A program made the translations under genes and the position numbers. Below, in pieces: positions 1-44,417 of a stretch of 44,417 nt of DNA; position 1 is the stretch's first letter, and every line of letters starts with the position of its first letter. The stretch spans positions 1 to 44,417 of the forward strand of contig CACZAC010000019.1 in assembly GCA_902779125.1 (NCBI GenBank), read 5' to 3'. Source of the stretch: an uncultured Bacteroidales bacterium. Lineage in GTDB: Bacteria; Bacteroidota; Bacteroidia; Bacteroidales; Muribaculaceae. A model generated the notes under the pieces. That model was not told where the DNA came from, searched no databases, and was given only the letters and a program-made list of their open reading frames with translations.

Positions 1-12
1 CCTCCAGCTCCA
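1..12 (+). ncRNA. ssrA: Probable 3' end of tmRNA (partial)
   Basis: The window opens with a CAGCTCCA-type end, the same as the 3' acceptor strand of tmRNA, which pairs with a GGGGCTG 5' end. The bases after it do not spell CCA exactly, so CCA would be added after transcription. A perfect hairpin terminator follows 14 nt later, which fits a short RNA gene ending here. Only the last few bases are present, so the call rests on this short match and the terminator; another structured RNA is possible. Confidence 0.45.
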
Positions 13-25
13 CAAAATCAAAAAT

Positions 26-55
26 AAGTCGCTGAATTTCAGCGACTTGTTTTTA
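26..55 (+). terminator. Rho-independent terminator
   Basis: A perfect 10-bp stem (AAGTCGCTGA with TCAGCGACTT, loop of 3 nt) is followed by a T-rich run. It lies just after the putative ssrA end and well before the first promoter, so it probably ends that RNA. A-rich sequence on the other side would also let it work on the - strand. Confidence 0.8.
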
Positions 56-162
56 TATCGTGCAATCCGTTCTATTAAGATATTTTTTTGAGGAGTATTT
101 TTCAAATCTCGGTTTGTCATTCGCCGCACGGTTGTTGTGGCTGATTAATCTGTAGGAGATGC

Positions 163-193
163 TTGCTTTTGTGAAGGGAAATCTGTATCTTTG
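163..193 (+). promoter_or_regulatory. Bacteroidetes promoter of the M48/TIR-FGE operon
   Basis: A -33 TTG (163-165) and a -7 TATCTTTG (186-193) are separated by 20 nt, the classic Bacteroidetes layout (TAnnTTTG). This leaves a leader of roughly 95 nt before the ATG at 293. Confidence 0.7.
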
Positions 194-292
194 CAACGTT
201 CAATAAAGCCTCTCATCTTGCTCGTGAGATGTGATGTGTCACTGGTTGAACTCAATGATTCATCTTTAACCTGAAAAAACTGATTACTGAAA

Positions 293-1171
293 ATGAAACC
301 GTCTGATTTCATTCATCCCGAAGATGCCGCTGCATTGCGGCAGATGGAGGGACTGCCAGGGTTTGCAGCGCTTGTCAAGAAGGTTCTGGCCATCGGTATC
401 GAAACTTTGCAATATGGCGTGAACATGGCATCTGCAATCCGGTTGTCAGAGAAACAATTGCCACACATATACCGGCACCTGCCGCCCATCTGCCAACGAA
501 TGGGTATCGCCGAGCCTGAGTTCTACCTGAAAATGAGTCCCATTCCTAATGCGTGGACCATGGGGGATACCCGCATCTACATCACGGTGACTTCGAGCCT
601 GGTTGAGATGATGAACGACGAGGAACTTGATGCTATCATCGCCCATGAGTGCGGCCACATCATGTGCCGCCATGTGCTCTATCACACCGTGGCACAATGG
701 CTAAGTGGCGGCATTGCCTCGCTAGGATTACTGGGCAAGTTGGCAATACCCGTTGAGTATGCCCTGCTGTACTGGAGCCGAAAGAGCGAATTGTCGGCTG
801 ACCGTGCAGCAAGCATCATCACGTCGCCCGAGGTGGTAGCCAGCACGATGGCGCGCTTGTCAGGCGGCCCCAAGAGCCTGACGGAACAAATAGACCTGAG
901 GGAGTGGGCATCCCAAGCCGACGAATACGACAAAATCCAGAATTCCGGCATATGGAACAAGGCTTTGCAATTGTCTGTCATCGCTGGACTTGACCATCCT
1001 TTCTCGGCTGTGCGCGTACGCGAGATTCTCAAGTGGAGCGAGAGCGAACAATACAATATGATTAAGACCGGCAATTTCGCTATTGAACCGCCCGATGGCA
1101 TCTGCCCTAACTGCGGCAACGCCATTGATAAGGACTGGAAATTCTGCCGCAACTGCGGACACCAACTATAA
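293..1171 (+). CDS. M48-family zinc metallopeptidase with C-terminal zinc ribbon
   Basis: 292 residues. The peptidase motif HECGH (His118, Glu119, His122) is preceded by a helix rich in acidic residues (MNDEELDAIIAHE), as in M48 (HtpX/Ste24-like) enzymes, and the likely third zinc ligand is the glutamate in ELSAD near residue 166. A hydrophobic stretch at about 135-160 could be one membrane-associated segment, but there is no clear multi-TM HtpX layout. The last 30 residues are a zinc ribbon with two CxxC knuckles (CPNC, CRNC). It is first in an operon; the next genes follow after 15 and 2 nt, and the third also ends in a zinc ribbon, suggesting the products share a partner or complex. The substrate cannot be told from sequence. 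Confidence 0.88.
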   Translation: MKPSDFIHPEDAAALRQMEGLPGFAALVKKVLAIGIETLQYGVNMASAIRLSEKQLPHIYRHLPPICQRMGIAEPEFYLKMSPIPNAWTMGDTRIYITVTSSLVEMMNDEELDAIIAHECGHIMCRHVLYHTVAQWLSGGIASLGLLGKLAIPVEYALLYWSRKSELSADRAASIITSPEVVASTMARLSGGPKSLTEQIDLREWASQADEYDKIQNSGIWNKALQLSVIAGLDHPFSAVRVREILKWSESEQYNMIKTGNFAIEPPDGICPNCGNAIDKDWKFCRNCGHQL

Positions 1172-1186
1172 AGACCTCACAAGATT

Positions 1187-1441
1187 ATGATTTTCAATAA
1201 ACAAGGATATATCGACATCGATGGTATGATTGCCGCATCGCCTTCATTCCAAAATATCATGGAAGATGGCATCGTGACAGACGAGGAACTGCGCCAGCAA
1301 GCCGACAAGGTCATCAGCCTCATGCATGAGGCCGAACAACGCTTCACCGAGGAGGACCAGCTCTTCATCAAGCGGCTGTTTGCCGAGGCCAATGTCCTCT
1401 CGGCCATCTATCAATATTATGAACTTCAAGAATTGAGATAG
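1187..1441 (+). CDS. Small conserved-looking helical protein, unknown function
   Basis: 84 residues, acidic, predicted mostly helical, with no signal peptide, membrane segment or cysteine motif. I do not recognise the family. It sits 15 nt after the M48 peptidase and 2 nt before a zinc-ribbon membrane protein, so it is almost certainly translated from the same message. The tight packing and codon use like its neighbours support a real gene. A role as a regulator or inhibitor of the peptidase is only a guess from position. Confidence 0.75.
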   Translation: MIFNKQGYIDIDGMIAASPSFQNIMEDGIVTDEELRQQADKVISLMHEAEQRFTEEDQLFIKRLFAEANVLSAIYQYYELQELR

Positions 1442-1443
1442 TC

Positions 1444-1959
1444 ATGTCGAGATATAATACAAAACAACTGCTCAAAGCCAACATGTCACAGATTGACATG
1501 ATAGCCGAAGCCATCGAAAGCGAGTTCAGAAACGACGGTTTTGACGTGATGGTTGACAATCTGATGAGCGGTGGCAAGGACATCAGCATCACCAAGGGCA
1601 ACCTGTTCAAGGCGGTCCTCGGCATGCGCTCTGCACTGAAGATTACGCTCACGCCACATCCTGACGGTGTATTGTTTAATGCCAACGTGGGCATCTTCGG
1701 CCAGCAGGTGATACCCAGTGTTATCACGCTATTCTTCTTCTGGCCCGTGCTGATTACCCAAATTTGGGGACTCGTGAAACAGTCTTCTCTTGACGACCGT
1801 GCCTTGGCCGTCGCCCAGCAAACTGCCGCAAGGGAGAGCGCACCTGCCCCCACCGCCTCCACCCTACTCGACCACGACGTCAAATTCTGCACCCACTGCG
1901 GCCATAAAATGTCCCGCACCGCAAAATTCTGCTCCGAATGCGGAGAAAAAATGATATAG
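1444..1959 (+). CDS. Membrane-associated zinc-ribbon protein
   Basis: 171 residues. An N-terminal mixed alpha/beta part (about 1-85) is followed by a hydrophobic stretch at about 86-110 (VIPSVITLFFFWPVLITQIW) that looks like one membrane segment, then a low-complexity Ala/Pro linker, then a double-CxxC zinc ribbon (CTHC, CSEC) at the very C-terminus. It resembles many bacterial zinc-ribbon proteins of unknown function. It is co-transcribed with the M48 peptidase, which carries the same kind of ribbon, so the two may be recruited to a common partner. No enzymatic motif is visible. Confidence 0.8.
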   Translation: MSRYNTKQLLKANMSQIDMIAEAIESEFRNDGFDVMVDNLMSGGKDISITKGNLFKAVLGMRSALKITLTPHPDGVLFNANVGIFGQQVIPSVITLFFFWPVLITQIWGLVKQSSLDDRALAVAQQTAARESAPAPTASTLLDHDVKFCTHCGHKMSRTAKFCSECGEKMI

Positions 1960-1997
1960 AATATACTTTATTCAGATGATAGATTCCATAAAAAGAT

Positions 1998-3587
1998 ATG
2001 CAATACGATATATTCATCAGCTATAAGCGTAAAAGCTTACCAACAGCCAATAATCTATATTATCGGTTAACGACACGTGGCTATTCCGTATTCTTCGATC
2101 TTGAAGAAATGGGAAGAGATAACTTCAACACCCAATTGCTCAACTATATTGAGAACGCAAAGGATGTGTTTGTTATCCTTGAAGATAGTTCATTAGATGC
2201 ATGCAAAAACGCTGATTGGGAAAACGATTGGTTTTGTCATGAAATTGCTTATGCCTTGGAGAAGAAAAAGAACATCATTCCAATCCTCATAGGAGGATAC
2301 AAGATGCCCCCCATGGATTTCTTCCCTGACAAATTAAAGGAATTGAGTTTTAAGAATGCTCCAGAGTTCAACTTCTCCTTCTTTGAGGCATACCTTGACA
2401 AACTGATTGAGAAAGATTATCTCTTATCTAAACCCAATCTGCAAGAAAAAGCCACATCGGTATTCAAGTTCTATTCCAACGAGAATTGCCAAATATTCAA
2501 AGAAGGCAAACTAGTATGTAGTCTTAAAGGAATGTCAGATGAACCTTACTATTTGCCCGTTCCACGAAAAGGAGATTACCGTTTCAAAGGAGTGAATTCA
2601 ATCACTGCTGAAACTAGAATTATCAAGGAACATATTGAAGCCAAGGAAGAAAAAGAGATAGAGATAGAATGGACAGAACGCAAACCGTTGAAACCTGAAC
2701 AGGAATGGCCAGAGACTAGTATTATTAGCGGAAATAACTATTCAGTTGACTTGGGTGTACTAAAATTCAATATGATTCGTGTAGAGGGAGGGAAAATGAT
2801 GATTGGCGCTACCAACGAACAAATTGAAGAAGCAGAAAGTAACGAACACCCAGCACACCTTATCTCATTGCCAACGTTCTATATTGGTCAGTTTCCAGTT
2901 ACTCAAAACATCTGGGAGTTGGTTATGGGATATAATAAATCAAAAAAACAAGACAAGAGGCAAACTGTAGATAGGGCTTCTTTTGCAGGAGTATCAAGCA
3001 CAGCATTTGGTGCAGGAGTCGGTTCCCTATTTGGTCCTATCGGAACAATAGCCGGAGGCGCTATTGGTTGGTTCGCTGGCCATAAAGACAATATGCATCC
3101 AGTTCAAGACGATGCAGCAGGACATTATCCTGTAGAAAACCTATCTCATGATGAAGCATTAGAATTTGTTCGCCGTATCTCCAAAATGACAAATATACAA
3201 TTCGCTCTTCCGACAGAAGAAGAATGGGAGTATGCTGCTCGAGGAGGACAGAAAAGTAACGGTTTCAAGTACGCAGGCAGCAATGATATAGATGAAGTCT
3301 CATGGTATCGAGATAACGCTAACGGTACAACTCATCCTGTTGGAGAGAAGAAGCCTAACGAACTTGGACTTTATGATATGTGCGGAAATGTATGGGAATG
3401 GACAGAAACTCCTGCTCATTCATACACTTCAGTAGTAGAACATGGTGGTACTAAATTTATTCGCCGCGGCGGCAGTTGGTGGCATGAAGCGAAGAATTGC
3501 CGCGTAGCCAAACGATATGTTTCAGACCATTCAAAGAAAACGAGTGGTTTAGGATTGAGAGTGGTGATTAGAGAAAATGTGAAATAA
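1998..3587 (+). CDS. TIR domain fused to FGE-like domain with glycine-zipper insert
   Basis: 529 residues. Residues 1-145 are a TIR domain: it opens with YDIFISYK and has the WxCxE segment (W78, C80, E82) where NAD-cleaving TIRs carry their catalytic glutamate. Residues about 152-228 form a beta-rich PEGA-like linker. Residues about 250-529 are a formylglycine-generating-enzyme/sulfatase-modifying fold (MIRVEGG, LPTEEEWEYAARGG, GLYDMCGNVWEWT, RRGGSWW). The copper-binding cysteine pair of true FGE is incomplete (only C501 near RGGSWW), so this part is more likely a binding module than an FGly enzyme. A foreign insert at about 312-372 contains a GxxxG glycine zipper (338-361). The gene is visibly richer in A+T than the three genes before it, 38 nt upstream, and is probably a later addition to that operon. 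A NADase triggered through the C-terminal sensor is an inference. Confidence 0.88.
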   Translation: MQYDIFISYKRKSLPTANNLYYRLTTRGYSVFFDLEEMGRDNFNTQLLNYIENAKDVFVILEDSSLDACKNADWENDWFCHEIAYALEKKKNIIPILIGGYKMPPMDFFPDKLKELSFKNAPEFNFSFFEAYLDKLIEKDYLLSKPNLQEKATSVFKFYSNENCQIFKEGKLVCSLKGMSDEPYYLPVPRKGDYRFKGVNSITAETRIIKEHIEAKEEKEIEIEWTERKPLKPEQEWPETSIISGNNYSVDLGVLKFNMIRVEGGKMMIGATNEQIEEAESNEHPAHLISLPTFYIGQFPVTQNIWELVMGYNKSKKQDKRQTVDRASFAGVSSTAFGAGVGSLFGPIGTIAGGAIGWFAGHKDNMHPVQDDAAGHYPVENLSHDEALEFVRRISKMTNIQFALPTEEEWEYAARGGQKSNGFKYAGSNDIDEVSWYRDNANGTTHPVGEKKPNELGLYDMCGNVWEWTETPAHSYTSVVEHGGTKFIRRGGSWWHEAKNCRVAKRYVSDHSKKTSGLGLRVVIRENVK

Positions 3588-3696
3588 ATCAACTATCATT
3601 TTTAGAGTGCATGAAATATGCATCACACATTTGGAATACATCTAATCATACAAAATCTTTTGTGATAATGGTAAACACCACTCCTAACGATACACA

Positions 3697-3727
3697 TTGC
3701 CAATTAGTGAATTATAGTTTATCTTTG
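3697..3727 (+). promoter_or_regulatory. Promoter of the channel-like/sigma/RyR operon
   Basis: TTG (3697-3699), 20-nt spacer, then TATCTTTG (3720-3727). The ATG of the large membrane protein lies 31 nt further on. The 170-nt gap after the TIR-FGE gene and this promoter separate the two transcription units. Confidence 0.7.
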
Positions 3728-3758
3728 GGGGAATGTTTTTTCAAGACTGTTTTAGATT

Positions 3759-6191
3759 ATGATATCGAAAAATGACATATCGGACCCGTTAAGGGAAATA
3801 ATTGACCAGTTGCAGGAGGTGTGGAGTCAAATGGCCAATAAGATACCATACACGTTTAACGAGCATTCCGGGATGCTGACGTTTGACGGCGTGGTGTCGG
3901 TGGTGATTTTTATGGGGCTGATGGTGGGGTTGGCGTTCTTCTTTTACCGAAAGAAAAAGGCGCTGGACTTCTGTGACCGCTATTTGACCTACGCCTTTAT
4001 CGCGGTGTGGATGCTTGGCTTTGTGGTGTATGACTTGGGTATGTACCCCGATCATAGCGCCAATGGCACAAGAGCCTTTTTGGCAATGCTGGGAGTGGCA
4101 CCGATGGCGATTATCCACGCCTTTGAGATGTTTATCTTGCAGAGCGACGTGAGTGCAATCCATGATGGATGCCACGACAGCGCCTGGTTCATGTTTTTCT
4201 TCTCGATAGCCCACCTACTGGCGGCATTCATCAGTATGGTATTCGTCATCAAGCACTTCGGGTTCAATATCGTGGCGAATTTCATCAGGTTAATCAAGAC
4301 ACACTTCTGGCTGAGCAATGTGAAGAATTTGTACGTCTTTTGGGGGATGAATGACGCAACCTACCATCTGGCCAAGGACATCATCGAAAACAAGCATGCT
4401 ACCGATGCTCGCATCTTCATCATACGCGTGAACAGCGACAAGGAGGACCCAAACAAACGTATCGGCATGGATCGCCTGTTCAGTTTCCTCTCTTTGTCGA
4501 ACAACAACCTGGACAATCTGCAGGAATTGCAGAAGCTGGGATGCCTGACAAGCAGCACCTTCGGTTCGTTGACCGAGGCACAGGCAGACAGCGACAATGA
4601 CCTGATCAGACGCGAGTTGAGATTGAGCAGTCTGGTCAGATTGATGGACAACACGACGGGGAAAGTGCACATGTTCTTTCTCAATGATGACGAGTCGTTC
4701 AACATACAGGCCGTGGGCAACCTCAAACGTGATCTCTCAATCAACAATTTTGCCAATCAAGGAAAAATCAAGTTCTATTGCCGAGGCCGTTACAATAGCG
4801 TGCACCGCGTCATTGAGGATGAGCCGACCCACCAAAACATCGAGGTGAGAGTCATCGACTCTGCCCACTTGAGCGTGGAGATGTTGAAGTTGAAAGAGAA
4901 TATCCACCTGCAGCCTGTCAGCTATGTGAACGTTGAGGAGGATGCCACAGTTTCAACGCCCTTCAATGCGCTGGTGGTAGGCTTCAGCGAGGTGGGCATG
5001 GATATGGTGCGGTTCCTTTACGAATACAGCGCTTTTGTCAAGACTGGGAGCACGAACAAAAACGTGATGTCATCGGATTTTCATTGTGATGTGGTAGATA
5101 AGGATATGGCATCGCTTGCAGGACAATTTGTTGCCAATGCGCCAGCCATTAAGCCACGTCTGCATCGTCACCATGTCACCAATTATTCACAGAAACCAGG
5201 AGCCAATCGGCCAAAAATCGACCTCTACGAGTTAGACTGCCAGAGCGTGAAATTTTACAACGGTCTGAAGGGCTGGTTGCCCGCGGTCAACTATATCGTC
5301 CTAGCAACCGGTGATGACGAGTTGAATATGTCCCATGCCGTCAGGTTGTTCAAGTTGGCTATCCGTTACGGAACCGACATGTCACGGTTGCGCATCATGG
5401 TGCGCGTGCGACATGACGACAACGGCCACCTCAAGAAAATTGCCGAGCACTATAACCGCCTGTGGGCGGCCGAGTGCGAGAGTACAGACAAGGACAAAAG
5501 GCATCAACACGTTATTGGGGCTACCACGATTTTTGACGGACCCATCACGCCCTTTGGTTCAACAGAGAGCATCTACACTTTTGACCACATCGTCAACGAG
5601 TCATTAAAGGAGAGCGCCAAACGGTTCAAAGAGAAATATGACCTGTCACTCATTGAGCTGCAGAGAGTCGCAGGTTCTAGAACCGATACTTACGTGAGCT
5701 GGGATGAAGAGCAGAATGATTATATGCAATTGACTGGCGTCCACAAGGGCTTCTCACCCACTTACAGCGGCATGATGCGGTTGAGGCGCGTACAGAGCCA
5801 AAACACTGCCAACAGCATGCACTCCGCCACCAAAGTAGAATTGGCAAAACGAGCCCTCAAAGACGAGTATGAACTCATCAAGATGCATGGCTTGTCGCGC
5901 AAGGTGAACGAGATTGAATACCGCTGGCGAGACTACAGCAATGTGCCGATTGACCACATCCAGCGGGTGATGGACGTGTTGGCGCAGACAGAGCACCTGC
6001 GATGGGTAGCGTCACACGAAATCCTGGGTTATCAGGAATACACGCCTCGCGACCCTGAAGATCCAGGCAAAAAGGACGAGGCAAGGCTGTTACATGGCTA
6101 TATGTGCGACTGGGATTTGCTCTCCACCGAGACCAAGAGCTACGACTACAACGCCGTCGACGTTTCAATCAGTGAATACGGATATGAATGA
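3759..6191 (+). CDS. Four-TM protein with two Rossmann-like NAD-binding domains and RyR-like C-terminus
   Basis: 810 residues. Four hydrophobic segments lie at about 43-63, 75-95, 106-128 and 143-166. A first Rossmann-like unit follows (YVFWGMNDATYHLAKDI, about 192-208), and a second starts near 402 (FNALVVGFSEVGMDMVRFL), resembling the TrkA-N/RCK domains of ligand-gated channels such as CASTOR/POLLUX relatives. No K+ selectivity filter (TVGYG type) is visible, so channel activity is not shown. The end (about 740-800: TEHLRWVASHEILGY..., a conserved Trp, then charged residues) matches the start of RyR domains, though more divergent than the two other copies in this cluster. It heads an operon with a small membrane protein, a sigma factor and a C39/RyR protein. 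Likely role (inference): membrane effector or sensor gated by a nucleotide ligand. Confidence 0.82.
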   Translation: MISKNDISDPLREIIDQLQEVWSQMANKIPYTFNEHSGMLTFDGVVSVVIFMGLMVGLAFFFYRKKKALDFCDRYLTYAFIAVWMLGFVVYDLGMYPDHSANGTRAFLAMLGVAPMAIIHAFEMFILQSDVSAIHDGCHDSAWFMFFFSIAHLLAAFISMVFVIKHFGFNIVANFIRLIKTHFWLSNVKNLYVFWGMNDATYHLAKDIIENKHATDARIFIIRVNSDKEDPNKRIGMDRLFSFLSLSNNNLDNLQELQKLGCLTSSTFGSLTEAQADSDNDLIRRELRLSSLVRLMDNTTGKVHMFFLNDDESFNIQAVGNLKRDLSINNFANQGKIKFYCRGRYNSVHRVIEDEPTHQNIEVRVIDSAHLSVEMLKLKENIHLQPVSYVNVEEDATVSTPFNALVVGFSEVGMDMVRFLYEYSAFVKTGSTNKNVMSSDFHCDVVDKDMASLAGQFVANAPAIKPRLHRHHVTNYSQKPGANRPKIDLYELDCQSVKFYNGLKGWLPAVNYIVLATGDDELNMSHAVRLFKLAIRYGTDMSRLRIMVRVRHDDNGHLKKIAEHYNRLWAAECESTDKDKRHQHVIGATTIFDGPITPFGSTESIYTFDHIVNESLKESAKRFKEKYDLSLIELQRVAGSRTDTYVSWDEEQNDYMQLTGVHKGFSPTYSGMMRLRRVQSQNTANSMHSATKVELAKRALKDEYELIKMHGLSRKVNEIEYRWRDYSNVPIDHIQRVMDVLAQTEHLRWVASHEILGYQEYTPRDPEDPGKKDEARLLHGYMCDWDLLSTETKSYDYNAVDVSISEYGYE

Positions 6192-6227
6192 TAAACGGAT
6201 TATTAACTTCTAAATATTGATATAAAT

Positions 6228-6647
6228 ATGGGAACTTTGACATTAATAACAAATGGTTTGCAGAGTGCCGGAAAAGCTTCCTATTGGAATAGTGCTGTAT
6301 CAATCACACTAATTATCTGTGTAACAGTATTTCTGATAACCGTTGCGGTTTTTCTTCTCATGTACTTTAAGAATAGATTGCGTCTCAATTCTATAAAGGA
6401 CAAAGAGCTTGCCGAAAAAGCGTATAATTTAAAGCTAAAAGAGAGTCAAGAAAAAGAAAGAATTGAGGAAGAAAAGAGGCTCTACCGCAAGCAGATAGCT
6501 GGCATACTGGAAAAGTGTGCCATCGGAAAAGTAATAACCACTGAAAATGGCAAAGAAAAAGAAACTAAAGTTTCAGAACTCAAACCTGAAAATGTTAATC
6601 TATACATCAATAAATTAGAGGAGCTAATAACCAAATTGGGTTCTTAA
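6228..6647 (+). CDS. Small single-TM coiled-coil protein
   Basis: 139 residues. One membrane segment at about 23-46 (ITLIICVTVFLITVAVFLLM) is followed by a positively charged stop-transfer stretch, then a long charged helix likely to be a coiled coil (about 55-95) and a short C-terminal region. No family recognised. It is 36 nt after the channel-like gene and about 28 nt before the sigma gene, in the same operon, so it may be an accessory subunit of the membrane protein. Confidence 0.75.
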   Translation: MGTLTLITNGLQSAGKASYWNSAVSITLIICVTVFLITVAVFLLMYFKNRLRLNSIKDKELAEKAYNLKLKESQEKERIEEEKRLYRKQIAGILEKCAIGKVITTENGKEKETKVSELKPENVNLYINKLEELITKLGS

Positions 6648-6675
6648 ACAGAGTGACCCAGAGGTTGTGAGACAA

Positions 6676-7224
6676 ATGACTGACCAAGAAATCATAGAAG
6701 GACTCATTGCGCGAGACGAGCGGGTGACTGGGGAGTTTTTCTTCGGGCAGTGCCGGCCGTTGATTTGCAGCATCATTGGGCTGGTATTCAACGGCAGAGT
6801 GGACTATGACGAACTGGTCAATGAACTATATCTCTACTTGATGGAGAACGATGCGGCACGATTGCGCGGCTTTGAATACCGTAGCTCGGTATATCAGTGG
6901 CTCAAGGTACTCGCTATCCGTTATTTCATCAAGCGGCGTGACCACATGATTGATGACGTGAGCCATGAGCGACCCACTCATGAAGAGGAGAGCGCCGAGG
7001 ACAGCCACGCCGATGAGGATCTGGAACGCTTGTTCGGGTTGATGCCCAACAAGCGCTATGTGATGGTTATTAAAAGGCTAATCCTGGAGGACGAGAATCC
7101 CGAACATTTGGCACGCGAGATGAACGTCACTGTTGCTAACCTGTATAATATCAAACGGCGTGCGATGGCTCAACTGGCACACGTCGCCCTAAAAGACATT
7201 CAAGAATATGGCAAACAACAATAA
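6676..7224 (+). CDS. ECF-type RNA polymerase sigma factor
   Basis: About 182 residues. Region 2 is seen at about 37-90 (VDYDELVNELYLYLME ... SVYQWLKVLAIRYFIKRR, the core-binding and -10 recognition helices). An acidic linker follows, then region 4 helix-turn-helix (about 125-172: PEHLAREMNVTVANLYNIKRRA). I chose the ATG at 6676; a GTG at 6667 is in frame and possible. Its end overlaps the next gene by 17 nt, the arrangement typical of sigma/anti-sigma pairs, and the next protein starts with an anti-sigma-like sequence. The target promoters are unknown; the three promoters in this cluster are of the ordinary housekeeping type. Confidence 0.88.
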   Translation: MTDQEIIEGLIARDERVTGEFFFGQCRPLICSIIGLVFNGRVDYDELVNELYLYLMENDAARLRGFEYRSSVYQWLKVLAIRYFIKRRDHMIDDVSHERPTHEEESAEDSHADEDLERLFGLMPNKRYVMVIKRLILEDENPEHLAREMNVTVANLYNIKRRAMAQLAHVALKDIQEYGKQQ

Positions 7225-8143
7225 GCAGATTTCCGACGAACTACTAGCGGCTTTTCTTGACGGCAACACAACAGTCCAAGAGACCCGACAAGTACTGGAA
7301 GCAATGAGAGAGAATGCATCATTGCGAGAGGCCATTAACATAGCACTACAGGTGCATCGCGACCCGCGGGCAGTCACCCTGCCCATGATGCAGATGGCGG
7401 CAGAGTGCGGTGAAAACCTATGTGGTGTAATGTGCGAGGCCTATATCCTCAACAGGCGCGGCATAGCCTATCATGACGATGAATTAATTGCAACAGCTCG
7501 AGAGAAACGTTGGCTCAAGCCCGAAGGTTCGCCACTGCATGCCATGGGACAGTTGCTGGCACATTACGGGCTGATGGTTACCCACAGCTATGACGCCACC
7601 ATCACCGATATATCCGCTGCTCTTGACCTCGACAATGATGTAATTGTGGCTGTGGACAACGGCAAACTATACCCTGAAAGCAACGACAAGGATGATGCCG
7701 CCAACCATGCCATCGTGGTCACCGCCATCGACAAAGGAAAGAACGAAGTCACCATCTATGACCCCGAAAAAGGCTCCATCCAGACAGTGGATTTCGACCA
7801 TTTTCACAACGCATGGCAGACGTCGCTCAACTACATGGTGCGCGTGCTGCAAGAGGCTGGAGAATATAACCCACGACCCATCAATCTGGATGATATCGAA
7901 CTGACCGAAGACCTGCAAGAACTGCGCGAAGCCATCGCCGAGAATGCTCATGACGTTTGGGCCGAGGCTCGCATAAGAGAAGGCTGGACATTTGGCCCCC
8001 GACGCGATGACACGCTCAAGCATCATCCCGACCTAATCCCCTACTCCGCCCTGTCTGACAGCGAGAAAGAGTATGACCGCCTCATGGCCATCAAGACCAT
8101 CAAACTGGTAAAAAAACTCGGCTTCGATATCGTCAAAAGATAG
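7208..8143 (+). CDS. Anti-sigma-like / C39-like cysteine peptidase / RyR domain fusion
   Basis: 311 residues in three parts. Residues 8-45 (SDELLAAFLDGNTT...) follow the pattern of anti-sigma N-termini but lack the zinc ligands. Residues about 60-215 look like a C39-like papain-fold peptidase: Cys72 in NLCGVMCEAYIL, His167 in NHAIVVTAID, Asp185 in VTIYDPEKG. Residues about 235-311 are a clear RyR domain (DVWAEARIREGWTFGPRRD, HPDLIPY, EYDR, LGFDIVK). It overlaps the sigma gene by 17 nt, so the pair is translationally coupled. A plausible reading (inference) is that the RyR part senses a ligand and controls either the peptidase or sequestration of the sigma factor. The RyR part closely resembles the stand-alone RyR protein at 11766-12065. 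Confidence 0.85.
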   Translation: MANNNKQISDELLAAFLDGNTTVQETRQVLEAMRENASLREAINIALQVHRDPRAVTLPMMQMAAECGENLCGVMCEAYILNRRGIAYHDDELIATAREKRWLKPEGSPLHAMGQLLAHYGLMVTHSYDATITDISAALDLDNDVIVAVDNGKLYPESNDKDDAANHAIVVTAIDKGKNEVTIYDPEKGSIQTVDFDHFHNAWQTSLNYMVRVLQEAGEYNPRPINLDDIELTEDLQELREAIAENAHDVWAEARIREGWTFGPRRDDTLKHHPDLIPYSALSDSEKEYDRLMAIKTIKLVKKLGFDIVKR

Positions 8144-8198
8144 AACTAAATAGATAGACCCACTCAAAAACGCTTTCAAAGCCAAAAAACAATTTGAC

Positions 8199-9761
8199 AT
8201 GTATATCACAAGTATAAAATTCAAGCTAGCATTAAAGTGGTTCCTCCATTCTGAATATGATTATCTGCTAGTGTATGCTAGTGGCGCGAATAAACTTGAC
8301 TATGAAATTAGCAGAGAAGTATTAACTTATAGACAACTCATAGATGCTCAAACGGGAGATTTAGTATGTTTCCTTCATTTTATTGAGTCAGAACACGAGC
8401 AAGATTCACTTATCCGTGCCAACCATACAGATTCGATTGAAAATTTCATGATATATCATATCAATACAGAAAGAGTTAGAAGACTGACACATCGGGACCT
8501 TTACTGTGGAGTAGGGCTTAAGACAACCTATGAAACTACATGGGATTTATGTGAGTTTTTTGACATCATGCAATGTGAGTTGCCCGCTTTTATTTTAATC
8601 CATAGAGATAGAAGCAATACTGATTTACTATCTTTAACTCATCAATATTCGTTATTTTCAATCAAGAATCTAGAAGATTTACATTCTCTACTCACACCCA
8701 TAAAAATAATAAACAACTATCAATCCGACATCACCCCTATCAGAGACAAACTCACTAAACTGCAGAAAATTCCAGATGCTATAGAAATACAACAGCAGAT
8801 TGATAGCATCAGAAGAGGCATTGAAACATTGAAAAAAGAAACCATTGATGATCTTTGTCTCAAACGCACAGAGGTTTGCCATGCCATACATTTGATTCTT
8901 TTAAGTTACAATAAGAATTTCGAATTAACTGACATGAATTTCAATTCCTTCAAAGAATTACTCACTAAAGAAGGATTAATCAATGAGTTTTTATCAAAGC
9001 ATCGAGACCTTTTTAATCTTTTTAAAAAAATTGACAAGAAAATACGGAAGTGGAACAATAGTAAGAACGATAAAATAGAACTACTCATAGATAATTTGAA
9101 ACAGAAACAAAACGCATTGATGCAATCACAGAGCATAAAAGAGCAAATAAATCAATTAATACAAAAAGAGGAAGAAATAATAAACACATATAAGAAAACT
9201 ATTAAAGAAACGCTACTCATTGACAATTCATCAGAATTATTGTATGCAGTTGACAACAATAGTTCTACCCTGCCCTTGATTATTGAAAAAACCATTAGCA
9301 ATTACTTAGATAAAAACCAAGTAATTAGAAGCATAGTCAGAGATATTAGAGATAAGGTCCATCAACAAGCATTTGATATTTTTATCTCGTGTAAAAGTGA
9401 AGACTATAAATATGGAGAACAACTATTTCATCTCTTATCCAACAGAGGATTTCACCCATTCATCGCATCAAAATCTTTAAGAGCCGTTGGATGCGATTTA
9501 TATAGTAAAGTTATCTCTGAGGTAATTGACTCATGCAAGCATATGATCGTATTTGCAACAGATCAACGATATGTAGAATCTCCATACGTGGAATCAGAAT
9601 GGAGTATGTTCGTTAACGAGCTAAAAGCAGGGAGAAAGACAGGAAAATTACTTACTATTATCCCAGACCCAATTCAAGGCCAAAAACTGCCGATTGACCT
9701 TAGACAAAGAGAAATATTTCCCACTGATAACTATGAAGCTATCTGCGATTATTTAAAATAA
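8199..9761 (+). CDS. Coiled-coil protein with C-terminal TIR domain
   Basis: 520 residues. The N-terminal part (1 to about 165) is an alpha/beta region I do not recognise. Residues about 180-370 are charged and helical with likely coiled coil (many Lys/Glu/Gln, two helical stretches). Residues about 390-520 are a TIR domain: FDIFISCKSED, ASKSLRAVG loop, then SPYVESEW where Glu467 is the likely catalytic acid. The final segment is a typical TIR beta-E/alpha-E. It follows the C39/RyR gene by 55 nt with no promoter seen between, so it may be read from the same message, but its base composition is distinctly A+T-rich compared with that gene. It could oligomerise through the coiled coil to activate the TIR NADase (family knowledge plus inference). 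Confidence 0.85.
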   Translation: MYITSIKFKLALKWFLHSEYDYLLVYASGANKLDYEISREVLTYRQLIDAQTGDLVCFLHFIESEHEQDSLIRANHTDSIENFMIYHINTERVRRLTHRDLYCGVGLKTTYETTWDLCEFFDIMQCELPAFILIHRDRSNTDLLSLTHQYSLFSIKNLEDLHSLLTPIKIINNYQSDITPIRDKLTKLQKIPDAIEIQQQIDSIRRGIETLKKETIDDLCLKRTEVCHAIHLILLSYNKNFELTDMNFNSFKELLTKEGLINEFLSKHRDLFNLFKKIDKKIRKWNNSKNDKIELLIDNLKQKQNALMQSQSIKEQINQLIQKEEEIINTYKKTIKETLLIDNSSELLYAVDNNSSTLPLIIEKTISNYLDKNQVIRSIVRDIRDKVHQQAFDIFISCKSEDYKYGEQLFHLLSNRGFHPFIASKSLRAVGCDLYSKVISEVIDSCKHMIVFATDQRYVESPYVESEWSMFVNELKAGRKTGKLLTIIPDPIQGQKLPIDLRQREIFPTDNYEAICDYLK

Positions 9762-9804
9762 GATTAATTCAATTATTCTTATAATGCTATTCAAGTAAAA
9801 CATC

Positions 9805-9812
9805 TATCTTTG
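9805..9812 (+). promoter_or_regulatory. Promoter -7 element with very short leader
   Basis: TATCTTTG at 9805-9812, followed by CAAAATATCA and the start codon at 9823. No good TTG lies 20 nt upstream. The predicted transcript starts only a few bases before the ATG, so the message is nearly leaderless. Confidence 0.55.
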
Positions 9813-9822
9813 CAAAATATCA

Positions 9823-11592
9823 ATGATTATGGAACAGAGTAAATATGACATTTTCATCAGCTACTCACGTATAGACTACCTTGATGAATATGAAAATGAG
9901 ATTCCAGGTAATGAGATTTCAAAAATCTTGCAAGCATTGAGCGATGAACATATTACATACTGGATTGATAAAAAAGGCATTGATCATGGTGCAAATATTC
10001 CAGTAGAAATTGAGAATAATATCAAAGCTTCTCGCATCATTCTTTTTCTCTCTACGTCTAATTCCAATTTTGCATCCAATTGGACACTCAATGAAATAGC
10101 TTATGCTCATAAAATAAGTAAGCACATCATACCAGTACGTATTGATAAATCACAATTTGGTGAAGGAATTGGCTTTTTTCTTGCTCCTTCAAATACCATT
10201 GATTATTACAATGATCCTGAACAAAAGCGCATTGATATGATTAATGCTATCAATCAACAGCTTAACATAATAAAACAAGAAGAACAAATTGCAGAAAAAA
10301 TTGAATTGTCTTGGGAAGAACTGAATCAAAGAGAGAAAGATATCGAGTCTAAAAAACATTCGTTACTGCATAATTCAAAAAAACAGATTACCGATAAAAG
10401 TATACTAAAAGAATTACTAGAAACGATTTGCCCTAAAAAAGACAACTCTAATACAAACGCTTTGTCACAAAAGGATCAACTAGACAATCTTAGGAGAAGT
10501 AACGATTTGCTGGAAGAAGACAAAAAACGCTTAAATAATAAAAACACAATATTTAAGACAATCGCAATCATTACATCTCTATCAGCATTATGTCTATTAT
10601 TTTGTACCATATTTCAGAATTTATATTCCAAACAAACTCCAAAACAAGCGTTTGAGACAATGTCTGAGCAAGATCCAATGTTGATATTTTCAGGAGGAGG
10701 ATCAGTCTATAATTACATCTGTGAGCATCAAGCGGATAGTGATACCATTAGTCTTGCCAATTATGATAATGCCATCTATATCAACCAACCAAGCGGCAAC
10801 GCTTGGTCATTGCTTCTCGAAGAAGCAATGACAGACAAAAGGAGATTCTGCTCTATATGCCTTTCATCAGATATTATTGACACTACTAGGTTTAACAATT
10901 ATGATGCGTTTTCTAATGATACACGTATCGTTCAGCTACTCATAGGCCATGACCCTCTAATAATTTATGCTCAGAAAAAGCCTTCATTCATTTCTGATGA
11001 TGTTAATATCATCACACTTCAAGAACTCAGTACAATTTTCAACAACAAAAAGATAAAAAGAGAATTTAGATTTTTTTCTACATCCAGAAACAGCGGAACG
11101 CTTCGCACTTATCAACGTTATCTTTCATTAGTTGACACTACATTACAACTTGAATCTCTCTGTTTCCCTTTCTACGAAGATGATTCTCCTGACTATATGA
11201 AGAGTTTGAATCAAGTCCGTGATCCACTTAAAAAGAAACCATTTTTTGTATTAGGGAGCAAATACTATTTTCCAAAGGAAATTGTAGATCAATCAATCCC
11301 TCTCATCCTTATGGATGATACAATCACCTTGAAAAAACCAGTTTACATCTATTTTATTGCAACAAAAGACCCAATGAATAAAAAATTTAAGATCAATAAA
11401 AGAATTATTAGTTTCTTGAAGAAGATTGGCGCAAAGCAAAATATTGATGCGACAATTTGGAATAGCATTGAAAAAGAGGGTTGCATCGCATCACAAGGTG
11501 ATCTCATCATCGACATTAACGACACGTCTAAAGTCTTTTATCAAGAAGAGAAAAAACGATTGAATCATTTGAACTTAAAAACTTTAAAATAG
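9823..11592 (+). CDS. TIR domain anchored by one TM helix to an outer PstS-like binding domain
   Basis: 589 residues (Met3 is an alternative start). Residues 5-145 are TIR: YDIFISYSRIDYLDEY, then SNWTLNEIAYA with Glu91 as the likely catalytic residue. A charged helical linker (about 150-242) leads to a single TM helix (about 244-264: FKTIAIITSLSALCLLFCTI). The rest, about 285-570, resembles periplasmic phosphate-binding proteins of the PstS type: FSGGGSVYNYI (289-299), ITLQELSTIFNNK (397-409), NSGTLRTYQRYL (423-434). With a cytoplasmic TIR the binding domain would face the periplasm, so this looks like a one-component transmembrane receptor. The gene is A+T-rich. Whether it binds phosphate, another anion or a phage product is unknown; the ligand loops are diverged from true PstS. 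Confidence 0.87.
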   Translation: MIMEQSKYDIFISYSRIDYLDEYENEIPGNEISKILQALSDEHITYWIDKKGIDHGANIPVEIENNIKASRIILFLSTSNSNFASNWTLNEIAYAHKISKHIIPVRIDKSQFGEGIGFFLAPSNTIDYYNDPEQKRIDMINAINQQLNIIKQEEQIAEKIELSWEELNQREKDIESKKHSLLHNSKKQITDKSILKELLETICPKKDNSNTNALSQKDQLDNLRRSNDLLEEDKKRLNNKNTIFKTIAIITSLSALCLLFCTIFQNLYSKQTPKQAFETMSEQDPMLIFSGGGSVYNYICEHQADSDTISLANYDNAIYINQPSGNAWSLLLEEAMTDKRRFCSICLSSDIIDTTRFNNYDAFSNDTRIVQLLIGHDPLIIYAQKKPSFISDDVNIITLQELSTIFNNKKIKREFRFFSTSRNSGTLRTYQRYLSLVDTTLQLESLCFPFYEDDSPDYMKSLNQVRDPLKKKPFFVLGSKYYFPKEIVDQSIPLILMDDTITLKKPVYIYFIATKDPMNKKFKINKRIISFLKKIGAKQNIDATIWNSIEKEGCIASQGDLIIDINDTSKVFYQEEKKRLNHLNLKTLK

Positions 11593-11765
11593 TCATTATT
11601 ATCTCACATATCGTATATTAGATTAATAATCAATGATTTATAGCATTTATTTGATCATCACACAAGAGTTTACAAATGAGTCAAAGTTCATTCGTCAATG
11701 TTAAAAAGTGATAGAAATGAGAGATGATAGGGCTCTTTATTGATGTTTATGGGTAAAATGAAACT

Positions 11766-12065
11766 ATGACAATGAAAAAGAAGAATGATTATAGGCCGGA
11801 GCCGGTGGATACTAGCGATGTCACCGTGCCAGAAGAACTGATGGAACTGGTAGAGGAAATGTCACGCAATGTGCATGAGGTGTGGGCCAGGAGCCGTATG
11901 GACCAGGGGTGGACCTGGGGGGAACAACGTGACGACGAGCGCAAGAAACATCCGGATTTGGTCCCTTACGATGAGTTGACTGAAGAGGAGAAAGACTATG
12001 ACCGTGATACTAGCCTTCAGACGATTAAGCTGATTCTGAAGTTGGGCTTCAAAATCTCGAAATAA
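11766..12065 (+). CDS. Stand-alone RyR domain protein
   Basis: 99 residues, almost entirely one RyR domain (about 30-98): HEVWARSRMDQGWTWGEQRDD, HPDLVPYDEL, DYDR, LGFKIS. It is close in sequence to the RyR part of the C39 fusion at 7208-8143 and has the same moderate G+C, unlike the A+T-rich TIR genes between them. RyR domains are the repeated modules of animal ryanodine receptors; bacterial versions are of unknown function. A 173-nt gap precedes it with no clear TAnnTTTG site, and a strong terminator follows. It may act as a free ligand-binding partner for the other cluster proteins (inference). Confidence 0.88.
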   Translation: MTMKKKNDYRPEPVDTSDVTVPEELMELVEEMSRNVHEVWARSRMDQGWTWGEQRDDERKKHPDLVPYDELTEEEKDYDRDTSLQTIKLILKLGFKISK

Positions 12066-12115
12066 AACCCGTACTCTGGCATTATAGAAGAGGAACTTGC
12101 GATTTGCAAGAACAG

Positions 12116-12154
12116 AAGAAGGCCGGAAACTGAAATTCAGTTTCCGGCCTTCTT
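12116..12154. terminator. Bidirectional terminator closing two convergent units
   Basis: A perfect 19-bp inverted repeat (AAGAAGGCCGGAAACTGAA with its complement, 1-nt centre) lies between the RyR gene (+) and fructokinase (-). The core GGCCGGAAACTGAA is G+C-rich and both outer flanks give short T-rich runs on the exit strand. It marks the border between the TIR/RyR cluster and the fructan locus. Confidence 0.85.
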
Positions 12155-12178
12155 TGCCGTAGTTAGGATAGAGCCTAT

Positions 12179-13072
12179 TTACTTGGCGGCTGCGAGAAGG
12201 TCGCGGGGCAAGGTGGGCATGGCGCCGTTCTGCGTGCAGACATAGGCGCTGACCTTGACGGCCAACTCATGAGCCTCGGGGACGGGCTTGCCGTTGAGGA
12301 TGGCGGCACAGAAGGAGCCTGTGAACGAGTCACCGGCGCCGACGGTGTCGGCCACTTCAACCTTAGGCGTCTCTTGGAACGACATCTGGCCACGCGTGAA
12401 GACGTAGGAGCCGTTGGTGCCGCAGGTGAGCACGAGCATATCGAGGTCATACTTGCCCAGGATGAGCCAGCACTTGTTCTCGATGTCAAGGCCAGGATAG
12501 CCGAACATGCGTCCGATGGTCACGAGCTCCTCATCATTGATTTTGAGGATGTTGCAACGGCGCATCGACTGCTGGATGATTTCCTTGTTGTAGAACTGCT
12601 GACGCAGGTTGATGTCGAAAATCTTCATGCAATCGTTGGGAGTGGCATCAAGGAAACGGTGGATGTTCTCGCGCGAAACGACATTGCGCTGAGCCAGCGA
12701 GCCGTAGCACACGGCGCGGCAGTTGGCAGCGATTTCCTCAATCTCGGGCGTGAAGGGGATGTTGTCCCATGCCACGTTCTCCTTGATGTCATAGGTGGGG
12801 ATTCCTTCCTCGTTGAGCGTCACCTGTACGGTGCCGGTGGGATAAGGCACACGCGGCATGAGGTACTTGAGGCCATGCTCCTCCAGGGCCTCGATGGTCT
12901 CCTCAGCAAGCTTATCCTCGCCCAGAGCACTGATGGCGATTGAGTTGTCACTGCCGACGAATTGTCCGGCATGATAGGCGAAGTTGGCGGGGGCACCGCC
13001 CAGTTTCTTACCTTCGGGGAGAACATCCCACAGGGCCTCGCCCAGACCCACTACATAACGTTTATCACTCAT
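12179..13072 (-). CDS. Fructokinase (PfkB family)
   Basis: 297 residues, usual length for ribokinase/PfkB sugar kinases. The substrate motif GGAPANFAYH lies near the N-terminus and the catalytic/anion-hole motif DTVGAGDSFTG (catalytic Asp in GAGD) near the C-terminus. It phosphorylates fructose with ATP in the cytoplasm. As the last gene of the fructan locus, just after the sugar transporter, it receives the fructose released by the GH32 enzymes; this context is the reason for naming fructose rather than another sugar. Confidence 0.92.
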   Translation of the reverse strand: MSDKRYVVGLGEALWDVLPEGKKLGGAPANFAYHAGQFVGSDNSIAISALGEDKLAEETIEALEEHGLKYLMPRVPYPTGTVQVTLNEEGIPTYDIKENVAWDNIPFTPEIEEIAANCRAVCYGSLAQRNVVSRENIHRFLDATPNDCMKIFDINLRQQFYNKEIIQQSMRRCNILKINDEELVTIGRMFGYPGLDIENKCWLILGKYDLDMLVLTCGTNGSYVFTRGQMSFQETPKVEVADTVGAGDSFTGSFCAAILNGKPVPEAHELAVKVSAYVCTQNGAMPTLPRDLLAAAK

Positions 13073-13092
13073 AGTTGTCAGTTTTTCAGTTG

Positions 13093-14262
13093 TCAGTTTT
13101 CAGTTTGAGTTTTGAGTTGCTTGATGTAGGTGAACAGGTAGATGACACCGATGGCCATCACTGCCACGGCACCAGCCTGGCCGACAGCGTCGCTGGCGAA
13201 GCCCATGAGCAGCGGGAAAATCGTGCCGCCAAACAGGCCCATGATCATCAGGCCGGACACCTCGTTCTGCTTCTTGGGCATCGACTCGAGAGCCGTAGCA
13301 AAACACATCGAGAAGATGTTGGAGTTACCGTAGCCCACGAGAGCGATAGCGGTGTACAGAATCCACTTCTCGTGACCGAAGAACATGCCACACATCGACA
13401 GGGCCATCATGATGACGCTGATGAGGAAGAACGTTCTCATCTTGAGCACACGCAGGAAGAACGAACCGGTCAAGCAACCGATGGTACGGAAGATGAAGTA
13501 GAGCGAGGCAGCAAATGCGGCGTCATTCAAGTTCATGCCCAGACGCTCCATGAGAATCTTCGGGGCGGTGGTGTTGGTGCCCACATCGATGCCCACATGG
13601 CACATAATGCCCAGGAACGAGAGCAGCACGATGGGCGTGCCCAAGAGCTTGAAGCACTCCACAAAGGTCGAAGGTTTGCCTTCGATTTTCTCTTCATGGA
13701 TTGGTGTAACTGCTAGCAGAACTGTTGAGAATGTACCTACTACAAAGAAGATGGCGAACAGCACACGCCAGTCAAGACCCAGGCTGGGAATCACCTGCAT
13801 GGCACCCCACGAGGCCAGATAAGGCGCGATGAACGAAGCGATGGCCTTGATGAACTGGCCGAAGGTGAGCGTTGATGCCAGGTTGCCACCACCCATCACG
13901 GTCGATACCAGCGGGTTGAGCGAAGTCTGCATCAGTGCATTACCGATGCCCAGCAGCGAGAAGGCGATGAGCATCACAGGGAAACTGTTGCCGAACAGCG
14001 GAATAAACAGCGAGAGAATGGTCACTACCAGTGACAAGAGCACCGTTTTCTTACGGCCTATCTTGTTCATCAGCATGCCTGTGGGAACACTGAAGATGAG
14101 GAACCAGAAGAATACCAGCGAGGGTAAGGTGTTGGCCACCTTGTCCGTGAGGCCGAGGTCTGCTTTCACATAGTTGGAGGCGATACCCACCAGGTCAACG
14201 AAGCCCATGCAGAAGAAGCACAGCATGACCGAGATAATCGCGATTTTATTAGTCTTTGCCAT
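13093..14262 (-). CDS. MFS sugar transporter, likely fructose importer
   Basis: 389 residues with about 12 hydrophobic segments. Typical MFS signatures are present: the loop after TM2 (MLMNKIGRKKTVLLS) and a repeated hydrophobic pattern in the second half. It fits the FucP-like sugar:H+ symporters of the inner membrane. It lies between GH32 and fructokinase and would bring monomeric fructose from the periplasm into the cytoplasm. Spacers on both sides carry short A+T-rich direct repeats. Confidence 0.9.
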   Translation of the reverse strand: MAKTNKIAIISVMLCFFCMGFVDLVGIASNYVKADLGLTDKVANTLPSLVFFWFLIFSVPTGMLMNKIGRKKTVLLSLVVTILSLFIPLFGNSFPVMLIAFSLLGIGNALMQTSLNPLVSTVMGGGNLASTLTFGQFIKAIASFIAPYLASWGAMQVIPSLGLDWRVLFAIFFVVGTFSTVLLAVTPIHEEKIEGKPSTFVECFKLLGTPIVLLSFLGIMCHVGIDVGTNTTAPKILMERLGMNLNDAAFAASLYFIFRTIGCLTGSFFLRVLKMRTFFLISVIMMALSMCGMFFGHEKWILYTAIALVGYGNSNIFSMCFATALESMPKKQNEVSGLMIMGLFGGTIFPLLMGFASDAVGQAGAVAVMAIGVIYLFTYIKQLKTQTEN

Positions 14263-14279
14263 TATTTAAAAATTTTAAG

Positions 14280-14332
14280 TTGTAAGTTTTAGTTTTAAGC
14301 TAAAAGCTAATAGCTAAAGGCTAATAGCTGAT
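14280..14332. repeat. Short AT-rich direct repeats in gene spacer
   Basis: Between the MFS start and the GH32 stop is a run of near-identical units (AGCTAAAAGCTAATAGCT, then AGCTAAAGGCTAATAGCT), with TTTTAAG/TTTTAG repeats before it. A related spacer with TTGTCAGTTTT repeats separates the MFS and fructokinase genes near 13076-13105. Function unknown. Confidence 0.6.
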
Positions 14333-15997
14333 TTGGTAAATCGTGGCCTTACCGCCCTTGACCTTGATGTTGGTGTAAGGTGTGGTGGGGAACACGAGGT
14401 TAGTCATCGCCATCTTGCCGTCGGCATCAAAGGCCTCGATGCTGCAACGGTCAACGAAGATGCGCAGCTGCTTGATAGCACCATGGGTGGGGGCAACAGT
14501 CACAACAGGGAAAGCCTCGCTGAAACTGACATCACCACTGGCGGTGCGGTCCATTGCAAAGGTCTGCTTGGCGGCATCATATTTCATCACCACCTGCTCG
14601 CCATTAGCGTTAGACAGAGTCAATTCCATCGAATTCTTGACATCCACAACGATTTCGCAGATCTCGGTCGGCTTTTTCACCTTGGCGCCGCGAACTGCAA
14701 GCATTTCGGGTGAAGGCTTCACGCTGACGTAGGTCTCCTCACCATCGGTGAAAATGCCTAGGTCACGGGGAATCGAGTTGGCGCTGCGGAACTGACGAGT
14801 GGGTACCTGGTTGGCATACTGCCAGTTAGACATCCAGGCGATTACCACATGGCGACCCTGGGGCGCATTGTAGAACGAAACCGTGGCATAGTGGTCCTTG
14901 CCGTAGTCCATCCACTTGGTGACCTTGGGCATCGACTCACAGGTGAACTTGTGGCCGTCGAAATCGCCCACGAAGTACTGGGTTGCCGAGCCGCCGAAGG
15001 GACCACCGGGGTTGATGTTGCAAAGCAGCACCCACTTGCCGTCGATTTTCATCAGGTCGGGGCACTCCCATACACCACCGTGGTTACCGTATTCCTTGCC
15101 GAAGGAGCTCTCATACTTCCAGTTCTTCAGGTCCTTGGAACTGTAGATGTTCATCTCCTGTCCAGCGGCGAGAATCATGTTCCAAGCGTTGATGTCGCTG
15201 TTCCAGAAGGGGTTCGGGTCGCGGAAGTCGGGCACATCGCTCGTCAACACGGGGTTGCCCTCATATTTCTCGAACGTCATGCCGTTGTCGTGCGAAATGG
15301 CAATCGACTGTGTCTGGTTCTGTCCAGCCGAGGTGTAGATAGCCACCACATCGTTTCCATCGGTCACACAGGAGCCCGAGAAGATGGTTCCCAGCGCATC
15401 AGGCTCGATGGCGATGGGCTGGGGCGTCCAATGGATGAGGTCGGTCGAGGTCGAGTGTCCCCATGTCATGTTCTCCCACTGCGAACCATAAGGGTTGAAC
15501 TGATAGTACAGGTGCCACACACCATCCTTGTAGAACATACCATTGGGGTCGTTCATCCAGCCATAGACCGGGGTGTGGTGATAGGCGGGACGGAAACGCT
15601 CGCGATTGCTGTCGTCGAACGTGTCGGTCACACGCATCTCGCGCCAGCAGACAAAGTCCTTGACGGCACCGGTGGTGCGGCGGTCGCCATGGAAGGAGAT
15701 ATCGACCAGCACCGTCTTGTTGCCGAAGCGCTGGATATCCAGTGGCACATAGTAGTCCACCTTGTCAACAGCAAAGCGCACGTTGAGCGTCTGCACCTGC
15801 TCGTTGTTCACGATAACGCGCACATAGGCGTTCTCCTCCTTCTCCTGCACGGGCAGCAACAGGTACTTGCCCGTAGCGTCAACCCGCAGCATGGCGTGGT
15901 TTTCGCTCAACATCTGGGGGGTCAGTGCCGTGGCCGAAAGGGCCACGAGCACTGCCGCCAGAATAGTTAATAATCTATTCGTCATCGTAGAGGCCAT
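14321..15997 (-). CDS. GH32 beta-fructosidase (levanase/inulinase type), secreted
   Basis: 558 residues (start at 15997; Met5 at 15985 is equally possible). A signal peptide (NRLLTILAAVLVALSATAL) is followed by a small N-terminal beta region and then the five-bladed GH32 catalytic domain. All three catalytic motifs are intact: WMNDPNG with Asp150 as nucleophile, FRDP with Asp260 as transition-state stabiliser, and ECPDL with Glu311 as acid/base. The C-terminal beta-sandwich is present (about 430-558). It should release fructose from fructan fragments in the periplasm. Whether it prefers levan or inulin cannot be read from the sequence. Confidence 0.93.
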   Translation of the reverse strand: MASTMTNRLLTILAAVLVALSATALTPQMLSENHAMLRVDATGKYLLLPVQEKEENAYVRVIVNNEQVQTLNVRFAVDKVDYYVPLDIQRFGNKTVLVDISFHGDRRTTGAVKDFVCWREMRVTDTFDDSNRERFRPAYHHTPVYGWMNDPNGMFYKDGVWHLYYQFNPYGSQWENMTWGHSTSTDLIHWTPQPIAIEPDALGTIFSGSCVTDGNDVVAIYTSAGQNQTQSIAISHDNGMTFEKYEGNPVLTSDVPDFRDPNPFWNSDINAWNMILAAGQEMNIYSSKDLKNWKYESSFGKEYGNHGGVWECPDLMKIDGKWVLLCNINPGGPFGGSATQYFVGDFDGHKFTCESMPKVTKWMDYGKDHYATVSFYNAPQGRHVVIAWMSNWQYANQVPTRQFRSANSIPRDLGIFTDGEETYVSVKPSPEMLAVRGAKVKKPTEICEIVVDVKNSMELTLSNANGEQVVMKYDAAKQTFAMDRTASGDVSFSEAFPVVTVAPTHGAIKQLRIFVDRCSIEAFDADGKMAMTNLVFPTTPYTNIKVKGGKATIYQISY

Positions 15998-16004
15998 TTA
16001 CCGA

Positions 16005-17588
16005 TTACTGGAACACTTTCAGGTCCGAAATGGTGATATTGCCACCATAATTGTTGATACTCCAGCAATTCTTCTGGATACCGTAGATGCGGTTGGTGTA
16101 GGCACAAACGTCGTTGATGTACATCACCATCACCGAGTTGTCGGTGTAGATGTTGATGTGATATACGTTGTTCTCGGGACGCTGGAACCAATAGCCATCG
16201 ATACCCTCGATAAAGCCCTTACCGGATTTACCCTCCTGCTCGAAGTTCACCTTGCGGTGGTTTTCGTCCTCGGGATTGACCATCATCGTGTAATAACGGT
16301 CGCTGTCGGTACCACGCACCAGCGAGATGCCGAAGCGGTCCCAGTTGTTGGAGGTGGTCACGGTGAACGAGATGTGGTTGCTGGTACCCAGGCGGTTGTA
16401 CAGCACAAAGGCACCATCACCCGAGAGCTTGCCGTTGACACCGCTCATCTGGGCGCCACTGCTGGCCATCACCTTGACGGTCTGCTCCTTGTTGAACTTA
16501 GCAGCGATTGCAGGCACCTCACCCACGGTCAGCGTACCGTCGGCATGCTGGATAATCTTGTGGCATACCAGCGCACCCGACCAGTTGGGCTCGCCACCGG
16601 CACCCACGTTGATGTTCTTGTCGTGGATGGTGTTGCCGGTGCGGTAGGGGCACCAACCCCAGATGTAGCGGTCCTGACCGTTGCTTGCAGTCTTGCCGGC
16701 ATAGAAAGCGCGGGTGTCAAGAACACCCTCATGACCGTCGCGGGGCCAGTTGGCACCGGGATCGTTGAAGCAGGCCTTCAGAGCCTCCCAGGAGGTTGCC
16801 ATCATGTACTTCACCTTGCGGCTCCACGAGGCACGATAACCCTCGCTGTACACCAGGTACCAGTAGTTGCCCATCTTGAAGATGTCGGGGCACTCACACA
16901 TGCGGTCCCAAATCATGGGGAAGTTGCCGACGTGTTCCCACGTCTTCAAGTCGCTGGACTTGAACTCGGCAAACTTCAGGTTGCTGGAGATGACCATGTG
17001 GTAGAGGCCGTCGTCGGCAACAAAAATCTGCGGGTCGCGGAAGTCGTTGTCCGAGTAGCCATAGGTCGAGCCCTTCAACATCCACACGGCGTCCTTGGTC
17101 CACTCCTTGAAGTCTTCAGAGGTTGCCCTCATCACGGCTTCGCGGCCAAAACGGTCATGTCCTGTATAATAGATGTAGTAGATACCATCCTTAATGATAC
17201 AGCAGCCCGTACCCAGAGCGGCATCCTGCTCGTCGGGAGATGTGCCTGTCGGTAGCACTTCGCCCAGTGAGTAATAGTTGGCGCAATCTTCCGTTGATAC
17301 GCCCCAGAAGGGGTGGTAGTTGAAAGCTGCATTGTTGTCAAACTCCTGCAGGTAGAGCACCTTGAAGTGACCTTCCTTAGTGTCATAGAAAGGCATCGGG
17401 TCACCACAACGTCCGATTCCCGGATTGTAGTAAGTCTGGAAGCCAGCCTCGTCCACCGAGTTAAAGAAAGTCGTGTTATCCCAGTCCTTAGAAGGGTCGG
17501 GGCCAAACTTCTCCTCGCTGCATGCCGATGAAGCGAGCATAAAGCAACACAGCATCAAAGCGCTGAAAATATTCTTGAACTGTTTCAT
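16005..17588 (-). CDS. GH32-like surface lipoprotein
   Basis: 527 residues. A lipoprotein signal (MLASSAC, Cys23) indicates outer-membrane anchoring. The body is a beta-propeller of the GH32/GH43 kind with recognisable counterparts of the catalytic residues: CGDPMPF (Asp63), NDFRDPQIF (Asp185) and MCECPDIF (Glu232). The first motif is CGDP rather than NDPNG, so it is a diverged member. The C-terminal part (about 375-527) is a beta-sandwich. It ends 7 nt before the GH32 exo-enzyme gene. By analogy with Bacteroides levan loci it could be the surface endo-acting enzyme, but a binding-only role is possible because of the altered motif. Confidence 0.85.
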   Translation of the reverse strand: MKQFKNIFSALMLCCFMLASSACSEEKFGPDPSKDWDNTTFFNSVDEAGFQTYYNPGIGRCGDPMPFYDTKEGHFKVLYLQEFDNNAAFNYHPFWGVSTEDCANYYSLGEVLPTGTSPDEQDAALGTGCCIIKDGIYYIYYTGHDRFGREAVMRATSEDFKEWTKDAVWMLKGSTYGYSDNDFRDPQIFVADDGLYHMVISSNLKFAEFKSSDLKTWEHVGNFPMIWDRMCECPDIFKMGNYWYLVYSEGYRASWSRKVKYMMATSWEALKACFNDPGANWPRDGHEGVLDTRAFYAGKTASNGQDRYIWGWCPYRTGNTIHDKNINVGAGGEPNWSGALVCHKIIQHADGTLTVGEVPAIAAKFNKEQTVKVMASSGAQMSGVNGKLSGDGAFVLYNRLGTSNHISFTVTTSNNWDRFGISLVRGTDSDRYYTMMVNPEDENHRKVNFEQEGKSGKGFIEGIDGYWFQRPENNVYHINIYTDNSVMVMYINDVCAYTNRIYGIQKNCWSINNYGGNITISDLKVFQ

Positions 17589-17595
17589 GAGTCAA

Positions 17596-19005
17596 TTACT
17601 TGGTTAAATAGTTGATAGCATTCTTGGTCATAATCTCAATGTTCTTGTGGAACTTTTCGGTGTAACCAGCCTCGTAGGTATAGGAATACCAGTCATAGCA
17701 GCCAGAACCGACGCAGATGATACCACCCTTGCCGTCATGGGCAGGATACTCCCAGAGCACGATAGCGCCATCACCGCCAACGCCGAGAACCCTACCGCCA
17801 GTGCGGCCGGTCCAAACGTCATAGTTGTCATAGCCACCCCAGTCGGTACCGATGTGGTACTGGGCGGTGGAGTTGGTGATGTGGTAACCGGCATCGGTAC
17901 AGTAAACCTCGTTAGGATTATCACCGGCTACGAGACCCTGATAGATGGCATGGTTATTCTGACCGTCAAAGATGCGGAATGTCCACGGGCCACCGCACAA
18001 CTCGGCATAGGCCTCGTCCTGACCCCAGCAGTTGTTAGGTGTTGTCCACTCGTCGTCACCGGTAGTACCGATGAATGACGGCAGGTTAACAGCATAGCGG
18101 GTGAGCAGGAACGCACCGCCGTTCTCGTAGAACTGGCGCAGCTCGTTCAGCGTGTTCATAGCGTCGGTAGCCTTAGCAACAAAGTTGTCATGGCCATCCA
18201 CACCGCCATCTACATGCCAGTGCCACCAGATGAGCTTGCACTCCGACAGGTCGAGCGTGCCAGCACGCAGGTCGGCAAACGAAGCATACAGCGAGCTCTC
18301 AACATTGCCCAGCATCCACTGGCAAGCTGCCTGAGCCTCAGGATCAAGTTCACTCATCGTGGGAGCGGAACCCAGGAAGAGGGCCTTAGGCTTGCTGATG
18401 GCGATAACCTTGACGGTATAAACGCTCTCGGCTGAATTGTTCTTCACCGTGTAGGTGACAGGCTGCGAGAAGTCCTGAGCCACACCCGACGACGGGGTAA
18501 TCGTTGCATTCTGGCTATAGGTAATCGTCGGTACCAGGTTGGTGATGTCGAGCGTAGAGGGAATATAGACTACAATCGTCTTGGCCTCCTGGTCAATGCT
18601 ACCAGTATAGATGTCGTTAATCACAAACGAGGTGATGCGAGCCTCATCGTGGAGAACAGACAAAGTCCAATCCATATAGACGTCACCATTCTTGACGTGC
18701 AGCACCTTAGCAGCGTCCATGTTGATGGTTTCGCCCTGGCGAACGTTGCACTCAGCACCATCCGACATCTTCAATGCCGTAATTTTCATGGCCGATGTCT
18801 CATAGACCTCGGGCAAACGAACGAGGATGGAGCGTGAAGGCAGGTCGATGATTCCCTCAAAGTTGTCAAGGGAGAGCTGATCAATCATGCAGTTGCCCGA
18901 CAACGCCAGGTCACTGATGTTGTCCTCGGAGCATGAGCTGAGCATTGGAGCGAGTCCGCAGCAGGCAAGACACGCACAGAATATATATAATATCTTAGCT
19001 TTCAT
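17596..19005 (-). CDS. DUF4960-type fructan-binding lipoprotein (SusE/F position)
   Basis: About 469 residues from the Met at 19005 (an in-frame Met lies at 19026). Lipobox LSSC follows a hydrophobic signal. Residues about 30-205 carry beta-sandwich repeats; the C-terminal half (from KPKALFLGSAP) matches the DUF4960 family found beside SusC/SusD in fructan loci, with WWHWHVDGG and GGAFLLTRYAV segments. It should sit on the outer surface and hold fructan for the neighbouring enzymes and SusCD. No catalytic motif is seen. Confidence 0.85.
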   Translation of the reverse strand: MKAKILYIFCACLACCGLAPMLSSCSEDNISDLALSGNCMIDQLSLDNFEGIIDLPSRSILVRLPEVYETSAMKITALKMSDGAECNVRQGETINMDAAKVLHVKNGDVYMDWTLSVLHDEARITSFVINDIYTGSIDQEAKTIVVYIPSTLDITNLVPTITYSQNATITPSSGVAQDFSQPVTYTVKNNSAESVYTVKVIAISKPKALFLGSAPTMSELDPEAQAACQWMLGNVESSLYASFADLRAGTLDLSECKLIWWHWHVDGGVDGHDNFVAKATDAMNTLNELRQFYENGGAFLLTRYAVNLPSFIGTTGDDEWTTPNNCWGQDEAYAELCGGPWTFRIFDGQNNHAIYQGLVAGDNPNEVYCTDAGYHITNSTAQYHIGTDWGGYDNYDVWTGRTGGRVLGVGGDGAIVLWEYPAHDGKGGIICVGSGCYDWYSYTYEAGYTEKFHKNIEIMTKNAINYLTK

Positions 19006-19050
19006 AATCATTGTTATTTTATTCATCAGAATTAAACTACGTTGCTGTGA

Positions 19051-20790
19051 TTACCAGTTGCCAATGTTCTGCGTGTAATGGCCGTTGGAGGCCGAAATCT
19101 GGCTGAACGGGATGGGCAGGTACTCGTCCTTGTTGGCCGTGAAATGGGCGGCGCTGTAAATAGCGCAGTTGCCAATCTCCTCGGAATAGTACTTGTTGAG
19201 CACCGTGGCGGCATCACCCCAGCGCACGAGGTCGAAGAAGCGCTCGCTCTCCATACCCAATTCCAGACGACGTTCCATCTTCACAATCTTCACAGCCTGC
19301 TCTTTGGAATAGCTGCCGCGATAGTTGCTGATGTACATCTTCACACCATAGGTGTTGGGATAGCTGGAAATCATCTGGGTGCTGGTGGCTGCACGCGAGC
19401 GCAGCTGGTTCACGAGGTTGATGGCTTGGTCGGCCTGACCCAACTGGGCGTAAGCCTCGGCACGCATCAACAGCACGTCGGCATAACGGAAGACAATGCG
19501 ATTCATCGAGCTGGCCCAATAAGAACCCTTAATCAGGTAACTGCCGATGAGTGCAGGGTCAACATTATGCTTGAGGGACACGTAGTAGCCATACAGACCA
19601 TTGCTGCGGCTCCAAATGCTGGTCTCTTCCATCATGTAGTTGCGGTTGAACATGTAGGGCAGTCCAGGCATACCCACGGTAAGGAACAGGCGCGGGTCGG
19701 CATTGTCGTCATTCATGTCATAATCCTTATCATTGAAGCTGTCGAGCAAGGGCAGACCATCGGCACCGGTACGGTAGGCATTCACCAGGTTCTGCGAGGG
19801 CTTGTAGAAGTCGCAACCGCCATCGGTAGCACCGGGAATGTTGGGCGGAATCAAGCCATAGCTCCAGTTCAGGTTACCATAGGTAGAACCATCGTTGCGT
19901 GAGTACTGGATAGCCCAGATGCTCTCGATGCCGTTCTCATACTGTTCCTCAGGACGGAAGTTATTGTGGATATCATCCTCCAGACCGTAGTTGGCATACA
20001 GGGCGGGATTGGTGAACTCAATAACTTTCTCCAGGTCGCCCTGATTGATGCTGGTCACCTGATTGCTCTTAGCATCATCCTGACGATAAGCCTTGTAGAG
20101 ATAAACCTTGGCCAGGAAAGCGGCAGCGGCGCCACGGGTGGGACGTCCCTTGTCCTGCTGAACCTCGGGCAGGGTGTTATAGGCTTCCATCAAGTCGTCG
20201 ATGATGAGCTGCCAGCCCTCGTCGTTGGTGTACTGCGTGTTGGACAGCTCATTATACTCGTCATAGGTCAAGCTCTCGTTGACGACAAAGGGGATGTTCT
20301 TGTACAGGCGCTTGAGCAAGAAGTGGCCATAGGCGCGCAAGAACTTCATCTCGGCCAGGCGCTGCTTCTTCATCGTGTAGCTGTCATCGGTCTCCTTGAG
20401 CAGGGCGATGGCGCTGTTCACGCGTGACAGGCTATTGTACAACCTTACCCACATATCATTAATGTTCCAGTTGGTGGTGAGTACACCCTGCTGGACTTCA
20501 AGCTGATGGAACACGTCACCGTCGCTGGTACCGTTACCACCCTTATAAGCGTCATCACTGCGGACGTCGAAGTTCCACATCGAGAATGACGAGTTGATGT
20601 CCTCGGCCGAGGTGAAGATGGCGTAGGCCGAAATGGCCATGGCCTCAGCATTCTCGGGCGACTTTACCTGTTCGTCGCTGAGTGTGGCCTGGGGCTTGTG
20701 CTCGTCAAGAAAATCATTACAAGACGTAAACAATGTGGTGGCACTGCAGCAAACCAGACCGACACACAATATATTGAATATCTTTTTCAT
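19051..20790 (-). CDS. susD: SusD-family nutrient-binding lipoprotein
   Basis: 579 residues from the Met at 20790, chosen because it begins a classic lipoprotein signal (KKIFNILCVGLVCCSATTLFTSC) and lies just after the SusC stop at 20807. TPR-like helices and the RagB/SusD C-terminal block (RYADVLLMRAEAYAQLG, then ERRLELGMESERFFDLVRWG near the end) are plain. It caps the SusC barrel and delivers fructo-oligosaccharides. A stop-to-start gap of only 16 nt from susC supports coupling. Confidence 0.95.
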   Translation of the reverse strand: MKKIFNILCVGLVCCSATTLFTSCNDFLDEHKPQATLSDEQVKSPENAEAMAISAYAIFTSAEDINSSFSMWNFDVRSDDAYKGGNGTSDGDVFHQLEVQQGVLTTNWNINDMWVRLYNSLSRVNSAIALLKETDDSYTMKKQRLAEMKFLRAYGHFLLKRLYKNIPFVVNESLTYDEYNELSNTQYTNDEGWQLIIDDLMEAYNTLPEVQQDKGRPTRGAAAAFLAKVYLYKAYRQDDAKSNQVTSINQGDLEKVIEFTNPALYANYGLEDDIHNNFRPEEQYENGIESIWAIQYSRNDGSTYGNLNWSYGLIPPNIPGATDGGCDFYKPSQNLVNAYRTGADGLPLLDSFNDKDYDMNDDNADPRLFLTVGMPGLPYMFNRNYMMEETSIWSRSNGLYGYYVSLKHNVDPALIGSYLIKGSYWASSMNRIVFRYADVLLMRAEAYAQLGQADQAINLVNQLRSRAATSTQMISSYPNTYGVKMYISNYRGSYSKEQAVKIVKMERRLELGMESERFFDLVRWGDAATVLNKYYSEEIGNCAIYSAAHFTANKDEYLPIPFSQISASNGHYTQNIGNW

Positions 20791-20806
20791 AGTGAATCCT
20801 GAATTA

Positions 20807-23800
20807 TTAGAATGAAACATTAAGACCGTAGGTGAGATTCAAGGGGATAGGATAACCGAAGTTGGGATTCTCGGGATCCACACCAGTGAATGACTTGCTC
20901 TTGATGGTCAGCAGATTCTGGGCTGATACATACATGCGCAGGCGAGAAATGTGCAACTTGTCACACACGCGGCTACCAAAGTTGTAACCCAGCTGGATGT
21001 TGCGCATCTTAGCGAAGGAACCGTTCTCAACAAAGTAGCTGCTCACGCGCTTCTCGTTGTTGTTGTCCATCGTGCTGACAGCAGGAATGTTGGAATTGGG
21101 ATTGTTCGGAGTCCATGCGTCAAGCAAGCGACGGCCCTTGTTCAGGTTGGTGATATTCAGACCAGCCCACAGGTCGGTCTCGCGCTTCAGGTCGCTGATG
21201 ACGTCAACGCCCTGCACACCCTGCCAGAACATGGTGAAGTCAAAGTTCTTATATTCAAGATAGATGTTCAGACCCCAAGTGAAGTCGGGCACGGGTGAGT
21301 AAATCCACTTCTGGTCTTTCTCGTTGATGACACCATCCTCGTTCAGGTCTTTCCAGCGGATGCGGCCCAGACCGGCACCATTTTGTGCGGCATGGTTGTC
21401 AATCTCGTCCTGGCTCTTGAAGATACCGTCATATACATAGCCCACCTGGGCGCCCATGGGATGTCCCACAACGCTCTCAACACCGTTACCGCCAAAGGTA
21501 CCGGCTGCTGCCAGGGTCTCGGGAAGTTTGGTCACCTTATTGCGATAGGTACCGATGTTGCCGGAGATGTCATACTGGAAATCACCTGCCGAGCCACGGT
21601 AGCCCACGTTCAGCTCGATACCCTTATTGGTCATCTCACCAGCATTAATCCACTGGCTGCTACCCTCACCCATCACACCGATGCCGGGCATGTAAACCAG
21701 AATGTCGGTAGTCTTCTTGTAGTACCACTCAAACGAACCGTAGAGTGCGTTGCGCAGCATACCGAAGTCAAAACCGACGTTGGTCTGAGTCGTGGTTTCC
21801 CACTTGAGGTTATCGTTACCCAACTGGTTGCGCTTGAAACCGCTGGGGAGCGTCTGACCGCCATTGGTACCGGCAATGTCGTAACTGGTACCGTAGCTCT
21901 GGCCACCGAATCCGGCCTCGCCATAGTTGCTCTCGAAGATGGTGTAGCGTGCAATGTTGGAAATCTCCTGGTTACCGGTCTGACCCCACGATGCACGCAG
22001 CTTGAGGTTGTCGAGCCACTCCATGCGCTGCATGAAGGGTTCCTCACTGATGCGCCAACCGAGGCTGACTGAGGGGAACGTACCGTAACGGTTATTGCGA
22101 CCGAAACGGCTTGAACCGTCGTAACGCATGGTCAAGCTAGCTAAATAGCGGTCTGCGTAGGTATAATTCAATTTGCCGAAGAACGATACCAGCGTGTAGC
22201 CCTCGCCAGAACCGTAGGCCTCAGCCTCGCCGACTGCTGCGTTGGGCCACATATAATCGGGATTCAGGACAGCAAAGTCATAGGCTTTGCCACTGAGCCA
22301 TGAGTCATCCTCGCGGTTAAGCTCGGTACCGACCATGATATCACCGCGATGTGCGCCGCGCTCCAGGTTGTAGGTAGCAATGGCGTTCCACATCCACTTG
22401 GTCCAGTGCTCCTGCTTAGCCTCAACGGCATTGGTAGGATTGGCCACGGTACCCTCAGTGATAGGATAGGTGAACATGCGTTGCTGTTTCTGTGAATAGT
22501 CAATACCGAAGGTTGACTTGATGTTGAAATCGGTGATGGGGTTGATGTTGATGAAAGCATCACCGAACATACGCCAGTAAGTGTAGCGGTTGTCGCTGTT
22601 GCGGTCAAGACGGGCCACGGGGTTCTCACGGTCAGGATAACCGCCCACGGGACCTGCATACTCGCCTGTGGTTGTGTAAACAGGCAGTGAGGGGTTGAAC
22701 TGCAACACATTCTCCAGGAATCCGCCAGGAGCCTGAAGCTCGTTGGTGCGGTTAACCGTGAAGTGCTCACCAATGGTGATAATCTTGCGCTCACCGACGT
22801 TCAGCAACTTGTATGTCGAGTTCATACGAGCCGACAGGCGCTGGAAGTCTGACTTCTTGATAATACCGTCGTTCTTGTAGTAGCCCAGCGAGAAGAAAGA
22901 AGTTCCGTTCTCGGTGCCCTGGCTCAGCGAGACGTTATACTGCTGAATAAAACCAGTGCGGGTGGTCTCCTTGAACCAGTCGGTGTCGGCTGCGGGAGTG
23001 ATACCGGCAGGATCCAGGAACTTGCTCATCGTGATGCGCTCGAGCATGGGAACACCCTTAGCATCGTAGCTCCAGTCATAATGATATCCCAGACCGTTCA
23101 GGTTGGGATTCAGGCCGTCGTTCACAAAGCCCTGCCACATCGTTTGGCCAAACTCCTTAGCGTTCAGCACTTTCATCTTGTGGGCATAGGTCTGCACCGA
23201 CAAGCTGGCATCGAAGTCGATTTTCACTTTACCGTCCTTGCCGCCCTTGGTGGTGATGATGATGACACCATTGGCAGCGCGGCTACCGTAGATAGATGCC
23301 GAAGCGGCATCCTTCAGTACCTGGATGCTCTCGATGTCGTTACCGTTGAGCTCGTGCATACCGGCCTTGGTGGGAACACCGTCGATGATGTAAAGCGGGT
23401 CATTGTTATTCAGGGTACCTGTACCACGGATGCGGACAGTAGCAGCACCCGAGGGGTTACCGTCGGCCGAGATGTTCATGCCCGGCACGCGACCCTGCAT
23501 CGCCTTGATGGGGTTGTTCTCGTTCTGTTTCACCAGATCGGTTACACTGACTACACTCACGGCGCCGGTCAAGTCGGCCTTGCGCTGTGTGGTATAACCG
23601 GTCACGACAATCTCATTGAGAGCAAGTGCATCCTCTTTCATGGTGACAACCATGCCATTGCTGGCTGGCATCTCAACATTGAGGTAGCCCACATAGGAGA
23701 AAACGAGCGTTGCTCCGGGATTTACTTTGATGGCAAAGGTGCCGTCAAAGTCGGTCACTGTACCATTAGTGGTACCTTTCTCAATCACAGTGGCGCCGAT

Positions 23801-23914
23801 GACGGTTTCTCCTGTCTCGTCAACGACGGTGCCTGTGATTTCTGTTTGCGCATACAGAATTGTACACGTCAACATGAGCATGAAGCTGAGTAGAAATCTT
23901 TTCAGTACGTTCAT
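20807..23914 (-). CDS. susC: SusC-family TonB-dependent fructan transporter
   Basis: 1035 residues, normal for SusC. Signal peptide, then a carboxypeptidase-regulatory-like domain (about 25-105: ITGTVVDETGETVIGATV...), a TonB box region, the plug (NNPIKAMQGRVPGMNI, GTLNNNDPLYIIDGVP, NDIESIQVLKDAASASIYGSRAANGVIIITTKGG) and the 22-strand barrel to a C-terminal Phe. It imports fructan fragments across the outer membrane with energy from TonB. It is the first gene of the locus after the regulator and has its own promoter. Confidence 0.96.
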   Translation of the reverse strand: MNVLKRFLLSFMLMLTCTILYAQTEITGTVVDETGETVIGATVIEKGTTNGTVTDFDGTFAIKVNPGATLVFSYVGYLNVEMPASNGMVVTMKEDALALNEIVVTGYTTQRKADLTGAVSVVSVTDLVKQNENNPIKAMQGRVPGMNISADGNPSGAATVRIRGTGTLNNNDPLYIIDGVPTKAGMHELNGNDIESIQVLKDAASASIYGSRAANGVIIITTKGGKDGKVKIDFDASLSVQTYAHKMKVLNAKEFGQTMWQGFVNDGLNPNLNGLGYHYDWSYDAKGVPMLERITMSKFLDPAGITPAADTDWFKETTRTGFIQQYNVSLSQGTENGTSFFSLGYYKNDGIIKKSDFQRLSARMNSTYKLLNVGERKIITIGEHFTVNRTNELQAPGGFLENVLQFNPSLPVYTTTGEYAGPVGGYPDRENPVARLDRNSDNRYTYWRMFGDAFININPITDFNIKSTFGIDYSQKQQRMFTYPITEGTVANPTNAVEAKQEHWTKWMWNAIATYNLERGAHRGDIMVGTELNREDDSWLSGKAYDFAVLNPDYMWPNAAVGEAEAYGSGEGYTLVSFFGKLNYTYADRYLASLTMRYDGSSRFGRNNRYGTFPSVSLGWRISEEPFMQRMEWLDNLKLRASWGQTGNQEISNIARYTIFESNYGEAGFGGQSYGTSYDIAGTNGGQTLPSGFKRNQLGNDNLKWETTTQTNVGFDFGMLRNALYGSFEWYYKKTTDILVYMPGIGVMGEGSSQWINAGEMTNKGIELNVGYRGSAGDFQYDISGNIGTYRNKVTKLPETLAAAGTFGGNGVESVVGHPMGAQVGYVYDGIFKSQDEIDNHAAQNGAGLGRIRWKDLNEDGVINEKDQKWIYSPVPDFTWGLNIYLEYKNFDFTMFWQGVQGVDVISDLKRETDLWAGLNITNLNKGRRLLDAWTPNNPNSNIPAVSTMDNNNEKRVSSYFVENGSFAKMRNIQLGYNFGSRVCDKLHISRLRMYVSAQNLLTIKSKSFTGVDPENPNFGYPIPLNLTYGLNVSF

Positions 23915-23965
23915 TGTTCTGTTGGTTTTGGTTAATAAAAATTGTTAGTTTATGTCGATTGGTCG

Positions 23966-23973
23966 CAAAGTTA
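23966..23973 (-). promoter_or_regulatory. Promoter -7 element of the susC operon
   Basis: Read on the - strand, TAACTTTG fits TAnnTTTG. It lies about 50 nt before the susC ATG. The -33 TTG is at a poor distance, which fits a promoter needing the AraC-type regulator encoded next door. Confidence 0.6.
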
Positions 23974-24307
23974 ACCTATTAATATATAGGGGACTATCAA
24001 TTATAGTTCTTCTGCTTGCAAATTTGTTTCAATGTATCAATTGTGTTAGTGAATGAACGATTTTTACAAGCATCAGCACTCGCACGGCCTCACGCTAAGG
24101 CGCAAAGTCGCTAAGTTTTTTCAAACAACAAGAACAACAAAACAACAACCCAAACAACATAATATGACAGTCATAAAAGTTGTTTGAGTTGTTGTTTAAT
24201 GTTTGTTCAAACTTTGTGAGAAAGCAGGCGGATGCCTAATTTGTTTAATTCGTGAAATTCGTAGTTTTTAAATGATGCCTCACGTAATTCGTAGTTTGTG
24301 TTTCGTT
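23974..24307. repeat. Intergenic region with CAAACAAC inverted repeats; likely regulator site
   Basis: No gene seen. A run of CAACAA-type units (24124-24158) faces a TTGTTTGAGTTGTTG run (24178-24196), able to form a long imperfect hairpin. ATTCGTAGTTT occurs twice (about 24254 and 24287), and a CGCTAAGGCGCAAAGTCGC block is at about 24092-24112. The stretch lies between the regulator stop and the susC promoter, so the operator should be within it. Confidence 0.5.
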
Positions 24308-26524
24308 TTAGTTAGGCTTGCGCACTTCACCTGGCACAGTGCCAAATTCGTCTTTGTAACATTTGGTAAAGTAGGACGGCGAAGCGAAGCCTACCTGATA
24401 GGCAATCTCGCTGACCGAGAGCGTTGACTCCTGCAGCAGCCTTTGTGCCTGAGCCAATCGGGCTTTGCGCAGCAAATCTATCGGGGTATTGCCGGTTAAT
24501 GCTTTAACCTTGCGATAAAGCTGCACGCGGCTCAATCCCATGTCGGCTGCAAGGTCCTCGACACTCAGATTGCTGTCTGACAGACGTTCCACCACCATTT
24601 TCTTGAATCGGGAAATGAAGGCGTCCTCGATGGGTGCAGGTGCGGTACTTGGGGCCTTGGCCGGTACTTGGGCTGGTTCTTCAGCCGGTTGTTCAGCCGA
24701 TTGTTCAGCCGGTTTCATACCCCACAGGTCTTTGAGCTGGTGACGGCTTTGCAGCAGGTTATCGATGCGGGCAAGCAGCAGTTCTGGTGAGAAGGGTTTG
24801 GTGATATAGGCGTCGGCTCCGCTCTCATATCCTTCAATCTGATGTTTTTCCAGCGCTCTGGCTGTGAGCAGGATGACGGGGATGTGGCTGGAAATGTCGT
24901 CCTTTTTCACCTGTTGGCAGAACTCCAGGCCGTTCATTACGGGCATCATCACGTCTGAGACAATCAGGTCGGGCACCTGTTCGCGGGCGAGCTCCAGTCC
25001 GCGTTTGCCGTCCTCGGCTTCCAGTACGCTGTATTGCCCTTGCAGGATGGAGTGCAGGTAGGTGCGGATATCGGCATTGTCATCGACGATGAGCACTGTG
25101 GGAGCATCCTCGTCGGGCTTAACATTTCCCGCCGTTTCGGGAGAAGCAACATTTTGCATCTCTACATGGGCATTGTCATCGGTGATGGAGCCCCCCACTT
25201 GGGCATCAAGCATCTTGTTGATGAGGCGTGTGAGGCGCTGGGTGTTGCGGCGGACGATGCTAAAAAGTTCTTGCGCATTATCGCTCGCATTGCGGAAGTC
25301 GTTAGTTCTTAACAACTGGTCCAGTGGTCCCTCGATGAGTGTCAACGGCGTGCGCAGCTCGTGGCTCACTTGGGTATAGAAGTCCAGCTGCTCGCGCTCC
25401 ATCTCCATGCGTTCGTCCTGGATGCGTGCCTTTTGCAGATAATACATGTAGATGCCGACAAGCAGAGCCAGCAACAGGAATATAGCAGCAAGTGCCACAA
25501 AAATGAGCGTGCGCTGGTTGCCCAATTGGTTGAGATATTGACTCGCCTTTTCATGCAGTTGCTCGAGGCTGTGCGACTGCCGCATGATTTCCTCGCTTTC
25601 CATCAGCAGTACGCGGGCATTCTCCTGGGTGACAAGCGCCGACATCAGATTTGTTTCCTTTTCATAGGGTTTCCCCTCAAGGATATCCACCGCCAATTGC
25701 AGCAGCTGGTCGCCGTGGGTGGGATAGATGTAGGACGCATCCAGCAGCGAGTCCTGCACGAGTCGGATACCGCCGTTCTCTCCTGGCAGGCCGTCGATGC
25801 CGCAGAACAGCGGCAGCACTCCACCTGCCTCCTCAAAGGCCTTGCGGGCGCCCATCGCTGTGCGGTCGTTCATGCCGAACACCAGATCAATTTGCTCTCC
25901 TTCGTTCTTGCTGAGCCATTGCTTGACCGTGTTGTAGGCCGTGGGCTCGGTCCAGTCGCCTTGCAGGGTTGCTACCACCTGGATGCCAGGGTGCTGGGCA
26001 ATGGCCTCCCTAAAGCCGTTGTGGCGCTCGATGGCGGGCGAAGAACCCTTCAGACCCATCACCTCGATGATTTTGCCATGTTCATTTAGCCTGGTAGCGA
26101 CATATTCACCCATTAAGTGCCCCATCTCATAGTTGTCGGCACCCATATAGGCCGTGTATTTCTTGGTGTTGGTCTTACGCTCAAACACAATCACAGGGAT
26201 ACCCTTGTCGTAGGCCCTGTCGATGGCGGGTGAAATCGTCGATACCTGGTTGGGAGCGACAATCAGCAGATCAATCCCAGTCTCGACAAGGCTGTCAATC
26301 TGCTGGATTTGGCGCTCATCGCTATCGAATGCAGCAGCAAACCTCAGTTCCACATTTTCATGGAAATAGGCGCCAATTTTCAATTCCGAGTTCTGCTTGT
26401 CGCGCCAGATGTCGTCAGAGCACTGCGACACCCCGATGCGGTACTTTTTCTCCTCCTGCGAGCACGAGGCAAGCAGGCCAAATATCATGAATATTATAAA
26501 AGCAAATTGATAGTATTTTCGCAT
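24308..26524 (-). CDS. Hybrid two-component regulator of the fructan locus, apparently lacking the HATPase domain
   Basis: 738 residues from the Met at 26524 (MRKYYQFAFIIFMIFGLLASC, a lipoprotein-like or signal-anchor start). Residues about 25-310 are a periplasmic sugar-binding fold of the ribose/fructose type (FERK...YMGADNYEMG, MNDRTAMGA). A TM helix lies at about 339-362, HisKA at 382-439 with His388 (QVSHELRTPL), the receiver at 476-591 with Asp524 (DLIVSDVMMP), a Pro/Ala linker built from a short repeat, and an AraC helix-turn-helix at 642-737. Only about 37 residues separate HisKA from the receiver, so the ATP-binding kinase domain (N, G1, G2 boxes) is missing. Domain order otherwise matches the fructose-sensing BT1754 type. 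Its gene sits directly upstream of susC. Confidence 0.92.
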   Translation of the reverse strand: MRKYYQFAFIIFMIFGLLASCSQEEKKYRIGVSQCSDDIWRDKQNSELKIGAYFHENVELRFAAAFDSDERQIQQIDSLVETGIDLLIVAPNQVSTISPAIDRAYDKGIPVIVFERKTNTKKYTAYMGADNYEMGHLMGEYVATRLNEHGKIIEVMGLKGSSPAIERHNGFREAIAQHPGIQVVATLQGDWTEPTAYNTVKQWLSKNEGEQIDLVFGMNDRTAMGARKAFEEAGGVLPLFCGIDGLPGENGGIRLVQDSLLDASYIYPTHGDQLLQLAVDILEGKPYEKETNLMSALVTQENARVLLMESEEIMRQSHSLEQLHEKASQYLNQLGNQRTLIFVALAAIFLLLALLVGIYMYYLQKARIQDERMEMEREQLDFYTQVSHELRTPLTLIEGPLDQLLRTNDFRNASDNAQELFSIVRRNTQRLTRLINKMLDAQVGGSITDDNAHVEMQNVASPETAGNVKPDEDAPTVLIVDDNADIRTYLHSILQGQYSVLEAEDGKRGLELAREQVPDLIVSDVMMPVMNGLEFCQQVKKDDISSHIPVILLTARALEKHQIEGYESGADAYITKPFSPELLLARIDNLLQSRHQLKDLWGMKPAEQSAEQPAEEPAQVPAKAPSTAPAPIEDAFISRFKKMVVERLSDSNLSVEDLAADMGLSRVQLYRKVKALTGNTPIDLLRKARLAQAQRLLQESTLSVSEIAYQVGFASPSYFTKCYKDEFGTVPGEVRKPN

Positions 26525-26723
26525 TTTTATCAACATTATAACCCAAAATAAATTGATTTTATAACGTAATGGCCGCAAAAATCAATTCAACTTGCAAAAT
26601 TGCTAAATTTCTAAAACATATCAAAATTTCCTGCACGTTTTTTATCAAAAGCCCCATCTTTATGCGCTATAGGGCACGAACTGTCTTGATTTGTCTTACT
26701 ATGGGAAAAGAACAGATTTCACC

Positions 26724-27266
26724 TCACTCAAAGTAGTAGAGATTATTGTAATTGAAGGTGGTCAGCTCAGACTTCGCGTCGTCCAATTCCTTCATCCGCT
26801 GGGGCGTCTCTTTCAGGCCGTATCTCTCGATACAGTCTTTCAACCGAATGGCAAATTTGATATTTTCCTCTTCAATTTCTTCCTTGGTGGCTGCAATCTC
26901 GCATTCTACGGCTTCCTGCTCCTCTGAGATAATCATCCCAGAGAACAGGCCATGCAGGTGATACCGCTCAGCAAACTTATTGGCATGACACCAGATGCCG
27001 ATACAGGTCTTGTCACGCAAGAACTGCACAAAGTCGCTGTTCACCAACTGGCGCCCAAACTGGCTCGTGCTGCGTCGGTCCGAGAATAGAGCGAACTCAG
27101 AGCCATGGCCAAGCATCATGATGGTATCATCGCCACGGATGGCACGTTGAACTTCGCTTTTGGTGTTGGCTTCGGTGATGAGCGCCGAGATATCATCTCG
27201 CTTCTCGTACAGCAAGGAGAGGAATTTTGTCGTCGGGTCGTTTGGGTGTATAACCGTCATCATCAA
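26724..27266 (-). CDS. Conserved-type unknown protein with possible caspase-like His/Cys pair
   Basis: 180 residues, no signal or membrane segment. I do not recognise a named family. The middle has a strand ending in MMLGHGSEFALF and, about 40 residues later, another ending in CIGIWCHANKFAE. A GHG after one beta strand and a Cys after the next is the layout of clan CD (caspase/CHAT-like) cysteine peptidases; this is a resemblance only. The C-terminal third is a long charged helix. It lies downstream of the ADP-ribosylglycohydrolase gene on the same strand with a 134-nt gap. Confidence 0.7.
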   Translation of the reverse strand: MMMTVIHPNDPTTKFLSLLYEKRDDISALITEANTKSEVQRAIRGDDTIMMLGHGSEFALFSDRRSTSQFGRQLVNSDFVQFLRDKTCIGIWCHANKFAERYHLHGLFSGMIISEEQEAVECEIAATKEEIEEENIKFAIRLKDCIERYGLKETPQRMKELDDAKSELTTFNYNNLYYFE

Positions 27267-27400
27267 TTTCGCTTTTTAAAGAAACAATGCTTTTCTATAA
27301 TCTGATGCACCATTTGGCGTGGTCAGTGAGATAAGGCTTCAGTCGGTTATAGGGAACCGTGAAATGGTTTCCTGTACTTGCCATGAAGTCCCGAAGGCGT

Positions 27401-28471
27401 TTATTCCATCTTAGAGATTTCGCCACGATATAAATCGTCGGCCATGTGAAGAATCAGGTCATGCATTTCCAGGTCTCGCTTAAAGTCCTCAGGGATGGCC
27501 TCATAGCCAATGGCAGCGCCCAGGATATTGCCTGTAACGGCTCCCGTACTGTCACTGTCGCCGCCATGAGAGACCGCAGCCGCCAGCGCTTTCCTGAAGT
27601 CATCAAAATGACGAAGCGCACAATACACGGCAATAGCCAAAGCCTCGTCACCGACCCAGCCTTCGCCGATGATGTTGATGTTATCGATATCTTTATCGTT
27701 GTTTGCTGCCAGTTCCATTGCCTGATTCATCAGATTCAAGAAGGATTTCCATTCTGCCTGGCTATCAGGGTACATCTTGTAAAGTGCCTGAAGGCCATCA
27801 GTTAATGCCATCTTCAGACGCATACGGGTCGGTTGTTCTGGCGCCAGCAGTTGTCTGATGATATGGGAAACCAGAGCCGCAGGCATATAGCCCAACGGAT
27901 GAAGGTGGGTAAGTCTCGCGGACTCACCAGCCAGCCGGTCACTGTCTTCTATCGACATCCTTTCACCGACAGCAGCATACAGGGGTATCGGTGCCACACG
28001 CATCACGCCCCCGCAACCCTTACTGTTGTTTTTGGGACAGATATCCTTGTAAATGGCATCCAAGGCGCCCATGCAGGTATTGCCGGGAGCACGCCTGACA
28101 TGAAGTCGCTTGATATCACTGATCCAGCAGGTCATTTTCTCATATCCGGGCGGCACACCGATCTGTGTAAAGTACCACTCAATATAAGCCTGGCGAATCG
28201 CCTGTATCGGCTCGACATTCAATGCCTGCGCATTCAGGAGCCCGTTTGCGGTGAACAAGGTCATCTGAGTATCATCAGACACGACCGCCACATTGTCCTC
28301 AGGGGCATTGTACTTCGAATAATAAGAATTGACGTCATAACACTCCAGACCCTTCTCGCCATAGCGGAAAAGGATATCGTCATACCTGTCAAACTCGATG
28401 GGATAACCCAATGCGTCACCGATGGCACCGCCAACCAGCGAGCCTCTGATTCTGTCCTGTAAACTGCTCAT
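27401..28471 (-). CDS. ADP-ribosylglycohydrolase family protein
   Basis: 356 residues. The DraG/ARH fold signatures are clear: GSLVGGAIGDALGYPIEF at the N-terminus, SDDTQMTLFTANGLL (metal-binding Asp pair) near residue 85, and AVSHGGDSDSTGAVTGNILGA near residue 300 (second metal site). Such enzymes remove ADP-ribose from proteins or small molecules with Mg2+. It follows the macro-like gene by 48 nt, and together they suggest ADP-ribose handling. Cytoplasmic. Confidence 0.9.
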   Translation of the reverse strand: MSSLQDRIRGSLVGGAIGDALGYPIEFDRYDDILFRYGEKGLECYDVNSYYSKYNAPEDNVAVVSDDTQMTLFTANGLLNAQALNVEPIQAIRQAYIEWYFTQIGVPPGYEKMTCWISDIKRLHVRRAPGNTCMGALDAIYKDICPKNNSKGCGGVMRVAPIPLYAAVGERMSIEDSDRLAGESARLTHLHPLGYMPAALVSHIIRQLLAPEQPTRMRLKMALTDGLQALYKMYPDSQAEWKSFLNLMNQAMELAANNDKDIDNINIIGEGWVGDEALAIAVYCALRHFDDFRKALAAAVSHGGDSDSTGAVTGNILGAAIGYEAIPEDFKRDLEMHDLILHMADDLYRGEISKME

Positions 28472-28519
28472 GTGTCTTAACTTTTATTCTAATATACTAC
28501 TTTCTTTATCGTTATCGCT

Positions 28520-28921
28520 CTATCCTTGCTGCAACACGTCCACAAAGGACTTGGGCAGCAAGATATTCTCCACGTCCACTGCCCGAACGAACAGCGGCGC
28601 CAACTCATCAGGGGTAAAGCCGGCAATGCCGCATCCGATGGGCGTTACCAGAAAAGTCATGTCAGGATGCAACTGGGCAAACTCGATAAACTCGTCCACA
28701 TAGGGGGCAATGGTCTCTACCCCACCCTGCATTGTCGGGATGGCATAACTTTGACCTTGCAGGCCCACGCCCTGGCCCCAAACAGCACCAAAATGCTGAC
28801 AAGCGACACGGGCAGCACCTCCGGCATGACATCCTGCCAAGTTGCTGCCGAAAACAAACACCTCGTTAGGTTCAAGCCTGTTAATCCATTCAGGAGTATA
28901 TTCTCGATTGTACATAACCAT
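28520..28921 (-). CDS. Macro-domain-like (A1S_2505-type) protein
   Basis: 133 residues. The sequence VFVFGSNLAGCHAGGAARVA, then GVGLQGQSYAIPTMQGG, then FLVTPIGCGIAGF fits a small family related to macro domains, which bind ADP-ribose. The family assignment is from memory of this motif pattern. The gene precedes an ADP-ribosylglycohydrolase and follows an S9 peptidase by 41 nt on the same strand, with no clear promoter between, so the three could share a message. Confidence 0.8.
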   Translation of the reverse strand: MVMYNREYTPEWINRLEPNEVFVFGSNLAGCHAGGAARVACQHFGAVWGQGVGLQGQSYAIPTMQGGVETIAPYVDEFIEFAQLHPDMTFLVTPIGCGIAGFTPDELAPLFVRAVDVENILLPKSFVDVLQQG

Positions 28922-28962
28922 TTTATCTATATTAAAGAACCGTCCAGCAGTATCAATGACTC

Positions 28963-31164
28963 TTATTTCAGGTAGTCTTCGAAGTAGCGGGTGATGCGTT
29001 CGTGCAAGTGGACGCTCTGATGACCTCGCATATTGTGACCCTGACCGGGATAGACGAAGAAGTCGGGTTGGGTGCCAGCGGCAATGCAGGCCTTGAAGAA
29101 GCTATAGGCGTGCTGGGGAACGACGGTGGGGTCGTTCAAGCCGATGATAATCTGCAGACGTCCCTTGAGGTCTGCGGCCTTGTTGATAAGACTGGTCTGG
29201 GCATAACCTTCGGGATTGGTTTGCGGGGTATCCATATAGCGTTCGCCATACATCACCTCATACCACTTCCAGTCGATAACGGGACCACCGGCAACGCCCA
29301 CCTTGAAGACGTCAGGATAGTTGGTCATCAGGCTGATGGTCATAAAGCCACCAAAACTCCAGCCATGGACTCCCAAACGGGTTGCATCCACATAGTTGAG
29401 GGTGCGCAGGAATTCCACGCCACGCATCTGGTCCTGCATCTCGACTTGGCCCAGGTGGCGGAAAGTTGCCTGTTCAAAGTCTCGTCCACGGTTCTCACTG
29501 CCTCGGTTATCAAGGATGAACAGCACATAACCAAGCTGTGCCATATAGGTCTCCCAGCTGCGACTGCTCCAGTGCCAGCGTGCATCCACATTGTGGGCAT
29601 GAGGTCCACCATATACATAAACCACTGTGGGATATTTCTTATTCGGGTCAAAGTCGGTGGGCAGTACCAAGCGGTAATAGAGGTCGGTGCTGTCATCGGC
29701 AGCCTTGATTGAGCCACAGCGGTACTCGGGCACCGTATAGCCCTGCCAGGGGTCAGGAGCGGTGAAATAGCGGTACTGGCGGTTGTTGCGTGTATCGACA
29801 ATGGCGATATTGCGGGGTACATCAGGTTCCTGATAATTGTCAATGAGCCATTTGCCATTGGCACTCAGGCGACCGCTGTGCCAGCCTCGCCCACCCTCGT
29901 CAATACGAGTCATCTCACCGGTAGCGACATCCACACGGTAGAGGTTCTGCTGGATGGGGCTATCGGCATTGGCGCTGATGATAACGGCTTTGCGTTCGGT
30001 ATCAAAACCGAGCAAATCCATGACCACCCAATTGCCACTGGTGAGCTGCTTCACCTGTTTGCCCGTGATGTCCATCAAATAGAGATGGTTGTAGCCGTCT
30101 TTCTCGCTCCAAAGGAGGAACTTGCTGTCATCCCAAGGCAGGAACGTAATGGGATGCTGCGGCTCCACATATTTGGGATGCGTCTCGCGATAGAGCGACA
30201 CAAGACGACTACCCGACAAGGCATCGTAGCTCACCAGTTCCACCTCGTTCTGGTCACGGTTGCCTTCCATCATATATATAATGTCACCAGCGGGATTCCA
30301 TGAGATATTGGAGAAATAGCGGTCGGTGGGGTCGCCAGCCTTGAGATAGACCGTATCACCAGTCGCCTGGTCATAAACGCCGACCCACACCAGATGAGAC
30401 GTCTGACCCGCCATCGGATACTTCTCGGGAGCGGGAGTAGCAATCACATGGGCGCTATCGTCGAGTTCGGGGACGTTGATGAGAGGATAGTCAGTCACCA
30501 TGCTCTGGTCCATGCGGTAGAAGGCCAAGCGGGTGCCCTGGGGATTCCAGAACAAACCGCCCTCAATACCGAACTCGTTGCGGTGTACACTCTGGCCGTG
30601 AACCAGGTCGCGTGAGCCATCGCTGGTAACCTGCCGCGTGTTGCCTGCTGCATCGGTGACATAGAGGTTATCTCCCTTGACATAGGCTTCGGCACGGCTC
30701 TGCTCGTTCCACTCGCTTGCTGCATCAAAACCGCTCTGGGGCATGCGCCACTCCACTTTGCGGGTCTTGAAATTCACAAGCAGCCTTTCTCCTTGATTAT
30801 AGAGCATGACTAGGGGTTTGCCAGGATAAGGGAATGATGCCATCGAGAGGCGCTTCACCTCAAGCGAATCGACGGTAAGACCCGCCCCCTTGTTGAGGCG
30901 TTCACGGGTGAAAAGCACCTTCTCCTTTCCATTGACGGGATTGATGGTCCAACAGGTGTCATTTGACAACCTGACAAGCTGGTCACCCCACCAGGTGAGT
31001 GAGCGGCTCTGGGGAATCATGTTCCTGTAATTGTTACCGCCGAAGTTGAGATCCTCGAGTGTAAAATGTTTCTGGGCCATCATCGGCAATGCTAGCAGCA
31101 TAGCCAGCATGAGTGCCATGCCATGTCTTGTATTCATTCTCATCATATCGGATTTGGATTTCAT
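28963..31164 (-). CDS. S9 prolyl oligopeptidase, dipeptidyl-peptidase IV type
   Basis: 733 residues (a later Met at 31137 could also start the signal peptide, NTRHGMALMLAMLLALPMMAQ). A beta-propeller of about 450 residues is followed by the alpha/beta-hydrolase domain. The nucleophile is Ser603 in GWSFGGFM, with the acid in GLNDPTVVP and the His in GQGHNMRG. It would act in the periplasm, removing dipeptides (typically X-Pro) from peptides. No link to its neighbours is obvious. Confidence 0.93.
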   Translation of the reverse strand: MKSKSDMMRMNTRHGMALMLAMLLALPMMAQKHFTLEDLNFGGNNYRNMIPQSRSLTWWGDQLVRLSNDTCWTINPVNGKEKVLFTRERLNKGAGLTVDSLEVKRLSMASFPYPGKPLVMLYNQGERLLVNFKTRKVEWRMPQSGFDAASEWNEQSRAEAYVKGDNLYVTDAAGNTRQVTSDGSRDLVHGQSVHRNEFGIEGGLFWNPQGTRLAFYRMDQSMVTDYPLINVPELDDSAHVIATPAPEKYPMAGQTSHLVWVGVYDQATGDTVYLKAGDPTDRYFSNISWNPAGDIIYMMEGNRDQNEVELVSYDALSGSRLVSLYRETHPKYVEPQHPITFLPWDDSKFLLWSEKDGYNHLYLMDITGKQVKQLTSGNWVVMDLLGFDTERKAVIISANADSPIQQNLYRVDVATGEMTRIDEGGRGWHSGRLSANGKWLIDNYQEPDVPRNIAIVDTRNNRQYRYFTAPDPWQGYTVPEYRCGSIKAADDSTDLYYRLVLPTDFDPNKKYPTVVYVYGGPHAHNVDARWHWSSRSWETYMAQLGYVLFILDNRGSENRGRDFEQATFRHLGQVEMQDQMRGVEFLRTLNYVDATRLGVHGWSFGGFMTISLMTNYPDVFKVGVAGGPVIDWKWYEVMYGERYMDTPQTNPEGYAQTSLINKAADLKGRLQIIIGLNDPTVVPQHAYSFFKACIAAGTQPDFFVYPGQGHNMRGHQSVHLHERITRYFEDYLK

Positions 31165-31181
31165 TGTTCGTTTTCTGGTTG

Positions 31182-31189
31182 CAAATTTA
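31182..31189 (-). promoter_or_regulatory. Promoter -7 element for the S9 peptidase
   Basis: Read on the - strand, TAAATTTG fits TAnnTTTG, 17 nt before the first ATG. No good -33 site. Confidence 0.45.
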
Positions 31190-31261
31190 TGTTATTATTC
31201 TGGAAAAACCTAATCGGGAACAAAAATTCACCCATCGTTTGGCCTATTGCATAGACGCCGA

Positions 31262-31291
31262 TTGCCGTTTCATCGAGTTTTTGTATCTTTG
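31262..31291 (+). promoter_or_regulatory. Promoter with almost no leader (DUF4369 gene)
   Basis: TTG (31262-31264), 19-nt spacer, TATCTTTG (31284-31291), then CAGTT and the ATG at 31297. A start point a few bases after the -7 box puts transcription at or next to the start codon. Confidence 0.65.
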
Positions 31292-31296
31292 CAGTT

Positions 31297-31914
31297 ATGA
31301 AGAAAATCATCATAACCGTCGGACTATTGCTGGGTCTGACCCTAGCAGGATGTGACAGCAGCACCCGCAGCAGCAGCTACAAGGTGACCTGCAACATCGA
31401 CACCAAACTGCATCACGACAGCGCCACGTTGCTGGTACTGGAAGAGGAGTATGGGCAGTTAAGAGTGTGTGGAGCCGCACATGGCAAGGGGGGTACATTT
31501 ACCTTTACCGGACAGACCGACAGGCCTAAGGCCGCCCTTATCCGATGGGACAACGATTCAACCCACCCCTTCTATTTCATTCTTGAACAGGGCAATACCA
31601 GCATCAGCATAGAGCCTGGCAAGTGGACCATTACGGGCAGCCCCCAAAACACCGCCTACATGCGCTACATCAACCATCGCGATGCGATTATCAACGCCAG
31701 CGTCGCTACATGGCAGGAATACCTGAACATGGCTGCCGACTCATCGCTCAAGCATGAAGACGAGATGCTGATGGTGCGTCAAGACAGTCTGCTCAACGAC
31801 TCGCTGCAGCGCATCACCGTGGAGCACATCAACCGGGGCGACGCAGTGGGTCGCATCATCCGCCAGCGCTATGGTTCACAGCTCGACCAGGAGCACATGA
31901 GACAGCTTAAATAG
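31297..31914 (+). CDS. DUF4369-like lipoprotein
   Basis: 205 residues. Lipoprotein signal (KKIIITVGLLLGLTLAGC, Cys19). Residues about 28-125 form a beta-rich domain like the DUF4369 domain (KGGTFTFTGQTDRPKAALI, FYFILEQGNTSISIEPG) that in Bacteroidales usually precedes a thioredoxin-like domain. Here a helical tail of about 80 residues follows and no CxxC thioredoxin domain is present, so it is either a short family member or one that has lost that domain. Envelope location expected. Confidence 0.75.
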   Translation: MKKIIITVGLLLGLTLAGCDSSTRSSSYKVTCNIDTKLHHDSATLLVLEEEYGQLRVCGAAHGKGGTFTFTGQTDRPKAALIRWDNDSTHPFYFILEQGNTSISIEPGKWTITGSPQNTAYMRYINHRDAIINASVATWQEYLNMAADSSLKHEDEMLMVRQDSLLNDSLQRITVEHINRGDAVGRIIRQRYGSQLDQEHMRQLK

Positions 31915-31967
31915 TATCAATCATTAGGGTGACCGGTAAAGCTCCGTTAGAAGCGAGCAAGGTATAG

Positions 31968-32160
31968 GCAGGGGTTGCACTCGGCTTTGCCTCGTTGCAC
32001 CCCTGCAATCGAGAGTATTGAAGTCTTAGCCCCATCGGGGCGACAGTTTGGTTGACACAACGTGTCGCCCCTAATGGGGCTACTATTCGTGTGTGTCGGT
32101 CATTTACAGGAGTTCCGCTTCGCTACACTCCTACCAATAAACTGACAGCCCTACGGGCTT
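31968..32160. repeat. Palindromic repeat block (REP-like)
   Basis: The 31915-32262 gap has no gene but several hairpins: GCAGGGGT/ACCCCTGC (31968-32006); a near-perfect 18-19 bp inverted repeat, AGCCCCATCGGGGCGACA (32028-32045) with TGTCGCCCCTAATGGGGCT (32063-32081); a GGAGT/ACTCC arm pair around 32109-32132; and AGCCCTACGGGCT (32147-32159). It looks like a dispersed Bacteroidetes intergenic element. Confidence 0.7.
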
Positions 32161-32262
32161 AACAATAAGTCCTTATTATATAAAATCGTCATTAAGATGG
32201 TGATATTCTGCTGCTTATTGGGATAGGCTGATGATTTACCGCACACTCATCAATATCAAGAG

Positions 32263-32310
32263 TATAAAAAATCACCCTGCTGACATCATGTCAACAGGGT
32301 AACTTTTTTG
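32263..32310. terminator. Bidirectional terminator, mainly for the OmpA gene
   Basis: Stem ACCCTG-c-TGACA with TGTCA-a-CAGGGT (32274-32300), flanked by AAAAAA on the left and TTTTTT on the right. It lies 40 nt past the ompA-like stop on the - strand. Confidence 0.8.
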
Positions 32311-32339
32311 GTTAGAAAACCGTTCGATTCGATCAAGAA

Positions 32340-33584
32340 TTAGTTCTTAACGATAAGTTCGCAGATCGAAACGCGGTTCCAGCTGAGCTCCTGGAACATG
32401 TCGGTCTCACCACAGCCCTGAGCAGTGATGCGGCTAGCATCAATCTTGTACTTGTTGATGAGCATGTTCTTAACAGCCTCGGCACGGCCATTGGCCAGAC
32501 GGATGTTGTTGTCGTGGGGACCTTCGGGAGAAGCATAACCCTTGATTTCAACAGTGGAACCAGGGTTGTTCTTCAGGTACATAGCCACGCGCTCAACATT
32601 AGCCTGCTGGTCAGCGGTGATGTTGGTCTTGTTAACCTTGAAGTGCACGAGAACGTTCATGTACTTAGCGTTGGGATCAGCTGCCTTTGCGGGCTCGGGC
32701 TGCTTAGCCTTCTTGCAAGCATCCAGGTCGCGCTGGAGCTGAGCGTTGCGGGCGTTAGCGGCGTCGAGGTCACCCTGCAGACCATTGAGCTGGTTGCGCA
32801 GGCCGTTGATCTGACCATTCAGAGCGTCGATGTCGTTCTGGCTGTACTTGTAGGGGCAGAAGGTAATGTAACGCTCGCCGTTGCTACCCTTGAAGTGGTA
32901 GGTGATACCAGCCTCAAGCTGTACAGCAGCGTGATCAGCGTTCATCTGGCTCTTGCCATTGTGGGGCTCACCCTCCCACTCATAGCGGGCGTTGCTGTTG
33001 AAGCGGTAAGGAATCATGATGTCACCATTCATGTCCCAAAGTACGCTGGGCTTCAAGCTGAAGGTCCAAGCGCGGTTTGCACCAAAGTTGAAGTTCAGGT
33101 TAGCACCTGCCTTGGTGTACCAGCTGTTGTAGTCGTTGCCATAAACGTCGGCAGCCTCAGTGCGGTGGAAGCAGTGCAGCCAACCAGCACCAATAACACC
33201 TTCGATTTCGAATACACGGGGCATGCCCTTGTAACCACCGAAGAGGTTGCTCAGGTTAACGGTACCAAACAGACCGGCCATGGTGTGGTCGATGATGTTC
33301 GGGCTCTTGGGTCCCCAGTAGTTGGGCTCTTTCCACCAGCTGGAGGTGTTGATCGTTGCTTCACCCTCAGCACCCAGACCGAAGACGGGAGTGAGCTGCT
33401 TGCGGATCTCCAGACCGAAGATGCCACGAGCGCTGGGCCAGAAAGCATAATTCTGGAACGGCATGATAGCACCACCCTTCAGGGTTACCGACCAGTTGTC
33501 AAAGAACTTGTTCTGCTCCAGGGACTGAGCCTGTACTGCAGAGATGCCCATAAGAAGGGCTAAAGTCAAGATAATCTTTTTCAT
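32340..33584 (-). CDS. OmpA-family outer-membrane protein
   Basis: 414 residues. Signal peptide (KKIILTLALLMGISAVQAQ), an N-terminal beta-barrel-like region (about 25-245, alternating aromatic strands), a coiled-coil stretch (about 255-295, repeated QLNGLQGDLDAANARNAQL), and a C-terminal OmpA peptidoglycan-binding domain (about 312-414: VHFKVNKTNITADQ, VEIKGYASPEGPHDNNIRLANGRAEAV). It likely links the outer membrane to peptidoglycan. Codon use and the strong promoter suggest high expression. Confidence 0.93.
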   Translation of the reverse strand: MKKIILTLALLMGISAVQAQSLEQNKFFDNWSVTLKGGAIMPFQNYAFWPSARGIFGLEIRKQLTPVFGLGAEGEATINTSSWWKEPNYWGPKSPNIIDHTMAGLFGTVNLSNLFGGYKGMPRVFEIEGVIGAGWLHCFHRTEAADVYGNDYNSWYTKAGANLNFNFGANRAWTFSLKPSVLWDMNGDIMIPYRFNSNARYEWEGEPHNGKSQMNADHAAVQLEAGITYHFKGSNGERYITFCPYKYSQNDIDALNGQINGLRNQLNGLQGDLDAANARNAQLQRDLDACKKAKQPEPAKAADPNAKYMNVLVHFKVNKTNITADQQANVERVAMYLKNNPGSTVEIKGYASPEGPHDNNIRLANGRAEAVKNMLINKYKIDASRITAQGCGETDMFQELSWNRVSICELIVKN

Positions 33585-33636
33585 TTTTTAATAAATTTAT
33601 TAAACACTATTTATAATGATTAGACGATATTTTTGG

Positions 33637-33667
33637 CAAAAGTAATACAAATTTCTTATTCAGCCAA
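33637..33667 (-). promoter_or_regulatory. Promoter of the OmpA-family gene
   Basis: On the - strand: TTG (33667-33665), 20 nt, TACTTTTG (33644-33637). Leader about 50 nt. Confidence 0.65.
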
Positions 33668-33971
33668 AATTTAACATTCATTAAGAATGAAAAATGGTCA
33701 AAAAAGACGATTTTAAGCGTAATTTGAGACATTTTCACTCCAAAAAACCTAATTTTTGGCCTTACAGCATAGTATAGCAAGCAAAATTACTCAAAAAAAC
33801 GGAAAAGTACAAATAATTATATTGAAAATTCACGTTTTATACTCCGTTTTTCATGAAATCTCAAAAAAAACACCCCGTTTAATGCAACATAACTACATAA
33901 TATGCATGTTATCGATACAAACTGTTACATATCAACTGTTGTCTGCCATCCAATGCGAAAGCCGGTATCTT
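33668..33971. other. Intergenic, no gene seen
   Basis: A+T-rich, with several A or T runs and no convincing hairpin or open frame. It separates the OmpA promoter from the stop of the dockerin-bearing gene. Confidence 0.6.
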
Positions 33972-34655
33972 TTATCTGCCAACGATGATGTCAATCACAT
34001 CGTTGATGTCGGCTAAACCTATTTCCTGATCACCGTTCACGTCGGCATTTCCAATCAGGGTTCCATCTGTGGTCTTACCCATGATGACTTCCACAATGGC
34101 ATTAATGTCGGCCACGCTGACCTCTCCATCCTGGTTCACGTCTCCCTTGAGCACCGTAGTCGTTACAATCTGTCTGACAGCGCCATTGCTGTTGACATCG
34201 CCTTTCCATGAGGCGAAACGCAGCCTAGCGTTTGCCATGGTCTTGGGAACAGTGATGGAAAACTTCACGATATTGGTGCGGCTCACCGTGGCAGACGTCA
34301 GGTTATAGGTAACCGAATCCACCGCCACACCGTTGGCATCAAGCAGAGCCGCCGTCAGCCCCACCTTATCCACATTGAAGTTTGAACTCTGCCATTGGTC
34401 AGTCATCCAAGTCACTGTCATGTTGATTGTCTGCCTCCCGTAGCACTGGAATTGGGGAGATGTCAATGTGAGGGGGAAGCCCAGGCTGTTGGTGTAAAGC
34501 ACGATTCGGTTATTCAGAATCGTATTGACATTGAGTTCAATCGAGGGATTGGAGTAAATCCAGCCCACATAGCTGTCAGAGCCGAACTGAGGCACCTGGC
34601 TCATGGCAGACAGTGCAATCAGCAGTGAGGAAACTAAAGGTATCAATCTTTTCAT
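33972..34655 (-). CDS. Secreted protein with C-terminal dockerin-like repeats
   Basis: 227 residues. Signal peptide (KRLIPLVSSLLIALSAMSQ), a beta-rich middle (about 25-160) of unknown family, then two Ca2+-binding dockerin type I-like repeats at the end (GDVNQDGEVSVADINAIVEVI and NADVNGDQEIGLADINDVIDII). The middle may be a cohesin- or carbohydrate-binding-like sandwich, but this is unproven. Similar tails occur on the proteins at 37204-38946 and 39835-41973. Confidence 0.82.
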   Translation of the reverse strand: MKRLIPLVSSLLIALSAMSQVPQFGSDSYVGWIYSNPSIELNVNTILNNRIVLYTNSLGFPLTLTSPQFQCYGRQTINMTVTWMTDQWQSSNFNVDKVGLTAALLDANGVAVDSVTYNLTSATVSRTNIVKFSITVPKTMANARLRFASWKGDVNSNGAVRQIVTTTVLKGDVNQDGEVSVADINAIVEVIMGKTTDGTLIGNADVNGDQEIGLADINDVIDIIVGR

Positions 34656-34719
34656 AGCAATATCTGATTTTATTGATTATTTACGGTACTCGAAGATACA
34701 ATCTTATCCAAACTAAGAG

Positions 34720-34750
34720 CAAAGGTATAACATTTTGAACAAATACACAA
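34720..34750 (-). promoter_or_regulatory. Promoter of the dockerin-bearing gene
   Basis: On the - strand: TTG (34750-34748), 20 nt, TACCTTTG (34727-34720), about 65 nt before the ATG. Confidence 0.65.
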
Positions 34751-34774
34751 CAGGCACGCAAGAAAAGGGCACTG

Positions 34775-34821
34775 AAACAAAAAACCGGTGAAAGCCTTGC
34801 CGAAGCATAGCCCTCACCGGT
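34775..34821 (-). terminator. Terminator of htpG
   Basis: Stem ACCGGTGA/TCACCGGT (34784-34791 with 34814-34821), followed on the - strand by TTTTTTGTTT. It overlaps the far side of the next gene's promoter region. Confidence 0.75.
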
Positions 34822-34852
34822 GAGATGAACATTTATCAGCTTATTAGAATAA

Positions 34853-36907
34853 TTACTTGAGCAAACCGATGGAACGTTTCAAGAAGCGGGTCAGTCCCTC
34901 GCCCTTGAGCATTCCGTTGCTCAGCAGAGCGATGTCGATGAGCTGGTGGACGCGGCTGTCACCGGCAGCGTATGCGGTAACGATGTCAGCCTTCTTCTTG
35001 CGCAACTCGTCGAGGTGCTTCTCGTTGTCCTCGAGGTCTTTCTTCTTGTCCTCGGGCAGTTCTTTATTGTCCTTCTTGAGGTCACGGATGGCATTGACCA
35101 CATTCTGGGTGGCGGTGATGTCCTCGTTCACAGGCTTGAGTTCGGCATCAAGCGACTGCTCGGCCTGTTCGATGACCTTCTGGATGAGCGGGTGTTTGGT
35201 ATTGAGCACCATGCTGTACATGTTGGGCATGTCGCCATAGAAACTCATGCCTGGCTGGAAACGTGCCATGTCCTTCATGCGGCGCATATACTCAGCCTGG
35301 GTGATGACTACAGGCTGGTCGTCGGGTGCCATAGCGGCAAAGCTGACCATAAATTCGGCCTTTTCGACAGGGGGAATCTGCGAGTTGAAGAGCGTTCGGG
35401 CGATTTCCTGCTGCTCAGGCGTGAACTGCGCTTTGAACTCTTCCTGCTTGCGGATGAGGTTGTCGAGCACATCGCTGTCCACGCGCACAAAGCGCATCTT
35501 TTCCTTTTCCATCTTCTGCTCCAGCATGCTCACGAAGGGCACGTCCAGCTCGCCATTCATCATCAGCACGTCATAGCCCTTGTCGGTGGCTGCCTTGATG
35601 TAGGCATACTGCGCCTCCTTATCGGTGGCATACAGGCAGATGAGGTTGCCGTCCTTGTCTTTCTGTTCACCCTCGATGAGCTTGCGGTAGTCCTCAATCT
35701 TGAAGAACTTGCCGTCGCAGTTCTCGAGCAAGGCGAACTTCAGGCCTGACTCGCAGAACTTTTCGTCGCTCAGCATACCGTACTCGATGAAGATTTTGAT
35801 GTCATTCCACTTCTTCTCCAAGTCGTCGGGCTGGTTCTTGGCAATCTCCTCGAGACGGGCGGCGACCTTCTTGGTGATATAGGTCGAAATCTTCTTCACG
35901 GCACGGTCACTCTGCAGGTAGCTGCGCGACACGTTCAGCGGGATGTCAGGGCTGTCGATGACGCCCTGCAGCAGCATCAGCCAGTCGGGGACAACGCCCT
36001 CTACACTATCGGTGACATAGACCTGGTTGCAGTAGAGCTGGATGCGGTCCTTGCGGATGTCCAGGTTGTTCTTGATTTTGGGGAAATAGAGGATACCCGT
36101 CAAGGTGAAGGGATAGTCCACGTTGAGGTGAATCCAAAACAGGGGGTCGTCCTGCATCGGCTCGATGGCATGGTAGAACTTCAGGTAGTCCTCGTCCTTG
36201 AGGTCGGCGGGCATGCGCGACCACAGGGGTTCCACGTCGTTGATGACCTTGTCCTTGTCGGTATCCTGATATTTACCGTCCTTCCATTCCTGTTCCTTAC
36301 CGAAGATGATGGGCACAGGCAGGAAGCGGCAATATTTCTTCAACAGGCCCTCGATGCGTGCTGGCTCGAGGAATTCTTTCTCATCGTCGTCGAGGGTGAG
36401 GATGATATCGGTGCCTCGTTCAGCCTTGTCACAGTCCTCCATTTCAAACTCGGGAGAGCCGTCACAGGTCCAGCTGACGGCCTTGGCACCCTCCTGCCAG
36501 CTCAGGGTGCGGATTTCCACTTTCTTGGCAACCATAAATGCCGAGTAGAAACCCAGACCGAAATGGCCGATGATGGCATTGGCGTTGTCCTTGTATTTCT
36601 CGAGGAACTCTTCGGCTCCCGAGAAGGCAATCTGGTTGATGTACTTGTCGATTTCCTCGGCAGTCATGCCGATGCCGCTATCGCTCACGGTGAGCGTTCC
36701 GGCTTCCTTATCCACGGCGATGTTTACAGTCAGACCCTCGGTCGAACCCTTAAAGTCGCCTGCTCCCTGCAGGGTCTTGAGCTTCTGAGTGGCATCAACG
36801 GCGTTGCTTACCAGCTCACGCAGGAAAATCTCGTGGTCACTGTACAAAAATTTCTTAATAACGGGGAAGATGTTGTTGGTCGTTACCCCAATAGTTCCTT
36901 TTGGCAT
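34853..36907 (-). CDS. htpG: Hsp90-family chaperone HtpG
   Basis: 684 residues, somewhat longer than E. coli HtpG. The N-terminal ATPase has the GHKL motifs (FLRELVSNAVDAT, VSDSGIGMT, IGHFGLGFYSAF). The middle domain (NVSRSYLQSD) and C-terminal dimerisation domain follow, with a charged helical insert near the C-terminus (about 600-650: Lys/Asp/Glu-rich). ATP-dependent cytosolic chaperone. It is a single gene with its own terminator. Confidence 0.96.
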   Translation of the reverse strand: MPKGTIGVTTNNIFPVIKKFLYSDHEIFLRELVSNAVDATQKLKTLQGAGDFKGSTEGLTVNIAVDKEAGTLTVSDSGIGMTAEEIDKYINQIAFSGAEEFLEKYKDNANAIIGHFGLGFYSAFMVAKKVEIRTLSWQEGAKAVSWTCDGSPEFEMEDCDKAERGTDIILTLDDDEKEFLEPARIEGLLKKYCRFLPVPIIFGKEQEWKDGKYQDTDKDKVINDVEPLWSRMPADLKDEDYLKFYHAIEPMQDDPLFWIHLNVDYPFTLTGILYFPKIKNNLDIRKDRIQLYCNQVYVTDSVEGVVPDWLMLLQGVIDSPDIPLNVSRSYLQSDRAVKKISTYITKKVAARLEEIAKNQPDDLEKKWNDIKIFIEYGMLSDEKFCESGLKFALLENCDGKFFKIEDYRKLIEGEQKDKDGNLICLYATDKEAQYAYIKAATDKGYDVLMMNGELDVPFVSMLEQKMEKEKMRFVRVDSDVLDNLIRKQEEFKAQFTPEQQEIARTLFNSQIPPVEKAEFMVSFAAMAPDDQPVVITQAEYMRRMKDMARFQPGMSFYGDMPNMYSMVLNTKHPLIQKVIEQAEQSLDAELKPVNEDITATQNVVNAIRDLKKDNKELPEDKKKDLEDNEKHLDELRKKKADIVTAYAAGDSRVHQLIDIALLSNGMLKGEGLTRFLKRSIGLLK

Positions 36908-37126
36908 AATTTATTGTAGTTTTTGAGTATTAATTGTCAGCAAATGGGCCTCGCCTGGGCGTGGCCGTTCCACCACTCCACCTCAAATAATATGCCATTA
37001 TATAATAAGGTGACAAATCGTCACCCCAGGCTGACAGGATTGAGTTCAGCAATACCCAAGCCACAAGCAATTCTAGTGATATACCACACATTATTCATAA
37101 ACCATCAAATAAAGATACCAAATAAC

Positions 37127-37157
37127 TTGCCATGCGGAATGATTCCGCTTATCTTTG
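37127..37157 (+). promoter_or_regulatory. Promoter of the CotH-like gene
   Basis: TTG (37127-37129), 20 nt, TATCTTTG (37150-37157). Leader about 40 nt to the ATG at 37204. Confidence 0.7.
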
Positions 37158-37203
37158 CAAGTTGAAAAACTAATAAAATTTAAAACCATTAATAATTGCA
37201 ATC

Positions 37204-38946
37204 ATGACAAAAAGAATCATCATCTCTTTTATGGTCATCTGTCTGTCTATTATGACGGCAACAGGGCAGGTATTGTTTGATGGTAAGGAGCCGGCTGTTG
37301 ATAAATTGACGGGCACTTGGTTGCTCACGGTTCCCGAAGCGGCATTTGGCACAGATTATACCATGACTGTGACGCTCGGAGATTCGGTAAAACAGTGCTT
37401 AATCAACGGTACGGATGTAAAAGACCATTACACTTTCGCCAACGTCCAACCCGGGACCGACTATCGTTTGCGGGAAGTGACCACAACAGGCGATGTTGTC
37501 AACGTCAAAATCCAGTTCACATACTGGCCCGTGATACAAATCTACGGCTCTTACGAGAAGAGACCTTACCACGAGGGTACTGTCATCTATACGCATCCGG
37601 ATTCGAGTGCGAAGCAGACCTTCAGTTCCCGCGTGCGTTGGGCTGGCAGTTCAACTGCCCAGAGTAGCCGCAAGAAGCATAATTTCCACTTGAAGTTCTA
37701 TAACGAGGACGGCAGCAAGAAGGATATGTCCTTCTTCGGTCTGCGCAGTGACTTCCACTGGCGGTTGGATGCCGGTCAAGTGGATTTTGCACGCGTGCGC
37801 AACCGTGTCTGCAAGGACATTTGGGCTGACTTTGCCCATGCTCCCTATTATGCCTCCTATGAGCCCAAAACGCCCCGCAATTATGTGCGCGGTGATTTTG
37901 TCGAGGTGTTCCTTAACGACGAATACATGGGAATCTATAGCCTGAATGAACACATGGACCGGCAGCAGCTTAAACTCAAGCAATATGATTACGAGAACGG
38001 CGTTTTCCATGGCGGCTTGTGGAAGCCGATGTCCTGGAGCTATGCTACGGTCTTCAGCAGTCTGCCAAGCATTGATGCCAACCAGAAGGCTTGGGATAAA
38101 TTCTATGTGAAGTATCCCAATATCGATGACGTGAAACCGACCAATTTCCAGACGCCGTACAATGCGATTAAGTTTACTTTAAACGCCAGCGACGAGTTGT
38201 TCCTTGACAGTGCCAAATACTACTTTGACATTCCTGTTTTTAGGGACTATTATCTGTTCACGATTCTGCTGCAGGCGCCCGACAACATCGGCAAGAACCT
38301 CTACTATGCGTGCTATGATGTCCAGACCGACAAACGCTTGACAATCGCAATATGGGACCTTGATTGCACCCAGGGGCAGTATTGGAGCAATGTCGGCGGT
38401 GACTACCACCATGCCAACGTGGGTCCTGAAGTGGACTTCAGGGGGGACGGTTATCTGGGAGCACACCAGGCGTTCAAACGGTTATGGACAACAGATCCGT
38501 CCTTCCATGGCCTGGCGACTGAACGCTATTGGGAACTGCGCGGCACCATTTTTAATCCTGACAGCATCATTGCCCGATTTCAGGCCTATTTCAATGAGAT
38601 GAAGAGCTGTGGAGCCGACCTGCGGGAAATCAGACGATGGGGTTATACAAGCGACCTGGCAGGCCGAGAACTGAATTTTGATACCGAGCTGGAGTACCTG
38701 CGCGACTGGTGGACCCGTCACATCGCCTTTCTCGACACACATGTCTTTATCCCCTACCCGCTTGGAGACGTGAACTTTGACCGAGTGGTCGATGTCAACG
38801 ATGTCACGATACTCATTGACTATATGCTGGGGAATCAAGACACATGCATCAATGTTGACAAGGCCGACTATACCAGGGACGGCATTATCAACATGGCAGA
38901 CATCATTGATATCATTGATGTACTATTTCAACAAACAGCCCCTTGA
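37204..38946 (+). CDS. Secreted CotH-kinase-family protein with dockerin-like tail
   Basis: 580 residues. Signal peptide (RIIISFMVICLSIMTATGQ). The CotH-like core spans about 135-500: SRVRWAGSSTAQSSRKKHN, LRSDFHWRLDAGQVDFARVRN, FLNDEYMGIYSLNEHMDR (the conserved G-Y-L-E-DR motif) and WDLDCTQGQ. At the C-terminus (about 521-580) are two dockerin-like repeats (GDVNFDRVVDVNDVTILIDYM and KADYTRDGIINMADIIDII). CotH proteins are atypical protein kinases in spore coats; in Bacteroidetes they are secreted and of unknown substrate. Confidence 0.88.
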   Translation: MTKRIIISFMVICLSIMTATGQVLFDGKEPAVDKLTGTWLLTVPEAAFGTDYTMTVTLGDSVKQCLINGTDVKDHYTFANVQPGTDYRLREVTTTGDVVNVKIQFTYWPVIQIYGSYEKRPYHEGTVIYTHPDSSAKQTFSSRVRWAGSSTAQSSRKKHNFHLKFYNEDGSKKDMSFFGLRSDFHWRLDAGQVDFARVRNRVCKDIWADFAHAPYYASYEPKTPRNYVRGDFVEVFLNDEYMGIYSLNEHMDRQQLKLKQYDYENGVFHGGLWKPMSWSYATVFSSLPSIDANQKAWDKFYVKYPNIDDVKPTNFQTPYNAIKFTLNASDELFLDSAKYYFDIPVFRDYYLFTILLQAPDNIGKNLYYACYDVQTDKRLTIAIWDLDCTQGQYWSNVGGDYHHANVGPEVDFRGDGYLGAHQAFKRLWTTDPSFHGLATERYWELRGTIFNPDSIIARFQAYFNEMKSCGADLREIRRWGYTSDLAGRELNFDTELEYLRDWWTRHIAFLDTHVFIPYPLGDVNFDRVVDVNDVTILIDYMLGNQDTCINVDKADYTRDGIINMADIIDIIDVLFQQTAP

Positions 38947-38958
38947 GATGTAACCCTC

Positions 38959-39198
38959 TCAATCCTCGAGCAGGCGGACATAGCCGCAGATGCCCTCTTC
39001 GCGGTTGATGACGCTGTAAAGGTCAGGCTCATCGACGACCTCCCAGCCTGTCGGGTCGGTCGGGTCTATGCTATGCTCGAGCATATCGCACAGCTCGGCA
39101 AATTTGTCTGATGCTGCCTGCTCGTCCTTGCAATTGTAGACGTCGCTCATCGCACCGTCCTCGGTCTGATATTCAAAAACCACTCGATATTTCATCAT
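38959..39198 (-). CDS. Small hypothetical protein
   Basis: 79 residues, acidic, no signal or membrane segment. Pattern of two short strands, a helix and C-terminal strands (KYRVVFEYQTEDG ... CGYVRLLED). I do not recognise it. It starts 6 nt after the FNT-channel stop on the same strand, so it is likely co-transcribed with it. Confidence 0.72.
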   Translation of the reverse strand: MMKYRVVFEYQTEDGAMSDVYNCKDEQAASDKFAELCDMLEHSIDPTDPTGWEVVDEPDLYSVINREEGICGYVRLLED

Positions 39199-39204
39199 CA
39201 GTTT

Positions 39205-39810
39205 TCAGTCTTTTGACGGGTTGGGGGCGGCGAGTTGGAGGGTGCGGTAGAGGTTGCATCCGATGAAGTTGCCCAATATCGACGCCAGGTAAACAAAGAA
39301 CGCTTGTGTTGTCCAGTCTGTTATGCCCAGGGCAAGGGAGTAGTAGAAAGCGTCGGCGATACTGTGCACAAAGCCGCACATGATGAACAGGGGAATGCCG
39401 AAGAGGAGCGGCAACCACATCTGCTGGCGGGCGAAGTTGACAACAGTGGTCATGATGAATCCGCAGAAAATGGCAAGTAGCGTCACGTTCCAGAATCCCT
39501 TCTCGAGACGGGTGTCCACGATGTTGCGGGCAGTGTCGGTCAATTCGGGGATTGCGCTCCTGATGGCAAATGCCACAAGTGCGCACCCAACAATGTTGCC
39601 AAGGATGATTACAGGCAATTCAATCCAGTCACGCTTGGTTTCCACAAACCCGCTCACGCCAGTGTAAAGCTTCATCTTGTAGCAGACCACAGTGATCAGG
39701 CCAAAAGAGAAAAGCACAGCACCAATGATGCCCCCCACCTTGAGGAATGCCACTCCTCCAAGTGAGATGCAGATTCCGGCAAGGATTGAATCAACGATGG
39801 TTTTTCGCAT
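39205..39810 (-). CDS. Formate/nitrite transporter family channel
   Basis: About 201 residues from the Met at 39810 (RKTIVDSILAGICISLGG, the usual FNT beginning); an in-frame Met at 39834 is less likely. Six hydrophobic segments, with YTGVSGFVETKRDW after the second and GNIVGCALVAF, FVHSIADAFYYSLA and LGNFIGCNL later, fit the FocA/NirC pentameric anion channels, although this is a short member. Inner membrane. The substrate (formate, nitrite, hydrosulfide or another small anion) is not deducible. Confidence 0.85.
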   Translation of the reverse strand: MRKTIVDSILAGICISLGGVAFLKVGGIIGAVLFSFGLITVVCYKMKLYTGVSGFVETKRDWIELPVIILGNIVGCALVAFAIRSAIPELTDTARNIVDTRLEKGFWNVTLLAIFCGFIMTTVVNFARQQMWLPLLFGIPLFIMCGFVHSIADAFYYSLALGITDWTTQAFFVYLASILGNFIGCNLYRTLQLAAPNPSKD

Positions 39811-39834
39811 AAACACCCTCGTTTTTAACAGCAA

Positions 39835-40002
39835 TTACCGGTTGCCGTACATTTCCTCGTAGTATTTCTGGTAATCGCCGCTGGTGACGCTTTGTACCCA
39901 GGGCTGGTTGTCGAGGTTCCAGCGGATGGTCTTTTCAATGCCTTCGATGAAAGGCGTCTCGGGATACCAGCCGAGTTCGCGGGCAATCTTGCTGGGGTCG
40001 AT
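39835..40002 (-). repeat. Direct repeat copy A: displaced 3' end of rfbB
   Basis: 168 nt, the last 56 codons of an rfbB gene including stop, in frame with the upstream secreted-protein gene. It matches 42001-42168 at 160 of 168 positions; 7 of the 8 differences are silent and one changes Thr to Ile. Confidence 0.95.
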
Positions 40003-41973
40003 ACTGTAGCTGGATAGGGTCACCTGGTGGGCGGGCTTCTCCGAGTCATAAGCGTCGCTGCCCTGTTCGGCCGTCACGCCCATCGTGAAGGTGCCGCTCT
40101 CGACGGCCACCATCTTAAAGGTTACTCCATTCACTGAAAAAGCCTCAAATTCCCATGGCCAGAAACCAGTGCCCAGCAGGTAGTCGATGAGCGTGGTCAC
40201 GTCGGCGATGTTGATGTTGCCGTCTTTGTCGCAGTCCGCATTTGTCTTGCTAACGCCGTTGCCATCACCACTCAACAGATAGTCGATCAAGTCCGTCACA
40301 TCACTGATGTTCACATAGCCGTCACAGTTCACATCGCCAATCTCGGTATAGACAGTCACCATACAGGTATCAGGTACTGCCTTGCCATCAGTAGAGCTGA
40401 CAATGACCATCGTTGTGCCTTCGGCCCTTCCTGCCACCTGAACAACACCATTCATCAAGCGAGCAACAGCAACATTTAGGTCACTTGATGTCACCTTGAG
40501 TTCCGTAGACAACGGCGACATGCTAGGCGTTAGTGTAATCATGTGGTTAGGCAACACATGGGCGACATGCTGGTCTAGGGTGATAAAGATGGTTGTCTCA
40601 ATGACCGTCACATGACAAATCGCTTGCTTGTCCATAAAGGATGCGGTGATGTCACACTCGCCTATCCCAACAGCTGTCACCACACCGCCATTGACAGTAG
40701 CTACAGCTTCATCACTCGAAGACCATACAATATTCTGGGTATAAGTAGCCCCTTCAGGCGTAACAGTGGCAGAAAGTGTTACCTGCTTAGTCTGCTCAAT
40801 AGTCACCTCTGTCTGGTCCAAAGTCACAGCAATAGGATTAACCACAGTCACATGGCACACTGCTCGCTTATCAAGGCAACTTGCCACAATGTCACATTCG
40901 CCCTCTCCCTTTGCAGTCACTATACCATTGTTCACAACAGCTACCTGTGGGTTGCTGGTCGACCAAATGACGGAATTTGGAGTAGCATTATTAGGAGATA
41001 CCGTAGCAGTAAGGGTCATGGCATTACCACCCATCAACATTTCGGCCTCATAGCTATTGAGCGACACGCTTCCGGGCTCCACAGCGTCAGTTCTGATATC
41101 AGCAAAATTACGCCAATAGTCTGCCATGAAATAATTGGTAAATGACGCTCCAGACACATGGAGTACCGCATTATAACCCAAGAAAGTATTATTATCACAC
41201 TCGGGAGGCATAGCAGCAAACGAATAAATGGCACTGGGATTTACTTGCAGCCCCTTAATTGAATTAACGCTATTAGTAATGTAGAGGATATTGTTTATAT
41301 AGAAGACTCCATCGAATATTCTATAATCAGCGGTCACGACGTCACTAACATCACCATCAAGTTCTGAGATAGCCTTTATAGTAGTACTACTATTTATAGT
41401 AAAAGGCGCTGAATACTGTGTCGATTCCATCGTGGGAGTAGAGCCGTTTGTAGTATAATAAATATTGGCACCTTCTGACACACAATAGATGCATATCAAA
41501 ACTGGACCAGAATACATACCACTTGGTGGTGTTATAATAGGAGTAAGAGAATCATTCACGGTTACGATAATCTTGGTGGCACGTACCTGATTGCTCGATG
41601 CAGTGAATACCACATAGGACGAAGCACCGGTCCACGTTCCGATTGCACCTTCATAAGCATAGGAGCCCGAAGCTACAGTGAAGCAGCCAGGACCATACTG
41701 CGCATCGCCTTCGGCGGTACACTCAAACACAATCTTGCTGATAACGCCAACCGAAGAGGTAAAGGTCACAGTCTGTTTTTTGTAGAAGCGATATTGTGCT
41801 GAGTTTGCTAAGCCAGTGGAAACGTCGATTCTTACGCCATCTTTCTCAATGGTAAAAGCCTGTGCCGTACCGGGGCTGTTACCATTGTCGACACCAGCCA
41901 CAAACTCGATGTCAAGAGCCCATATGGCTGATGTCAGCAAACACATGGTTAATATAGTAACAAGTCTCTTCAT
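39835..41973 (-). CDS. Chimeric secreted Big2/dockerin protein ending in an RfbB C-terminus
   Basis: 712 residues. Signal peptide (KRLVTILTMCLLTSAIWA), an N-terminal beta domain, a chitobiase-type C-terminal-like module (about 150-220: PPSGMYSGPV, ANIYYTTNGSTPT), three Big2-like Ig modules (about 300-540), a dockerin-like pair (about 544-605), and then the opening of an FGE-sulfatase domain (VNGVTFKMVAVESGTFTMG, KPAHQVTLSSYSI). At that point the FGE domain stops and the last 55 residues, from IDPSKIARELGWYPETP, are the C-terminus of dTDP-glucose 4,6-dehydratase, nearly identical to the next gene's. The FGE domain is thus truncated and the tail is foreign. It starts 27 nt after the rfbB stop. 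Confidence 0.88.
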   Translation of the reverse strand: MKRLVTILTMCLLTSAIWALDIEFVAGVDNGNSPGTAQAFTIEKDGVRIDVSTGLANSAQYRFYKKQTVTFTSSVGVISKIVFECTAEGDAQYGPGCFTVASGSYAYEGAIGTWTGASSYVVFTASSNQVRATKIIVTVNDSLTPIITPPSGMYSGPVLICIYCVSEGANIYYTTNGSTPTMESTQYSAPFTINSSTTIKAISELDGDVSDVVTADYRIFDGVFYINNILYITNSVNSIKGLQVNPSAIYSFAAMPPECDNNTFLGYNAVLHVSGASFTNYFMADYWRNFADIRTDAVEPGSVSLNSYEAEMLMGGNAMTLTATVSPNNATPNSVIWSTSNPQVAVVNNGIVTAKGEGECDIVASCLDKRAVCHVTVVNPIAVTLDQTEVTIEQTKQVTLSATVTPEGATYTQNIVWSSSDEAVATVNGGVVTAVGIGECDITASFMDKQAICHVTVIETTIFITLDQHVAHVLPNHMITLTPSMSPLSTELKVTSSDLNVAVARLMNGVVQVAGRAEGTTMVIVSSTDGKAVPDTCMVTVYTEIGDVNCDGYVNISDVTDLIDYLLSGDGNGVSKTNADCDKDGNINIADVTTLIDYLLGTGFWPWEFEAFSVNGVTFKMVAVESGTFTMGVTAEQGSDAYDSEKPAHQVTLSSYSIDPSKIARELGWYPETPFIEGIEKTIRWNLDNQPWVQSVTSGDYQKYYEEMYGNR

Positions 41974-42000
41974 AAAATAGTCTTTGTTCTATTAATCGAT

Positions 42001-42168
42001 TTAGCGGTTGCCGTACATTTCCTCGTAGTACTTCTGGTAGTCGCCGCTGGTGACGCTCTGTACCCAGGGCTGGTTGTCGAGGTTCCAGCGGATGGTCTTT
42101 TCAATGCCCTCGGTGAAAGGCGTCTCGGGGTACCAGCCGAGCTCGCGGGCAATCTTGCTGGGGTCGAT
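42001..42168 (-). repeat. Direct repeat copy B: 3' end of intact rfbB
   Basis: Matches copy A at 39835-40002 in the same orientation, offset by 2,166 bp. The match stops at the ATC codon where the reading enters the FGE-like sequence in copy A. Confidence 0.95.
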
Positions 42169-43200
42169 GGCATAGCGCATGTCGTGGCCCGGGCGGTCGG
42201 TGACGAACTCGATGAGACCGTCGTTGATGACGCTCAGGTCGCATTTGAGCAGCTGCTGGTACTCGGGCTCCTCGCGCATGATGCGGGCGATGATAGCGAT
42301 AACCTGCTTGACGATGTTGATGTTGCTCTCCTCGTTGAAACCGCCGATGTTATACACCTCGCCGACGGTGCCTTGACGCAGCACCAGATCGATGCCCTTG
42401 CAGTGGTCCTCGACATAGAGCCAGTCGCGCACGTTCTCGCCCTTGCCATAGACTGGCAGTTTCTTGCCCTCGAGGATGTTCTTGATAATCAGCGGGATGA
42501 GCTTCTCGGGGAAGTGGTAGGGTCCGTAGTTGTTGCTGCAACGGGTGATGTTGACGGGCAGCCCGTAGGTCTCGTGATAGGCCATAGTGATGAGGTCGGC
42601 GCTGGTCTTGCTGGCCGAATAGGGCGAACGCGGTGCCAGCGGGGTCTCCTCGGTGAAGAAACGGGTGCCGTAGGTCTTAAGGTCGGTGCGGCCCTGGATG
42701 ACCTCGCGCACGTCATCGCTCACCTCCAGCTCGTGGGGCTCGTCAAAGTCCTTGCTCAGCGAGCCATAGACCTCGTCGGTCGAAATCTGCAGGTACTTCT
42801 TGCCCGGGGTGTAGGTGTTGCGGCCCTGTGCGTCCTTGCCCGTGAACCAAGCCTCCCTGGCACAGTCGAGCATGTTCTGTGTGCCCAGGATGTTGGTCTC
42901 GAGGAAGAGGCGCGGATTGGTGATGCTGCGGTCCACATGGCTCTCGGCGGCAAAATTGACGATATAGTCCACATCATAGTCGCGCATGATGCCCTGCACC
43001 AGTTCGCGGTCGCCCACGTCGCCACGGACAAAGGTCACATTGGGGCGTTCCAACTCATTTTTGATGGAAGCCAGATTGCCGGCATAGGTCAAGGCGTCGA
43101 GGATGATGATTTCGATATTGTCGCCATACTTGTCAAGGATGTATTTCACAAAGTTTGAGCCGATAAAGCCTGCGGCTCCAGTCACGAGATAAGTCTTCAT
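42001..43200 (-). CDS. rfbB: dTDP-glucose 4,6-dehydratase
   Basis: 399 residues, extended SDR. The NAD-binding GAAGFIGSNFVKYIL is at the N-terminus, then FAAESHVDRSI, the STDEVYGSL catalytic region and the SPYSASKTSADL Tyr-Lys pair. Converts dTDP-glucose to dTDP-4-keto-6-deoxyglucose for deoxy-sugar (e.g. rhamnose) synthesis. The other rfb genes are not in view. It is slightly longer than the usual 350-360 residues, with inserts around 140-190. Confidence 0.94.
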   Translation of the reverse strand: MKTYLVTGAAGFIGSNFVKYILDKYGDNIEIIILDALTYAGNLASIKNELERPNVTFVRGDVGDRELVQGIMRDYDVDYIVNFAAESHVDRSITNPRLFLETNILGTQNMLDCAREAWFTGKDAQGRNTYTPGKKYLQISTDEVYGSLSKDFDEPHELEVSDDVREVIQGRTDLKTYGTRFFTEETPLAPRSPYSASKTSADLITMAYHETYGLPVNITRCSNNYGPYHFPEKLIPLIIKNILEGKKLPVYGKGENVRDWLYVEDHCKGIDLVLRQGTVGEVYNIGGFNEESNINIVKQVIAIIARIMREEPEYQQLLKCDLSVINDGLIEFVTDRPGHDMRYAIDPSKIARELGWYPETPFTEGIEKTIRWNLDNQPWVQSVTSGDYQKYYEEMYGNR

Positions 43201-43228
43201 ATTGCAGTAACGGTTTTAATTCAATGTA

Positions 43229-43236
43229 CAAAGGTA
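43229..43236 (-). promoter_or_regulatory. Promoter -7 element of rfbB
   Basis: On the - strand TACCTTTG, 28 nt before the rfbB ATG. It lies back-to-back with the patatin promoter. Confidence 0.55.
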
Positions 43237-43259
43237 ACAATTATCATGGAAAAAACATG

Positions 43260-43267
43260 TATCTTTG
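43260..43267 (+). promoter_or_regulatory. Promoter -7 element of the patatin-like gene
   Basis: TATCTTTG, followed by CAGC and the ATG at 43290. The -33 region is weak. Confidence 0.6.
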
Positions 43268-43289
43268 CAGCAAAAACTAACAAAAATCC

Positions 43290-44417
43290 ATGAAACGGTT
43301 CATCACTTCCCTCATACTGATGCTGGCTGTCAGTGGCTTGATTGCCCAGACTGTCATCCGACCCGAGAACAAAGAACGCAAGAAAGTCGCTGTCGTGTTG
43401 TGCGGTGGCGGGGCCATGGGTACCATCCACATCGGCGCCCTCAAGGTGCTTGAAGAGGCAGGCATTCCCATCGATATGGTCACCGGCACGTCGATGGGCA
43501 GCATCATCGGCGGCATGTATGCCGTGGGCTACAATGCCACCGACATCGAGGACATCGTCAACAGCATTGACTGGGGCGACATCCTGCGCGACCGCCTGTC
43601 GATGAGAAGCCAGGCGCTTGACGAGCGCGAGAAACAGAATATCTACCTGTTTGACTACCGCCTGTTCCTGGACAAGAGCCAGGACACGCTGGCTGGCGGC
43701 TTCATCCGCGGCATCAATGTCGAGAAGACCCTGCAACACTACCTGCGCCAGCCCGAGGACATCAACTTCAAGTCGCTGCCACGCCCATTCGGCTGTATCG
43801 CTACCGACCTGATTACCGACAGCGAAGTCGTGCTCGACCACGGCTCGCTTGCCAGGTCCATCAGGGCGAGTATGGCAGTGCCCGGCATCTTCGCTCCCGT
43901 GAGGATGGACCCCTATATCCTGGTTGACGGCGGCACCAAGAACAACTTCCCCGCCGACCTGGCCCGCAGGATGGGTGCCGACATCGTCATCGGCATCAGG
44001 ACCGACCTTGCCTTGAACGACAAGTACTACTCCACATCAGATATCCTCGAACGCTCGGTGGGAGCCGATATCCACAACCGCAGCGATGAGAATGACAAGT
44101 ATTGCGACCTCATCATCCGTGTCCCGGTGAGGGGCTATTCAGCGGCGCACTTCTACCGCTCGGCCATCAAGGAGCTGATTAAGCGCGGCGAGGAGGCGAC
44201 AAGAGCCAAGCTGGACTCCATCATGATACTGAAGGAAAAGGCTGGTGTGCCTGCCGACTACAAGCCCGACTACAGCATCATCCATCTGAGCGACATCGAC
44301 AATGACCAAGCCAACAAACTCGTGAGCGAGACCAATGCCAAGAACTCCATCAAGGCTAGCGTGGGACTGCGCTATGACAGCGAGGAACTGGTAGCCGCCC
44401 AGATTGGCGCCACCTAC
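43290..44417 (+). CDS. Patatin-like phospholipase, secreted (partial, runs off the window)
   Basis: 376 residues visible, open to the last base. Signal peptide (KRFITSLILMLAVSGLIAQ). Patatin motifs are complete: oxyanion-hole GGGAMG (40-44), nucleophile Ser68 in GTSMGS and Asp213 in LVDGG. The sequence after about 300 probably leads to a POTRA/BamA-type barrel, as in PlpD-like proteins of this phylum, but that part is outside the window. It would be an outer-membrane or periplasmic lipase or esterase. Confidence 0.92.
   Translation, partial: MKRFITSLILMLAVSGLIAQTVIRPENKERKKVAVVLCGGGAMGTIHIGALKVLEEAGIPIDMVTGTSMGSIIGGMYAVGYNATDIEDIVNSIDWGDILRDRLSMRSQALDEREKQNIYLFDYRLFLDKSQDTLAGGFIRGINVEKTLQHYLRQPEDINFKSLPRPFGCIATDLITDSEVVLDHGSLARSIRASMAVPGIFAPVRMDPYILVDGGTKNNFPADLARRMGADIVIGIRTDLALNDKYYSTSDILERSVGADIHNRSDENDKYCDLIIRVPVRGYSAAHFYRSAIKELIKRGEEATRAKLDSIMILKEKAGVPADYKPDYSIIHLSDIDNDQANKLVSETNAKNSIKASVGLRYDSEELVAAQIGATY

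What the first reader, a model, noticed from the sequence alone, without database searches (positions are those of the whole stretch)
293..12065. Candidate NAD-derived signalling/defence cluster combining three TIR proteins, three RyR-type domains, a Rossmann membrane protein and a sigma switch
Seen: TIR domains in three genes (Glu82, Glu467, Glu91 as likely catalytic residues), RyR domains in two genes and a RyR-like tail in a third, a four-TM protein with two Rossmann-like units, an ECF sigma with an overlapping anti-sigma-like gene, and an M48 peptidase with zinc ribbon, all on one strand and bounded by terminators. Known: many TIRs cleave NAD and some make cADPR-type messengers; animal RyR channels respond to cADPR. 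Inferred: the TIRs write a nucleotide signal, the RyR domains read it, and the membrane protein, peptidase and sigma factor are outputs. I know of no described system with this set.
Basis: partly seen in the sequence, partly recalled or inferred. Interest (0 to 1): 0.92.

Follow-up and report, generated by a model that had tools for sequence, protein, structure and literature searches.

The report
Bacterial TIR and ryanodine-domain signalling cluster
A bacterium carries genes that look able to make a signal molecule from NAD, next to a membrane channel-like protein and a gene switch that both carry the ligand-binding domain of animal ryanodine receptors; this may be an undescribed bacterial immune or stress circuit and a small model for how such signals reach ryanodine receptors.

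Summary
Eleven plus-strand genes at 293-12065 include three TIR proteins (Glu82, Glu467, Glu91 confirmed), a standalone RyR protein, a C39-like peptidase-RyR protein overlapping an ECF-like sigma gene, and an 810-aa membrane protein (P5) with an RyR-like tail. P5 looks channel-like: AlphaFold pLDDT 88, best fold matches are Slo/BK channels (low TM-scores), and charge topology implies a re-entrant helix before RCK-like domains; the K+ filter is absent. The four ligand residues of the phage RyR enzyme RyDEP are kept in P5 homologs (three in 65 of 65, one in 63 of 65). Clustering is not local chance: 36 of 46 de-replicated P5 clusters have a TIR or another RyR gene nearby; in 22 genomes 24 of 76 TIR genes lie within 10 kb of P5/RyR (0.8 expected); in five distant loci (four families) a shorter RCK-RyR protein sits directly beside a TIR gene. 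I read this as a Thoeris-like circuit with a new reader and outputs: TIRs write, RyR domains read, a channel-like protein and a sigma switch respond. Signal, channel activity and antiphage role are untested. A key preprint on TIR systems was not available, so novelty is provisional.

The parts
293..1171 (+). M48 metallopeptidase with C-terminal zinc ribbon
   Evidence: PF01435 E 6.3e-18, Zn_Ribbon_1 E 4.1e-8; M48 family in 8 of 79 P5 loci, window included
1187..1441 (+). 84-aa protein of unknown function, travels with the M48 gene
   Evidence: no Pfam hit; family in 7 loci
1444..1959 (+). 171-aa protein with C-terminal zinc ribbon
   Evidence: Zn_Ribbon_1 E 1.8e-7
1998..3587 (+). TIR (Glu82) fused to an FGE-sulfatase (formylglycine-enzyme-like) domain
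   Evidence: TIR_2 E 1.3e-12, FGE-sulfatase E 3.6e-41; Glu82
3759..6191 (+). P5: channel-like membrane region, RCK-like tandem Rossmann domains, C-terminal RyR-like domain (H746, W749, H779, D796)
6228..6647 (+). one-TM coiled-coil protein (TM read by eye)
   Evidence: no Pfam family over cut-off; partial weak PADLOC hit to a 2TM effector, E 9.5e-5; homologs in 7 of 79 loci
6667..7224 (+). ECF-like sigma factor
   Evidence: TIGR02937 E 2.5e-10, below cut-off; C39-RyR gene beside it in 13 of 14 loci that have it
7208..8143 (+). P8: anti-sigma-like N-terminus (inferred), C39/papain-like peptidase (C72, C76, H167), RyR domain
8199..9761 (+). TIR (Glu467) with a long N-terminal region of unknown family
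   Evidence: TIR_2 E 1.2e-11; N-terminal region in 2 of 79 loci, window included
9823..11592 (+). TIR (Glu91), probable TM helix (by eye), PBP-like C-terminal domain
   Evidence: TIR_2 E 6e-14, PBP_like_2 E 1.6e-6
11766..12065 (+). standalone RyR protein (99 aa)
   Evidence: PF02026 E 1.4e-36; matches animal RyR and B. theta 3nrt; standalone RyR family in 36 loci
12116..12154 (.). hairpin at the right-hand boundary (18 pairs, scored as a minus-strand terminator)

Best explanation
The cluster is a TIR-to-RyR nucleotide signalling circuit, Thoeris-like in logic. Step 1 (inferred): TIR proteins, triggered through their variable partner domains, convert NAD+ into an ADP-ribose-type signal, most likely a cyclic isomer such as 2'- or 3'cADPR. 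Step 2 (inferred, supported by conserved residues): RyR domains bind it with the His/Trp/His/Asp pocket known from RyDEP. Step 3a (inferred): in P5 the RyR domain sits on RCK-like domains behind a pore-like membrane region, so binding gates an ion pathway with a non-K+ filter and disturbs the membrane. Step 3b (inferred): in P8 binding switches a papain-like peptidase that cuts its own flexible linker next to an anti-sigma-like N-terminus, freeing the sigma factor. Step 3c (inferred): the free 99-aa RyR protein buffers or destroys the signal. Shown by computation: gene content, conservation, charge topology, predicted fold and linkage. Most likely purpose: antiphage or stress response.
For: Linkage: standalone RyR in 20 of 24 P5+ genomes against 16 of 174 P5- genomes, Fisher p 4e-14 (hits sorted by hand, test); 24 of 76 TIR genes in 22 of the 24 P5+ genomes within 10 kb of P5 or RyR against 0.8 expected, 24 of 26 RyR genes within 10 kb of a TIR or P5; neighbour clustering of 79 loci without prior labels ranks standalone RyR first (36 loci), a TIR family and a TPR family next (20 each). 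Minimal form: shorter RCK-RyR proteins directly beside TIR in L172-L175 and L212; TrkA_N and RyR both over Pfam cut-off in L172-L175. Ligand residues: P5 H746, W749, D796 65 of 65, H779 63 of 65; standalone RyR 36, 36, 36 and 35 of 36; C39-RyR 13, 13, 13 and 11 of 13; roles from PMC13232231. Channel: six best of eight fold hits at E <= 0.001 are Slo/BK-type or labelled ion/potassium channel; topology; MthK RCK, E 4.4e-4, for distant member L175; L175 membrane region aligns with 2TM-RCK K+ channels. Sigma switch: 13 of 13 C39-RyR genes overlap a sigma gene; C72, C76, H167 in 13 of 13. Partner genes typical of bacterial immunity in some loci: SIR2-TIR, nSTAND1, caspase, CHAT.
Against: No assay exists for any protein here. 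TM-scores of the P5 fold hits are 0.25-0.28 (query) and two of the eight hits are other Rossmann enzymes. The K+ filter is absent. L212 has one N-terminal membrane helix and no visible pore region, and Pfam does not see its RyR. hhalign of P5 with the Slo-like_RCK/RyR protein of L106 is weak, probability 35. Of eight phage RyR homologs tested in PMC13232231 six bound 2'/3'cADPR and none cleaved it, unlike RyDEP itself, so RyR could mean sensor, sponge or eraser. The anti-sigma reading rests on gene overlap and sub-threshold hits in two of five N-termini, neither being the window's. 17 of 65 P5 loci have neither TIR nor another RyR in the same-strand run; within 10 kb only 11 of 23 P5 genes have a TIR and 12 of 23 an RyR. 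RyR without TIR also occurs: L183, L184, L185, L214, and AAA-like RyR proteins in L216 and L217. No PADLOC or NCBIfam system model fits beyond partial TIR-level hits.
Confidence: 0.6

Rival explanations
1. RyR domains here are erasers or sponges, not readers: the TIRs act as NAD-depleting toxins or feed other effectors, and RyR proteins limit self-damage by hydrolysing or binding the product, as RyDEP does for phages.
For: The only biochemically tested relatives bind or hydrolyse 2'/3'cADPR (PMC13232231); the free RyR protein is the commonest neighbour family (36 loci) and keeps the His/Asp pair.
Against: RyR domains are fused to a channel-like RCK protein and to a sigma-linked peptidase, which suits reading; no free RyR gene was called in the distant loci L172-L175 and L212.
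Confidence: 0.2
2. The circuit senses envelope or metabolic stress rather than phage, and the RyR/RCK domains read ordinary adenine nucleotides (ATP, ADP, NAD).
For: PrsW-type protease beside P5 in L098 (Pfam E 3.9e-39); M48 peptidase and sigma output; human RyR3 repeat structures are titled as complexes with ATP, ADP or AMP-PCP.
Against: TIR, SIR2-TIR, nSTAND1, caspase and CHAT partners and patchy distribution (24 of 198 genomes) look like immune loci.
Confidence: 0.2
3. Coincidental clustering in a defence island: unrelated TIR, RyR and sigma genes share an integration hot-spot.
For: Order and content vary between loci; several promoter-like elements inside the cluster.
Against: 24 of 76 TIR genes near P5/RyR against 0.8 expected; adjacent TIR/RCK-RyR genes in five distant loci; overlapping sigma/C39-RyR genes in 13 of 13.
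Confidence: 0.05

Closest known systems
Thoeris (TIR ThsB makes cADPR-type signals; ThsA or other effectors read them)
   Same: TIR genes with the catalytic Glu beside a putative reader/effector; partial ThsB-type hits to window TIRs
   Different: No known Thoeris effector among the ten window proteins scanned; reader is an RyR domain, outputs a channel-like RCK protein and a sigma switch
RyDEP phage RyR-domain proteins (PMC13232231)
   Same: Same PF02026 domain and the same His/Trp/His/Asp contacts
   Different: Bacterial genome contigs, fused to RCK/membrane and peptidase domains, beside TIRs; enzymatic activity unknown
Slo/BK and MthK RCK-gated channels; plant CASTOR/POLLUX (recalled; abstract start of PMC6697748 seen in the listing)
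   Same: Membrane region followed by RCK-like domains; fold and sequence matches
   Different: Ends in an RyR domain; no TVGYG filter; activity untested
Animal ryanodine receptors, RyR repeats (R12)
   Same: Homologous RyR domain (free window RyR against RyR2 chains E about 1e-65) in a channel-like protein
   Different: Giant channels with a different architecture (recalled); here an RyR domain sits behind RCK-like domains
B. thetaiotaomicron 'putative ryanodine receptor' 3nrt/6uag
   Same: Standalone ~100-aa RyR protein (E 2.3e-38)
   Different: Its own gene neighbourhood was not examined here

Membership tests
Thoeris | TIR protein with catalytic Glu | tested here: met
   Three TIR_2 hits over cut-off, Glu in all three
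Thoeris | known Thoeris effector partner | tested here: not met
   none in the ten window proteins scanned with Pfam, PADLOC and NCBIfam
Thoeris | TIR product activates the effector and protects against phage | not testable with these tools
   needs biochemistry and plaque assays
RyR domain PF02026 | curated cut-off passed | tested here: met
   P8 and the 99-aa protein. Window P5: not by Pfam, but by profile, and over cut-off in four P5 homologs
RyDEP-like ligand pocket | His75, Trp78, His100, Asp117 equivalents | tested here: met
   roles from PMC13232231. In 10 other fused RyR proteins Asp is aligned in only 4
RyDEP-like glycosidase | hydrolyses 2'/3'cADPR | not testable with these tools
   high conservation did not separate enzyme from sponge in PMC13232231
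RCK-gated ion channel | RCK domains behind TM helices | tested here: met
   Slo/BK fold hits with low TM-scores; hhalign with L161 (the L172 protein; TrkA_N and RyR over cut-off), probability 98.1 over profile columns 177-750
RCK-gated ion channel | re-entrant pore helix between the last two TM helices | tested here: inconclusive
   charge topology in 65 homologs supports it; L175 aligns with K+ channel pores; L212 shows none
K+ channel | TVGYG-type selectivity filter | tested here: not met
   absent in window P5 and in L172-L175
ECF sigma factor | NCBIfam sigma70-ECF cut-off | tested here: not met
   40.2 of 42.9 bits, E 2.5e-10; called ECF-like only
sigma / anti-sigma pair | overlapping partner gene | tested here: met
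   overlap in 13 of 13 pairs
sigma / anti-sigma pair | recognisable anti-sigma domain | tested here: inconclusive
   sub-threshold RseA_N and zf-HC2 in two of five N-termini
papain-like C39 peptidase | family hit and conserved Cys and His | tested here: met
   C39_2, C39 and C70 over cut-off; C72, C76, H167 in 13 of 13

The most novel reading that the evidence does not exclude
This is a bacterial counterpart of the animal cADPR-ryanodine-receptor axis: TIR enzymes make a cyclic ADP-ribose isomer that directly gates an RyR-domain-bearing RCK channel with a novel filter, and in parallel triggers proteolytic release of a sigma factor, coupling membrane shut-down to a transcriptional alarm. The two-gene TIR plus RCK-RyR pair would be its minimal form.
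Probability: 0.4. Interest if true: 0.95.

Novelty: new variant of a known kind. Interest (0 to 1): 0.86.

Why it matters
Whether cADPR-type nucleotides act on ryanodine receptors directly is an old question (recalled; PMC13232231 also calls for studies of it), and RyDEP showed phage RyR domains meeting these signals only as antagonists. Here bacteria encode RyR domains fused to a channel-like RCK protein and to a sigma-linked peptidase, next to TIR genes, in a recurring arrangement and in a minimal two-gene form. If RyR domains prove to be readers, bacteria supply small testable RyR-gated proteins, a new effector class for TIR signalling, and a route from a TIR signal to transcription.

Tried and rejected
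No result: P5 alignment in viral contigs (25 pattern matches, none confirmed); P5 in 72,556 plasmid records (none); window P5 against PDB sequences (none at E <= 1); L175 N-terminal piece against PDB sequences (two meaningless hits). Phage records with RyR (25 of 50,697) are of Gordonia, Arthrobacter, Erwinia and Pseudomonas phages plus two short human faecal records, not followed. AAA-like RyR proteins: two of the 20 f19 genomes with RyR were looked at (G366, G449), AAA hits sub-threshold, no TIR beside them; set aside as another architecture. Literature: ten searches listed no paper on a host RyR-TIR or RyR-RCK system. PMC9503650, PMC7159879 and PMC8195603 were only searched for RyR terms (no bacterial RyR passage); PMC13174449 and PMC13142454 seen as passages. 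The closest TIR survey (Yirmiya 2025, doi 10.64898/2025.12.03.692087) is not held and Burroughs 2015 (recalled) was not looked up by id, so absence from print is not established.

Counts and dropped rows: the A2 alignment used 65 of 75 full-length P5 proteins (ten left out by hand). The genome-contig scan kept the best 80 of 140 relatives, 78 loci. Gene calls are my own greedy ORF calls; P5 was missed in 3 of 79 loci. For the linkage test coordinates were copied by hand; P5 tails were removed from the RyR list; G004 and G112 (weak or broken P5) were not searched for TIR. P5-negative RyR genomes: 14 of 16 searched (G146, G073 left out); by hand count 7 of 16 RyR genes there have a TIR within 10 kb, one of the TIRs below cut-off. 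Of the 16 regions, twelve are same-family RyR loci, several picked because a TIR was known to be near; TIR was called in 9 of these 12 and they are not counted as evidence.
Full report
1. What is there. Its named relatives are mostly Bacteroidales MAGs; the closest P5 is from an uncultured Prevotellaceae, RUG362 (83% in the best segment). Eleven plus-strand genes fill 293-12065. Pfam and NCBIfam give: M48 peptidase with zinc ribbon; an 84-aa unknown; a zinc-ribbon protein; TIR-FGE; P5, with no family over cut-off in its own sequence; a small membrane protein; an ECF-like sigma (40.2 bits, cut-off 42.9); P8, C39-like peptidase with RyR; a TIR at the end of a long unknown protein; a TIR with a PBP-like domain; and a standalone RyR.

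2. P5 is RCK channel-like with an RyR tail. AlphaFold2 on 65 sequences gave mean pLDDT 88, pTM 0.83. Foldseek against PDB: of eight hits with E <= 0.001 the first six are Slo/BK-type or labelled ion or potassium channel, E 6e-5 to 3.9e-4; TM-scores are only 0.25-0.28, and the other two are S-adenosylhomocysteine hydrolases. hhalign with a shorter protein over the Pfam cut-offs for both TrkA_N and RyR (L161, the same gene as in L172) covers profile columns 177-750 at probability 98.1; with the RCK/RyR protein of L106 it is weak, 35. Net charge in 65 homologs: the TM1-TM2 loop is positive in 63 and the segment after TM4 in 65, while the loops before and after helix 105-125 are negative in 51 and 61. 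With the RCK part in the cytosol this puts both ends of helix 105-125 outside, so it is probably re-entrant like a pore helix. For the distant member L175, phmmer finds MthK (E 4.4e-4), and a class-wide search hits mostly ~340-365-aa proteins over its membrane and first RCK region. Of 14 such loci aligned pairwise, six show a TVGYG or TVGFG filter by my pattern, eight do not (one of these, L197, is itself an RCK-RyR protein); E-values there are for single-locus comparisons. In the alignment the LDAxY pore-helix motif is kept in L175 and the filter is not. L212 shows no pore region.

3. The RyR pocket is kept. Preprint PMC13232231 (seen: outline, part 1 of the whole text, sections 4, 5, 22 and 27, part of the references, and passages) shows RyDEP hydrolysing 2'/3'cADPR with H75, W78, H100 and D117 at the ligand, and six of eight homologs binding without cleavage. 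By spacing and alignment the equivalents in P5 are H746, W749, H779 and D796: 65, 65, 63 and 65 of 65. In 36 standalone RyRs they are 36, 36, 35, 36; in 13 C39-RyRs 13, 13, 11, 13; in 10 other fused RyRs 10, 10, 9, 4, where the alignment may be off.

4. Co-occurrence. P5 was found in 24 of 198 genomes of the family, 12 of 30 genera, RyR in 37 of 198. Standalone RyR is in 20 of 24 P5+ and 16 of 174 P5- genomes (Fisher p 4e-14; sorted by hand). In 22 P5+ genomes 24 of 76 TIR genes lie within 10 kb of P5 or RyR (0.8 expected from window coverage and rounded genome sizes); without the window's genus 19 of 51. RyR genes have a TIR or P5 within 10 kb in 24 of 26 cases, P5 genes a TIR in 11 of 23 and an RyR in 12 of 23. 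A genome-contig scan gave 78 further loci; with the window, 50 of 79 hold a non-P5 RyR gene and 49 of 79 a TIR gene. At 60% P5 identity 46 clusters remain: TIR in 32, RyR in 30, either in 36, both in 26. Against the reading: 17 of 65 P5 loci have neither in the same-strand run, and an immediate neighbour of P5 is TIR in 23 and RyR in 16 of 76.

5. A minimal pair. Phylum-wide 27 of 395 genomes have RyR: the window's, 20 of f19, and six others. Of the six, four (G231, G210 of one genus; G199; G413) have a shorter RCK-RyR protein directly beside a TIR gene (L172-L175), one (G286, L218) has the TIR three genes away, and one (G293, L215) is a fragment at a contig end with no TIR called in 10 kb. 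A class-wide search with the L175 protein added L212 (TIR adjacent) and L214 (two RyR genes, no TIR called). The Glu column is kept in all six of these TIRs, though the L218 alignment is doubtful; the L172 TIR frame is short and may be broken. L212 passes TrkA_N but not Pfam RyR; its RyR call rests on my HMM.

6. The sigma switch. The C39-RyR gene overlaps a sigma gene in 13 of 13 loci where it was called. C72, C76 and H167 are invariant; the third catalytic position reads Asp or Asn. The model (pLDDT 80.5) has a low-confidence linker, residues 48-68, with an invariant Pro-Met at 59-60. Foldseek finds the B. theta RyR (target TM 0.85-0.94) and 2bu3 (E 3.6e-5; a papain-like phytochelatin-synthase relative as recalled). 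Two of five N-termini give sub-threshold anti-sigma hits; the window's own gives only a weak ClpS hit. Ligand-triggered self-cleavage is my inference.

7. Neighbours point to immunity. Other P5 loci carry SIR2-TIR with nSTAND1 (L053, L127), caspase with LRR (L059), CHAT, kinase-like and trypsin-like genes (L056), and further RyR proteins with Slo-like_RCK hits (L106 over cut-off, L097 below). This is from 20 proteins chosen by hand, without a control set.

8. Mechanism and likelihood. Most likely: TIR writes an ADPR-type signal, RyR reads it, P5 and P8-sigma are outputs, the free RyR tunes the signal (0.6 for the circuit; channel activity of P5 about 0.55; signal-dependent sigma release about 0.5). 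Eraser, stress and coincidence rivals are given separately.

9. Novelty. As a TIR-to-effector circuit it belongs to the Thoeris kind of logic, but with a reader and outputs that no search here found described. PMC13232231 mentions the B. theta RyR-like structure and a bacterial and viral clade; a term search of it found neither TrkA nor host RyR. The unavailable survey by Yirmiya et al. could change this. Hence 'new variant of a known kind'.

Noticed in passing
window 9823-11592: TIR with a probable TM helix (by eye) and a PBP-like C-terminal domain: cytosolic TIR with a probably external sensor, a TLR-like layout.
   Followed up: no
window 186-193, 3720-3727, 9805-9812: TATCTTTG, matching the Bacteroidetes -7 promoter element as recalled, occurs six times in the window (1.5 expected; 1 of 100 shuffles reached six), three of them upstream of genes of this cluster.
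   Followed up: partly
L098:13134-13838, L068:12180-12935: PrsW-type intramembrane protease (Pfam, L098) after P5; an L068 family that looks similar by eye is in 7 loci, 7 of 7 on P5's strand. PrsW cleaves anti-sigma RsiW in Bacillus (recalled).
   Followed up: partly
L056:12487-20068: Cassette with an RyR protein of 513 aa, trypsin-like, kinase-like and CHAT proteins; its RyR family is in 10 loci.
   Followed up: partly
L163, L216, L217: AAA-like proteins with two C-terminal RyR domains in two f19 genomes looked at; 20 f19 genomes have RyR hits; no TIR beside them.
   Followed up: partly
L100:12117-15566: 1150-aa protein beside P5 whose start resembles DUF4062 by eye, reported as TIR-like NADases (PMC13174449, abstract start and passages seen).
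   Followed up: no
MT836850.1 and MT837259.1: Short human faecal 'Bacteriophage sp.' records with RyR 62-63% identical to the window's free RyR; phage anti-signal proteins or host DNA.
   Followed up: no
window 12179-15997: Minus-strand genes that look by eye like a fructokinase, an MFS transporter and an inulinase-like enzyme, perhaps a fructan locus.
   Followed up: no
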